Below, one piece after another: positions 1 to 64,000 of a DNA stretch of 64,000 nt (its first letter is position 1; every line of letters starts with the position of its first letter). The position numbers and the translations under genes were made by a program. The notes under the pieces were generated by a model, which was not told where the DNA came from, made no database searches, and saw only the letters and a program-made list of their open reading frames with translations. Origin of the DNA: Strobilurus pachycystidiatus (lineage: Eukaryota; Basidiomycota; Agaricomycetes; Agaricales; Physalacriaceae); the NCBI GenBank assembly GCA_019915135.1, contig JAHLMK010000003.1, forward strand, positions 2,994,607 to 3,058,606, read 5' to 3'.

Positions 1-19
1 GAGTCTGGGGTACCCTTAC

Positions 20-131
20 CTTGCGAATTGGTCATATCGGCAATTCAACTTCTTGATGGCCGAAACCCACGCTTGCTCATCAGGAACCAGACCGACAAAC
101 CCAGCCGCGCTAAGCCGCGATATGACTCCAG
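20..131 (-). CDS. Possible internal exon of a gene running off the left edge
   Basis: On the minus strand there is an open stretch between a good acceptor (pyrimidine-rich, ending CACAG, just above 131) and a good donor (GTAAGGG, beginning at 19). It would encode about 37 residues, including the segment GFVGLVPDEQAWVSAIKKLN, with no similarity I recognise. A second open minus-strand stretch at 152-538 could be the preceding exon, but the intron between them would be only about 31 nt, so the linkage is doubtful. No start or stop of the gene is visible. The neighbour at 597-3604 is on the same strand and ends 465 bases upstream of this exon, so 3' UTR sequence is an alternative explanation. Confidence 0.3.
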
Positions 132-596
132 CTGTGCGGCAAATAAAGCTCTTACTTATTACTATCGAGAATGCAATATGAGAGGCCCTCAAGCCACAGG
201 TCAGTATCTATTATATTGAGCAGCATCCGACCTATTCTAGGCGACAGGAAGCATCTCTGCATGATATCGTCCGACGTCGCAAAGATGCGCAACCTGATGA
301 ATCGATATGCGGTAAACTCTGGCGTGTAATGACCGCGTGATGAGAGAACTGAGTCTGAATTCATGGGCGGGCAGCCTTCTTCGGCACCTTGTCTCGAGCA
401 CAGGTTTTGTCTTTCCTCTGGATACTTAGCATACCAGTGTTCAACTTGCTCTGCCAAATTCCCTTCACTCCAAAAGCAATTGATAGTTACATATATATCC
501 AGGATCCACATACATATCGCATAAAATAAACGAGACAACCAGTGTGCCCTCCGTCCCAGTCATCTTATAGTGATAAGATGCTGCGATATTTAGAAT

Positions 597-3500
597 TTAC
601 GGGGCCATTCTCCCGAGACTACTCAAAGAAGCGATAACGTTTGCTGCAGTTACGCTTGTAACGTTATTTGACACGGCCTTTTCCGCCGCCGAGAAGACTG
701 CGCTAAAGTCGCTATCCGTTAGCGATGAGTCGTACGCCACCTTGGCAGATGTGCTGTTGTCGGCCCATACAACATTGATTCCCTGCCCCGTTATGGTCCA
801 GTTACGAAGCACGCTGCTCGCCTCCGAACCGAAGAACAACGAGCCCGACGTCGTGGAAAATGACGACACCGTGTAGGCTATGTCCTCGGGAAGGACACTA
901 CCAAACACAGCGACTTCGAGGGGTGGAATAGTATTCAAAGCCTGTACGACAACCGAGTCGTCTTCAGGAGGCACTGTTTTGTAAGACAGCACGTAGGTGA
1001 TTAACGCAGTGGCCACAGTTGTATCCATAGAGGAGAGATACGAAAGGAGAACATGGTTCATGTGGTTGAGGGTCCCAAACTCGCGAGGGTTGGGCAGGGC
1101 AATGGTAGGGGACACTCCTGGTAGAGTGCTAAGCAGTCCACCACTATGAATGACCGCGCGAGGGTAGGTATCACGATTGAGTGCGACGCCTTGTAGCGCG
1201 ATGCCGTTTTCCACCGTGGAGAAGGGAAGACGGAGATTCAACAAGTCCACGATACCATAGATAGGTCGCTCGGGATAACAGGAAGTATCAAACAGTGTTG
1301 ATTGAGTCAGAGCAGGGATGGCGAAGACGGAAGTCTCTATGCTGTTGATCACTTCCACTTGATCATCTGTCAAGTCCGGAAAACATGACAATGGGGGCGG
1401 AAAGGCTGCCGTTGAAGAGCTGGCCATGAGTTCTTGAGTAATGGTCGCATCGAAGGGTAAAAGAATTGGGGCAGAGGCAACAAGCGAGATGAAGACGCTC
1501 AAATCAGCTGCGCGCTGTGACAGAACAGACGTCCAGTATGTTGATAAGGCATCCTGTGTCTGTGTCGACGAAGCTAAGGATGGAAAGATGGTCAATCATT
1601 GAAACCCCTCGCTGGTGCCACAAACCCACCTAGCGCAATAGCATACATCCGGTCGAGCGCCACTAGAGCCACATCCCCGACTCTCCCAATCTGCTCCTTA
1701 CTGGGCTGCCCGCTCACAGTGAAGGAAACCGCAGGTTGGCTGACAGACTGATTGGCAAAGTCAAAGATGAAACCAGACGCGGAAACAGAGAAGGAGCCAG
1801 CGTCATCATGAACGATACCATCTGTCGCGGCAGCATCTGACCACGGGGCGTGGACAACAAAAGATTGAAGATCTCCAACAGCATCAGAATCTTGGGACCG
1901 CACCAGATCCCATAACAAAGCCGCCTGAGCCCAAGTGGTACGATTGGGGGAAGAATCACTGGATAGAGCCGCGCTGACATCAACCAACTTCGACTGCGAG
2001 GAACAGTCTTGCCCAACCGCTGAGCCTTGGGTCAACCAGATAGAGTTGTAAACTCCGGACAGAGAGTAGTTGGTGCCGAACAATTCGTTCATGCTCGGCG
2101 TGAGATCAACAATGTTCTGGGCCAGGCCGTTGCATCTGCCCGATAAAGAAGAGGTGCATACACAAGTCGCATCTGAGAAGATAACATGAATATCAAAAAT
2201 CCCCTGCGCTTTATCAGAGGAAGACTTACTAAGACTGCATGTCGCACCTGCCAAGCCGACCGCGCAGTTGGACACGGAGCTTTTGTGGCTCAGCGAAACC
2301 CCAACGCCAATACCAACACCCATTATCACCAGAATCAGAAGAAGACAGGCGATCAGAATCTTTCTTCTTTTCCGAGTGAGGGTCAACTTCTGTTTGACCG
2401 GCTTTTCGTCGATCCCTACCGGGTGCGAGGAGGAATGAGGCGAAGTAGGGTCGCTCGACTGCCATGTATCCTGGTACTTTGAATATCCTCCACCTGGGAT
2501 CATCGTTAGACGGTGGGTTTCGTACGATCGCATGCTGTGATGAGGGTGGTCTCCTTTCTGTAACATGCCATTGAGGACATCAGCTCGTTGCGCGAGGTGG
2601 GAAAGGGGCATAGACGCCTCCTGTTCTCGAAGGACACGTTCAGTAGCAACAGGTATGTCCGGAAGTCTGGGCACAGGCGGCAGAGGCTTTACATGTCTCC
2701 ATGGAAGAACCCGCGCGATTGACCGGCCACTAGCAGATATCTTGGAGAAGAACGAAGTAGCGACGCTCCGGTTAGAGCGGTTCGAAACTCGGGAGTGAGA
2801 TCGTATTGCTGTAGTCGAACTGAATGGGCCATCATTGTTCTCAAGAGCATTCGAACGGCGGGGCTCTGGACCGATGTTGTGAAGGGTCGCCGATGCTATT
2901 CCGACTACGGAGAAGTCCTGAGTTTGGCGCGTGTGGCTGGCTGCGCGTATCACAGTATGATCCATCTCCTCAGATTTGCTTTCCTGATCGTGTTCATAGA
3001 GGGTGTTTCCAGAGTACTGAGAACCATGCCTGAAGTCCTCTGGTATGGAGGGGAACGCTGAGGGTGGATGGCGCAGTGGTGGTCTTCCACCTTGGGGCCG
3101 TGGTAGGGGTCGAGTATGCCGGTTTGAGGATGTGGGGGAAACGTCTGATGGCGCGTCAGGATAGTTGGCGGCCGGTGGGTAGGTCATCTCTGAGAACCCG
3201 CTGAAGGCATCGCTTCCAACAGACCCTCGTCGGCGCGAGTCTGGCTCTCTGAGAAGGGAAGTGATAAAAGAGGTAGACAGAAGCTGGTCCTCAGCAGCAT
3301 CAATGTCGTCTATGCTGCTGGCGCCTTCGTGCCAATCAGAATGGGACGGTACGAAGGTGTATGAGCCAGACGCTATGGGCTCCGGCGGCGGTCTAGGCCT
3401 GGGTAACGGACGGTTATAGTGACTGCTATGCGGAGACGGCGGATTCGAGCTGATGGGAGTCGTAGGTATTGACGAGGGTGGGGCAGGGAATTGTGAGAGA

Positions 3501-3604
3501 GACTCTGCATTGCTGATGGTGCTTTCAGCAATGCCAGAGGCTGCGGTCTCCTGGGATAGACGGCGGAAGTGGCGGCTCGTAGATAGGTATCTGCGAGGGT
3601 TCAT
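597..3604 (-). CDS. Single-pass membrane protein with disordered cytoplasmic N-terminus, function unknown
   Basis: Two open exons join through a 56-nt GT-AG intron (1574-1629), giving 983 codons plus a stop in one frame. The ATG at 3604 is the first in frame. The first ~400 residues are rich in Pro, Ser, Arg and His (low complexity, probably disordered). A basic stop-transfer-like stretch (KRRK) is followed near residue 415 by one hydrophobic helix (ILIACLLLILVIMGVGIGVG). The remaining ~550 residues hold a cluster of six or so cysteines just after the membrane segment and several N-x-S/T sites, as expected for an extracellular or lumenal domain. No signal peptide precedes the helix, so a type II-like orientation is likely. 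The layout resembles conserved uncharacterised Agaricomycete proteins. I cannot assign a biochemical role. Confidence 0.8.
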
Positions 3605-4294
3605 AGTTGGGTGTGGAGGATATCAAAAGAAGGACGCTGCTGTAGATAATGAGAGGGTCAGGGTTTGACGGTATCACAAGATGCCCGGGCGACTCACAGA
3701 AAAGAATGTATAGCAGTTGTTGTGTAGATCCTCGGCTGAGGTCAAACGATTCCGGTAGTAGAGCCGCCAATGATGATCATACCAGCCGTGTGCTGTGTCT
3801 GAGAGACAGACGAGCTCTCCCAGAGGGCGGCAGAAGACTCCCGTGGGTCGTCAAAGTCGAAAGCAAAGGGAACTTCTTGCGCATTTTGTTTGCCGTAAAC
3901 CATCTAGAAATTCCACAGGCACCCCTTGCCCGTTGGTTCCTGTATACAGAATGGCACCTGATGGTCTCCAGGAATCCGAATTTACCACGCTATTTGGGCA
4001 CCACACGACAATGCATGTTCTATCCGCAGGTGTCTATGTAAAGGAGAAGGTGTACTATTACCCTTTCGAAATCAACTTCGAAAGCTATTTGATAGCAACC
4101 GTCGATACGACGTCGCGATTGTTGAAGCAATAGTAAAAGGGCATACAAGTCGTCAAAGAATCGAATAGGAACATAAATGGCATGATATAATATGTATGTC
4201 GACCGTGAAGTCGCGGCGAAGACACACCTGTCCATTGGCGCCAGTCAGCAATGAATGCATTCCTTTACCGCCGGACGTTGAAACCTGGATGCAC
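3605..4294. other. Intergenic: upstream of the membrane-protein gene, downstream of rac1
   Basis: Both neighbours are on the minus strand. The stretch holds the 5' region of the membrane-protein gene and the 3' region of rac1. The short open frames here have no coding character. No tRNA, repeat or clear core-promoter motif was seen. Confidence 0.6.
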
Positions 4295-5269
4295 CTATGC
4301 GATGATACAGCCCTTGTTCCCCTTCTTGCCCCTGTCAGTCCGTGGAGGGGGGTTTACTAGAACATACGATGAGTTGCAGATGATTTGGAAACCAGACAGG
4401 CTGTAGGCACGTACAAACTGCGCGGATGGCTTCGTCGAAAACAGTCTTGAGACCTTTCTGCGTCAGTGCAGAACATTCCAGGTATTTCACCGCGCCGATG
4501 TCCTTGGACATGGCCACCCCTTGGGCATATTGAATGGGAGCCATGCGCCTAGAAGCTCTGATTAGACACTTTCGAGCGATTGCTTGTCATCATTCTTACC
4601 GGTCACGAAGCTTCTCTATGGTGGCGGGATCCTCTCGCAAATCTAGTTTCGTTCCAACGAGGACAACCGAAGTCTGCGGCGCATGATGGGATATTTCAGG
4701 GAACCACTGGGCAAGGAGGCAAGCAGCGTGAGTACGAGCGATAGTGGGTGGTTACGGACGTAACGACTCGCCTTAGTCCGGACGTTTTCGTAGCTGGGGG
4801 GGCTGACGAGGGAGAAACAGATCAGAAACACGTCCGTCTGCGGGTATGAGAGAGGGCGGAGTCGGTCGTAGTCCTCTTGGCCGGCAGTATCCCAAAGACC
4901 GAGGGAGATGGTTTTGCCGTCGACCATGACATTGGCAGAGTAGTTGTCGAACACTGGGGTGCGCAGTGAGCGGAGGTGCGGCAGGAGGCGCTGGGGACCG
5001 CTGCTTTACCTGTCGGAATGTACTCTCCCTGTTGAACCTGTCAGACATGCATCAAAAAATGATGAGCGACACTTACCGGGAAGGCATTGGTGGTGTAAGA
5101 GATAAGCAGACATGTCTGTGAGACGCATGAGCGGACTTGGGCTGCGCAGGGCGGCTGGAGAACGCACCTTTCCGACAGCACCATCCCCAACGACGACGCC
5201 TGGCGTGATGGTCAACATTCTCGGGCTCGTGGTGGGCAGACGGCTCTACGCACACTTGATGGCTTGCAT
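4295..5269 (-). pseudogene. rac1: Rac1-type Rho-family GTPase, one base short of an open frame in this assembly
   Basis: Eight exons on the minus strand reconstruct a Rac GTPase: MQAIKCVVVGDGAVGK (P-loop) across exons 1-2, switch I in exons 3-5, DTAGQED (G3) in exon 5, VGTKLDL (G4) in exon 6, ECSALTQKG (G5) in exon 7 and a C-terminal CAAX box CIIA in exon 8. MQAIK at the start and the effector loop fit Rac rather than Cdc42. Exons by position: 5254-5269, 5168-5199, 5077-5115, 5010-5028, 4772-4953, 4601-4706, 4415-4548, 4295-4356. They total 590 nt, one short of a multiple of three. In exon 6 the family sequence PATIEK is broken because one base is missing near 4619-4622, so the frame meets TAG. 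The intron after exon 5 has a GC donor. Rac controls actin and polarised hyphal growth at the plasma membrane. Because everything else is perfect, a consensus error is as likely as a real lesion. Confidence 0.85.
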
Positions 5270-5999
5270 TCTAGCTCGTTCTACGGCTGCGTTTGAAGAA
5301 GAGAAATCGTGCTGGAGGCCAATATGGAATGGGTGTTATCCGACCAGAAAAGGGCGGTCTGATTTGGAGACAAAGAACGCCTGAAACGGGCAGAGACCGG
5401 CGTCAGATAAGCTGCAGCGCCGCCCGATGGCGGGCAGCGACAAGAGGGGCGCACCTGGGGACAGCTGGTCGACCAAGGGGTTCAACGCAGGGAACTGAGG
5501 GTGGGGTTGTGGAAGCAATGCGATGAGAACCTTCCTTACGTCAGGATCAGAAGGCTCGAAAGTCGGCGTGACGCTATCACGATATCGATTCCGCCGTTGC
5601 TGCAAGTTGCTGTCCCGTTGACTGCAGCTGTGAGACCTGTCGCTTCTTGTCCGTATCTCTCCCTACTCAATTGGGAAAAGTCAATGAATATCCGGGCATC
5701 CAAGCACAGCAGGTCAATAGTGACAGCTGTTGCACGCTGCTGCCATTGGTCAAGGTTCACCACAAGGTCTATAGCATATCACTCATCGTATTGTACACAC
5801 CCATGTTTACATATATACACTACACGGCTTGCAAAACAATACAGACCAAAGCCAAAGAAGAGAAACATAGTGTAGACACTCGTCAAGATGTGCCAAGTAA
5901 CATACCAGAAAGAAAGTTCGACGCAAATAGGTGAGTACAGTAGGCATATGCATAGCAAGGATAGCAGATCAAATCAAGGTGGTAAGACAGATAGGGAGC
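5270..5999. promoter_or_regulatory. rac1 upstream region; nothing else supported
   Basis: This stretch lies between the rac1 start codon and the 3' end of the next minus-strand gene. It has no frame with coding features on either strand. It presumably contains the rac1 promoter and 5' UTR and the neighbour's 3' UTR, but I could not place a TATA box or other element with confidence. Confidence 0.45.
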
Positions 6000-7692
6000 T
6001 TACGAGGTACAACAGATTTTTCGTCGCTTGGGCAGCGGAGAGGCAGAGTCATCATGCGCGCTGAAGGGAGACCCCAACGCCAACAACGAGCCAGCAACAT
6101 CATTCTCTTCATCGTCCCAGATGGATTGGCGCTTGAGGGATAATTTCTTCTCGGTAACGAGAGAAATGGGCTCCAGAAGACCCAGACCGGCCGGTGGCGC
6201 CTTACTATTCCGCAAGATGGGACTGTCGACAGTCTGAGTAAGCGGCAGGGGTGAAGCGCTCTGCTCATACGCGAGCCTGAAGGGGCTGCTAGTGCTAGCG
6301 ACTGGCTCGAACACGACCCAATTGTCCGCGGCTTCGCCCTCATCAGATTCGTTCATTGAGACGTCAGAATCGCTAGACCGACGATAATGGGGAGACGTCA
6401 CTGGTGTCGTGACAGGCGAGCTTGGAGGGAGCATCATCGACTTCAGAGGGCTAGGATGATGCACAAGCTGTCTAGACAGCTGGCGGATGCGATCAGGAGT
6501 CGCTGTTGCGACAAATGATTTCGCGCCGGGAGTGTGGATCAATTGGGTCAGCGATACTTGGCGCTGGCGCGAGTGGAGAGGATGACTGGGGCTCGGAAAG
6601 CGCCAGGGCTGGTCCGATGGGAGTCTAGGGGAGGAATGCCGGAAGGCAGGAGTCAAGCTAGGGTCATAAGGAGAAGACGATGCAGGCTGTGAGTGCTCGG
6701 AATGATCTGACAGAAGAGGAGGGGGCGTCGAAGGTGGCGTTATACTGTCGTCGGAGCCAGGCGCAGGAACAAATGCTGGCTCCACAACGCAGTCATTGTT
6801 CTCTTCACCGTCCGGTCGAGGCAGTTGAACGCCTTGGAAGCGAGATTTATGAACGGTGTTGCGAACGATGGTTTGAGGAGCGACCTCAATACCAAGAAGA
6901 CTGTCGTGTTCCTCCCTGGTTTTGTTCGGTCGGCGATTTTCCTCTGCAATACAGTTAGAAAGCTAATCCAAAGGGCGAGAAGAAAGATCACGAACTCGCT
7001 GATCCACGCCCCCGAGGGCGGTCACATCCTTCCCGGCGATTCGACATCGCGACCTTGTGTTTTTCGAATACATGTCTACGCCACATGCTCTTTGCGTTGA
7101 CGCCCGCATACGACCGGCGACAGAATGTGCAGCGTAGCTTGGGCTCCTCTCCGTCCGCCCAGTCAGAGCCTTTGTCTCTGATCTCCCTCTTTTTGGCGGG
7201 GCACCATCCTCTGGGAGGCTCTAAATTGGTGGGGTATGGAATGGCTGTCTTGGAGTGGGCGGGTCCTTCGAGGGGAAGGTAATCTCTGGCGTCGAGGAAC
7301 CAGTCTGTATGTTCCGCCATGAGAGCAAAGGTAAGGCCATCGGGATGCGACTCGGCATCGGGGTAATCGACGAAGGGCGGGTGGATGAAGACGACGTCAG
7401 GGTCCCTCTCTGAGACGTCAAGAGCCAGTGGGGGTGACGCGACGGCAGCTCTGGATGTGCTGCGCGTAGGGTGGCCGTATTTATGGCGCGAATTGGTGGA
7501 GCAGGAGGCGCGCGCGGGGCTGTATGGCATCGGCCGGAAAGTGTCTTCTGCTGGCAGAAAGTCGAGGTCGCCTGTGAGGGAGCGCTTGAGGGAGGCTCTG
7601 ACCAGCGACGTCGAGGCAGATCCAGAGAAAGACACTGATTGAGGAAATGTTGCAGGACGGATCTCCGCCGTTGCGGATGGTAGCGCTGTCAT
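6000..7692 (-). CDS. C2H2-type zinc-finger protein with disordered flanks
   Basis: Two exons (7008-7692 and 6000-6943) joined by a 64-nt GT-AG intron give 542 codons. The N-terminal ~180 residues are Ser/Pro-rich. Near residue 200 is a single finger of form C-x2-C-x14-H-x4-H (CTFC...RRHVFEKH) in a basic context, which could bind DNA. The C-terminal ~300 residues contain repeated SP, TP and PP motifs, acidic serine patches and a closing basic KRRK, suggesting a phosphorylated nuclear protein with a localisation signal at its end. The finger spacing resembles BED/C2H2 fingers, and a transcriptional role is inference only. The ATG at 7692 is the first in frame. Confidence 0.75.
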
Positions 7693-8921
7693 GGCGGGGC
7701 AGTGTGCTTATAGAAGCTGTGAAACGATGAGCAGGGCGCGAAAAAAAGGCGAAAAAGACAGGATACAGACCTAAGAGATAAGACAAAATATACCTGAGAT
7801 GGATAGGTCGCTGTGTGCCCTTCCCGAGGCGCGGGCGAAGGGCGATGGAGGCGAGGGTGATGGTAGAGCTTGTTGACGGTCCTGCGTGGGAGCCAAAGAC
7901 AAATTGTAATTGGGCGCGTGTATTACTCGGGGTCAGGGCACGTGGCCCCGAGTGGAACGCGCCGCCGTCTCGGCATCGCCTTCCTTTGTTCCCAGATTGG
8001 AGGCTTGGCTTTGTCTCAGTCTCCATTCAGACATGGTCACCTCAGACACTCATCGATTGTCTCAGCAGACTGATAATTAACTACGGAAACGTCTAAAGTC
8101 CCTCTCTGAAATCAACCGCTCAAGCATGCCTGAGTAATTGAGAACGGGTCGAGTGTATGCTCAGAAGTACCTTGGCAATCCGGCGAGCCTGAACACGCGT
8201 CGCGATACGTAGTGGCAGCAATGGGGAGCTCCAACAAATGACAACTGCAATTTCTGACACCGAGTCATCAAGAATGCCTCTGCAGTGTGATGAGTTGGAG
8301 TGTATGCGACGCGACGCGATAGACGACGACATGAGAGAAGATATAGCATCCTCCGGAATCAATAGTAATGAAAACACGTTGGCGGGAATAGGCCCATTTG
8401 CACACCATCCGTGGCTTGAATCTGCGGAGATCATGTATGGGCTACATAGACGCGTCATCCGTCTCGCAGATACAAAGGATTAGCACGGTGACAAAAGGTG
8501 GCAGCTGACAGGTACTACAGCGGAGGACCGAGACTCAGTTGCAGAGTGCATACAGTATGTTACTCGTATACGGTATGCCAGTCGGCGATCCGGAAAACCC
8601 CAGAATACCTCGCTAGTTGGACCCTTTGGAACTAGTGACCGTTTCGCCTACCAGAACAAAGATGAAAAAGAAAAATACATCATCAGAGTCTGCAGCTGGG
8701 GGCTCTATGCTCGCAGGAAATTCCCACGTCCAAAGAAGGTGAGGAAAGCGATGAGAAGAGCATCGAACATTGCATCGCGCGGCCTCGATAACCCCGCTGT
8801 GGTTAGCCTGCTAGTGTGTAAAAGTACCACGACGAGAAGATAGATGTGAGCCAAGGGACAGAGAACCCGCAAAGAACAGAGAAATAACATTCCACGATAC
8901 AACGTAGGGATAGCCCGACAT
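7693..8921. other. Intergenic, 1.2 kb, no gene seen
   Basis: The stretch lies between two minus-strand genes: upstream of the zinc-finger gene and downstream of eIF3b. Short open frames on both strands overlap each other and lack domains or consistent codon use. It probably contains the zinc-finger gene promoter and the eIF3b 3' UTR. Confidence 0.55.
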
Positions 8922-11558
8922 CTACTCGATGACCTCCTCTATCGTCTCAATCTCCTCTTCGACCCAAACCTCAATCTCCTCCTGCTGGGTTCCGATTTCG
9001 CCATTGGTGATCTTTTGATGACCACGCAGCTCGACGAGGTCCTTCTGGCAACGCGCGCGCCATGCGTTCCATTCGTCGACGAGGCGTTTACGATGGGCGA
9101 GAAGTTCAGCATTGACAGTGAGATGCTCCTTGGCATCATCCTCGTCAAAGAGACGGCTGTACTCCTTCAAGTTCTTGCGAACTTGACGCTGCTGCTCTTT
9201 CGTCAGGAGAGTGCGTGGTCTTGGGCGCCAGATGAACTGCTTGAAGCGGTCTTGTATCTGCTTCACGAGCTCCTGGCCCTTGAAGTCCCAAATGGCGTAG
9301 CCGTTCTCGAGCTGCACACATCGTTAGAATTTTGGCAAAATGACGACAAGATGACTTACGGTGTGGGTCCATGCACTGGCACTAGTGGCGAGATACCGGC
9401 CACTGGGATCCCATTCCACATCTGTTACGCCATAATGGTCGGACGTAGCCAGCAGCTGGATGCCAGTGCCCCAATCCTGGCCTTCGCGTCGAGTATCGTC
9501 GAGACTGAAGTCCAAGTCCCAGAATTCCAGCTCTGATTTGCTGGAAGAACCAACAGTAGCAAGAATGACGTGGCGCCCACGAGGAGACCAGCGAATAACG
9601 TTGCTGGTACGGTTAGGCAGAGTGCCTGCGAAAGATATGTGAGACGCTAGTATAGCTAATGAATGGGACACTTACGCAAAAGTTTGAAGTCGTTCTTGCC
9701 TCGCTCCAACTGGTAGAAGCTGACATCGGTCTTGATGGTGATACCAGGCCCAGGATTTCCGAGATTGGGATCGTTCGTCGACACAATGGCGAAACGCTCG
9801 CCCTTGGGCTCCCATGCGAACTCGGTGACCGTGTCCTTCAGTTCCACGACCTCAACGGGATAGTCCTTCTCGCGAACTCGGAAGATCTCGAGATTGCAGA
9901 AGATGGACTTCTTCGTTTTGGTGTGACGGTCAACCTTGACGCAAAGGAAGTCACCCTGGTTTTGCCAGTAGAGTTTACACTACAAACGAAAACGTCAGCG
10001 GAGTGAATGCTGGACCGACAGTGATCTTACTTCTGTCACGTTGAACAAATTTTTCTGTCGCAGGATCGTGCGGCTCGGGAATGCCATCAGAGTGACGCGC
10101 GCAGGCTGGTTGGCCACTTCGGGCGTCCAGAAGACCAACATGTTCTCGCGTTGTTTCTTGGTGGCGGTTATACCGTTGCTCGCAGCCGCGGCATCCTTCT
10201 CAGCGTCGTCCTTGTCCTTGTCACCCTGTGGGCACCATTCAAAGTCGACAACGCCATCGATTTTGATGCTCTTCTTGTCCTGAAGAGTCATGGTGGGGAG
10301 CTCATAGACACTGATCATTTGCCCCGGAACAACGCGAGCAACATATTTGTCGTCAGGACTCCACTTAAGCGCAGGAAGCTGCATTTGCTTCTTTGGTCCA
10401 GAGTTGTCGCCTTCGTGGTTGGTCGAAAAAGTACGGAGGAGGTTGCCAGACTTGATGTCCCAGATCGCGACATTGTTGCCCTCGTCGTCGAGAGAGAAGT
10501 ACTGAGGACCTTGAACGGCACCCTCAGGAACGACAATAGGCTCGTTGGACCAAGTGACGATGTACTGTTCGCAAGGGGAGAAGTCGAATAATTTGACCTG
10601 AGGGTGCGCGAATCGCTGCTGATCTTTGAAGGACGGACCGCCCCATAGACGGACACCTTGTCGATGAATAGTTCCGATGTAAGTTCCAAGCGGAGACCAG
10701 GCCACGTAGAAGAACTCTTTCCAGGTCTGACGGTCACTTGAGATGCGAACGAATGAGAAAAATGCGCAGACATACAGGTTTGTGTGCAATCTCGCACTGA
10801 GATGGTTTGCCATGCGACCAAATTTCGACTTCATCTCCACGGAAAGTCACGTACTGATCCCTTCCTTGGGGATCTGCCAACCAAGCACGTAAATGTTCCT
10901 GTTCGTCGCGTTAATGCTCCCTCTTCGCTAAGAGGCAATATGTGTACCCTGGGAGCATATTCTTCGGTCTCGGGTTCGACGAAGGTCTCATCCAAGTTCG
11001 CATAGCGTTCGATATCGGAAAACTTGTTGATTTTGAACGTATGCCTTGCATCGAAAGGATGATTGTGCATTGTTGCCATAGCTAGCTGCGCATCGTCGGC
11101 GGAGCGGAAGTCGATGAAGGCAAATCTGGGGATGGGATATCAGTGAATGTAGATGGAATCGACGTGGGATGGGCACCCTTTGCTTTTGCCAGAAGACTCA
11201 TCCCAGGGAACGAAGATATCGTCGGATTTTATCGGACAGCCCTTCTTGGAGAATTCCTTGGCCACTTTTGCGAGCAGTTTTTCGAGTTTTGCCTTGTCGA
11301 TAACGGGTAGGCCATCGACCACCAGGGTATTGTCTAGTCCATCGTCGTATTCGACACGGTACCTGGAGAAAAAAGCAAGTTGAGCAGTGCAATTTTTGAC
11401 GGAGGAATAGCGCACTTTGCTTCGATATCGCTGTAATCGATTTCATCGTTCAAGTCCACGCTAGAGGTCGCCATTTTGGAGGTCGAGCTGCCGTTGGCGT
11501 CGAAAAAGTCTGACTTGTCAATGTTTATTTCGGAGGCCCTTGAGCCAAAGCCGCTCAT
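8922..11558 (-). CDS. PRT1: Translation initiation factor eIF3 subunit b (Prt1)
   Basis: Eight minus-strand exons read as eIF3b. The N-terminus (MSGFGSRASEINID) is acidic. An RRM follows (FAFIDFRSADDAQLAM). Next come WD40-like beta-propeller blades, including TWKEFFYVAWSPLGTYIG, FDFSPCEQYIVTWS, LKWSPDDKYVARV and VIRWSPRGRHVILAT. The C-terminal helix has the hallmark FIWRPRPRTLLTKEQQRQVR and ends in an acidic EEEIE tail. Introns are 45-65 nt with GT-AG ends, for example between the PR and EHLRAWLADPQGRDQYVTF segments. Total length of roughly 730 residues is normal for the family. The protein is a scaffold of the eIF3 complex on the 40S ribosome in the cytoplasm. The frame is intact throughout. 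Confidence 0.95.
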
Positions 11559-11609
11559 TCCGTGCCGAAAAATGATGGCAACTAAGTAATCGACTTGGAC
11601 AAGACTTGG
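11559..11609. promoter_or_regulatory. 51-bp divergent spacer between eIF3b and SLS1 start codons
   Basis: The eIF3b ATG is at 11558 (minus) and the first in-frame ATG of the SLS1-like gene is at 11610 (plus). The 51 bp between them must hold both 5' ends, or transcription starts lie inside the opposite gene. No TATA box is present. Confidence 0.6.
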
Positions 11610-14103
11610 ATGTCAATTCTTCGCGTTGGGCGGCATGGGCGCTGCTGTTCCTCTGCTTTCCGCGCTTTCAGCCGACAGTACGCCTCGGCGGAAGCAGTGG
11701 CACTATCTTCACCGTACTCGAGTGCCGCGGAGACCAGCAGTGACGTGCCGAAGAGGAGGAAGACCAGGAAAAAAGCTTCAATACCCAAAGACACAAGCCC
11801 AACGGTGCTGGAAGTCAGCGAGGTGCACAACTTTCTTGCGAACATTGCGGCCACCAAGGAGACCATCACGCTCGAGGACGTCGAACGACACAAGCCGGCG
11901 CGTCATTCAGACCCGGCACGCGACTATGACAAGTACCTCGAAGAGTACAATGCTCTGCAGGAGGTCCTCGCCAATTCGTTCAACCTAAAACAGCTCCGCC
12001 AGCTTCTCCGCCTCTACGGGTTCAAGGGCGTCTATCCATCCAAGCACTCATATGCCGCGCAAATCATGGAGAAGGCCTGGGACTATCCATCATTAGAAGA
12101 TATCGTCAGTCAACGGAGGGACGCGACAGAGGAAGTCTCTCAAAGTGAACCCTTTCACTGCTTCACTGTTGTACTTCGACTTACTCTATCTGACACTAGG
12201 CTTCCCGCTGACCCGACCACAATCATTCCTCTTGCTGGGGAAAGGTGCGTCCACAAAGCAATACAATTCGACGTTTGACCAATCTCCCCATAGACGGTCT
12301 TAACTTGCACGATTTGACCAGGCAATACAATCTTCGAATGTCATTCTCCTCAAATCCATTCGGCCTCAAAGCAAGTGGTCTTCGCGGAAACATCCATGCA
12401 TTTGGACAATATCTCGCCGAGTTCAAACAGGTCGGTCCCTACTGTCGCTACAAATAATGCCGTTCTCATGTTCTCCAGAACATTCTCGACGAAGTCTACG
12501 ACATTCCGACCCAGAAGTCTCTAGAACCAGATGCTCTCAAGCGCGTATCTCGTCTAACCGGTGCATTCACAGAAAGTTGCGGAGATGGACAGGTACCTGT
12601 TCCCGCAAAAGATGCGTATATCCGCTAAGTTCTTGCAGATCAAACTGTCCTACCGTGCCGATCTTCCCAGGACGTTGTTAACAGCGAAACGACATGCCGC
12701 GCGAGCCTCGTGCGAGACCTCATTCATCCCCGGAGATCTACTTGCACATGTCCCCAGCCCAAGTGTCTCTACCCCAACTGTGTCTAGCCTTACTTCCGTT
12801 GCCAAGTTCAACTACTCTCTATTTCCTTTTCTGCCATCCCGATCTCTGTCGACAACATCGACAATTGGCTCAGGAGCTTTCAGGCTACGTCGTGTAGGAG
12901 AGTGGTTTGGTTTCGGCTCTGATCAACCACTTCCGAAGTCAGAATCACTGCAATCATTCAGTGGTGCTCTTGTTTCTTTGTCTGGGTACGTTTCCCACAG
13001 ATGAAGTCATAAGGCTTGCTCAATATATAAGTATAGCAAGCATTCACGCCTTCGAGGTATTCTTGAAGAGCTGAATGCTTTCGATGGACGGAAAACGGTC
13101 ATCGCCTCGTGAGTTTCCTCCCAACTCTAGGGGTGCTTTCGCTCATAGCTTTAGATTGGGCCATGTTCTTTTGAGAACACCGGGATCCTCGCAATCATCT
13201 CTCACACCGCCTCTCAAAGGCTCGTACTCTATAACCGATATCTTCTCTTGGCTGGGCAAGCATACGCCGAATCGTCTCTTCGTCCCTACGTTTGTCCTTT
13301 CCAACTCAAGTGACGGTCTCTCCTGACGCCTACGTCAGTATACCGACTGCCATATTTGACCAGAGCACACCGCGGCATCGACTTCTACACCGGCTTGAAT
13401 ACATGGCCTTCGACCCCACACCTGCGAAAACAATCAGATTAGAAATGGTTTTGCAACCTGGAACCACTGACGGGATTGATTCCGACGAACCATTGGTTCA
13501 TCAATGTCAAGCAGGCACTGAGACGACCTTTGATCTTATGCTTCCCAACCGGTAATCTACCCACCTCTCTCTTTAGCAGGCTTACTGATTTTCTCTGCCA
13601 GACCTGTGGATATTCAGATGATCGTGTCTGACATGAGCTCATTGCCACAAGAGACCTGGCCATCGGAGCTGGCGAGCTACGTGTCAAGCTTAGAAGCATA
13701 GTGAGTCAGCTCACCATCTCCTCAATCTCATCTCATCTCACCGCACATTCTCCAGCGTTCATGACACCACTGGGACTCTCTCTCAGCCGGAAAGTGCGCC
13801 TCTGACCCTCGAGCACGAGGGTGACATGTACATACTCCGTTCGAGCGCCAGCGTGCGCCAACAGCTACCCGACACGGGTCTCGACTTCATCACAGAGAGT
13901 AACCTAGACCTCGAGAGTAACGAGAAGTCCAGCTTGTGTCAGGTAAAACGAAGCAAACACACCAATCGCCCGTTTCTGACAGTTTCTTGCAGATCATCTG
14001 TGCCAACCCATCGTCTGAAGAAAATTGGGCACAATTCGCAGACACCTGCGATCAACTATCCCAAGCATCGGAGACCCCTCCCACCGGAATACTAGGTCCT
14101 TGA
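11610..14103 (+). CDS. SLS1: Mitochondrial SLS1-like protein
   Basis: The N-terminus (MSILRVGRHGRCCSS...) is basic and lacks acidic residues, like a mitochondrial presequence. Exon 1 continues with the family-type segment FNLKQLRQLLRLYGFKG...KAWDYP. After short introns come FPLTRPQSFLLLGK, DGLNLHDLTRQYNLRMSFS, FGLKASGLRGNIHAFGQYL and NILDEVYDIPTQKSLEPDAL, which are ordered as in fungal SLS1 proteins (mitochondrial inner-membrane, matrix-facing, linking transcription and translation of mtDNA genes). Later exons encode a less conserved C-terminus ending ...TPPTGILGP before TGA at 14101-14103. Introns are 46-60 nt. I did not resolve every splice site after about 13,000. The gene is divergent from eIF3b and convergent with SPB1, with 73 bp between stop codons. 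Confidence 0.8.
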
Positions 14104-14176
14104 ATACATTAATTGATATATCCAGTCATCATGCCGATCTACTGTATGAGTATGTAGCGAACTAATATGAAACGAA

Positions 14177-17100
14177 TCAACTCCGTTTCTTCTTGTTGGC
14201 CTTCTCCTTTCTCTTTTTGGCTCGAAGCTAAGACGAGGGTCAGTAAGTAACGCAAAATCGAGTGTGGATGGCTTACCTCTTTCTTCATTCGAGAATCAAC
14301 CATCGCATACCGGCCCTTGACGCCCTTGGGTCTACCTTTAACACCCTTATGCGCCCCCTTGGCCACGACGAGTTTGACTTCAGCCTTCTTGCGCCCCGAA
14401 GCGGTACCCTTGCGCATGACCTTCTCGATCTGTTGGGCCTTCTCGCGCTCAGAAATATCCGCCGTGGCATTGACGCCCTCGGCCTTCTTCATGGCCTTCT
14501 CCAGACGCTGGGCGGCCTTGAACTTCTTCCGGGCTTTAGCTTCAGCAATCTTCTTGATTGGCCGGGCGTCCAAAGCACGTTGTTGAGCACGAAGAGCATT
14601 GATCGCCTCCTTGGTCACTGGAATGTTGGGCTTGTAGTGCTTAGCCTCTTCGTCCAAGAACCATGATGGGAGACCATCTTTGGAGTTGAGGGAGTAGCGG
14701 CTGAACCCGTCGTTGATGAGAGATGTTTTTGTGCGTTCCCGATTCACCAGTTGTTGTGCGAGTGTCACCGCTTCTGGTGTAACGAGACCCAATGCTGGAG
14801 TGTAATCGTCAATGATTGGTCGAGTTTCAAGCTGGAGGACGAACCTTTTATCTTTGCTTGCTTAGCCGCATCCTCGTCCTCATCATCGACATCCCATCCT
14901 GGCTCATCGTCATCTGCGTCTTGCGGAACGACTTCAAAGTCGTCATCCAACTCGTCGGAAGCGTCACTCTCATCCTCCTGCAAGTAAATGAGTAAATTCT
15001 TATTGTCAGTCTTGAGGAAGGCTCACCTCCATGGCATCACTCTCCGCCTCCTCTTCATCGTCTTCCACATCCTCAACGGCCAGATCGTCCATACCTTCGA
15101 ATATGTCCTGACTAAACCAGACTTTGGAGGCTTGGCTAGGCGCAGGTCGAGGGTCCTTGAGATCTGTCACGAAACGAGTCCGCTTGACTTTCGTCACTGG
15201 AAGGTCTGCTCCTTTTCGCTTTTTACCGGAGACAGTTCGGACCTCGTTCTCGCCTTCTGCGTCGCTATCATCATCCGACGAATCATCAGAGGCCTCTAGA
15301 TGTCGATCCTGCATGTCTTCCCAGCCACCGTCCTCACTCTCCTCCTCACTGTCACTGTCCTCCGGGTCCGCCTTTCTGATGCCTCCCCACTCTGTCCGCT
15401 CCTTGTTCTGCCGCCTAGACTCCTGGACCTTGTACTTCGCATCACGTTCGCGCATCCGAGTTTGGTACATGTCATACATGCCGTCCATCTCTTGCTCAAG
15501 ACCTTGCAGACGACGTTCCTCAGCCGCTTCACGATCCAGATCTGCATCTGAGTCATCGTCCCCAGCAGGTTCATCATCCCCTTCAGAATCCTCTGGATCT
15601 TCCTGCCCCTCAGCCCAAGCGGAAAGCTTGTCTTTCCGGCGTGCTTCGCGTTCCGTGCGTTCCAGATCGAAGAAGTCATCCTGACCGCCCAGAGATGCGT
15701 CTGTTTGTTCTAAACCGATGTCCAATGGGGCAGTCATCTGCAGTTGCATGCGTTGTATCGTCTTCGTTCGTACTTCGTTGGCCTTTCTACGTTGACGTTT
15801 TGTACGGGCAGCAGCATCCGCGTTGAGGCGCTCGAGCTGCAGAAAGCGCGTTAGGATGCTTATGCGCAATAGCTGCTGAATCATACCTCTTCCTGTATCT
15901 CTTGCTCCTCGTCCACCGCCTCCGTAATTTCGACGGTCTCTGTGGCATCCTCGGTTGACTTGGTTTTGACGTCTAGTCCAAGCTGGGAAAAAATTAGGAA
16001 AGCTAAGGAACCAGTATAGCATAACCATACCTCCTCACGAAGGGCTAGTCGCCATTTCAACAGCGCCTTGAAATCACCCTTGCCGAGAACCTTGAGATCG
16101 TCAAAGTTGGCCTTGATATCTATGGTTGTGATATCCATATCTCGCCATCTACCGAAAAGTCAAGAAGAGTGTGTATGTAGGAGCGCGTAACGTACGTCTT
16201 CTCCTCATCCGTCTCGAAACTGATTTTATTGACTGAACCGAGCACAGAGATCGGATCTCCTTCGTGAACGAATTCGGATACGGGACAAGACTTGAAGAGA
16301 GTATAGTCCCCGTCAGCATAACCATCACGGTTGCGGCGTTTCTTCTCGGGTTGGAAAACGTTTGCTTGTGCATGATGCCCTACTGCGGCTTTTTCTCCAT
16401 CTGCAGGAATAGAGGCTGCTAAATCCTTGAAGACATGTTTAGGATCGAGGAATTTGGGGTCAATGTGTTTGGGCGCATAGAATTCGCGGCAAACAACGAA
16501 GATTTCAGCGGACACATTTCTGGAAAATCATGAGTCGACGATGAAATTTGGGATGATGTACTCACCGAGAAGAAGGAGGTTTCGTAGCCTCCACCTTGCC
16601 GAATAATTGATTGAAGACCCAGAGAAGATTGTTGTAGTCGGCACTACGGAAAACCTTTGTAACGAAGGTTCCTCCCTTGACCAAGAATTCCACAGCAAGC
16701 TTCAAACTCATAAGGACTAGTTCGGACTGAGAGTAGGCGTCCTGAATCCAGGCTGTTCCGACGTTTGGGGCACCATCGTGAAGCACAACATCGGCTTTCC
16801 AGTCCTTGAGTTCGCCGCGAAGTAACGACCGACAGTGAGGAGTAGTGATATCCGATGCAAAGGTGACGACGCGAGGTATTGGTTTTATGGGTACGAGATC
16901 GACACCTAGGGCGTGTCAGATGCAGGACCAGATGAGAACTAGTGTTAACGCACCGACGATGACACTGTTTACAGGCATGTATTTACTTGCCACCTGCAAC
17001 CAACCACCAGGAGCAGCGCAAAGATCAATACAGCATCGCGCGGACTCAAGGAATGAGTATTTCTTGTTGAGTTGGATAAGCTTGAAGGCTGAACGAGCTC

Positions 17101-17223
17101 GGTATCCTTGCTCTCTGGTGAAGAATTAGTAGATGGAAAAAGGTTGAACGATGAATCGTACTTTGCGAGCTTGTAGTATTTATCCAAACGACCTTTTCCG
17201 GTCTTTTTCTGCGCCTTTCCCAT
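14177..17223 (-). CDS. SPB1: AdoMet-dependent rRNA methyltransferase Spb1
   Basis: The start [21 protein letters not shown] is typical. The FtsJ/RrmJ fold follows: [19 protein letters not shown] (SAM site), [11 protein letters not shown] (catalytic Asp) and GGTFVTKVF (catalytic Lys), consistent with the K-D-K-E tetrad of 2'-O-methyltransferases. The middle has the Spb1 domains ([18 protein letters not shown], then a charged region), long acidic tracts ([15 protein letters not shown]) and [12 protein letters not shown]. The C-terminal Spb1 region has [18 protein letters not shown] and ends in lysine/arginine-rich [13 protein letters not shown]. At least eight short introns are present. Spb1 methylates 25S rRNA in the A-loop and acts in 60S assembly in the nucleolus. 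The frame appears intact. Confidence 0.93.
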
Positions 17224-20075
17224 CTTGGAGGGTGCTGAGCGGAGGTGAGGGTATAAACTTAAAGGCAAAGAAGACCTTGATCGAAAAAGTGCAATGCTGT
17301 CCCAAAAGGGAGCATGAGGCCCCTGTCTACTGCCGTGCCGGTAAGTAGAGTGTACGCCAATTTGTCTCGCCCTTAGAACGCTTGGGCCGGTCACGTCACT
17401 GATGGGCCGCCCAAGCGCTTCTTTCCTTTACGCCAGCACCTTCAAGCCGACCCGCTGGCAGACTCCGCCCGCCATGCCAGCACCCATGACGGATAATGCT
17501 GGCGGACGTTCCAGCCGGCGCCGGCGCCCACAACTCCGTCTCCTACCGCCCTCGTGCTTTCTGCCAGCGGACTGGCTTGCCGCTCCCGAACGCCCGCCAA
17601 CCGGCCACCGCTGCAGTGCACCTGGCGCCATGCGGTTAGAATTATTCCGCCGTCGTCCTGCAACACAGGTGCGTTCATCGCGCCTGCCCTCTCTCGAATC
17701 TACTCACTCACCATAGCTAGGCTGTGACGCGCATACTACTTTCCACCGCACGGCGCGGCGCCGCATCGACTCTTGCATCCTTATCATCCCACTCTCTTTC
17801 TGCACGGCAACCACCCTCCATCGCAACAGTCGCATCGCCGTTTGGTGCCCCCGCCCCCCCGCAGGACGACTCGCGCAGGACGTATCTAACTACATTACTA
17901 TCTGGCCTCCTCCCATAGTAACCCCAATTTCCAATGTATATACCTGCCGAACCTCTCCCCGTACCTGATCTATGCAATCTAAGGGCTTCAATCTGTGAAT
18001 TGCCGTGCCTCATCGTGTGATCTCAGCTTTCAAATTCGGATATGTAAGTCCTCGTTCATCAGATTGGCGCAGGATTGGCGGCGCGTCATTCTTGGTCAAC
18101 ACGTCGCATTGTCTTCGTGTTTCTTCACGCGCCTTTTGTTTCTCAAGTAATCCAAAACAATTTCATCATAAATCACTGGGAAAATGTATTCGCGTCTACT
18201 ATCATAAACTCCAAACTTAGCAACCTGCCACATTACCCCCAAGGTAGCAGGACCCGCACTCAACATCGCAAAGATCTCACCAGAGGCCGATTTTGTGTCT
18301 ACGACGCGCCCTCCTACATTGTGTGGCAATTCGTCAGCGTCTTTCATAATGAAGGCGTGCAAATAACCCACATCATCCAAATTGCACACTCTACCACCAT
18401 CTCCTCACCCCACTTGACCCATTTTGACTGCTCTGCGGCTACCGCGCTGCCACTCTAGCTCGTTCTCGCTGCGCAGACGCCGCCTCGGACGCCGCCTCGG
18501 ACGCCGCCTCGGACGCCGCCTCGACTCAACATCGTCTCTGAGCAGGCCCGTCCGGTCTACAGCTCCGAGCAGCTGTGCCCTACACTCGCAAACGCGCGCC
18601 TTTCCTTCCAGCCGTGCGCCTTACGCTCATCTTGCTCCCACCATTTACTGACCACTCCCAGTCCTTTCAGCCAGCCAGCCGTCTGCTCGCCATCCCGCGT
18701 CGCTCCTCCCGCCGCCATCCCGATTCCCGGCATTTATCACTCACCTTTCCCAATCCCACTCATTTACCCAGCCACGCGTCCGCCCGCCGTCGCGCTCATG
18801 CCTTCCGCCGCCATCCCGATTCCCGGCACTCATCAACTGCAGCCTGAATCCCAACTCGACCCGCCCAATCCTCCCATTCGCCTCGCCTGCCATGCAGATC
18901 TGGAAGAACAAACCCGCCAGCGCGCGCACACGGCCGTTTTATCCTTTGTTACACGAATTTGCAGTAAACCCCGCTGGCTTGCTCTGCTGCAGCAAGTCCT
19001 CCCCGTCGACGGCCAGGGGAATTGCGAAGCTATCCTCGTTTTTTGGTGAGGCCCTATTCCTGTCCATATTCGTCGTTCTCGCGACTCATCATCCCATACC
19101 CGTCCAGGTTACTTTCTCCATCCACTGTCGAACCCGCCCACGCCTCTCTTCTTCATCCCAACAAGCTCACTGTCCTCGGCCAAATTCGGTGGGATTCCCC
19201 CACAGGTGCGCCTGACGAGTTCGTTCTTGAGAGCGAACCTCTGCCAGCAGACCCATTCTATTCTCTTCCACCCCGGCTTTTCTCTTGGTCCGTCTTCTAT
19301 AACCTCTTGTCCCAAAGTAGTTGACTAACTTCTTGTTAGTGTCATATCCTGAAAACTCCTCACCACTTACCATCCCTTTTCCACCCCATCCGCCCCAGTA
19401 CTTGATACCACATTTCTTGCCACACATCCTTTCGCAATGCTGTCGTCCACTGTAACTTCCAACTTATCACTGTATTCTTGTCATGTACGTGCTTGTCGCC
19501 TGTGTTGTATCATTTCTTGAATGTATCATACTATCTTGAACCACCGATCCATAGACACTCTCAGGTAATACCCCCCCTGAGGCAAGAGTTCCGTCGAGTA
19601 CCATTCGATTCACACTGTGTTGACCTTAGCGTAGATATTCCCATGACTGAGCTTCGCAGTTTCAGCACGGCTGGCATTGCCTTGAACGCGCGCTTGCCAG
19701 CTGGCTTGCTGGCGTGCTTCGCACCCCTGGAAGCATATCTATACAGGCGGGCTTGGACGCAGCCATGCTTCGTCTGTATGCCCAAAAGACCAACATCAAC
19801 CCCGACGGCGAAAAAAAAAACGATAAGTTCTGGACGCACCTTTTTGGCTTCCTTCTAGTCCTCGGTGATCACTTCTGCGTTGTTCGCCGGCATCTCTTCC
19901 GTCTCTGCGTCCAACCCCTCTCATCATCTTCGCCGTATGTCTGTGCCGCCGGAGTTGTACGACCTGGGCAGTCGCGTTGTATTTAGTACGGCCGTGCATG
20001 CAGTGCTCGACAATTTGCGCACGGACAAGAAACCTAGAAACTGAATTCCATAGGCAATAATAACCACCAGTCCAG
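17224..20075. other. Gene-poor interval with Cys/Arg-coding low-complexity sequence
   Basis: The 17,224-20,075 stretch has many short overlapping frames on both strands, none with a domain or consistent codon use. 17,400-17,640 is GC-rich and crowded with GCTGGC/GCCAGC words. A 24-bp direct repeat (core CGCCATCCCGATTCCCGGCA) occurs at 18709-18732 and 18805-18828. It also contains the SPB1 promoter side. I see no RNA gene. Confidence 0.5.
18476..18523. repeat. Perfect 12-bp tandem repeat, four copies
   Basis: GACGCCGCCTCG is repeated four times without mismatch. It is a simple microsatellite/minisatellite in the gene-poor interval. Confidence 0.9.
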
Positions 20076-20307
20076 TGTGGTAGTTACCGCCTGCGCCACA
20101 TGTAGGTAGCCGACTATCACAATGCCGACGTGGCAGGCAACATGATCCCGCCCTGTTATTTGAGAGCATGGACTAACCGGTATCAACCTCACCACTCAAA
20201 GACTCAACAGAGAGAGCAAACACTCGCTAAGTTCTCTGTCAACTTTGCTAAGTTCTCGAACACCCAACTCTAATCGTACTTACCTTCAATGCCAAGGTAT
20301 CAGAGCC
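20076..20307 (+). mobile_element. Possible decayed LTR with adjacent primer-binding site
   Basis: A 219-bp segment begins TGTGGTAGTTACC and ends ...TTCAATGCCA at 20294. It is followed after one base by GGTATCAGAGCC (20296-20307), which matches the primer-binding site that pairs with initiator tRNA-Met in many LTR retrotransposons, especially Copia. No second LTR, gag or pol is recognisable downstream, so this would be a remnant. The match is short and could be chance. Confidence 0.35.
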
Positions 20308-20867
20308 AAAGGCCCGACCGTCTCGTCTGCTCGCAAAGCAAGCCCTACCAACTCAGTCTGTTTGACAACGGCATTTGAACAGCCTCGTATTCGTTGCCAA
20401 CTTGAAGCCGCTTATGAACCGAGCTCAACGAAGTCGTCTTGAACGTAGAGCTACCACACTGTGCTGCAAACGAAAAGATCGACACTGGGAAGGAAAGGCA
20501 ATCGGCAGGACGTACGAAAAGCAACGTTCGTTCGCAGTTATTTCTTTCCGAAGGTTTCAACCTGAACTTACCTTAAGATCAACGCCACGAGCAAGAGCAG
20601 TTGGACCAGAGTCCAAGCGCCAAATCTTGGAACGAAGGGAAAGATCGAGCCACAGCCTGCCAGCTGAACATGACTTGACCACTTGACAATTGTACTTGCG
20701 CCACCTGGCACCGTTATTGACGCGCTTAACATGAGGAGTAGCGCAGGGAGACTCACGTCAATCCTTCCTCACAATGTATCAGAGGCTGAAATGCTCAGCG
20801 AACACAAACAGCCAGGAAGGGCGCAGCACAGAGAGCAGACCCGATGTCTACTTATGCAAACACCACT

Positions 20868-21254
20868 GTACGGGCAGGCAGCAGTGAGCCCCGGACCGTG
20901 TGTCCAAGAGCGCCGACGGTCTTACCCCAACTGCTGGCAGTGTCATCTCAAGCTGCTGGCGCTGTCATTTCACCCACACCAGCAGATATGTACGGGCAGG
21001 CAGCAGTGAGCCCCTGACCGTGTGTCCAAGAGCGCCGACGGTCTTACCCCAACTGCTGGCAGTGTCATCTCAAGCTGCTGGCGCTGTCATTTCACCCACG
21101 CCAGCAGATATGTACGGGCAGGCAGCAGTGAGCCCCGGACCGTGTGTCCAAGAGCGCCGACGGTCTTACCCCAACTGCTGGCGGTGTCGTCCCAAGCTGC
21201 TGGCGCTGTCATCCCAAGCTGCTGGCGCGCTCTTTACACACACGCCAGCAGCTA
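20868..21254. repeat. Tandem repeat, about three copies of a 121-122-bp unit
   Basis: Units begin with TGTACGGGCAGGCAGCAGTG at 20868, 20989 and 21111. The first two are almost identical. The third has an additional internal duplication of the AAGCTGCTGGCGCTGTCAT segment. The unit is rich in GCTGGC and contains no gene. Confidence 0.9.
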
Positions 21255-21579
21255 TCTCCGTCCCTAGCGAGGGTATATCGACATTAGACATTGGTTAACA
21301 AACGCCTTGAAGAGTACCCGACGAGATGTTAGACTCACCAGTATCTCGCATATCAAAACGGTGTTTTGCTTATGGAGTGCGCGAACTCTACTGGAAGGTC
21401 GTTAACAAAGCGCAGATAACCAGGGAACCATTCCTTACATCTTCATAACGCTGGTATGTCTGCTGGCGGTAGGCTTAGTCCCTCTAGCAGCCGGGACAAC
21501 ACCGATTGCGACATCACGATCAATCACCGATGACCGATGCTGATTATTCACCGACCAACCTCTCACAGCCTCCGCCATC
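21255..21579. other. Intergenic upstream of the first F-box gene
   Basis: No coding or structural feature is seen. It presumably carries the promoter of the gene starting at 21580. Confidence 0.5.
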
Positions 21580-23202
21580 ATGAACGATTCGTACGGACTT
21601 GGTGAGTACGGCAGTGCCGTAGTCTACTTCTTCCTGACTGCATTACACATGCAGGCCCAGCTTCACCACCAACTCCACCTCCTTCCTATGCTGGTGCGAT
21701 ATATTGTCCCTGGTTTCACTTCCTTCTCTCAACAACTGCTTTCCGAGTAGCCTTGCCCAATGAAATTCTCAAGAAAATCGCCGATCAAATCGAGGACGGC
21801 GACAGCATTGCCTCTTTTTCAAGAGTGAACAGGCGAACGTATGGCGTGGCGCTGCCGGTCGTTCATGCCGCCGTCAGAATCTCATTGCTCGCCGAAAATC
21901 AGGCAAGTGAACTGGACGACCGGGAACAAGGGACATACTGGCAGGTAAGTTGACGAATGTTTCTCTTCACCCGAAGCTAAGCCCCCTGAATTACTTAGGA
22001 CTGTATCTCCTGGTATCAGACTATGGTGTCGCTCTTTCACATTTACATCCAAAGAGTCACCTTCGACGGCGCAGGGATGGACCTCTCAACAGCCGTGATG
22101 TTGCTCGCCAGTTTGCCAAATGTCGCCGTTATTATCCTGGACATGGTCGACATGACCTTCGAGGAATTCCACTGCACTCGCAGCCTCCCTTTCTCTGCGT
22201 GGTTGAAAGACGACTTTCCACCCCTACGCCTCGTACACCTCAGGATCCTCCGGGTTGTAAGGTGTATCCCCACTGTTGGCGCATTGCTGGTCCTACTCAA
22301 GAGGCTTGGGACCTTGCACGAGTTGGTGATACAGGATGACATCGTGGATGGCCTTGACCGTTATGCACCGTCTTTGATGACTATAAGACGGCCGAGTCCG
22401 ACTGAACTCTCCCAACTACCCTCTGCCTTGCGAAACCTCAAGCGACTCCACCTCATCAATACCTTCGTGGGTGGTCATTCCAACATTCACCCGAACGGTA
22501 TGCTAGATCTGTGTTTGACGGCTGTACACCGGCTGGAACACTTCACCATGAGCGTGGCGAATACATCCGGCGATATCCTCCTAAAGGATGTGTTGACGCG
22601 CAATGCAGCCTCGCTGGAGCACATCACCATCTTCGCTGAAGGTACGCCGCCTCTTCCCGTTTAGCTGACCCCTGTCCTAGGTTAACCACAGTGCAGGCTA
22701 TCGGGGCGAAGGTAGATGGCATGCTGCTCACACTCTGGAAATGTGTGCCCGCTTGCAGACGTTGGAAGTCCGAGTTCGATGGAATGGATTGCAGGGACTT
22801 CTCTCGATGTTGGAGAGCACCCCCCCAGTCCTACGCCACCTCTCCCTCCACCTTCTCATGGATTCCCATAGTAATATGTTCTGCCTGGAAGAGGTTCTCG
22901 TTGACCACCACGAGATGGGAATTGGAACACTCGAAAGCCGACTCGCCCAACGGCTCCTGGACATGGACGTGGAGCGATTCGCCCTCACAGTGGCTGCCTC
23001 CGGCGGCGAGGATGCCAACACGCAGATGTTGCGCGTCTGGATGAACAGCGGCCTCATGCGAAGGCACTGGGGTCCACGGCGTGGGGGACGAAAGAGTGCA
23101 TGGGAGAAATCTTTGATTTGGTCTCGCTATGATTGGGAAGAAGAGGCGCTGGACCAGGGGAGCGTTTTGTTCATTGGTTCGAAGCGCCAAACATCGCCAT
23201 AA
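21580..23202 (+). CDS. F-box-type protein with leucine-rich-like C-terminus
   Basis: The ATG at 21580 starts MNDSYGL, and two short introns follow within the first 200 bases. Exon 3 begins ALPNEILKKIADQIEDGDSIASFSRVNRRTY, the pattern of an F-box (LP.EIL..I...D..S...V.R). Two more introns (GT-AG, 50-60 nt) join the rest. The following ~400 residues have regularly spaced leucines (for example LRILRVVRCIPTVGALLVLL and LKRLHLINTF), as in basidiomycete F-box proteins of the SCF ubiquitin-ligase adaptor type. It ends at 23202, 82 bp from the convergent MYND gene. The substrate is unknown. Confidence 0.8.
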
Positions 23203-23284
23203 GATGTAACTTTGTTGTGTATTTCATGGTCATCGTGTAAAACGTCCACGCCACTAAGATGGAACAGATTCATCATTCCGATAT

Positions 23285-25308
23285 TCAAGCTCGGTGGAGC
23301 TGCAGAAGCAAGGCCCTCCCGCCCCGTTCTCTCTCTATGCTCAAGCAGACATACACCTCCGTGTTGTCCCTGTCCTTGGGAAATAACGGAAGCAAACCTG
23401 CGGCCGCGACGACTTCCATGTGACACCGCCCTCCCGCGAACTCCATCCATACCAACGGCGTTCGAGGGTCGATACCCCAGCCTGTTGCCCCCGAGGATGT
23501 CCTTCTAACCGTACCATTCTGCATCTCAATTGCATAAACGTCGTCGCCCGGTGCGGTCTTCGCCGGCCAAGGTTTTATACCAGCCTCAATCAACTCTTTG
23601 TAGTCGTCCAACAGACCGATAACCAAATCCTTCCGCTTCTGTAAGGTCGCCAATGCCAGATGGCACTCAAACACATACCCTCCTCTTCCCTCGACCGCTA
23701 GTCGTCGTCATATATAAGTTCAACTCCCTCGTTGCCCGAAAGAAGTACATACCTGTGAAATGTGCAAGTTCGCTGCAAACTTGTCTGTGTATAGCCCACT
23801 CCCTGCGTTGACAGTCGCGACCGCAATAGCGTCGTTGTCCACATCCAGAACATTGTTTAATATGGCCCTTGTCAAGGTATTTCCCACACTGTATGAGTAC
23901 AGTGAGTAAGTCCATATCCCTGCTTATGACAATCAGACATACCTGGCAGCACTTCCTCCTGATCGCATTCTCTACCGTCACATAGACTAGAAAACTCTCT
24001 CTATACCACATGTTCCACTTTACCCAAAGGTAGTCATCGGCTTCAATGCCCTCGCCAACCAATCCCCTGTCCAGACGTTTGTTCCATTGACGTGAAGCGG
24101 CAGAGCGTGCGAGAGTCCGAAAAGTGTCTGCATCCGCACTGGCTTCTTGGAGTGACTCCAATAGTCGAGCTAATCGTGGGTTCAACCATGCCGTGTCCAC
24201 GCCGCCAGGTGGGCAAGGCAAGCTGTTCGAATAGAGTATGGCGTTCAGAAGGCCTCCCGAAGCCGCTTCCGCCATTGCCTGTCGGTTGTTGAGCCGGCTC
24301 AGTAAGACATCGACCCCAGCAGCCCACGCTGAAAGAGCGCCGTAGAGCGCAGGATCCCGAGGATTCTGGTATAACTTTCGTCCCTTCAAGCTCGACAACC
24401 GAGACATGAAGATACACACCCAGAACACCAGGCGGGTGTCTTCAACGGCCCGAATCCCAGAGTCGGTATCGATGGCACCACATTCGGTAATGTAGACCAA
24501 TAGACCGTACAATGCTCTCCCGTCGTCACTTTCGCAAGCTATAAGACGCGCAAAGCACGCACACGCCCGAGGAAAAGACACGTCCCGAGCACGGACCAGG
24601 GTTTTGTTGTCTTGGTCCCAATTGATGATGGTGTAAGATGGCGCAGTCTGGCAAATCAAGTCGTCCCGACCTGACAGCAAAGAGAACACCAGAAGTGCAT
24701 GAAAGAGTCGATTCATGTACCCCTCAAGAGCCGGATAATCCCAGACATTTCCATATGCCCTCATGTTTGCCAGGAATTCCACCAATGCCATTGATACCTC
24801 CTCCATTCTCTCCACCGACGGGCTTATGGAGAACCCGTCCATCTCTCTCCCCCCTATGGCTTTGGCTTCCAAGCGCCGAACCATCCAACCGCCAGCGACC
24901 AGCAAAACGAGATCTTCGACTAGGGCGCGAATCTCGTCCAGACACCCTGCGAAGTGGTCTTCGGCTCCAGACGATAAGCTTGCTGGATTCCTTTGCTTCC
25001 CCAGGCCGTCGATAACCATATGCACCGAAGACCACAGTGCATCCTCACTGATAAGGTGCGAGGAGCAGAACGAGTGTCTCATTTGCTTGATGTGATGGTG
25101 AGCTGTCCGAACCAACGTCACAGCACCATGTCGTCCTTGAAATGTAGCCAAATTCTCCAGTTTGTGCAAGTCGTGTCTCGCTGCCTGTATGCATGCATTT
25201 AGATCTGGCCTCCATGATAGAATCACTTGAACACACATCGGCTGCCCGATCAACAGCCAGCTCCATTTCCTCGGTCCTCCACGCTCTGGGGTGCTTTACG
25301 GTTGGCAT
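23285..25308 (-). CDS. MYND-type zinc-finger protein
   Basis: Exon 1 starts at ATG 25308 (MPTVKHPRAWRTEEMELAVD) and joins across a 52-nt intron to ...AARHDLHKLENLATFQG. The bulk (about 480 residues) is a helical region of the kind preceding MYND fingers in Agaricomycete paralogues. The finger is split by an intron: C-x2-C in KCCQCGKY, then CSGCGQRRYCGRDCQ and W-x2-H-x3-C (WAIHRQVC). A last intron leads to a 130-residue C-terminal region ending ...LLLQLHRA. MYND fingers bind proline-rich peptides, and partners here are unknown. This family is strongly expanded in mushrooms. Confidence 0.88.
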
Positions 25309-25474
25309 GGATAGTCTGAACAAGAGAACAACTTGGGATGAGTGAAAGAGTTTGCGACGCTTTGGCGATGGGCGATGGACGACGGACACAGGAAGTAGGC
25401 GTAGAACCTAGCACGTGCCGGTCGGTCGCTTGCTCGCTAACTCCATCACTCCTCCCATCGCACATCCCATATCG
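25309..25474. promoter_or_regulatory. 166-bp divergent spacer
   Basis: This separates the start codons of the MYND gene (minus) and the second F-box gene (plus). Both promoters must lie here. No distinct motif was recognised. Confidence 0.45.
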
Positions 25475-26244
25475 ATGGCTTCGTTATCGACTGTAGCCCC
25501 CGAATTGCTCCAGGAGATAGCCCGTTGGGCCCTCTTCTTGGAATATGAGTTGGAGATCGATGCCGAGGACATCGATGCCTTCCGCTTGACATGCCATAGC
25601 ATCAACGACGCCTTCCTCACTCTACCGTCCTTGTCTACCCTCCATGTCCACCACCATCCACACACCCTGGCCCGCTCGACCGACCTCCTCTCCCGCTCTC
25701 GTGAGACGGTCCAATACTTGTATCTCTACTTTCACGGTGAGTGAGCTTGACGATCCTAGTGTAAATCTTCTCTTACTTCCCCCCTCTAACAGGGCCTTCG
25801 GATCTCCATCTCTCTCTCCCCCGCTACCCCCAACTCCAACACCTCATCATCAAATGTGACATCGTCAACGTTCGCACTGTCGTTCGGCTGCTCCGAAGCC
25901 TCCCCCCGTCCTCTATCACAACACTCAACATCCTCCTCGTGTGGCCCTCTGAGGCAGTCGTCACGCCTCATGTTGGCGCCAGGATCTGGACAACCATGTT
26001 CCAGGAATTCGATTCCGCCGTTGCCGACTGTTCGTGGCTGCATTTCCGTCTCGTCATGCTCCCCGCACCAGCCAGCACAATCCCCCCTCCCCACTTCGTC
26101 GACTTCATCGCACATCACCTCCCTGGCTGCCAGCGAATGATGCAGTTTGGGCTGCCGTCGTTCGAATCCGAGCTGAACACCGGACGCATGACCATGATAT
26201 TGGTCAATTTGGTCCGGATGCTTGAGAATCTGGGTGTTGAATAA
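25475..26244 (+). CDS. Short F-box-type protein
   Basis: MASLSTVAPELLQEIARWALF opens with an F-box-like helix, followed by DIDAFRLTCHSINDAFLTLPSL. One 46- to 50-nt intron after ...LYLYFHG joins to GPSDLHLSLPRYPQLQHLIIKCDI. At about 240 residues it is shorter than the F-box protein at 21580, with an abbreviated leucine-rich part. The TAA/TGA end lies at 26244. A role as an SCF adaptor is inferred from the F-box only. Confidence 0.72.
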
Positions 26245-26488
26245 GCCATCATTTCACATCGAGACCAAGTAATCGACTTCGACTTACTCATGTGCCTCCC
26301 TGCTATGTAGTACTCTTTATGGCCTCTGCCTTCCTTCTAGACATTCAATGAATTCAAATCGTTGTTTCTTCAATCAAGTAGTAGCGTCATCGGTGGATCG
26401 GCCATGTCAGCATGCAGAGCCCGATCCCTTTGGACGTATCGCCAAGCCGCCAGCGGGTTGAAACACTTCGCCAGCGCTTCTCGCCAGT

Positions 26489-27515
26489 ATGCCCCACTCA
26501 AAACTGAGCCCCATAAAAGTCCCACAGTCCCCTGTCATCTCTCTCATATCTGCCCAGATGCTCTACTCACGCGTCTATGACGAGTTCCTCGACTGGCCGA
26601 CCTATTTCTCGCTGATTCGTCACTCGGACTCTTGCGTACTTTGTGGTAGCCATTGGGATGACACGAAAATCTGCAAGGGGAAGTTCACCAGCTCCAATAA
26701 AGGTCGTCCGTATCAGAAGGCAAGCTCGGCACGCGTTCTGGAGCGCCCATTAGCTCACCTCACCTATAGTGTCCCAACAATCACTTTGAGGAGGGAGACT
26801 GCGAGGGATTTCGCTGGGTAAACCCCGACGGAACGCCTTGTGAATTTCAAAGCAAGCCTCCCTTCAACAGTAGCTTCAACTCTTGCCGAGATACTCGGCG
26901 GCCTAAACCTAAAGGCTCATCTTCACACTCCTTCCCGCCGCCGCGTCACAGTTCTAGTCAGGCTCAGCACCCGCCAGACGTTAACCGTCCAACTGGCCTT
27001 CCAGCGGAGAAACGTTACTGCTTCATTGTTATATGTGATGAGGTGCGCCAGTTAAGCTTCTTCTAGATTAACTCCTCCATGTTTACGTTCAACAAGCGAG
27101 GGCAAGCGGTCCAGCCAGCGAAGCGCATCGTTGTCTCCGAGGAATCGTGGCCGTATTTCAACCCTTTTGAACATCCTCCTTGTCGGGCGGAGTTGGGTAT
27201 GAAGGATGAAACTTCACCTTGGGAATGCTCAACCGGGAATGGCCAATCCTGGGACGTTGTGACAACGGCCAAAAGGGTAAACTTGGACCAAGAGGTGCTG
27301 ATCCGCCGTTTTCTTCCGCGAGGTGCGCCCCCTGCCACTCCGCGCAAACGCAAGTCAACTGCTACGCCTGCGACACCACCCTCAACGCCACACAAGCGGG
27401 CTAGGACCGCGCGGTATGTCTCTACACAGCCAACCAAGATTCACTCTGACCGCGCCTCCACAGCCGTCCTTCAGCTCCTGTCCCGGCTAAGGATATCATA
27501 GACATTTCAGATTGA
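26489..27515 (+). CDS. GRF-type zinc-finger protein
   Basis: After an N-terminal ~40 residues comes CVLCGSHWDDTKICKGKF, then TSSNKGRPYQK. An intron follows, then CPNNHFEEGDCEGFRW. The order C-x2-CG, T(S)-x-N-x-GR-x-Y-x2-C, C-x-GFRW matches GRF zinc fingers, which bind single-stranded nucleic acid in known proteins. A further intron joins ...FIVICDE to RGQAVQPAKRIVVSEESWPY. The C-terminal part is basic and Pro/Thr-rich, and a last intron gives the end ...AKDIIDISD before TGA at 27513-27515. It marks the left side of the KDZ/TET island. Confidence 0.7.
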
Positions 27516-27683
27516 AGAAACTCTTGTTTTGCGTGTTACTTGACTGTTAATTTGGTTCATCAGTTAGGATATATATCATTTTGAGTACTGTTATAAACCT
27601 ACGCGTCGAGGATGTTTTCTTTCCATTTCCCACGATCAAAAATTCGTGGTGTCCTAACATTTGTCTTTCCACCACCATCTGCT

Positions 27684-29313
27684 ATGGCAGGCTTCCTCCA
27701 CACCCCCCCCTCCACACCCCAAAAGCCGCCTGGTGCTCGCACCGCCAGCCCGACAGCCCCCATCCCAACGACTTTCAACCCCAATCCCACCGTATTCCTC
27801 GCACCCATTACTGGCGACCCGACCACCCGACCAAGTACCCGTCTCGCCAAAAAGGGCGGGGCGCCATGTGCAGTTGGCTTCTGCAGTGGTCAAGACTCAG
27901 TCCGGACGAACAAGGCATGCCTATACGAGGCTTGCAAGCCCTGCTGTTCTACCACATTGCTTGCGGCCGTCAAGGACTCTGGTCTTCGCGAGAAGTTCTG
28001 TAAAGCTCATAACCAACGCGTTCTAAGACCAGCAGATGACGACCCAAATCATACGGACGGGATATCTCTCGCCTCAGACACTGCGTTGCGCAAGAGAGCC
28101 GGAGCAAATTGCGGTCCTCTGCTCCTCCAGGCATTGCATGCTGGTGGGATGAATACCATCAACGTTGGAACCTTCGCTCAGCGAAAGGTTTTTACGTCAA
28201 CTGCTCCCCACATGGCGGAGACGTGGAGGAAGCTCGAGGACTGTGTCGTTTTCTTGCGCTGTTGGGATGCTGTGAGTGACCTTTCTCGCCTTTGCGTTGT
28301 TTGCTAAACTGGGCGTCATCTCTATGTGTAGAATGGGAATCGAGTGGGTCCTATCATGAAAATTGCCCTTCCCGAGGGGATCTGGCCTTTCCTCGTTATC
28401 TACGACCACAAAAGACTCGCCCAAGCTCTCCAGGTGACGGAACCTTCGGATCCGTTTCTGGTATGGGTCAAGGGCAAGAAGACGCAGTGGATTGAGATGA
28501 CCGGACGTCTCGAGGTAACACCGTGCCAGCACGTCGACATATCCGCCGTTCGTAATCACTGGCCCATCCCTGCACCATCTCGGTGGGATATAGAAGAGCT
28601 ACCACAATGCGGGGAGGTCGCCGGCCAGAAACGTAAAGAACCGCCTCCGTAAGAGCTTCTTCTGTTGTCAAAACGACACAACATGATATGCCTATTAGAC
28701 ACGACGAAGAGGAAGAGTTCTCATCCGACAGCGAACACGAACATCTCCAAGGCTCGTCTCAGCCACCTCCCCGGACGGCCAGCCCAGAATCCAGTCATGC
28801 GGCCTCGGTCGCCAGTACGGCTGGTCCTACTCAAGCGGCGCCACCGCCTGCACCTTCCCCTTCTTCTTCGCAGGTTGCGCCATCACCCTCGAACGCGTAC
28901 GATGACGTGTTTCCTCATCACAAAAGATTACTCATATCGACTCTCCAGGCTCATACACGCGCTAATCATTCAACACGGCCCACCCCCAAGAAACTCCAGA
29001 GGGCACTTCCCCTTCAAGTACACTGTCGATGTTATCGTCTTTCTTGAAAAGTACGTGGATCACAAGCTGTCGATGACGATAGATTTGGCTTGGCGTAAAA
29101 CCATTGGGGAGCTATTTGATCCCGAGGTTTGTGCGGCACTACTCTGTCCACGACAATATCTCATTGCATAACCTTGGGCAGGAAGCTCACCCAGCATACA
29201 AAAAGACCAGTGTAAACCGGGCCTGCGCCAAGATGCGCGATAGTCGTGACAGGGCTGATGCAGTGGCGCGCTATGGGAGAAGGGCTGGCGGTGAATGGAC
29301 GGAGGTTAAATAG
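27684..29313 (+). CDS. Cysteine-rich island gene, function unknown
   Basis: The ATG at 27684 starts MAGFLHTPPSTPQKPPG. A Cys/His cluster follows at residues ~58-105: C-x4-C, then ACLYEACKPCC and FCKAH, likely metal-binding. Four introns are supported, the third with donor GTACGA near 28898. Exon 4 (PPRNSRGHFPFKYTVDVIVF and WRKTIGELFDP) and a basic last exon ending GEWTEVK complete the frame with TAG at 29311-29313. A long Ser/Pro-rich acidic linker lies in the middle. I recognise no family; it is probably an island cargo gene. Confidence 0.65.
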
Positions 29314-29477
29314 CACGAACAAGAATACACTATCTGCGCCACACTCTTTAGTAAACATTCATATGTCAAACTGTGAAGAAACGCACGTGTTTAGCAGGCC
29401 CCCCTCTAAATCAGACTGCTGTGGCTGTGCAATTAACCAGCGTTTTCACTACAAACGCCCACGCCGCTCTGGTAGTC

Positions 29478-31997
29478 ATGAGCGCCCCCAAGCTTCCCGC
29501 CCCGAGGACTAAGACTTCCACTCGCCTCAAGAACTGTCGGCCCATCTCTTGGAGGCAATAGTCAGTTCTTCTCTGCTTCCCTTTCCTACGACTTGTACTG
29601 ACTGCGACCCACAGTCAGGTCCTCAAAGAGCCGGACGTCGATGTAAGTCGGCCGTTTGTCGTCGAGCGTACCCACTCTGTCACTCATGCGTCCGTCTAGA
29701 ATATCATAAGGCTATTTGACGACATCCACGTCAGGATCGACCAATTTTTCCCAACGAAGAGAAGCGAGACATGGCAAGTGTTGAAGGCCAAGGAGGTAAA
29801 CATTCGTTGGGATCTAGTTCTCGAGAAGGACCCCGCTTGCACACCGTACGAAAAGCTGCTGTTTCCATACATCGGCCTCCCTACGGGTGGCATTGTGATT
29901 GAGTATGAGAGCGCGAAGACCACGGTTCGTGCTAAATTGCCAGTTGTGTGTCTTCTTCTCCCTCATGCTGTTGTACCTGCAGAAGCCTAAGAAGCCTAAG
30001 GCCGTTGGCGCTGAGGCCGGACCAGTTCGAATTCCTGGTTCAGGAAGTAGTACCGCCGCCGGTGGCGAAATAGGCGGGGGTGGTGGCGGAAGTGCGGGTG
30101 ACGGAGGCGCAGCCGCTGGCGCTGAGGGTGGTTTGGAAAGCGCTCAGGGCGGGACTGCTAGCTCTCAGGGTGAAACTGGTAGCCCTCCGACCGAACCTGC
30201 TGCCATCCAGCTCGAAACTGCTGCCGCCGAAGCCAGATCTGCTGCCAGTCAGCTCGAATCTGCTGCCGGCCGGGCCGAATCTGCTGCCGCCCAGGCCGAA
30301 TCTGCTCCCGCCCAGGCCGTATCCGCTGCTGCTGCACCGGGATCCACTGGCGAATTACCCGGAACGTCCGGCACGATTGAACCGAACTTCGAACCTCCCC
30401 AGACAGTCAACCCGAAGGATTTGACGATCCACCCAGCGCCTGCGGCCAACTATGGCGACGACCTCGGCACTCCCATGGACGTTGACCGGTTCGACGATGC
30501 ATTTCGCGAACAATCTCCCGATATGGACGATGACCACGCCCGAGGCCGCAAGCGACGTCGATGTACACCCGCTGCAGAAAGTCAGTACACTCCGACAATC
30601 CCAAATGAGATGGGAAACTCACTTAGATCACAGTCCCTTTCTACAACCGTGTCCCCCCCCCTGAGGACACAACTTTGGAAGTGCTCATGAAGGAACAGGA
30701 CTACAAGGTCATCACTTTGCCCGCTGACGACGAAGATGGTACCGGGACGGTCTTTTGGATGCTGATCATACTACACGACGACCGTCAGAGAAGGATAGAG
30801 GACTTTGATTTAGGTATGAACATCATCGCCAGCGTACCAGCTGCAGGGGTCGAGTGGGGACTGGACATGACTCTCGGAATGTGGGAATTCGCACTCTTGA
30901 AGGTCATCGACCTTTACCTGCGAGAGAGCTGCCGGATGGCGGGTGTGGGGGCTTTGGGAAACTTCACTCTGGCGACCAAGTCCGGGCTTTCCTCCGCCCC
31001 GGTCACCACCCCTTTGCTGAAATTCGAGGCGAATGAAACCGGTCTTCCCGCGGACGCCAGCTCATATGCACTCCTCTGCTCCCTGGAGAAACAACCCATC
31101 TTTCACTACAGTGTAAGGCCAGAGCAAGACGGCAAAGCTGCCGGGGACGACAAGAAAGGGTGGATCTGGGTGCCCTTTCGCACCACTCCCGGAGAACATC
31201 TCAATTACCGACTTACTGTCTCGCTTCATGACAATGTGGTGAGTTCTTCAGAACGTTGCCTTCTCTCTCCCTGCGCTCATGCATATAGTTTCCGGAACCA
31301 GGCAACAGTCGCACGAGCCGTGAGGAAGCTCGACTGGCTCGCGAGGAAGCTCGAGTGGCTAAGCGGCAGGCTGCGCACGCGCTGTACTGCAAATGGCTGA
31401 TGTCTATCCCTGAGAAGGCGAAGTTCATCCATGCCCTCACTGTCAAATTGGCTGGGCGACAGACCGTTAGCCGACCTAAACCTCTGACGTTCACTGTGGC
31501 TGAATGGCGCGAGCTTGCACCACCTATCAGCGCGATGTTCCGAGCCAAGAGCTTTCGGCAAGAGCTGCAGAAAGCTGGCGAGCGAGAGTTGGGGAAATAT
31601 GCCGATCAACCCGACGGTGAGTACAACGTTTCAAAACGGCGACATGCATCTGATGATGACGAGTATAGACATTCTCGACGCTGTCTTCGTGCAAGCTGAC
31701 ATGAATGCGTTTCTGAAAGCGGATGGGCGGGGTGATCTCTTGCGTCCTCTTGTCAAGGCTGGTGAGCTCCTGGAGATTGTAGCAAGCAAGGATCTGGATC
31801 CTCCCTACCACGAGAGAGCGACCAAGTATTTGGACAGCCTGAAGCAGTCTTCTGCTCTTGGCTACGACAACCTGATGCTGCGACTTGCAGCCATGGGCCC
31901 ATCCGAGAAAGTCTACAAGCCAGAAGCGTCCCTGGCAAAGGCGCTGGCCAAACAGAAGGAATTGGCTGCTCTGCAAATGGCACATGAAGCGCAGTAG
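29478..31997 (+). CDS. Large island gene with alanine-rich repeat linker, function unknown
   Basis: The start is MSAPKLPAPRTKTSTRLKN. Exon 2 encodes QVLKEPDVD and exon 3 IIRLFDDIHVRIDQFFP. A Gly/Ala-rich linker contains degenerate ~24-30-bp repeats (AESAA-type, about 30198-30332) and ends in a basic GRKRRR. After an intron (donor GTCAGT) comes a folded-looking segment with FYNRVPPPEDTTLEVLMKE and FWMLIILHDDRQRRIEDF, then a charged helix with tandem REEAR, and a helical C-terminus ending MAHEAQ. Five to six introns and an intact frame give roughly 700 residues. There is no recognisable domain. Confidence 0.62.
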
Positions 31998-32135
31998 ATA
32001 GTGAGGAGTGTACTTGTAGATATTGGAGCTTATGGCAGTCATGCTCAAAGACCCGGAACAATTTGCAATGTGTGTCTGTTCAGTGTGAAGCCAATTACGA
32101 GTGTCCGACCCCGTTCTTGGTCCAGAACTCCCACC

Positions 32136-34527
32136 ATGTTCCTTCCCGCTCTTCTTCGAGCCATCGCCGACGGTCTCGAGCAACTGACGTGGGCTCCACA
32201 TTCGCTGACGCTGGAGACCTTCGCCACTTTCATCGCTCTTGTGAACGTCCATGGAGAGACTCTGCGTGATGGGAACGCCCTCTGGCCTGTCGAATTGCCT
32301 GAAAATTTGCTGGTGACGTCGGCGTTGCTTTTGGACATGGCCGTATCGGACGTGGACGATCTCTGGGCGGTGATACGAGACCACATGCCAATTTTGTGTA
32401 CCCTCCCCTCCGAGCAAAAGGTGGAGGTTTTGTTGGCTAAATATGGGGGGAAGCACCGGATCGGTGAGAGTCTTGGGCAGTACTGTTAAGCAACGTGATG
32501 AACAATGATCCATCGTCCAGGTGTCAAGGTCATAGCTCCGCCTGTCAAGCTCTGTCCCAACTGCCCTACAACGGCACTCCAGCAAAGCAAGAACAGGCCA
32601 ATCGAATGCAAGTTGTTCACATTGGCGAAGGGTATCCAACCTGTATACGCCATATCCAAATATTGCCGCCGTAAGACATGCCTTTCATTGTAAAGTACTC
32701 CTTCCGACTTTGACTTCCGTACAGACTGCAAAACCTACTTCTGGCCTGCATATTGGGTACGCAATGCCGATGGCGCAGCCCCAGCTCGAGTGTATTACTC
32801 GGGAATTCCTCAGTATATCCATGCAGAGCTTCACAGCTACGTAGAGAGGGACCTGGCCGAGCACTGGCGATACGAAATGGTTCTGCAGCAGTGAGTGAGC
32901 CCGCGGTCGTCGGTGACAGCACTGATGCCTAGTTTTACACAGTGCATCTGCTGTGGGAATTTGCACCGTCTACAACCTGCTGCTCGAGGGACGTCCGTGG
33001 GCAAGAGGCTCAACACTGTCATGGCGTCTGGATCGGGACATCATTTGGACTACATTTTGGATGTTGGCTCTCTTCAAGTGGTACGATCGAATGCCAGGAA
33101 GGCTTTTAATTGTCCCTCATCTCGGGGACCAATCGAAACGATTCGACGCTGCACTCGAGGATCGCAATTTGGAGATCGCAGGTACTGGCCAGCCGCTGTA
33201 CGGGCATGTGTGCGATCTATGCTTCAAGCTCATCAAGGTGGATGGAGTCATTGGTGCGTAATCATAAAGGATACATGGGCAAGCTGCTGATAACGGGTGT
33301 AGAACGGATGCATGCATGTGTCTTCGACGGCGTCTCGTTAGGACATTCTTGCTGTTCTGTAGCTCCGGATGACAACAACCTCCCATGTATTGTGCCCTTA
33401 GAGAACCCCAAGGACAAGTTCTGCTCCGTCCATGCCGAGCGGCGGTTGATGTGTTTCGTCTTGGACTGCAACAACGATCATCTTCCGGGGAAACGATCGT
33501 GTGCAGATCCCGAACATCAAGGATTGGAAGGATTGGAAGCTGCTCAGCTGCGTTCGTCGACAAACGAGCTCCATAAGCGGGCAGCACGGGTCCCAGCGGT
33601 CGAAAGCCCAGGAATTCGTGAACCGTCTGCAGAAGCAGACTACCATTGCATTGCAGCGGAAAGGGGAGAACCCGAAGAACAGGACGACAGCAGTGACGAG
33701 GACGAATTGGTGGGCCCGTCTACGTCTTCTAGTCAGGCAAAAAAGAAACGGCTGCCGGTCATGGATAAGGAGCCTGCCTGGAAAAAGAAAAGGAAACGAC
33801 TCACCCGTCGACGGTATACACATAACGACCAGGTGGCAGTCCGCCCTTGTGGTATGATCGTTGGTAGGACAGTCTTTTTTCGAGCTGAAGGAGTAATGGC
33901 CATGAGGGTGAGGACCACGTCGTTACGAGGAGACCCAGACCAGATGAGACTTACCAACCTCGTAGTCATTCATTGAGAGCCTATTTCCTGAATGGCTCCC
34001 CGAAGCGTTCCCGACACACATCTTTTTTGACAAGGCATGCCACTTGCTAGAGCATCTGGAGAAGCGGGGACATATCCGGTTGACAGCCCGCTGTCGCTAT
34101 CTATTGGACGTATTCCACGGTGCCAACTGCCATGCCGAGAGCGACGAGTATTGCAATATCCACTGTAACCCTGCCCTGTACAAGGAGATCTTTGACGAGG
34201 TTGGACGTTGCGTCTTCAACTCTTCCGCTTGCGAAGAGACGAACGTCTGGTATGGAGCCTTTCAAACTGTGGTTAGAGAAATGGCCGCGCGAACGTGAGC
34301 CCCACTTTTGCTCACCTGGACTATGACAACTTAATCTTGGTGACGTCTCTTCGCTCAGCTACAACTTCTTCCTGGACGAAGCGGTCATCATACACAACGA
34401 GCTCGTCGAGGATAAACTACGCACCGGTGGCTTCAACCCAATGGTATTACCCAGAGAATTCTGGGACGGATCTTGGACACGAAGGGAGACTGAGGAACGG
34501 TCGGTCAACACGGATGAGGAGAGATAA
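32136..34527 (+). CDS. KDZ-transposon protein with CxC5 and CxC6 cysteine clusters
   Basis: Seven exons encode about 690 residues from MFLPALLRAIADGLEQ. The CxC5 cluster spans CPNCPTTALQQ...CKLF...YCR|HCKTYFWPAYWV. The CxC6 cluster spans GHVCDLCFKL|ERMHACVFDG...SCCSV...DKFCSVHAERRLMCFVLDC...RSCADPEH. An acidic linker (DDSSDEDE) and a basic patch follow, then PCGMIVGRTVFFRAEG, HIFFDKACHLLEHL, RCRYLLDVFHGANCH and FNSSACEETNVWYGAF, the conserved C-terminal motifs of fungal KDZ proteins. It ends at TAA 34525-34527. KDZ elements are DNA transposons with an RNase H-fold transposase. Whether this CxC5/CxC6 form is itself catalytic I cannot tell. No frameshift was seen. Confidence 0.85.
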
Positions 34528-35272
34528 CGATGAAACCTGCACATTCAGTCAGATCGGGCGTATGTGCTGGGATTGACGTTCGCTTACCTGCACATACCCT
34601 TGAAGTGACTTGTGTCCAGCGGTTTGGGTACAATAGGTGCTTCCCAAGGCTCGGCACAGAGACGCAGGTCGCGAGGGAGGGAGGAACCGGCTCAACTCGA
34701 CCGCCCACGGCCACAACTCTCCGGAAAACGCCCTCCAGCCCGTGGACTGGAACGTCGAGGATAGGGGGCATCCAGCTCGAAACGCCAGCCGCTAAGGCCG
34801 AGTCTCTCCCTTCAATGAGAAGCCCAACAGCACGATGGCTTGGACTGGCGGAGCCAGCCCGTGCACGCGCAATGAATCCTGTTCCTTGCGAGACGCAGGA
34901 AGGAGCATGGGTTGCATAGTGCAACAGCCACATGTCGGCCAGAGAAGATTAGAAACAGAGAGTGATGAAGACGAGGGACGAAGCCAAAGGGATGATGTCG
35001 TAATTCATGCTCAATCGGTTTGTTTGGTAGCACGAGCAGTATACAACAGAATATCTTACTCAACTTGCCACTTGTCCGTTGACCACCCTCGAACACGCGA
35101 AGTGTTCCACCGAGCTGTTCACAGGGTTTCTTCCACCGGTGTTCCACTTGGTGGTCGATATTTGGTGCATGTTAAGCACGTCGTCAAGGACATTCGACTC
35201 TTTGTTGCGTTGCCTCTTACTTCCTCGTGCCATTTTTTTTCCGTGCCCACCTATTGTTTTTCGGTGGCCCCA
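34528..35272. promoter_or_regulatory. 745-bp interval upstream of the TET-like gene
   Basis: Open frames here lack domains. It should hold the KDZ gene's 3' end and the TET promoter. No motif was recognised. Confidence 0.45.
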
Positions 35273-36659
35273 ATGTAAGCTCTCCGACTTCCCTCTCCCT
35301 TGGTGGCGGACTGAGCTGTGTGAATCCTATAGGCAACACTCTTTGCGCCCTCGACTGCCGCCTTTGAGCATCCCGCCCTCCCCAAGTGCGGCTGACCGAC
35401 AGGACGTTCTCAGCACTCCCATGGAGGAAATGTCTCCCCTCACTCCGATACCTGATTCGCCCGTCCCTGGTGAGTTCCTGTCAACCTCGACTAATTTGCT
35501 CATAGGCTTACACATCCCAGAACCCATGCCTCCGGCAGTCGAGAAGATTTACCGCGACTTTAGTGACAAGCCATCAAAGTCTCCGTTCCGCGAGAAAGAT
35601 GCCCATCGAACAATGAAGAAGCTGTTCGATGTGATGGCGCAGTCAGCCAACACATGTGCGTGACTTCTATTCTCTGCACTTCCATGACATACTAACCATA
35701 CCTCATAGGGCGAACAGAATTCAATATCGAGAAACCTAAAGCTTCTCCACGCGGTGTGGTAATTGTCCCTTGGGACGACTACAGGGTGATGGAGGGTGAG
35801 ACCCCTAGCCGCATCGTCGATTGCAATGGCGAAACCCTGGTTGCCTACTTTCCTGGAGCCATTTCCGAGGGTGGAAGGGTGAGTGTGTGAGTGTCATCGT
35901 CGGATCTTCATACATACTGATGTCAATAGCAACGGCTCAACGAAACCATTGCAGAGTACATCAAGACGGTCCCACCTCGAGAGGGTGCTTCGGCCACTGC
36001 GGCAGAAAAAGTCGGGAAGTACTTGAAGGTACCAGGCCAGTTGACGGGAGAGATTAGGGTGGCACGTTGTTGGCATGCCATCGGCCACCAGGTATGTATG
36101 TGGTTCATGTTGCTTTGACCTGCTACTAATGTGATGCGTAGCGTTCAGGAGTTGCTGTGCCCAGTGCCGATGGCTTCCATAACACTACGTCTGCCTCTGC
36201 GACAGCACGCTTATGGGAGCGCATGCACACCCTGTCCTGGCTTATTAACGAAGGCATCCGCCTGCTGGACGAGCCACTCTATCACAATCTCACCCTCTTG
36301 CGACAGCGTTCAGAAGAGCACCACCCCATCCTCAAAGCTCTCAATCACATCGACCCCCTTCTGCTGGAGGGACGTGAAATCTACTTCAACCGTCAATCCG
36401 GTCTCCACACAGACTCACATGATCCCCCCAAGGCTTCGCTGTTCTAACAGTTGCCGGCGGGCCTATTACTGGTGGTTATGTTCATGTCCCGGGAATGAAA
36501 GTACGTGTTCGCCTGCACCCCGGGGATGTTGTATATATACGTGGACGGATCCTCCAGCACGAGATTGAGCCGTGGACTGGGGGAGCAAGAATAGCGATTC
36601 CTCATTTCACACATACCAGTCTGTGGCGCGAGTGCGGTTTAGGGCACCTGGTTACGTAG
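35273..36659 (+). pseudogene. TET/JBP-family 2-oxoglutarate/Fe(II) dioxygenase, one-base frameshift in last exon
   Basis: Exons read ...LHIPEPMPPAVEKIYRDF, WRTEFNIEKPKASPRGVVIV, QRLNETIAEYIKTVPP, EIRVARCWHAIGHQ and RSGVAVPSADGFHNTTS. The last exon carries the dioxygenase core: LHTDSHD with the HxD iron ligands, GGPITGGYVHVPGM, HPGDVVYIRGRILQHEIEPW with the distal His, and GGARIAIPHFTH with the 2OG-binding Arg. Fungal relatives (for example Coprinopsis CcTET) oxidise 5-methylcytosine. The first half of the last exon ends ...DSHDPPKA and then hits a stop. The remainder is open in the next frame to TAG at 36657-36659, so one base is missing around 36424-36433 (CCCCCC/AAGG). The start is uncertain: splicing of 35275-35332 would create a split ATG (AT|G). 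About 380 residues if intact. Confidence 0.82.
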
Positions 36660-36856
36660 AGTCGTTATGTTGTGGACATGGACAGTCTAGTCTGTAGCAA
36701 CCATCCGTAGTACAAACGTAGTATGTTTTGAGGTCCTGCAAGTATATCATAAAAGTCTCGATTGTATCATTTCTTTTGTAAGGGCAGACGTAAGAATTTG
36801 AGAGCCGTAAGAATTTGAGAACCGTAAGTGAAAGTTCAAGATCACAAGGAAGCCTG

Positions 36857-37531
36857 TCAGTCTCCAGGTTCGAATTCTGCAGCCTTCATCTCATCCTCAG
36901 CAATGGCTTCCCACAAACAGTTCCTGTACTTGGTGATCTGGTCCTCTAGAGCACCAGGTGAGTTCTTCCTGTTCTATTTCAAACAGAGCCGGCGCTCACC
37001 AATCCAGCTCGGGTCAGGCTGCCAAACTTCATCGACTTCAAGTGCTTGCGGGCTGGTGTCTTGCTTAATCATATGATCTCTGAAGTTGCAGAGGGTGTCG
37101 AGGGCTTGGAAAGTTTCGAACATGTCCTCCGACACCCACCTATGTACAATTTGAATAAGCGATACCGATTAACAAAGCTCTTTCACTGACGAGTTGTGCT
37201 CCGGTGCCCAATCCTGCCACTTAAGACAGTACTCCCAATCGTTCTCCCCTACCCTCTTAATAGCTACAACAGCCTCTAGGCCAGTGTGAGTCGGGTGTGG
37301 TGGGGATGACACCTGGGTCTATCACTCACCAAAGGGCCAGGTCTCGTCGACACCCAGTCCTGCTCTATCTCCAGAGCCTGTGTCCGAGGGTTCGTCGCTC
37401 TCAGGGTGGGCTGCCCCGGGATCGACTGGTTCTTTCTTTGCACGAGAAGCGGCCTGACTTCTGAGCAGACGCTGCGTCGCGTACTCAGGAGAGCGTGCTG
37501 GCTTTGTCTGGCGTCGAGGCGTCCTAGGCAT
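36857..37531 (-). CDS. Small chromodomain protein
   Basis: Four exons give 170 codons exactly. The N-terminal ~65 residues are basic then acidic (MPRTPRRQTKPARSPEYATQ). Across exons 2-3 lies a chromodomain-like unit: EAVVAIKRVGENDWEYCLKW, then QDWAPEHNSWVSEDMFETF, matching the Y-x-VKW...E-N-x-W pattern with aromatic cage candidates. The C-terminus is a short helix (ITKYRNCLWEAIAEDEM). Intron 2 uses donor GTCAGT near 37190. Chromodomains read methyl-lysine or bind nucleic acid. The gene converges on the TET-like gene with about 200 bp between stop codons, and a functional link is inference. Confidence 0.72.
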
Positions 37532-37841
37532 CGCCAAGTGGGTCGTGAGTTCTGCTAAGATGTGGGTGATGGAAGTGTGTAGAGCAACACATTATCACCC
37601 GGTTTCCCAGTAAATGGAATTGTGCCACTGCTCCCAGCAATGCAGAAACGCGGGCATTCTCTATGTTAACGCTCCCGGTAGTGCCATATGTGCCCTCGCG
37701 ATCGCCGGCAACTGCTGGCGGCTATCTCTATTTCCGATCGCCCTTCGGAAATAATGCTTGTAAAGGGATTTAACGCCAGCGGCAAAAGCGACAAGCCATT
37801 AGACCATACCACATCCATCTCCCTCGTTCCACATCACCGAC
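37532..37841. promoter_or_regulatory. Divergent 310-bp spacer
   Basis: This lies between the start codons of the chromodomain gene (minus) and the gene at 37842 (plus). It contains GCCGGCAACTGCTGGCGG and an AACGCCAGCGGC, instances of the recurrent GCTGGC/GCCAGC word. No TATA box is evident. Confidence 0.45.
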
Positions 37842-39412
37842 ATGCCAACCTCTCAGGCCTCTCAAGGCACTCTCATCAACGGCGCCCTCGACACCTTACA
37901 AGAAGAGATTCAAATGCTCGTTGACACTCCTGACTTCCAGTTCACCCAAAATACCAACGCACAGCGGCATCACCTACGACGTGCCACACATCGTCGCCTT
38001 ACCGACGTTCTTGCGATGGTTCCACCACCAACTCCGGAAGCTCCTCCGGGGCGAGAGACACCCGACTCTACACCGCGTCATCGCACCCAACAGACAAATC
38101 GCCCTACGGGTTCCATGCCGTCTCAACCCCAGGCAGCAGGTCTTGATCCATCCACGGCTGCGAGGTGGCTGGCCATCCAAGAGAAGGCTCGGCAATTGGG
38201 TCCCATCGACGCCCAAACATTTACACGAAGAATCTGGAATTCCCCTCCAGAAAGACTCACCACCGAAGCCGTTGAGGATGAAGCGTTGGTTTGCCTGCTT
38301 CGAGGTTACCAGGATGAACCGGGAAATTGGGTGCACATCTCACCTCATGTCATCTTGGAGTTCCCGCTTTGCTGAAGTCTTGACTAGAGAGATGGTATAG
38401 CACAGTTCAAGAACCCTCTCGGCGACTACTTGAACAATTTAGTATTCCCAGATGACGACCTTGAGTATGTCAACCAGTTGTTCGTGGTGCGTATCTCGCG
38501 TGGTGTTTCACCCCCACGACTGGATTGTTTCTTCGGCAGGAATTTCTCGACGCTGACCGCCAGAATCGAATCCAAACCTTTCTCTTCCACATCGTTAGCT
38601 TCATCAAACAACGATACTTTGTCGATGCACTCATGATGTGCGAAGAATTCAGCGAACAAGACAGCTTTGCTGCCCGCAGGTACCACGAACACATTGCCAC
38701 ACACCAGCTGGGTGGTATTGCGTGCCGGATTCAGGATGCGGCAACCCCTCCCAAGGAAAGGGAGGAGCTCAGGAAGCGTATTGCGAGGTGGAAGCGTACG
38801 CTGGCGAAGCTGTTCGACGCTTCCCTCGACCAGGCGGACCTGTTATACGACTTGTATGGTGCAGTAAGTACGAAATCATGTCGACAGCAGTACGTGACTT
38901 ACTCCCCATTACCAGTTCGGGGCCACTATGCTCCTGGATCCCTTCTGGCATGCTCCTTGGTTGGGGCAGTCCTCTTGCACCAAAAGTTTTCACAAGCTAG
39001 TACGCCATGCATGCGCAGAGCACCCGCTGGAGCATCAAGCGCTGAGCGATGCGCACTATGTGCTCCGCGAGTTCGTGAGTGTCTTGGGGGGTGAGGAAAC
39101 TGTTGAATTGGTGGATGTCTGGCATAAAGGTTATCCCCCGAACAACTACATCGAGACGAACACTCCCGCACCTGCTTAGTGTGGCGAAACGGTCCGAAGT
39201 TCGACTCCATGGACCAGTCCAGTCCTTTCCGCCGTGTTTATCTGCTGGAGAAGGTCGACGACGTGGGCCCCTGCGAATATCCAGCTTGGCAGTGGGGACG
39301 GCGTGATTCTAGTCGCGTCGCACCCGAGGGCAATCAGCTTCCGCGGCTGATGAGAAGTGGCGTGGCCAGGTCGTTTCTTCTGGATCCAAGGGAGATCGGG
39401 CGTGCACCGTAG
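37842..39412 (+). CDS. Island gene, helical protein of unknown function
   Basis: The start is MPTSQASQGTLINGALDTLQ. Exons then encode a Pro-rich linker; KNPLGDYLNNLVFPDDDLEY; EFLDADRQNRIQTFLFHIVS, followed by a long charged helical region (RKRIARWKRTLAKLFDASLD); FGATMLLDPFWHAPWLGQS; and a last exon from WRNGPKFDSMDQSSPFRRVY. The last intron has the unusual donor GTTATC near 39130. Without it the frame ends at 39177. The extended model ends with TAG at 39410-39412. No family was recognised. It is a probable KDZ-island cargo gene. Confidence 0.6.
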
Positions 39413-39580
39413 AACAGTAGCACGAAGGATGGTTTAAGTCCCATTGGAGGAAACTTGGGTTTGGAGGTGCATAGTCGGTATGTACTTATAGAACAAGGAC
39501 ATCTGATCTGTGGCAGTGTTTGGCTCCGTGTTTGTATCCGCTCTCTCAATACACTGCTACCACGACGTCTTCACTCTGCC

Positions 39581-42500
39581 ATGCCCAAGATCCTACCCAC
39601 CCAGCAAGGAAGTTCGCGCGGAACCACCAAACGTTATGCACCAACAAACGTCGGCGACCCATCTCACACACAAGACTGGGAGACAGCGGGAATACGGTAC
39701 AAATCCACGGTACGGTCGTTCTCTAGTCGGACGAGGTTTCTCTCTAATATGCCTTTTTCCAGAAGACTTCTGTTGAATTGCGCTTCCTTGCAAGGGAACG
39801 GGACGACCTCGGCCTGCACCCTGTGACATACGAACGCGCCAAAGTAGACCGAGAGAATCGCGCGGCGCGCCAGGAACTCCGCAAGTGGGATATGGACCTG
39901 GAGAGAGATCCCATCGAGTAAGTCTTGACTGGCATGATCATCGTGTAGGGGGTTGACACGTCGAACAGCCCGCCCCCACTCAAATTTCTCATTGATACAC
40001 ACGAGCATAGCTTCACCGTCCTCCACGCAGATTCACTTCCGCCACTTCCGGGGAAGCCACCGAGCCACGAGAGGCGCCGAATACGTAGCATCGAGCCTGA
40101 ACTCCTTGTCGGTTGTTACTGGTCCATCAACGCTATTCCTTACACCGGATTTCTTCCTTGCGATGCATACCGGGTGTGCTTCAATGATTCACTTTTCGCC
40201 TGCATCTTCCAGCGCAAATGGGAGATAGCCACGCAGCCCAACCAGGACGGAACTTGGCAGCTAGATCCCCGGACCATCGAACAGTGGCGAATGCTTGAAA
40301 GAATCCTCCTGACTTTGAGAGAAATCTTGAGTCGTCTGTTGGGCGGTCGCTTGAGTCCACAACATCTTGCAGCTCCAGGCCCAGCCAATTATCTCTATCA
40401 CCGACCCCTAGCCGACCCCATTGTCCTGCAGAAACGGTTGATTCGCAGTCGTTGGGCCTTTGTGCTGCTTGGTGCCGAGATCTCCTACTTATACGCTCCG
40501 TTTTTTCCAAAACCACAGATGGTTGACGACTTGGCGCAGGAAATTGGGTTGGCCTTTCCTGGTGATGATGCTGCGGTGCAGGACATACTGCAATGCTGGA
40601 TTTTCCTGCCCTCCACAGGTTTCTACAAAACCGCGCCGGCGGGGGGTTACAACAAGAGCGACGGGCGAACATGTGTACCTCGCTTCGGTGTTTTCGTCAA
40701 CGCACAGACAACGGACATCTCTCGTGGCTTCTGGCATTACGAATGCTTTCGGGTGCCTGTTTGGTTCTGGTGGGGCAATCGCGTTCATACCCTCTCGTCT
40801 TCAGATGCTTTCTTCACACGGCGGTATGGATTTCACAAAGAGACAGTCAAGACATACCTTGCCATGGATGCACGTCCTCTCAAAGAACTTGAAGCCGGCA
40901 TGTACTTCGAGAAAGTTCGCTTCACCCGTGGCTTTCACCATCCGTTCAGTCGTGCCAAGCAGCTGATCACCGCCACATCAGACTTTGCGCCACAAACCGA
41001 TGAGACCTGGAGCGATTTTTTCGTCCGACGGGAAAGAACGATCCTGGGTATGATCGTTCCATCCTTGCAGAAAGCTGTCCTACATGAGCGCCAGCAGCAG
41101 GCCGAACTTCGAGGATTTCAAGCTCCTTCACGCGTCTTCCAGTGGAAACTACGAATGACCACTGTGGCTGGAACATCACACATGTCGCATCGCGTACGCG
41201 TCTTGGTTGGGGCTCACAAAGCCGGGCGCGTTTGGGCCGAGTTCCTCCCGACCCAGCGGGTATATTGCGCGACTTTTGATGAGTGGGATTTGTGCGAAGA
41301 GTTGAGCTTGGAGCAAGAGGCTGCTGTCCTGCCGCTCAGACAGATCGTCGATGGTGTCTCGGACGGCAATGATGCAGGGTGCCTCGACGCTATGTTGGAG
41401 GATGTAGGAAGTGGTGATGGGGGTATGGAAAACGGTGTTGAGTTTGCCGGTCCTTGCTCAGCGACCGAACCCACCGAATTTGACGTTCTAGCCCTGGAGG
41501 AGGGAGAGATTGACGAGGAATATGCTCCTCTAATGTCACATGGCGAATATCGTCGACTATTTGCTTTGCATCCACCAGCTCTCCAGACGCGGAACATCGA
41601 TGTCCTCCCCTTTGGTGGCATTCTCACTCAGATCCACGGGATGCTGCTTCCACCTTCCCTCTTCCTGCCTCCTTCATGTGCAGCTCCACTCCCTCTATCT
41701 TCAGCCACTAGTCCCCACTATAAACGCTGCCGGCGATTCTTGGCATGTGGTTATGGCGTGCATGATCCGAACTATTCACTGTCCCATGGGTCGTTGGAAG
41801 ATCTCGAGGGATACTTGGACCTTTATTCACACTACACTGGGCACGGTAACACTCTACCGCCCAATCCTCTGGCACAATTCTGCGATCTATCCACACCCCA
41901 TGCATCTCCTCTACGGCCACAGGTTCTGAACCAAACCGTGATTACCAAGTTGTCTTACACATTCCTGGAAGAGAGTGTCTACCAGATTGTCTTGGTCGAC
42001 TGCCCAGCCCTTGAGGATCTGCGGATTCTCGTCTTTCGTGCCACGGACGTTATCTTATTCTTGCGACAGATTTCGTACCGTACGCCGGAGGATGCTTTAA
42101 CGATGCTCACAAGCTTAGGCATTCGATTCTCCTTGGCAATAGAAGCAGTTGGGCACCGCCTTGAGCGCCCTCTTCCCGTTTCGGTTATTCCGACACGACA
42201 TCACCCTTTCCGGCCTACAGTATACGACTATCAGCAATACCTTGCTCGTCGTACGGCACTTCTATCGCACACCAGTGTACTGCGGGCGGCGTTGATGGCA
42301 GGAAAGATATTCTGGCGGCTTGCCATGGAACATGTAGAAGACTCATCCATCATCCTGACGGGTCCAGGGCGCAAGGTGGAGGTTACAGGTCAACGATCCA
42401 CTCTCGCAAGTGGCGTGGTACTGTGCGAGGAACGATTGACAGACGACCAGATTGACATCATCTGTGGGGTCTATCGTGTCGTGGATGCCCGCTATCCACA

Positions 42501-42753
42501 TGATCCTGCATACATATCCTGGTTCCCTCGCCAAGGTGGATGGCGGGCCAGTGGTTTCAATGTTGGCATGTGGACGGAGGACGCTGAGTCGTGGTATCAG
42601 TCTCGGGTCAAATCCTACCTCAACGCGGAGAAGGGTCCTCTAAAACAAGGAGATTGGGAGCGGAGTCTCAGGCTGAATAGGGAGGCAAAGAAGGTGGCAC
42701 ATGGGCTGAACGTGTTTTGTGAAGAGAAACTGGCTCCTTACGTTCACTCATAG
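39581..42753 (+). CDS. Large island gene (about 1,000 residues), function unknown
   Basis: The first exon starts MPKILPTQQGSSRGTTKRYA. Exon 2 is strongly charged (YERAKVDRENRAARQELRKW). Exon 3 runs uninterrupted for about 2.75 kb from PPPLKFLIDTHEHSFTVLHA to the stop at 42753. The sequence looks globular, with aromatic clusters (FWHYECFRVPVWFWWGNRVH), an acidic insert (ALEEGEIDEEYAPL) and a C-terminal segment with ISWFPRQGGWRASGFNVGMW. No catalytic motif was recognised. Such long proteins recur next to KDZ genes in Agaricomycetes by my recollection. The frame is intact over its full length, so it is probably functional. Confidence 0.68.
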
Positions 42754-43067
42754 CATCCAAGGCATTTTGTTGTATTGTTGTGTGTTGTACTCATATGTAT
42801 TGCTTGAATTGTATGCTCTTAGGCTGGATGGACGGGCACCTGTGCTGAGCGCGCGAGCGGGAATCTGTAACTGGGGGCACAAATACTCGTGTCCGCCAGC
42901 GGTGTAGTGAGGTCTGCTCGGAGAAACCTGGATGCGCCGGCCCGAGATGGTTAGCCCGCCGGCATATTGGTAGGATGCTGCAGGCGGAGTTTGAGGTAAA
43001 CGCTCGCATCAAAGACACTGCCACCCATCCTAGGTTGACTTCGATCTAACCGTACTCCTCAGCGGAG
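42754..43067. other. Intergenic, 314 bp
   Basis: It contains another GCCAGCGG/CGCCGGC patch around 42895-42965 and the promoter side of the next gene. Nothing else was seen. Confidence 0.45.
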
Positions 43068-43845
43068 ATGTCGTACCCATCTACTAATCACCAAAAACCC
43101 TACGTCTCTCCTCCTCGACCGCCTGTGAATCGGGGTGCCTATCGAGCACCAAGGATTATGCCTCGGCCGACCGGCAGTCTTGCTGCCATGACCGCCAGTA
43201 AAGGATACGGGGCTGTCCCAGAACCGTCAGAGGGGGAAGTCGCGAAAGACTCGTTGCGCGCCTTGATTGAAAATCTATCCGAGCTCCACGAGAGACTGTG
43301 TATAATGTTCCCAAAAGGTGTGAGATTCGACTTTCACCTGTCACTGGGAACTGACGTCTCTAGGAAAAGCCACCACCCGTTCTCAAGAGGCCAAACCTGA
43401 CCGCAAGGACGAGTCTGGGGAAGATGGTGACTTTGAAGCCAGTGCGCGCGAACTACACCCGGACCTAGTCAAGTGGATGGAGAAGACAGGGAGGTCTGAG
43501 CGCAGATGGACGAACTGTTTCCATGCACTTGGGGTGGATTCTCCGGTCAAATTACGCTTTCTGGCTCAGGGTGAGCAAGCACTTCCTCATGATGTTATCT
43601 GACTAACCAGTTGTGGCGCAGTGCTCATTGAAGACCAAGACAGCAGTGCCTGCGACGGTCCCATCACAGAAGCGGTGTGGAATGTGTTCATAAAGGCCTT
43701 CCCAACCTTGGACGAACCCAACGAAGAGTACAAGCTGAGGGATGACCTGCGGGACCTGCTTCGCGATGATGAACTGCTGGTCGAAGACATTCAAGAGAAG
43801 GCAGAGGACGAGGAGGAGGAGAGACGCCTGCACATCGGGAAATAG
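43068..43845 (+). CDS. Small acidic island gene, function unknown
   Basis: Three exons: MSYPSTNHQKPYVSPPRPPV and a linker ending SELHERLCIMFPK; then GKATTRSQEAKPDRKDESGE leading to ELHPDLVKWMEKTGRSERRW; then VLIEDQDSSACDGPITEAVW and a strongly acidic tail (EKAEDEEEERRLHIGK). Both introns have clear GT-AG ends (45-60 nt). The protein is about 220 residues, probably intracellular, with no known domain. It lies in the island upstream of the interrupted coiled-coil gene. Confidence 0.6.
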
Positions 43846-44237
43846 AGAATAGAACAAACCGCGATATCTAATAAAGTTGTATATGCAATATCATAGTACA
43901 GTGAATCTGCGTTACAGGCGTATGGACAACAAACAAGCCGCGGGCAGGTTTGGGGGAGTCGGTAGCGCCCATGTTTCTCCTGGGGGCACATTGATTAGGA
44001 ATGCTGCCAGGCATAAGCTGGTCTGTCAGCAGACTCATAAGGATTGCGGGCAGGCATGAATCAGTCTGCGAGCAGATTCATCAGAAATGGCGGCAAGTGT
44101 GGATGGACTGGTCAGCAATTCAGGAGTCATCATTGACAAGAAAGATAAACATTGAACAGTGGGTAAGATAGAACATAGATGTACAATTCTGAGATAGCTA
44201 AGTTGGAATACATATTTGTAGGGGGTCGGGTCGGGTC

Positions 44238-45511
44238 TCACGCATTATTTTTGTCGCCATCTTCATCTTCTTCTGCATCCTCGTCTTCCTCACACTGATG
44301 ATCGATGGTCAGCTCCTTCGCGTTCTCGAGCTCTGTTTTGATGATGTGCCACTCCTGCTTGATCGCGGTCCCGGCGTCTACTCGATCCTTGTCATGCTCG
44401 TTCGCGCTGTGTCCATCTGCGTGCTCTTCCTGCCTGATCTTGACCATCTCACTGGTTATCGCAGCCCAAACACCTGGTGTGAATATGAGTCCGGTCCGGC
44501 CAGTGGACTCGAAGGGATGTGACCACTCACGTTGACTCCTCTGGAGACTGGTGGCGAAGGATTTCACCTTCGCTATAAGAGATTGTCAAACAAAGTTCAA
44601 GTTGTGTACCGTGAGAAAGAAGCGTACCATTGGCGTCGTCCAATTTCTTGTTTGCAATGTCGCGAGACCGGTGCATTTCTTGCTCTAGGTAGCCAACGTC
44701 TTGCCGAAACTTCTCAGTCAATACTGAGGGGCATGAGACGGAAGTCAAATGTGTGCGAGGCCTAGGCCAAAGAGCTTGCCTTGAGACTTGCGGAGTTCCT
44801 TCTCCAATTGCCTCGTCTTCACTAAGTATGACCGGAATGGCTCATCAGAGGTGAGTCGTGAAGATAGTAAGGGAAAACTCACCATTGGCTGCCTCGAGTT
44901 TGGCTGCACTGTCACCTGGGTGTGGAAATTCAGTACAATATAGACTCTAGACTAAAGGTTCTCACCAAGGGCCTCTTGCGTGGCGCTCTCATGTTTCGCC
45001 TTGGTAGCGTCTAGCTCTAGCCTTAACGATTTTGAAAGTTCTAGTATAAGTAAGGTTAGTATGTTTAATGGAAACGCATAGGATGGACAGGACCTTGCGC
45101 CTTTTCCAAGTCATTCGTCAAAACTCGAACCTGGTCCGTGGATTGCTGGAGGTCAGTACGCAGGGAATCAACATCGCGTTGCAAGTCTGAGTTGTCGCCT
45201 AGGTTATAAGTTGGTCAATTGGCAGGAAGGAGACGGCGCACAACAACATACCGTTCAATACTTGCACTTGAGTGCGAAGGTCTTGAAGAGTTCCTGAGAA
45301 TCAAACTTGAGTGTGGGACGATACAGCAAGGATGGAGCCAGTGGAACCTGCTAGCTCTTCAGACCTTCGGGCCTCAAGCGCGGCAAGCCGCCTCTCGAGT
45401 TGGGCCAAAGTTGTCACCGGGACTTCTGATGCATGACTGGCATGTGAGGCAGAGAAGACGGAGGGTTGGGGAGAGTTAGCGGGTGGAGGTGCATTGGAGC
45501 GAAGTGCGCGT
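44238..45511 (-). pseudogene. Zinc-finger/coiled-coil gene, C-terminal part, cut by retrotransposon
   Basis: This is the downstream half of a minus-strand gene whose start is at 62562. From the insertion point the exon reads RALRSNAPPPANSPQPSVFS and leads into VTTLAQLERRLAALEARRSE. Short exons then continue a long coiled coil: GTLQDLRTQVQVLNG, DNSDLQRDVDSLRTDLQQS, VRVLTNDLEKAQ, LSKSLRLELDATKAKHES, LTEKFRQDVGYLEQEMHRS. The last exon ends in an acidic EEDEDAEEDEDGDKNNA. At least eight introns have proper GT-AG ends and heptads continue across them. Before insertion the frame joined the right-hand half without a shift. The coiled coil predicts a dimer, and its function is unknown. Confidence 0.78.
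45508..45511. repeat. Left target-site duplication GCGT
   Basis: GCGT directly precedes the left LTR (TGATACGC...). The same four bases follow the right LTR at 61891-61894. One more T is ambiguous, so a 5-bp duplication (GCGTT with an LTR starting at G) cannot be excluded. Confidence 0.75.
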
Positions 45512-47181
45512 TGATACGCAGGGTACTATTCCAGTACTAGAAACGGGGAATTTTGCGATTCCTGAACAGCCCAAGACCTTAGGAACCTCCAGTCAAGTAC
45601 TTAGGATAGAGCACGCAGGAGTTACTGCCTTGACGCGGGCAAGCCTCCAGGACAAGGTCTAGGCGCCTTAACAAGTCCTTTAGGACAGGCGCGATCGAAA
45701 CCTTCGATCACCTTCATCCGAATATCCTTATCCGCGCGTTGGATCCCTTTCAAGATCCCGTACCTTTGCGTGTACCTTGTACTACAGACGATGTGCTATA
45801 ACCATTCGCACCCAAGGAGGGTCCAAGGTCTCCAGGCGGTTCGGGTCGAGCGACCCAAGACCGGCGCACCTCAACCCAAAGACCTGGAAGGTCCCGAAAT
45901 AGTTCAAGGACGTCACAACCCTTTGGGGAAACAATCTTCGGAGCTGTCAAGGACTCCGAACCGACGCCTTCCGCTATGCCGATCGATCATGATCCACGAT
46001 CAAGGACCACCCCGAAAGCAGGGTGTATTACCACTTTAAGAAAGCACTCCCCTGTAGTGTCTGCGCTCGAAAGGACGTTCTTAACGATCTCCATCCAACC
46101 TATACACAAGAAAGCAGGTGTCCGTAGGACCTTGCAACATAAAGATACCTAAGGATCGAAGTCCTTATCGGACCTGGATCTCCTGGGCACAAGGATTGTA
46201 CCATACCGCCAAGGTGGCGTATATGGCTAAAGGACCAAGCGGCCTGGCCGCAGTTGTTTCGACCAGGATAGCCAATAAGAATCCAGCACTTGTATGACTC
46301 GAAAGTCCGATGTATCCGATCCTAGAATAGATGCTTACTCAGTAGGAACCCACCAGTAGTATAAAAGGGCCCAAAGGACCCATATTTCGGTAGCTTAGAG
46401 CCCCCTCCAGTAGCCGCTAGTCAGACGCAGCCGTTGTAGTGAATCTATCTCGAGTTTCGACTCATTTCTGCAAAGTACACAACAGACCCAAAGACCTTTC
46501 CAAGATTTAAAGACATCAGGTGTTGCCAAACTCCTTGAAAGACTCGAAAGAACCTTATTCCGACGTACCAAGTCAAGTACCAACGAATCTACTTGGTGTT
46601 AGAACCTTGTATTCGCAAGAAGGCCGGTTTGCAAGTGGTTCTGCCTGCACTCACGCTCTTTCGTGAAGTACTTCCCTTTGAGGAATAAGTCGAGTTTGAA
46701 CGAGTGTTGTCAACGTCTGAGACACCTTTCGGAACCTTTGGTCCCGGTACAAGACACTAGAAGTTTGGATTAAGTGCAAGAAGGAGTCCTTATCGTTAGC
46801 AGTCCAGTGGCGTAAAACCTGCGGTAGCGGCCTGACGATCCAAGACAAAGTCCTTGTACACCAGAGCACTTGATAGGTAGAAGCTACATTGCCTCGCGCT
46901 GTTTAAGGTCTTCATACGTCAAGAGGTTCGGCCTACGACTTCAGGTTTTCTTGTGTCATTTCGATCAGAATCCCTTCCCTCCCTACACCCCCAAAAACAA
47001 CTCGTAGTTTAACTACAGCGATTCGGAATACATCTCTATTTCTCCATTACCAAAAGCACCTTGTTCTCTCGAACCTTTGTGCACCCCATCTCCCTTACAA
47101 GGAGTGTTAGTTGTGATAAGGATTGATAGTGGGTTAGACGATAGCATCTTTTTCAGAGGTCTATTCCGAACTTGCACATCA
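45512..47181 (+). repeat. 5' LTR, 1,670 bp
   Basis: It aligns end to end with 60222-61890, with by-eye differences in the order of 15-20, including a 9-base CCCTTCCCT-type insertion near 46970. Most single-base indels are one base fewer in a homopolymer on this side. The LTR is rich in AAGGTCC/GGACCTT-type words. Confidence 0.95.
46360..46366 (+). promoter_or_regulatory. TATA box of the 5' LTR
   Basis: TATAAAA lies in the context CCAGTAGTATAAAAGGGCCC, about 0.8 kb before the LTR end, consistent with a pol II promoter for the genomic RNA. Confidence 0.7.
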
Positions 47182-47186
47182 TATTT

Positions 47187-47204
47187 TGGAGCCCACCGCG
47201 AGGG
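47187..47204 (+). promoter_or_regulatory. Candidate primer-binding site
   Basis: TGGAGCCCACCGCGAGGG starts five bases after the LTR end. TGG pairs with a tRNA CCA end, as in primer-binding sites. The tRNA was not identified. Confidence 0.5.
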
Positions 47205-47250
47205 GGTGTAAATTTTGATTTCGAAAAAGAGACTTCTAAGTCGACCTTGA

Positions 47251-49119
47251 GATCGGAATCTCCATAAACAAAAGACACTGGCTGCAAGGAACTCTGGTCG
47301 TTACACCAACAGCCAGAACCGCGCAAATCCACAACCACCAAAAGGAGACCCAGTTATTGCCGGATCTTCAAATCCAGCAACCTCTGGTATCACTGGTCGC
47401 CTAAGAAGCAATCGCCCAATCGCCGGCTCACTTTACAACGGTTTACCTAGTGAAGTAGCTCAAGCACAGCGACGCTTTGCAGACCCGACTACTCCCAAGA
47501 ACCAAAAGAAGAAACGTACGCAAGTACCACCTTCAACACCTACTGCCCCTAGGATCAGATCTTCTTCAGATCCTGAATCGCCTTCGAGAACTCCAACCAG
47601 TATCCGAAGACATTCGGACTCTAGAACTTCACCTAGTCCCGCATTTGTGACACCTTTCGGAAGTCCTTTGACTGACCTTGAAGACCCCGAAAGTCCAGAA
47701 CCTATTACCCCCTTCATTGACTTTAACCCGTCTACCCAAAACACGATACCAGTTCCAGTAATGGCAGTACGAGCAATTGTACCTTCCGAGGAGCTTAGCG
47801 CTGAAGCTAGAGGCGAGATCCAAGGCAAGAAGATCCCGATACCATTCTCAAGGGATGCCCCAAAGTTCAAGGGACACTCCGGAGACGATGTGAGGGAATT
47901 CTTCACGATGTGCAACTGGATCTTTGACCAGACAGGAATCACCGAACAAGGTACTAAGTTGGAAGTAGCGGCGCTATACGCCGGCCACGAACAACGCCTA
48001 AGGTGGCACAAAAACCCAGACTACCTGAAAGGTGTCTGGGCGGACTTCCAAGAATCAGTTCTTTCCTCATACTCAAAGGGAAAGAACGATCCTACGTACG
48101 TCCCGGCCGACCTAAAGGATGCCTTGGACCCGTACCTGGCTAGGCCCGTAGCCAACAAGCAGAAATGGGAAAGCTTTCAGCGCGAAGTACTCCATATCAT
48201 GGGACATCTTATCACGTCGGGAGAACTTACCAATAAGGGTGCTATAGAAGATATCAAGTCCTCTATCACAGAGGGAGTTTGGCATAATGTCCTTGGGGAC
48301 CTCAGGCGCGATGCGAAAGCTAATGCAACAGCCGGGACAACCCCCACCTATGACTTCACGTTGTCAGAGGTCGAGGCAGCGATCTCCAACTACTTCTTGA
48401 CCGATAAATGGATGAGCAAGAGTGCGAAGGATAGTCCTTATAACAGAGAACTTATTCCCGCCTCTACCACCCGAATCAAGACAGAGGAGTTGGATGAATA
48501 CCTGAATAGGGTAGCTAGCCTTCAGGACATTATCCAGAAAGGAGAAAAGGAACGCGAAGAGGCTCGCAAGGCTGATCAGAAGATGATGGCAGAACTTCTC
48601 CATACCTTACAGCGTGGAGGTCCGCAAGGACTCCGCACCCAAGGTTTTGTACAAGAAGCCTCGCCGATTTATCTACAAACACCTGCTCAAGGTGTCTCAG
48701 TCCCGACCAACTTACCGAATGGACTCTACAAAGCTCCTCCGGGCGCGTTCCCAGGAAACAAGTTCGTAGTTAACGATGGAAGGTGTTACTTCTGTCGTGA
48801 ACTAGGGCATATTGTAGCGAATTGTCCTACAAAGGAAATGTGCGAAAGCAATGGTCATATCTACAAGCCTGGTGGTACCAACATATATCATGTAACGAAT
48901 GGAACTACTAGTCAACCTATTCAAAGGGTTAGTCCCAAGCAGCCTCTCAGCCCTTGGGAACAAGTCCAGAAGTTTCAACAAGAAAATGCACCTAAGGTAT
49001 CGGCGTTCCAATCTCAAGAAGATGAGTTTGCACCTGAGGTCGCGATGTATGTTCAAACCCCAACCCAAGAAGAAGAGTTTGCCCCCGACGCCTATCAGGG
49101 TTTCGGCAGGGCTCGATGA
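47251..49119 (+). CDS. gag: Gag polyprotein of the Ty3 element
   Basis: The frame is open from 47251 after a TGA, but its first in-frame ATG is at 47761 (MAVRAIVPSEELSAEARGE). The 510 nt before that ATG have coding character (Pro/Ser-rich, no stop), so a non-AUG start or a spliced leader may be used. From 47761 the product would be 452 residues. Capsid-like sequence includes FKGHSGDDVREFFTMCNWIF and EVAALYAGHEQRLRWHKNPD. A CCHC zinc knuckle (CYFCRELGHIVANC) is near 48786-48827. TGA is at 49117-49119, 13 bases after a GGGTTTC slippery heptamer. Confidence 0.88.
   Translation, partial: DRNLHKQKTLAARNSGRYTNSQNRANPQPPKGDPVIAGSSNPATSGITGRLRSNRPIAGSLYNGLPSEVAQAQRRFADPTTPKNQKKKRTQVPPSTPTAPRIRSSSDPESPSRTPTSIRRHSDSRTSPSPAFVTPFGSPLTDLEDPESPEPITPFIDFNPSTQNTIPVPVMAVRAIVPSEELSAEARGEIQGKKIPIPFSRDAPKFKGHSGDDVREFFTMCNWIFDQTGITEQGTKLEVAALYAGHEQRLRWHKNPDYLKGVWADFQESVLSSYSKGKNDPTYVPADLKDALDPYLARPVANKQKWESFQREVLHIMGHLITSGELTNKGAIEDIKSSITEGVWHNVLGDLRRDAKANATAGTTPTYDFTLSEVEAAISNYFLTDKWMSKSAKDSPYNRELIPASTTRIKTEELDEYLNRVASLQDIIQKGEKEREEARKADQKMMAELLHTLQRGGPQGLRTQGFVQEASPIYLQTPAQGVSVPTNLPNGLYKAPPGAFPGNKFVVNDGRCYFCRELGHIVANCPTKEMCESNGHIYKPGGTNIYHVTNGTTSQPIQRVSPKQPLSPWEQVQKFQQENAPKVSAFQSQEDEFAPEVAMYVQTPTQEEEFAPDAYQGFGRAR
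49098..49104 (+). promoter_or_regulatory. Candidate -1 frameshift site, gag to protease
   Basis: G-GGT-TTC matches X-XXY-YYZ in the gag reading phase (codons CAG GGT TTC). After a -1 shift the protease frame is open to 50288. ATGA at 49116-49119 also overlaps the gag stop and protease frame, so reinitiation is the alternative. Confidence 0.65.
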
Positions 49120-50288
49120 AGGAAGGAGTGCAGTTAGCACATACTCCTCCGGAGAGCCAATTCACTGTAGAAACTCGTCAGACTCGTCAGAGCGCAAAAG
49201 CACCTAGTGCACCTGTGGATTCAACTCCACAAAACAAGGTAACCTCATGGCCTAAGGACCGGGTGTCCGTGGTCATTCCAAAAGCAGCGCCGCCTAAGGT
49301 ATCATTCTCCAAGCCGGAAGTCACTCAAGAAGTAGAACCTGTTGACCAGGACCTTCTTGACGAAGTCCTGGCGATGGAAGAACCCGGCCCGGTGCCGCAA
49401 CCAAAAGCAGATTCAACTCTGCCAGAAAAGAACCAACCAAAGGTTCAACCTAAGGAACCTAAGGTCAAGAGTTTCCAACGTCGTAGCCTGGCAGAAGAAC
49501 TCTTGCACAAGAATCCCAGTTGGCGTGAAGCCTGGAAGTTCTTGTTACCCGAAGCCCTACTAGCTACCAACCCCCCTTGGCAGCAGAGCATTTCGGACTT
49601 CATCAGGAAACGCAACACGCCTGTGGCTGTATTCAAGACGGAAGTAGTGGCTGATACGGTCCAAGACCACTTCCAACCCGAGCTATATTCAGTCAACTTT
49701 CATGAACAAGGTGATTTACCTATTGGTGGAATTATAGTCCACGATGCGGTAGAACAGTTTGTAAACCTTTCCGGAGGTCACTATACTGGTCCCTTTCAAA
49801 TGATAAGTGGCAATATGGCGCCGGAAAATGCAGATCTACGAACCTTTTGGCCCTTGATTAACAAGAATGGTAAAAAGGAGAGTTTAGTGGATGGTGGGTC
49901 ACAGATTGCCTCCATTTCGCTCAAGGCAGCATTGGAACTAGGAATAGCCTATGATCCCACTTTCACCATTACTATGGAAAGTGCGGACAAGGGACGAACC
50001 AGTACCTTGGGATTGGCTCGTAACATACCTTTTGACTTTGAAGGAATTGTCTATTACCTTCAGTTGCATGTGTTGCAGGATCCCGCCTATGAGGTCCTAC
50101 TGGGACGACCTTTCGAGATCGTTTCAAACCTGGTCATCACCAACCTTCCCAACGGGAACGCAATCGGAACCCTTACGGATAACACCAATGGGAAGAAGTT
50201 ATCGCTACCTTCTTACCGTCGAGGACAGATCCCAAGACATATGATTCCAGGAGGACAAACGGGTTTTCACGGGAACCTAAGGACGTAG
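49105..50288 (+). CDS. pro: Protease region of the Ty3 element (separate frame)
   Basis: This frame is -1 to gag; its first ATG is 49116. The N-terminal part is Lys/Pro-rich linker. About 150 residues in comes a charged helical region (SFQRRSLAEELLHKNPSW). Near 49888 is LVDGGSQIASISLKAALELG, with the D-G-G-S active site of retropepsin-type aspartic proteases, followed by YEVLLGRPFEIVSNLVITNL, the C-terminal ...LLGR.. hallmark. It ends at TAG 50286-50288, 19 bases after a GGGTTTT heptamer. It processes the Gag-Pro-Pol polyprotein. Confidence 0.85.
50261..50267 (+). promoter_or_regulatory. Candidate -1 frameshift site, protease to pol
   Basis: G-GGT-TTT matches X-XXY-YYZ in the protease phase (ACG GGT TTT CAC). 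The pol frame is -1 relative to it and is open directly after (SREPKDVGNSYEEAVLIL...). The first possible ATG of pol lies further downstream, so shifting is the simplest way to translate the beginning of pol. Confidence 0.7.
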
Positions 50289-53200
50289 GAAATTCCTATG
50301 AAGAAGCCGTGTTGATCCTTGAAAGGTCACCCGAAGGAAACATCGAAGTAAAGCAAAGTTGGATACCTGGTGATAACAGGGAGACCTTCGGGGAAGGGGA
50401 CTTAACGTCCTTATACATGAAGAAGTCACCCAATAGGGTTCATCAGGCAGCCAAAAGGCTAAGGAAGCAACACGCCTTCATGCATGCATCGATGCACCAA
50501 GCATCGACACCTATGACCGTCCCAGAACATATGGTGACACCTACGGGACTATTAAAGGTCCCAACCAAGACTCAAGGCTTTCGCAAGGTATTCAATATCA
50601 ACCAGATTGCGGAAGACCAAGAAGAATTTAAGTCCTATGCTACTGCGACTTTGAATCTCTTTTATGGGGTACCAAAGGAGCTAGAACAAGTCTTTACGGG
50701 CTTGTCGGTAACCTTACCAAAGGATTACATGGCGGAGGCCCAACAGGAGTTCCTAAGGTTGGAAAGTCAGATCCCTAAGAGGGGTGTCTTCGTAGGAAAG
50801 AAGTACAAGCCAGTAGCCTTGAAAACCAAAGCTCACCTTGGAACCTTACCTGAAGAATTCAGGATCAAGCGCCACATTCATGGAGACCCACTAGCTGGGA
50901 TGCCGGAATTAGTACCTGATCCACCACCCTTCGTACCCACAGGTAGGTATACTGCCGAAAGGAGGGAACAGATACAAGCCGACCACGTCGGGGACTTCCT
51001 GACGGATGCAGAAAGACGGATTATAGACTCCATCTTCTGTAACCAGAACGAAGGCTTTGCCTGGGAAGAATCTGAGAAAGGACACTTCAAGCCAGAGTTC
51101 TTTCCACCAGTGGATATCCCGGTAATACCGCACACACCTTGGGTGTTGAGGAATATACCAATTCCACCAGGAATCTATGACGAAGTCTGTAAGATTATCA
51201 AGCACAAACTAGACTCGGGCGTGTATGAGCCTTCGAACTCCTCATACCGCTCCAGGTGGTTCTGTGTTGTTAAGAAGGATGGAAAGAAACTTCGCCTAGT
51301 GCACAGTCTGGAACCACTCAATGCGGTGACCATTGCGCACTCAGGGTTACCTCCAGCCACGGAGGAACTAGCGGAGTCCTTTGCAGGACGAAGTTGTGGA
51401 GGGACCTTGGATCTGTTCGTTGGATATGACGAACGGCTCCTTGCCACCGCGTCTCGCGATATGACAACCTTCTCGACACCTTACGGAGCGTTAAGGTTAA
51501 AGACCTTACCAATGGGCTGGACTAATTCAGTACCTATCTTTCATGACGATGTTACAACGATTCTCAAGGATGAAATACCAGCCTTTACCAGACCTTATAT
51601 CGACGATGTGCCCGTCCGCGGACCCGCTACGCGATATGAACAAACTGATGGCACCTACGAAACGCTTCCAGGTCATCCTGAAGTAAGGCGTTTCGTTTGG
51701 GAACACCTTGTGAACATGAACAGGATCATACAGCGAATGAAACATGCCGGAGGGACCTTTTCTGGTCACAAGGCTATCATTTGTGCAGAAGAGATTGTGG
51801 TAGTGGGACATGTCTGTACCTACGAAGGTAGAAAGCCAGCTGAAGATCGCGTTAAGGTGATCTCGGATTGGCCCCCTTGTAAAGCGCTCACGGAAGTCCG
51901 TTCGTTCTTAGGAACAGCTGGAATCTTCAGAGCATTTGTAAAGGACTACTCTAAGAAGGCGTTACCTTTGACCAGGTTAACTAAAGACATTACCAAGTTC
52001 AGATGGACAGACGAGGAGCAGGAAAGTATGGATACCTTAAAGGAAGCCATACGAACTTGTCCGATGCTGAAACCACTGAATTATGAATGGTCCACGCCAA
52101 TCACACTGTCGGTAGACACTTCTTACCAGGCAGTAGGTTTCTATCTGTCCCAGGTAGATCCCAAGGACCCTAAGAAACGATACTTTGCGAAGTTTATGTC
52201 TCTGACCTTGAACGAAAGAGAGGCAAGGTACTCGCAAGCCAAGCGAGAACTATTCGGGCTCTTCAGAGCTCTGTCCGCGTGCAAGTACTACCTTCTAGGG
52301 TGTAGAAAACTAGAAATTGAAGTAGATGCAAAATACATCAAAGGCATGTTATCAAACGTGGACTCCTTAGCGAACGCAAACCTGCAAAGGTGGGCTGAGG
52401 AGATCCTGATGTACCACTTCACGCTTGTACACGTACCAGGAAAGGTTCATGGCCCGGATGGTTTAAGTCGCCGTCCAGCTTCAGAGCATGATGTAGTAGT
52501 ACCCAGACCTCACATAAACATAGAGGATGACGAGGTCAATACCTTTGAGTACCAGGAGCCTAAAGGTCTGCCTATAGAGGAGCAGCCGTTAGAATTTGAC
52601 ACTTTCAGGAATGACATCGACAGTAGGGGAGGCTATTTCCAAGAAATAGTACGGAGTCCTTTACCAGACCATATAAAGGTTTCTAAAGCGGTAAGGACTT
52701 CGGGACTAGTGAACGTTAAGGATATCGAAGGCTGGATGCATATCACGGAGTTCCCAGAGCTCAATAAGAGCAAACGGGAACGGTTGTGGGAGACCTATTT
52801 GCCCAAACTTCAACCTTACTTACAATCGGAAGATGGACTTGAGGACGAAGACTTGGAGAAATGGAGCAAAGACTTCTTTGTCCAGCATGAAAGGTTATAC
52901 CGAACCCATTCGGACTCCCACCCCCGTCGAGTGCTACTTCCAACTGAACGAATCCCGGTTTGTAAAGCTCTACACGATCGGGCAGGACATAAAGGACAAT
53001 ATTCCGTGTTACAACTCATCATGAAGCGATTCTGGTGGCCAGGTATGGAGGTCGACATACGATGGTATGTAAGGACCTGTGTACTATGCCAGAAACGCCA
53101 GAAACGTAACATAAAGGTTGCACCAACAATTACTTCAACTCCAGGTATCTACGAAAGGGCTTATATAGACACCTTCCGGATGCCTAAGGCAGGAGAGGAA

Positions 53201-54154
53201 TCCATTCGAAAGAAACGACCTTCAAAATGGGCCGGCTTCAATGCTGTGACCGTAGCAAGGTGTGGATTAACAAGTTGGCCAGAGGCAAGGGCTCTCAAGG
53301 AAGAGACCGCCGAGTCACTGGGAGAATGGATCTTTGAGGACATTCTATGCAGGTGGGGTTGTATCAAGGAAATTGTAACCGACAATGGGCCAGCAATCAA
53401 GAAGGCCTTAGTACATATTGAACAGAAATACGGTATTACGGGTATCTTGATCACGGCGTACAATAAGCAAGCCAACGGAAAGGTTGAACGAGGACACTGG
53501 GATATCCGTCAATCTCTCTTCAAGGTATGCAGGGGTAAACCCGAGCAATGGCCAGAGTTCCTACATGAGGTCCTTTGGGCAGAGCGCATTACCATAAAGA
53601 GAAGTCTAGGTACTTCAGCGTTCCAGGCAGTAACCGGTTGTGAACCAATCATGCCAATGGACCTGGAGGAATTGACTTGGCTGGTCGAAGCACCAGGTCG
53701 ACTGGTCTCCCATTCGGACCTTATTGCCTTCCGAGCTAGGCAGCTCATCAAGCACAAGGAAGATACTGCCAAGTTAAGGTCGAAGGTCCTTCTAAATAAA
53801 CAGAAGGCCGCGGCGAAGTTCCTAGAGGACTTCCAGAACAGTATCCCTCGCTACAAATTCAAAACTGGTGAACTAGTGCTAGTAAGGAACACTAGGATCG
53901 AATCAGAAATGAATGCGAAGTTCAAGGAAAGGTTTATGGGACCTTACGCGGTAGTAACAAGGACCTCGGCAGGAAACTATGTGGTCTGCGAGTTGGACGG
54001 GACAATCTACAAAGACAAGATAGCTCAGTTCCGTGTAATACCTTTTGTATCGCGACGAGATCCTATAGACCTTGGAAAACAGTTCTTTGATCGACTACAC
54101 TTCATAAGTAAGCCGATCACAAAGACCTTAGATGTCCTTGCCAGAACTACGTGA
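50268..54154 (+). CDS. pol: Pol polyprotein: reverse transcriptase, RNase H, integrase
   Basis: About 1,295 codons are open from the frameshift site. The RT domain has LDLFVGYDERLLATASRDM, LPMGWTNSVPIFHDD and the YIDD catalytic box at 51596-51607. RNase H has ITLSVDTSYQAVGFYLSQ. Integrase has the HHCC zinc module (HDRAGHKGQYS...CVLCQ), then catalytic Asp in YIDTFRMP (about 53165), Asp in TDNGPAIK and Glu in ANGKVERGH. The C-terminus has a basic domain and FKERFMGPYAVVTRTSAGNY, a GPY/F-type module. The integrase-last order fixes it as Ty3/Metaviridae. No internal stops. Confidence 0.93.
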
Positions 54155-54492
54155 CCTTGAGCACCCAAGAATGAACTACAGCTTCAAAGGAAGCTAAGGT
54201 ACCATACCAGATGACGGGGACGTCATCAGAAAAGTAAAGAGAGAATAGAGGGACATCGGTCCATTTATTCAAGGACTATAAAAATTTTATTTAAAACTCA
54301 TTCTGTGCCCAGCTGGCTACAATAGTAGCTAAGGTAGCTGTGAACTAGGGACAGAATAGAGAAGCAAGACAAGGCACGAGGCATCAGGGAAGTGGCGGGG
54401 TGCGAACCAAGAAAGCTTAAAGGTGATGAAGCCGTAAGGTGATGTGGTAAGCGCAAAAAGGAAGCACCACTCACCGAACCACCACCACGACA
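54155..54492. promoter_or_regulatory. Spacer between pol and ORF4 with a TATA-like box
   Basis: The A/T-rich block TATAAAAATTTTATTTAAAA begins at 54277, about 210 bp upstream of the ORF4 ATG. It could be an internal promoter for ORF4. Inference. Confidence 0.45.
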
Positions 54493-56597
54493 ATGCCAAC
54501 AAGCTCGCCCCAGGATACCGAGCCCAAGGAGGACGTGAAGGTAAGCAACCAACACGATCACCGGCAGGGCGGCATGCGAACTAACTTACCAAAAGGAGCA
54601 GTCGCCGCCGCCGCCGCCAACGTCGCCCCAAGGACATCAGGAGCCTCCCGCAGCTCAGGAGGAAGAGGAAAAAGAGGCGCAAGCACAGGAACAGGTGAGT
54701 AAAGGCCAAAGACGCGTAGAAATACGAAAAGACTTACCACCGCCGCTCCTCGCGCTAGCTCCCACTCATCGCCTGCGAAGCTAGGCCGGACCACGTCAAG
54801 ATGACTCGCCCTCTGTTTGACTACAGTGGCTTCCTTACAAACAGGACCGTACCTCAGGAGCTGGACGCGGGCATCAGTCTGCGTCTGGCCGAGTCGCTAG
54901 ACAACAAACCGTCAGCGACGCGCGATATCCTACAGGACGCCGGTTACAAAGGATATCTTCGAAACGGAGTATTCTGGCTGACCTTCCAGGACGCGCTCGA
55001 AGCAGTTCCCGCCGGAAAACGAACAACGCTGGAACGCGTCGAGATGGCGCTCAGCGCCGCGTGGGGCACCACCAAGGCCTACAAGAAACAAGTCAACCCC
55101 CCATACGAGACCACTTTCTTGGGTAACGACCGCATCGCCCCAGAGCTTGCGATCCGACTCTCGGAAGACGACGCCCAGCGTTGTTTTCTGGAGTTAGATC
55201 ACCTCTGGAACTTCATACCTGACCAGGACCGAGCGAACGCGTTCTGGGGGGCGCTTCTCGTGGAAATGCGCAAACATCGCGACGACACGCCCATCGAGGG
55301 GTCCTTTTACAAGGCCATGGACGACCTAATCGAGAGCTCGATAACCGAGCTTGGGATTAGCGACTACCAGCGCGAGGAAACGCCGAGTCTCGACAGCAAG
55401 GTCGACGACGAAGGAACCCCGCGCCCCACGCTGCAGCAGCTCGCGCAGGAGGCGTCGCCCAGTCCCCGCGACTCGCGAGTCCCGTCTCCGGCACCCCCTT
55501 CGCACCACGAACCCACGCCCCAGCCTGAGCTGGAACCTCCCAAGCGCAAACCGTACGTCGCGGCAAGCAAGGGCGGTCCCAAGTCAACCACCAAGTACGT
55601 CCGCCGCACCATCGCGCCCCTAACGTTTGCTGATGCCTCAACAAGGCCGAGGGCCGTTGCCGTGAAGGTGGAACCCAAGGACAAAGACGTCGAACCTGCC
55701 AGGAAGACTTCAGTCGCGCGTGCCACTACCGGTGGCGCCCAGAAACGCAAGTTCGACGAACGCAACTCCGAGGACGCCGAAGCCAGCGACGAAGAAGAAG
55801 ACGACTTCGTCCTGGATGAGCGCGACAAAAGTAACCCGCGCATCCCCCTCCACCGTGACGATGGCTTCTGCGGTCCCTGTATCAAGCAGAGACTGTCGTG
55901 CACGTACTACCGGATCCACGCGACGCCCGCAGAAAAGAACAACAGCTTCACCTGCGACCAGTGCAAGGAGAAGGATGGTCAACACGGGCCGTGCTGGGTT
56001 GCGTGGAGGAGGAGTCAAGTCCCCGCCCCGTGGAAGGAGGTCGCGCCAAAGATCCGCGCCCAGCTACAGACCGCGGCGAAGCGCAAGACCGACGCCCAGA
56101 TCCGAGCCCGCACGAGTCAAGACTACTCGGACGCGGCGCGCGCGATCGCGGCGGAAGCAGACAGGCTGTGGAAAGAGGAGAAGGAGAGGAAGAAATCGAG
56201 GAAGGAGGAGCCAGCCGCGAAACGCCGTCGCGTCGAGAGCGCCGCTGGAAAGAAGGGCAAGGCAAAGAAGGAGGAAACGTCGGACGAAGAGGAGACTGGC
56301 GACTCCGACGTCGAGGAGATCCAAGCGCCCCGGACCCGCCTCCAGAAGGGAAAAGTAAGCGCCGCCCCGCCTCCCGCCTCGACCAAGTCCTCGAAGGGAG
56401 CCGCCACGTCGATCAGCGCGGTCCAACGCCAGGACAAAGGCGAAGGAGCTAGCCGTCAAGGTGTGCCGTCCTCCGCCTCCGCCAGCCGCATCGACCCCGC
56501 CGAGGACGTGGACAAGGTCCTCGCGATGTACTTCTCCCTCAGTGAGAAGAGCCGCCGAAAGTTCAGGAAGATAGCCGAGATTGCGGTGGGACGTTAG
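54493..56597 (+). CDS. ORF4 of the retrotransposon: sense, spliced, Cys-rich basic protein, function unknown
   Basis: Three exons: MPTSSPQDTEPKEDVK; EQSPPPPPTSPQGHQEPPAA and an acidic stretch; then LPLIACEARPDHVKMTRPLF and about 600 further residues without interruption. The N-terminal region looks globular (LRNGVFWLTFQDALEAVPAG). A disordered Pro/Ser linker follows. A cysteine cluster comes near residue 400 (CGPCIKQRLSC, C-x2-C-x6-C; then CDQCKEKDGQHGPC). The Lys/Glu-rich tail includes nuclear localisation-like KRRR and a final helix with YFSLSEKSRRKFRKIAEIA. The first two introns (54542-54596 and 54696-54760 approximately) have GT-AG ends. GC content is higher than in pol. It could be a nucleic acid-binding accessory protein. 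No family recognised. Confidence 0.68.
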
Positions 56598-56983
56598 TCG
56601 CGTCCCGCCGCTAATCTTTTCTTTTTTTTATATACGCGAATACCAGTCAGTGCCAAACGGACACTTTTCATATACGCATTCCCCGCCCCGTTGTATTTTA
56701 TAAAAATATACAACTTCTTGTACTCCAAAGAACCGTGTGAAAACCACCGAGGTGCAAGAACAAGGAACCTTAGTGGGAACCTTAAGTCAAGGGGAGAATC
56801 CAGGACTCTCCTTGGAATATCAAAGGTCGCGAAGTTCGGGGGCTGAGAACCTTAGACGATGAAAAGGTCCACAAGAAGCTGTGTTACGAGTAAAGTAATA
56901 CAGACAAAGCAATGTGACTATAAGGAACATTCGTAAGGCAGAAAAGAAAAGCGACCTTTAGGTCAAAAGAAGTCAACTAAGGA
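56598..56983. terminator. Convergent 3' region with T/A-rich stretch
   Basis: After the ORF4 stop comes TTTTCTTTTTTTTATATAC (about 56617-56635) and ATTTTATAAAAATATACAAC near 56693-56712, plausible 3'-end signals between convergent ORF4 and ORF5. Poly(A) sites themselves are not visible. Confidence 0.4.
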
Positions 56984-58120
56984 CTAAGCAAAACGACTCC
57001 AATCAGGAGGGACCGCAAGGTTCGCAAGGCGCGCATAGAAAGGTCCTGCGTGGCTAAGGTCGATTGCTAACATACTAGCAGCAAGGAGTTCGTAGTCTAC
57101 TTCGGTGGCCTCCGACCAGTCGATGAGCCAGAGTAGTGGATCGATGATAGGCAGCGACTGGTTGGGGCGCTGGAAACACAGAAGTTACAAACGGACCGCA
57201 AACTACGAAGTTGTTCACGGACCCGATTGGCGGGAAGGTCAATCTCGGGGATCAACCGACGCATATTGGGAGGTCTATCCAACGCGTAGGCGTCGTCCCA
57301 GCCGTAAAGAGCAGAGTTCTGACGTTGGAACTCTGGCCACCACTTCATAACCGTGACAAGGTCGGCGGGAAGGTCCCCATACTGAACAGGAAGGACCTTC
57401 AGGTCGTCAGACCCGATGTAAAGCGAGCGAAGGAGTGTGGAAAAGCCGGAGTAACCACCAAAGTGAGCCTCGACCTACGTCTAAGGTCAGCGCCGACCAC
57501 AAGACATGAAAGGAAAAGACCAGGTTTAACTCACCATGAAAGGTCCGATGAACTCTTGGGTAAACCAAGGGTGACTCGCAAGGATGTCCATGTTAAGGTC
57601 CCCCAGGTGGAAGCGGGCGCCTTCACCGTCAAGGGTATTGCCTTCGGCGAACCAAGCTTTGCAAAGTTCGACGGCGGTGTAGTACAAAGGAAAGAAGTGC
57701 GCCTTGAAGCCGTGAGGAATGGCCCTGTTCTGGAAGTGAAAAGCGGGTTCCCAGATATAACGAAAGCGGACCTAAGGACCATCCGTTAGTCAAGAAAGGT
57801 GTCGAGGCGAAGTCAACTAGACCTACCAGGACGTGCAAAAGGTAGCGCAAGGTTGGAACGTCTAGAGGTTCGTCTCGACCAAAGGCATGAACCGGAGGCT
57901 TGAGCTGGGGAAGGAGGCGAGTGTCGTCCTCCGTAGCTAAGGTCCCATCCGGATGACGGACTACCGCAACGAAGTAGCGTGTATAGTTGTACATCTCCAT
58001 GGCGCAGCTCAGCGCAAGGTCCGCTGTGACTAAGTCATGTTGAAAGGAGGTCAAAGGCGAGCGAAGTCGAACGCCTTGAATGCGCGTATCTGCAAAAGAA
58101 GGCAGGACGGGTGCGGGCAT
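56984..58120 (-). CDS. ORF5 of the retrotransposon: antisense, spliced, function unknown
   Basis: The start is MPAPVLPSFADTRIQGVRLR at 58120 (minus). Introns with GT-AG ends follow ...TLRYLLHVL and ...FTQEFIGPFM. The next exons encode VRFRYIWEPAFHFQNRAIPH and VEAHFGGYSGFSTLLRSLYI, then DLPADLVTVMKWWPEFQRQ. A last intron with donor GTCCGT after PEIDLPANR leads to RPNQSLPIIDPLLWLIDWSE and the end ...DWSRFA at TAG 56984-56986. If that intron is not used the frame ends at 57097. The product is about 320 residues and looks globular. It is transcribed against gag-pol. Antisense extra genes of this kind are known in some plant LTR elements, but I know no fungal homologue. Confidence 0.65.
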
Positions 58121-58493
58121 GATCAAAGATGAGATTCCTGTCTCCAGGACCGACTTAAAAGAGGACCCTCATCAGTCGAAGGTCCGAACGAACCGATAAA
58201 ATGCAAAGTTTAGGCGCCACCTATCTAAAGGTAGGTACGATCGGCGATAGCCGATCGAACTAAGTTCGATCTTAGACCTACCAAGGTGCGGTCAGGAAAA
58301 ACTTTAAGGGTTCAAATCGAAAGGAGTTGGATTATGCACCAACTGGGCCTAGAGTAGTCTAAGGAAATAAAGTGACTACCGCTCCTACAAGTGGGAAAGG
58401 AATCCGAAACCAGTATGAAGACGAAGTAGTGAAAACTATGAGTAGTACTGGTTAAGACTTGGCGAAAGTTAAGCTAAAGTAGGACCTTGTAGT
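58121..58493. promoter_or_regulatory. Spacer between ORF6 stop and ORF5 start
   Basis: It presumably contains the ORF5 promoter on the minus strand. A palindrome-like GATCGGCGATAGCCGATC lies near 58229-58246. No other feature. Confidence 0.4.
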
Positions 58494-60028
58494 CTACTGA
58501 GCCTGGTCAATCGCGTCTAAGGCCGAGATATAAAGGTCGCGAGTCGACTGCAGGACTTGGATACGGCCCCGAATCTCGTTGAAAGTCGAGATAATGTCGT
58601 GCCGGTACTGGCGCTCCAAAATGACCAAGTTGGGCGAGATGTTGGGGTCGTCAAGACCAGACAACCTTGACATACGCTTGTGGACTTGGGCCAAGGCAGC
58701 AGACAGACCATTGATGTACTGGTTCGCTAAGGTGAAGTAACCAGGAATCAACAAGGCAAACCAAGGAGCGAGGAAGAAGCACCTTACCGCCTTCAAGTTG
58801 TTTAAGAACGACAGGTTCGACCCCAAAGGTCGAAGGCCGGGCCGCCTTTACAACACGGCGAGCGTTCTCATCGTTAAGCTTACGCTTAGGAGGAGCTTCT
58901 TGACCATTGATCGCGCCCAAGGTTTGAAGGGCTTTCTGGTAAACACGGGCGTTAATGTCCATACCGGGAAGAGCTGCGAAAGGAAGGTAACGGACGGAAG
59001 ATGACTATTAAAGAAGTCATAAGGAAGTCCGGGACAAACATAGGATTCAAAGGAACGTACCGCTTCGGCTTCCTTTGACAAGGAATTGGCGAGTTGGAGC
59101 TGGCGAAAGGCTTCAATAAAGGAAGATGAGACTGGCAAAGAAATTGAGCGCACAGTATCACCGACGACGACAACGGAGTCCTCACCGTCGCTCTCGCCAG
59201 CTGCCACATCGTCAGCCCAATCAAAGTACTCCGGACGAAAGAAGCGCGCACAAGAGTCGGGATCCATCGCGACGTCGCCGTCTCCCGCCTCGGCTCGTTT
59301 CTCCATGGCCTCGGTAACGACCTCGGGCGATTTCTTCGTCTTCTAAGCGAAGACATCCAGAGGTTACAGTGGGAAACCGACGAGTAACGAACGGACATAC
59401 CTTGCCTTTCTCAAGCTTGTCCGGCTTGAAATAAGCGTTATCCGGATGCATAGGGTGACCCGGGGACAGGCCAGGGAAGTGGGCGTTAGACGCCTTCTTG
59501 CAGCTGCTCACCAAAGGTTGGAGGATATGAGCGATGTGGTGCGTCGGCGTCTGAGGGTGAATCCCCAGCAGGTGTACCAGCATCCCTACATAGAGGCGAA
59601 GGTTGAAAAAGAACACCGCCATGTCCGTCGACACCTTGGAACCATTCGGAAAGGTGCGAAGGTCATGGGCGACGGCCTAAAGAAAACAAGGACAGGATGA
59701 AGTCAGGATCAGGAAAAGAACACAGCGAAGGAGTACACACAAGGACTCTCTCCATGATCTTGTCAACATAGCCGGTGATCTCCAGTGCCACGTCGGGATT
59801 CGAACACGCCTTCTTGAGGTCCAGACGATGGACTTTGGGAATGATGAGCGTAAGATGCATGCCGAGGTACATAAGGAAGTCGGGTGTGTTGGCTGGAGGG
59901 TCGTAGTCGAGCGCATAAGCGACGAGACCGGCGCCAAGGTCGCGCGTAGTGATCAGGTCCTTCGCGGACGGAACGTGCGGCGTTGTGGGAAGCAGTTTTG
60001 CGATGGGAGTCCAAGTTTTGGGAGCCAT
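58494..60028 (-). CDS. ORF6 of the retrotransposon: antisense, five exons, function unknown
   Basis: The ATG at 60028 starts MAPKTWTPIAKLLPTTPHVP. Exon 2 begins AVAHDLRTFPNGSKVSTDMA and exon 3 KTKKSPEVVTEAMEKRAEAG, with an acidic stretch (GESDGEDSVVVVGD). Exon 4 begins SSSVRYLPFAALPGMDINAR and carries a basic segment (PPKRKLNDENARRVVKAARP). Exon 5 (ANQYINGLSAALAQVHKRMS) is helical and ends ALDAIDQAQ. All four introns are GT-AG, 56-65 nt, and the frame is intact over about 425 residues. It begins 193 bp inside the 3' LTR, so an antisense promoter may lie in that gap or in the LTR. No family recognised. Confidence 0.68.
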
Positions 60029-60212
60029 GATAGAATAAGGAATGAAAGGTCTGAGGACAAGTCCCAGGACCTTTTATAACGGAACGAAGTTAGGCAAAAG
60101 AGGGTCCATCGGGCGATAGAAACCAAAAGGGGACTTCGTCACGACGGCCTGGTACCCAGGATAAAGGTTCTGAACCACCAAGGACTATGTCGCGGACGAC
60201 ATTTCATAAGTC

Positions 60213-60221
60213 AAGGGGAGA
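60213..60221 (+). promoter_or_regulatory. Polypurine tract
   Basis: AAGGGGAGA abuts the 3' LTR start, as expected for plus-strand priming. Confidence 0.8.
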
Positions 60222-61890
60222 TGATACGCAGGGTACTATTCCAGTACTAGAAACGGGGAATTTTGCGATTCCTGAACAGCCCAAAGACCTTAGGAACCTC
60301 CAGTCAAGTACTTAGGATAGAGCACGCAGGAGTTACTGCCTTGACGCGGGCAAGCCTCCAGGACAAGGTCCAGGCGCCTTAACAAGTCCTTTAGGACAGG
60401 CGCGATCGAAACCTTCGATCACCTTCATCCGAATATCCTTATCCGCGCGTTGGATCCCTTTCAAGATCCCGTACCTTTGCGTGTACCTTGTACTACAGAC
60501 GATGTGCTATAACCATTCGCACCCAAGGAGGGTCCAAGGTCTCCAGGCGGTTCGGTTCGAGCGACCCAAGACCTGCGCACCTCAACCCAAAGACCTGGAA
60601 GGTCCCGAAATAGTTCAAGGACGTCACAACCCTTTTGGGGAAACAATCTTCGGAGCTGTCAAGGACTCCGAACCGACGCCTTCCGCTATGCCGATCGATC
60701 ATGATCCACGATCAAGGACCACCCCGAAAGCAGGGTGTATTACCACTTTAAGAAAGCACTCCCCTGTAGTGTCTGCGCTCGAAAGGACGTTCTTAACGAT
60801 CTCCATCCAACCTATACACAAGAAAGCAGGTGTCCGTAGGACCTTACAACATAAAGATACCTAAGGATCGAAGTCCTTATCGGACCTGGATCTCCTGGGC
60901 ACAAGGATTGTACCATACCGCCAAGGTGGCGTATATGGCTAAAGGACCAAGCGGCCTGGCCGCAGTTGTTTCGACCAGGGATAGCCAATAAGAATCCAGC
61001 ACTTGTATGACTCAAAAGTCCGATGTATCCGATCCTAGAATAGATGCTTACTCAGTAGGAACCCACCAGTAGTATAAAAGGGCCCAAAGGACCCATATTT
61101 CGGTAGCTTAGAGCCCCCTCCAGTAGCCGCTAGTCAGACGCAGCCGTTGTAGTGAATCTATCTCGAGTTTCGACTCATTTCTGCAAAGTACACAAAGACC
61201 CCAAAGACCTTTCCAAGATTTAAAGACATCAGGTGTTGCCAAACTCCTTGAAAGACTCGAAAGAACCTTATTCCGACGTACCAAGTCAAGTACCAACGAA
61301 TCTACTTGGTGTTAGAACCTTGTATTCGCAAGAAGGCCGGTTTGCAAGTGGTTCTGCCCTGCACTCACGCTCTTTCGTGAAGTACTTCCCTTTGAGGAAT
61401 AAGTCGAGTTTGAACGAGTGTTGTCAACGTCTGAGACACCTTTCGGAACCTTTGGTCCCGGTACAAGACACTAGAAGTTTGGTTTAAGTGCAAGAAGGAG
61501 TCCTTATCGTTAGCAGTCCAGTGGCGTAAAACCTGCGGTAGCGGCCTGACGATCCCAAGACAAAGTCCTTGTACACCAGAGCACTTGATAGGTAGAAGCT
61601 ACATTGCCTCGCGCTGTTTAAGGTCTTCATACGTCAAGAGGTTCGGCCTACGACTTCAAGGTTTTCTTGTGTCATTTCGATCAGAATCCCTACACCCCCA
61701 AAAACAACTCGTAGTTTAACTACAGCGATTCGGAATACATCTCTATTTCTCCATTACCCAAAAGCACCTTGTTCTCTCGAACCTTTGTGCACCCCATCTC
61801 CCTTACAAGGAGTGTTAGTTGTGATAAGGATTGATAGTGTGGTTAGACGATAGCATCTTTTTCAGAGGTCTATTCCGAACTTGCACATCA
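60222..61890 (+). repeat. 3' LTR, 1,669 bp
   Basis: It has the same ends as the 5' LTR and retains the TATA box at 61073-61079. Several homopolymers are one base longer than in the 5' LTR. The right end GCACATCA is followed by the duplicated GCGT. Confidence 0.95.
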
Positions 61891-62562
61891 GCGTTGAGAA
61901 GTGCGTGCGGCGGGCTTGGGGAGTCGAGGTCCAGTGGAAGGACGAGAGGAAGAAACGTGTGACATTCTGGGTGGAGCTGGCGCGACGCTGGACGTGGACA
62001 CGCTTTGCCCGAGCCTTGGTCGCTTGGCAGGTGGAGCGTTGGTGTCTGTCCAGGTTTGCATTGAGTGGGTTGGGATGTCAGCAAAAAGTAAATACGCGTC
62101 TGCGCACCATTGTCCGAATCTTTGCCTTCCGACGAATCCTCTTCGAGGTCGCTCTGGTCCGGGCCTGCACGGCGCTTTTTGGACGAAGAGGTCCTGGTAG
62201 CGGGCTTTGGGAGATCCTGTGCAAAAAGGGCAAATTCTGCTGCTGTAATGGTCACTCCGGGGTGCTTCTTGCGAACAGCCGACAACAGCTCATCGTTGTC
62301 GAGCGAACATCGTGCAGGGCCATCGCGGCACTCAGGCGTATCGCACCGGGCTCGGGCTTTCATACCTTCGCAATCGAGTTGGTGCGCGGCACAGAAGTTG
62401 CAGGGGTCCTGTTGGGGCATAAGCAAGACGCGCTAGGAAAGAGGGAACACTGACACGCTCGGGATTCTCTAAGACCCACTTCTTACCACAGCGGAATTTG
62501 GCGTTGAGCGAGCGGGCAGTATCTTTCCAGTTTCGGGCGGTCGGCGTGCCTTTGGGGGGCAT
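61891..62562 (-). pseudogene. Zinc-finger/coiled-coil gene, N-terminal part, cut by retrotransposon
   Basis: The ATG at 62562 gives MPPKGTPTARNWKDTARSLN. An intron with donor GTCAGT joins ...VLENPER to DPCNFCAAHQLDCEGMKARA, a cysteine cluster C-x2-C-x6-C-x8-C-x4-C-x6-C reminiscent of, but not identical to, fungal Zn2Cys6 fingers. A charged segment with KKRR follows, then an intron, then a Ser/Pro-rich linker (RPSTGPRLPKPAARTSQ) that runs to the element. Reading across the insertion with one GCGT removed continues directly into RALRSNAPPPAN... at 45511. The order suggests a nuclear DNA- or RNA-binding protein that dimerises (inference). In this genome copy it is disrupted. Confidence 0.75.
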
Positions 62563-63512
62563 GGTGAGTGTGATGCGATGGTTGAGGGTAAAATTACACG
62601 CGGACGGTCTCGGGCTAACGACGCGGAGGTCGTCGTTCACAAGAGAGAGCGACGGCCATCAAAAATGGCGTGAGCCAGCCGTGCCCGAAGTGTGCCCGAT
62701 CGGAGATTTGACTAGATTTGATGGCTCTCTAATCTATTTCGAATCTACATAATACTCAAGGGTGACCTGGGCAGCTGCAGGGGTAGGATCTCATCCGATT
62801 TCAAATTGGCAATGCATCGGTACGGCAATTTGATTGCAAAACTACTGGTAGTGTACACACATTCAAGACACTCGGGTGAGAAATGATCTAAACGTGCGCC
62901 ACTTGGAGGACAAATGGTCGCCTGGAGAGTCTGGGAGATTAAACGAAATGAGGCGGGAGGCGCTGGCGCTAGGAAAATGACGACAGGTGGGCGGGCAGTG
63001 GTAGTCCTCCCTTGGCCGGGCGGTTGAGATATGCGAGCGCGTTTGCAGCGCGGCGCTGACGTGAAGGTCTGATGCCGCTGGCGGTTTTGATTGGATGTGC
63101 TCGCTACCCGGGCGGACCCGCTGGCAGATCGAAGCTCAGACGCTGGCAGGCGATGCCAGATACGCCGGCAGGCCCGGCAAAAACGCTGGCGGAATTGGGA
63201 CGTCTGCTCGGCCTAGTCTTGATCTTGATGGACCCCTCCACTGAGAGTCGCCCCATCAGATGGCGGACTTTGAATTTGAGCACGGCCAGAGCGCCTCCAC
63301 CTGTTGTCGGCATTGTCGATGACGTGAGGCAAAAACCTGGGTCAAAGAGCGTAGGTGAACCTAACACACTGCATGTTGCAAATGAGCACAAATCGGCAGC
63401 AGTTTCTCGGATCTCAAGTCTATGTCGCTCAAGTCACTCCAACCCAGTTTTTCATGAACCTGTCTCTCGTCCGAGTTGTCGAAAGTCCTGCGAGGTTCTT
63501 GCCGAGTTGCCG
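62563..63512. other. Upstream region of the interrupted gene; no gene seen
   Basis: It holds the promoter side of the zinc-finger/coiled-coil gene. Another GCTGGC-rich patch lies at 63065-63190. Open frames on both strands overlap and have no domain. Confidence 0.45.
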
Positions 63513-63844
63513 TTATTGCTATTTGCGAAAATGATGACACTTCTGGAAATGATCGAGTTTAGTAGAGTAACCCTAGACCGAAGTAAGCCCTAGATTAGGG
63601 TGACCTGAAATTATCATAATTGTCGGCTCATTACCTTGCTTGTCAAATTTCACTTGAGTTTATCTGCTTTCAGCATTATAATAGTACTGGAAGCCATTCT
63701 GGGGTACGAGAGCTAATGCGAAGACATGGGCTTGCGGTCCTCAGTCCCGGGAAATAAACCTAATCTAGGGCTTACATGGGCTTAGGGTTACTCTACTAAA
63801 TTCGATCATTTCCAGAAGTGTCATTGTTTTCGCAAATGGCAATA
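63513..63844. mobile_element. Foldback / MITE-like inverted repeat
   Basis: The left arm 63513-63599 and right arm 63760-63844 are inverted copies with roughly 90 per cent identity by eye. Matching words include ACACTTCTGGAAATGATCGA with TCATTTCCAGAAGTGT, TAGTAGAGTAACCCTA with TAGGGTTACTCTACTA, and GCCCTAGATTAGG with CCTAATCTAGGGC. The intervening 160 bp are A/T-rich and noncoding. No target duplication was identified. Confidence 0.75.
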
Positions 63845-64000
63845 ATTTCAAATAGGCGACTGTCAGTGGACCCCATCAACAAAATCCAGACTTTGTAGTG
63901 GTAAGAACGACTGTCTTCTTACATCTCACAAATTCTGGTTAACGAGACTATGCTCGGCCCATGTGGGCGGCCCATCAGTTCTACTGGCGGAACAATCTCG

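Follow-up and report, generated by a model that had tools for sequence, protein, structure and literature searches.

A retrotransposon in the 64-kb stretch of DNA analysed here (the window) carries three spliced genes downstream of pol and ahead of its 3' polypurine tract (PPT), which raises the question of whether they belong to the element and what they do for it. The element itself is a young, multi-copy Ty3/gypsy LTR retrotransposon of 16.4 kb with near-identical LTRs at both ends (Table 1). The style of the genes and the shortness of the introns suggest a fungal host, probably a mushroom-forming one. The direct LTR pair with TG...CA ends and a target-site duplication is that of a Ty3/gypsy (Metaviridae) element. 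The LTRs differed by 10 mismatches in 1,624 aligned positions and by 18 gap columns, the last ~36 nt lying outside this count. In pol, the Pfam matches to RNase H (residues 566 to 702) and then to the integrase zinc-binding domain (residues 880 to 933) follow the Ty3/gypsy order. A YIDD motif is visible in the reverse transcriptase region, where no RVT profile matched at E <= 1. No tRNA gene was present in the 64-kb window, nothing in it reached the gathering threshold of an Rfam family, and no relatives of pol or ORF4 were found in viral contigs.

Table 1. Positions in the window of the features of the element and its accessory block
Feature	Position	Strand	Remarks
5' LTR	45512-47181	+	TG...CA ends; GCGT target-site duplication at 45508-45511
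Putative primer-binding site TGGAGCCCACC	47187-47203	+	assigned from sequence only, by position after the 5' LTR
gag-like ORF	47647-49119	+	CCHC zinc knuckle; zf-CCHC E 8e-4, just under the Pfam cut-off
ORF2, aspartyl-protease-like	49116-50288	+	gag-asp_proteas E 0.017, below the cut-off
pol	50309-54154	+	RT_RNaseH_2, RT_RNaseH and Integrase_H2C2 matches
Putative ORF4 promoter	54210-54284	+	palindrome GATGACGGGGACGTCATC and TATA box TATAAAAA
ORF4	54493-56597	+	3 exons, 661 aa; exons 54493-54540, 54596-54694, 54759-56597; introns 54541-54595, 54695-54758
ORF4 six-cysteine cluster	55869-55994	+	C-X2-C-X6-C-X17-C-X2-C-X9-C, spacing as in the window
Internal PPT copy AAGTCAAGGGGAGA	56784-56797	+	inside a predicted hairpin
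ORF5	56984-58120	-	4 exons, 322 aa; exons 58120-57827, 57771-57535, 57474-57223, 57169-56984; introns 57826-57772, 57534-57475, 57222-57170
ORF6	58494-60028	-	5 exons (6 with intron 59153-59100), 431 or 413 aa; exons 60028-59741, 59676-59401, 59342-59061, 59004-58788, 58726-58494
TATA box TATAAAAG	60071-60078	-	ends 50 nt upstream of the start of ORF6 or lies at about that distance; in 21/21 copies
3' PPT AAGTCAAGGGGAGA	60208-60221	+	
3' LTR	60222-61890	+	TATA box TATAAAAGGG at 61073; GCGT duplication at 61891-61894

With the end of pol at 54154 and the 3' PPT at 60208-60221, the block that holds sense ORF4 and antisense ORF5 and ORF6 measures about 6.05 kb, not the 5.7 kb given in the preliminary description. 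The claim of one sense and two antisense spliced genes, all open, was confirmed for this element, with 21 full-length copies compared. ORF6 probably contains one further intron of 54 nt (59153-59100), which would bring the block to ten introns; this segment is in frame in family A, to which the window element belongs, and a corresponding 56-nt intron keeps the model of a second family, B, open.

The copies were obtained by a DNA search of the element's own genome, which gave at least 27 matches (25 of 109 first-look candidates scored). Those spanning the whole query, the window and 20 others, were analysed and six partial matches were left out, so that the counts of intactness cover full-length copies only. 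The GT-AG ends of nine introns were kept in all 21 copies. ORF5 and ORF6 were open in 21/21 copies and ORF4 in 20/21, the exception (copy L009) having a 1-nt length change. Coding lengths otherwise varied by multiples of 3, four of the nine introns varied by 1 to 3 nt, and the alternative frames of the spliced genes contained 4 to 25 stops per copy. Selection on the three genes, which the preliminary description had proposed to measure as dN/dS, was estimated as pN/pS over the 21 full-length copies and amounted to 0.21 for ORF4, 0.16 for ORF5 and 0.07 for ORF6. The last 400 codons of pol gave 0.05 in the 17 of 21 copies that were readable, with L016 (10 stops in the frame read) and L021 to L023 (27 stops) excluded. 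Variable sites at codon positions 1/2/3 numbered 146/122/373 in ORF4, 22/12/41 in ORF5 and 13/2/39 in ORF6; codons 160 to 239 of ORF6 had a pN/pS of 0.71, on very few changes. These data show that purifying selection has kept ORF4, ORF5 and ORF6 protein-coding.

Family B has a pol 83% identical to that of family A, and its copies L029 and L030 carry the three genes in the same order and orientation. The proteins of the two families share 63% (ORF6), 50% (ORF5) and 36% (ORF4) identity. Their introns correspond, and both ORF4 introns are kept in the two family-B copies read; ORF5 intron 2 of L030 was missed by the intron pattern. Shared ancestry of the accessory module between families A and B is thereby shown. 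ORF6 was also detected downstream of the more distant pol families D and E, where ORF4 and ORF5 were not found at E <= 1 (59/59 and 72/82 candidates scored), so that ORF6 alone was seen there; families C, D and E are known from coordinates and identities alone. ORF4 and ORF5 form a convergent pair at 57 of 58 ORF5 loci, the remaining locus lying downstream of a pol.

The genes are present in many copies of the element but not in all, since all three follow 31 of the 52 listed family-A pol ends. Short derivatives without ORF4-6 are numerous and have spread, and a single pol-to-PPT distance is common to 10 of the 16 non-canonical pol copies. The multiplication of deletion derivatives with a long open pol shows that ORF4-6 are dispensable in cis. 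The gene-less derivatives do not by themselves show trans-complementation.

ORF4, ORF6 and ORF5 are probably transcribed from internal TATA promoters of their own, as judged from motifs upstream of each gene. The ORF4 TATA box, TATAAAAA, is located at 54277, 216 nt upstream of the ATG, and TATAAAA precedes ORF4 in 21/21 copies. The palindrome GATGACGGGGACGTCATC is likewise present in 21/21 copies and its core in L029 and L030. TATAAAW occurs just eight times in the 64 kb, both strands counted, yet it precedes ORF4 as well as ORF6 in family A. In family B (L029), TATAAAW was found 42 nt before ORF5 and 54 nt before ORF6, and TATAATTT at -234 of ORF4; upstream of the family-A ORF5 the sole such motif is TTTTAAG, at -40.

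Synonymous divergence in ORF4 reached 0.5, compared with 0.01 to 0.10 in its flanks, and ORF4 is a divergent and apparently swapped cassette. The six cysteines of its cluster are invariant in 8/8 aligned sequences. The cluster is putatively Zn2Cys6-like, although its linker is longer than is usual in that family and the Pfam scans of ORF4 gave no match. Of the structure prediction that had been proposed for the three proteins, a model was obtained for ORF4, with a pLDDT of 43 overall and 68 for the N-domain and with about two thirds of residues below 50. Comparison of this model with the PDB and viral models returned nothing at E <= 0.001, and hence no fold was assigned. ORF4 was also weighed as a possible envelope-type membrane protein, which a sense ORF after pol encodes in elements with a retrovirus-like env; the observations here are the missing Pfam match and the low pLDDT over most of the model. 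Two relatives of ORF4, 69% and 44% identical, were present in the protein collection. None were found there for ORF5 and ORF6, a negative of little weight, since that collection probably contains few spliced genes. A PDB profile search gave one match for ORF6, at E 4.7, and none for ORF5. For ORF4, ORF5 and ORF6 there was no Pfam, PDB or fold match indicating function.

The antisense genes are bracketed, in families A and B, by the 3' PPT and an internal copy of it 3.4 kb inward. The internal 13-mer AAGTCAAGGGGAG was found in 21/21 copies, and the 14th base differed in two. The spacing of the pair was 3404 to 3435 bp in 32 A-type pairs and 3377 to 3437 bp in 16 B-type pairs, and in each family the internal tract matches that family's own 3' PPT. 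A central polypurine tract is known in lentiviruses and Ty1. The tract described here, a candidate central PPT, resembles it in being an internal same-strand copy whose core is identical to the element's own 3' PPT, but it lies after pol and ORF4 and brackets antisense genes.

Several other origins for this block were considered. The three ORFs could be host fragments that a single element acquired recently and that multiplied along with it, and both the presence of introns, as in host genes, and the G+C content of ORF4 (0.62 vs 0.48 in pol) would agree with this. Chance capture had also been raised in the preliminary description. When the family-A and family-B proteins of the ORF4, ORF5 and ORF6 types, and P0001, a close ORF4 relative, were used as queries against the own genome, the matches listed were multi-copy (counts being lower bounds). 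Most of them could be assigned to elements, and none was identified as a host homologue present in single copy. Host capture was rejected on this ground; the same gene set in a second family, at 36 to 63% identity and with corresponding introns, also makes it very improbable. It is hardly credible that the genes are merely carried along passively in a burst too young for decay. The 10 differences in 1,624 LTR positions plus indels and the multiplication of the short derivatives are in line with such a burst, but pN/pS is far under 1 in every gene, ORF4 has kept its frame at a pS of 0.30, and the genes are conserved to a family at 83% pol identity.

A role of the antisense block as RNA, in which antisense transcripts pair with genomic RNA and make or block small RNAs, would suit the convergent transcription implied by the layout and has been considered for the antisense ORFs of plant elements (PMC7264820). 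It is improbable as the explanation in view of the purifying selection at the amino-acid level, the keeping of frame and the in-frame splice sites, though an added RNA role is compatible with these. It is also unlikely, if somewhat less so, that ORF5-ORF6 was once an element in its own right and inserted next to the PPT in reverse orientation, with the two PPT-core copies around the block in families A and B as its scar. The block showed no noticeable terminal repeats of its own. Within a family the PPT copies agree with each other, and such agreement in an old scar would need constraint or conversion. ORF6 is moreover present in families D and E. A free copy was not recognised, although a listed pol on the right strand was lacking at 15 of 82 ORF6 loci.

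The sequence evidence makes it quite likely that ORF4-6 are instead a long-standing accessory module of three spliced genes, at least partly trans-acting, whose products are nuclear regulators of element expression or RNA export. In such a module, the LTR would drive an unspliced genomic RNA that is packaged, and ORF4 in sense and ORF6 and ORF5 in antisense would be read as separate spliced mRNAs. The antisense introns would persist because they cannot be removed from the genomic RNA by splicing. Those of ORF4, in sense, would survive through packaging of RNA that has not been spliced, as happens in retroviruses and Cer1. The expectation that sense introns need unspliced packaged RNA held: both ORF4 introns remain in 21/21 full-length and two family-B copies, indicating that the RNA reverse transcribed is unspliced at them. 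The accessory proteins would be nuclear and would control element expression or export intron-containing genomic RNA, and copies without the genes would use the proteins of others, at least partly in trans. By composition and analogy, the ORF4-6 products are probably nuclear regulators. ORF4 has basic stretches besides the Zn2Cys6-like cluster, and its divergent alleles are apparently swapped, so that it is probably a specificity or host-interaction factor.

More tentatively, the element may be modular, with the central PPT splitting the reverse transcript, segments assorting and ORF4 serving as an allelic specificity cassette. Plus-strand synthesis would then begin on either side of the antisense genes, and the resulting segments would assort among co-packaged genomes. 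ORF4 versions are down to 36% identical in amino acids, and the sampled ORF5 exon of their backbones is 98 to 100% identical. Frequency-dependent pressure, for instance from silencing by the host or from copies competing with one another, would maintain the divergent ORF4 versions, and the short gene-less copies would live off full ones.

Known systems share parts of this organisation. HBZ of HTLV is spliced. The HTLV antisense genes HBZ and APH-2 have regulatory, nuclear products (PMC11963269), and their promoter sits in the 3' LTR (PMC7264820); by description they are similar as antisense regulatory genes with nuclear products, but bZIP was not found in Pfam scans of the proteins here. In Retand/Tat-type plant Ty3/gypsy elements (also Grande and RIRE2), the region from pol to the 3' LTR is described as 2.9 to 6.6 kb long, with antisense ORFs in nearly all recent copies; the Grande antisense gene is reported to be nuclear and to have its own promoter, and Retand-type antisense proteins carry TRP28 (PF04195) (PMC11963269, PMC7264820). 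The long region with conserved antisense ORFs is common to both, but Pfam did not match TRP28 to any antisense protein of family A or B. The present block also differs in holding a second PPT copy and three genes, of which two are antisense and one is sense, with nine or ten introns in total, and in its probably fungal host. In Cer1 of C. elegans, CERV, a protein from a spliced mRNA whose Cys-rich loop is needed for function, is described as required to export unspliced genomic RNA (PMC10309623). The likeness in spliced accessory mRNA and intron-keeping genomic RNA is by description; the account of Cer1 mentions no antisense gene, and an export function is putative here.

The preliminary description knew of no fungal counterpart with this set of genes. 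An additional antisense gene does have a fungal precedent in brtn of the gypsy element Boty (BcGypsy1) of Botrytis cinerea (PMC7264820, PMC8365987), which is likened here by description, not sequence, and has one antisense gene as far as these accounts go. A fungal element with the full pol-ORF4-ORF5-ORF6 set was not found in the open-access literature searched, nor was a description of modular evolution (swapped ORF4, family-matched second PPT) in one. Since antisense extra genes are known in Retand/Grande and Boty, the element is a new, unusually elaborate form of antisense-gene-bearing retrotransposon rather than a new kind.

Most extra genes of LTR retrotransposons have so far been orphan observations from plants. 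The genome examined here contains families sharing a spliced gene set in both orientations together with natural deletion derivatives, and therefore the role of the genes, their action in trans and the survival of sense introns can be tested directly. Modular evolution is suggested by the divergent, swapped ORF4 together with a second PPT that matches within each family, and accessory gene sets like ORF4-6 may aid the element's own copying.

ORF4 (sense), ORF5 and ORF6 (both antisense), the genes between pol and the 3' polypurine tract (PPT), contain two, three and four introns, respectively. Splice sites were set by eye and then checked against copies from the same genome (51.8 Mb in 61 contigs). 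Scoring of 25 of 109 first-look candidates in the DNA search yielded at least 27 matches; the 21 spanning the whole query, window included, were analyzed as family A, and 6 partial matches were left out. All nine introns had GT...AG ends in every copy, with length variation of 1 to 3 nt in four of them. The frames of ORF5 and ORF6 were open in 21/21 copies and that of ORF4 in 20/21, and coding-length changes were multiples of three except in ORF4 of a single copy (L009). The alternative frames of the spliced genes held 4 to 25 stops per copy. These results bear out the preliminary description of three extra spliced genes, two of them antisense, and the genes are not private to the window, being found in 20 further full-length copies.

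The long terminal repeats (LTRs) differ by 10 mismatches in 1624 aligned positions plus 18 gap columns (alignment without the last ~36 bases), and GCGT flanks the element at both ends. Several homopolymer runs are one base shorter in the 5' LTR than in the 3' LTR, through either a fault of the assembly or genuine deletion. The LTR pair encloses gag-like, protease-like and pol ORFs. The gag and protease Pfam matches were below cut-offs; pol contains an RNase H domain followed by an integrase domain, as in gypsy elements, and the Pfam scan gave no match to a reverse transcriptase profile in pol. A minus-strand ORF with another cysteine-rich motif overlaps the 3' LTR end and flank, and is perhaps part of the insertion site.

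Coordinates of features in the window and at other loci of the genome
Feature	Position	Remarks
5' LTR	45512-47181	TG start, CA end; from direct repeats and flanks
3' LTR	60222-61890	TG start, CA end; from direct repeats and flanks
TATAAAW in 3' LTR	61073	
pol end compared for diversity	52709-54058	
Predicted hairpins in pol-ORF4 gap	54205-54275	
Predicted hairpins in pol-ORF4 gap, L029	2725-2800	
Inner PPT	56784	between ORF4 and ORF5
PPT before 3' LTR	60208	
ORF6 54-nt stretch	59153-59100	
Cysteine-rich ORF	61815-62426	minus strand
Inverted repeat	63501-63857	arms 99 nt, 87% complementary, spacing 159 nt
Family-E pol, example	C5:1902828-1903661	
Family-E ORF6, same example	C5:1911836-1912340	
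L031	C3:404000-413900	copy with deletion
Family-B ORF4, two-part identity	C6:2538978-2540809	
Two elements, divergent ORF4 type	C27:271-285 kb	opposite orientation, at most 14 kb apart

A set of diverged loci was found by protein search with ORF6, and two of these (L029 and L030, family B) were read. The pol of L029 is 83% identical to that of family A (850 residues compared), and the same gene order and orientations follow it. L029 was spliced like family A, giving proteins of 650 (ORF4), 322 (ORF5) and 409 (ORF6) residues, with introns at corresponding positions and in the same phases. Identity between the families was 63% for ORF6, 50% for ORF5 and 36% for ORF4. Family B needs an additional ORF6 intron. 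Its family-A counterpart, a 54-nt stretch, has GT...AG ends in 21/21 copies and one variable site, and may be either spliced or read through.

The genomic context of the genes was determined by pairing the listed coordinates of pol and the genes by script. Among 52 listed pol ends of at least 93% identity, all three genes followed 31, ORF4 alone 5, ORF5 and ORF6 only 1, and none 12. At the remaining three, ORF4 and ORF6 lay more than 5 kb away; two of these carry ORF4-leader sequence and may have been split by insertions, and the third is a short form. In families B and C, ORF4 and ORF6 were downstream of 15/17 listed pol ends; ORF5 was paired with 2 of the 17 in the pairing input, and a separate search placed an ORF5 exon at 19 B/C loci. 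In family E (pol 71 to 73% identical), antisense ORF6 was downstream of 15/17 listed pol ends, 14 of them at 8.1 to 8.8 kb and mostly at about 8.3 kb, an interval long enough to hold other genes where ORF4 and ORF5 would stand. ORF6 also followed pol of 67 to 68% identity in 3/3 cases, at 5.9 to 7.9 kb. Fifteen of 82 ORF6 loci could not be paired with a listed pol in the correct orientation; of these, several adjoin partial pol or ORF4, and a few are unexplained. Of 58 ORF5 exon loci, 57 had a convergent ORF4 upstream (54 at 630 to 671 bp), and the other lies 1.25 kb past a pol end. This context indicates that the three genes travel as parts of elements.

Sixteen A-type pol copies that lack the canonical block were taken for a PPT-distance check. 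The PPT lies 970 to 980 bp after pol in 10 of them, compared with 6057 bp in the window. In these short-form copies, known from listed coordinates, pol was open for 1294 to 1323 codons in 8/10, and ORF6 5' sequence occurred at nearly one spacing in at least 6/10 (40 of 99 candidates scored). A separate deletion, read in L031, takes out almost the whole of ORF5 and ORF6; its junction, the end of ORF5 fused to the first ORF6 codons, recurs at three loci. The existence of such derivatives indicates that ORF4, ORF5 and ORF6 are dispensable in cis, and the derivatives likely use them in trans.

Selection on the genes, which the preliminary description had proposed to measure, was estimated by the Nei-Gojobori method over all pairs, with counts not tree-corrected. 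The pN/pS was 0.207 for ORF4 (20 copies), 0.162 for ORF5 (21) and 0.072 for ORF6 (21, five-intron model), and 0.047 for the last 400 codons of pol (17/21 copies with a readable frame). Block-wise values were below 0.3 everywhere but ORF6 codons 160 to 239 (0.71, where pS was only 0.007). Variable sites at the three codon positions numbered 146/122/373, 22/12/41 and 13/2/39 in ORF4, ORF5 and ORF6, respectively.

Nucleotide diversity was 0.13 to 0.19 in the first half of ORF4 and 0.08 to 0.11 in the second, compared with 0.01 to 0.03 at the pol end; in ORF5 and ORF6 most values were under 0.05. With a pS of 0.12 as the limit, the 20 ORF4 copies group into eight classes. Between the window's class and the rest, ORF4 pS was 0.42 to 0.50; in the same copies pS was 0.03 to 0.08 for ORF5, 0.01 to 0.05 for ORF6 and, in a subset of comparisons, 0.05 to 0.10 for the pol end. 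The same pattern recurs independently in family B. Its 85-residue ORF5 exon is 98 to 100% identical across 19 loci, and its ORF4 is 98 to 100%, 85 to 86% or 36 to 38% identical to that of L029, depending on the locus. The last group comprises C1:3885, C10:626 and two C27 loci, where ORF5 is 98 to 100% identical. One further ORF4, on contig C6, shares 78% identity with L029 in its first 400 residues and 99% in the remainder, as would be expected of a within-gene recombinant. The divergence is most simply explained by recombination between elements. Purifying selection persists within ORF4. Six cysteines are kept in 8/8 ORF4 sequences (C-X2-C-X6-C-X17-C-X2-C-X9-C in the window), a cluster that we take to resemble the fungal Zn2Cys6 cluster; Pfam scans gave no match to it.

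Both ORF4 introns were kept in all 21 family-A copies and both family-B copies read. RNA spliced at these introns would erase them on reverse transcription, as the preliminary description had anticipated unless unspliced RNA is packaged; it follows that the packaged RNA would be unspliced there. In Cer1 of Caenorhabditis elegans, export of the unspliced RNA is reported to depend on CERV, made from spliced mRNA (PMC10309623), and by analogy ORF4, ORF5 or ORF6 could have a CERV-like export role. The two strands of the window together hold 8 TATAAAW sites: one is in the 3' LTR, one precedes ORF4 by 216 nt and one precedes ORF6 by 50 nt. In L029 the motif lies 42 nt upstream of ORF5 and 54 nt upstream of ORF6. 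Weaker TATA-like matches are TTTTAAG at -40 of family-A ORF5 and TATAATTT at -234 of family-B ORF4. The palindrome GATGACGGGGACGTCATC upstream of ORF4 is identical in 21/21 copies, and its core is also present in L029 and L030. The placement of these motifs suggests that the three genes are likely separate transcription units. Two predicted hairpins common to both families lie in the pol-ORF4 gap and may represent either RNA elements or palindromic DNA; near window position 54250, one copy (L028) has a 15-nt tandem copy of GGGACATCGGTCCAT.

The PPT sequence AAGTCAAGGGGAGA occurs twice in the element, and both copies in family B are AAGTCAAGAGGAG. Such agreement between the two copies of a family implies either constraint or conversion. 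Genome-wide, 98 A-type and 39 B-type 13-mer sites were found, versus 7 and 4 in the backwards control. Pairs numbered 32 in A (spacing 3404 to 3435 bp) and 16 in B (3377 to 3437 bp), with 6 more A pairs at other spacings and 22 A and 7 B sites unpaired within 4.5 kb. The pair brackets ORF5 and ORF6 only, and the inner copy may work as a putative central PPT or mark how the ORF5-ORF6 block was acquired.

The preliminary description knew of no fungal counterpart; Boty, however, carries the antisense gene brtn, according to two reports (PMC7264820, PMC8365987). Antisense ORFs are described within the 2.9- to 6.6-kb pol-3' LTR region of plant Retand (PMC11963269), and varied extra ORFs in bdelloid elements (PMC5408684). 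Filing the element as Retand was rejected, TRP28 being absent. ORF4, ORF5 and ORF6 are a real, conserved, element-borne gene set. The element works like those of the Retand, Boty and bdelloid kinds, which likewise have extra ORFs; it differs from them in having three such genes, all spliced and lying in both orientations.
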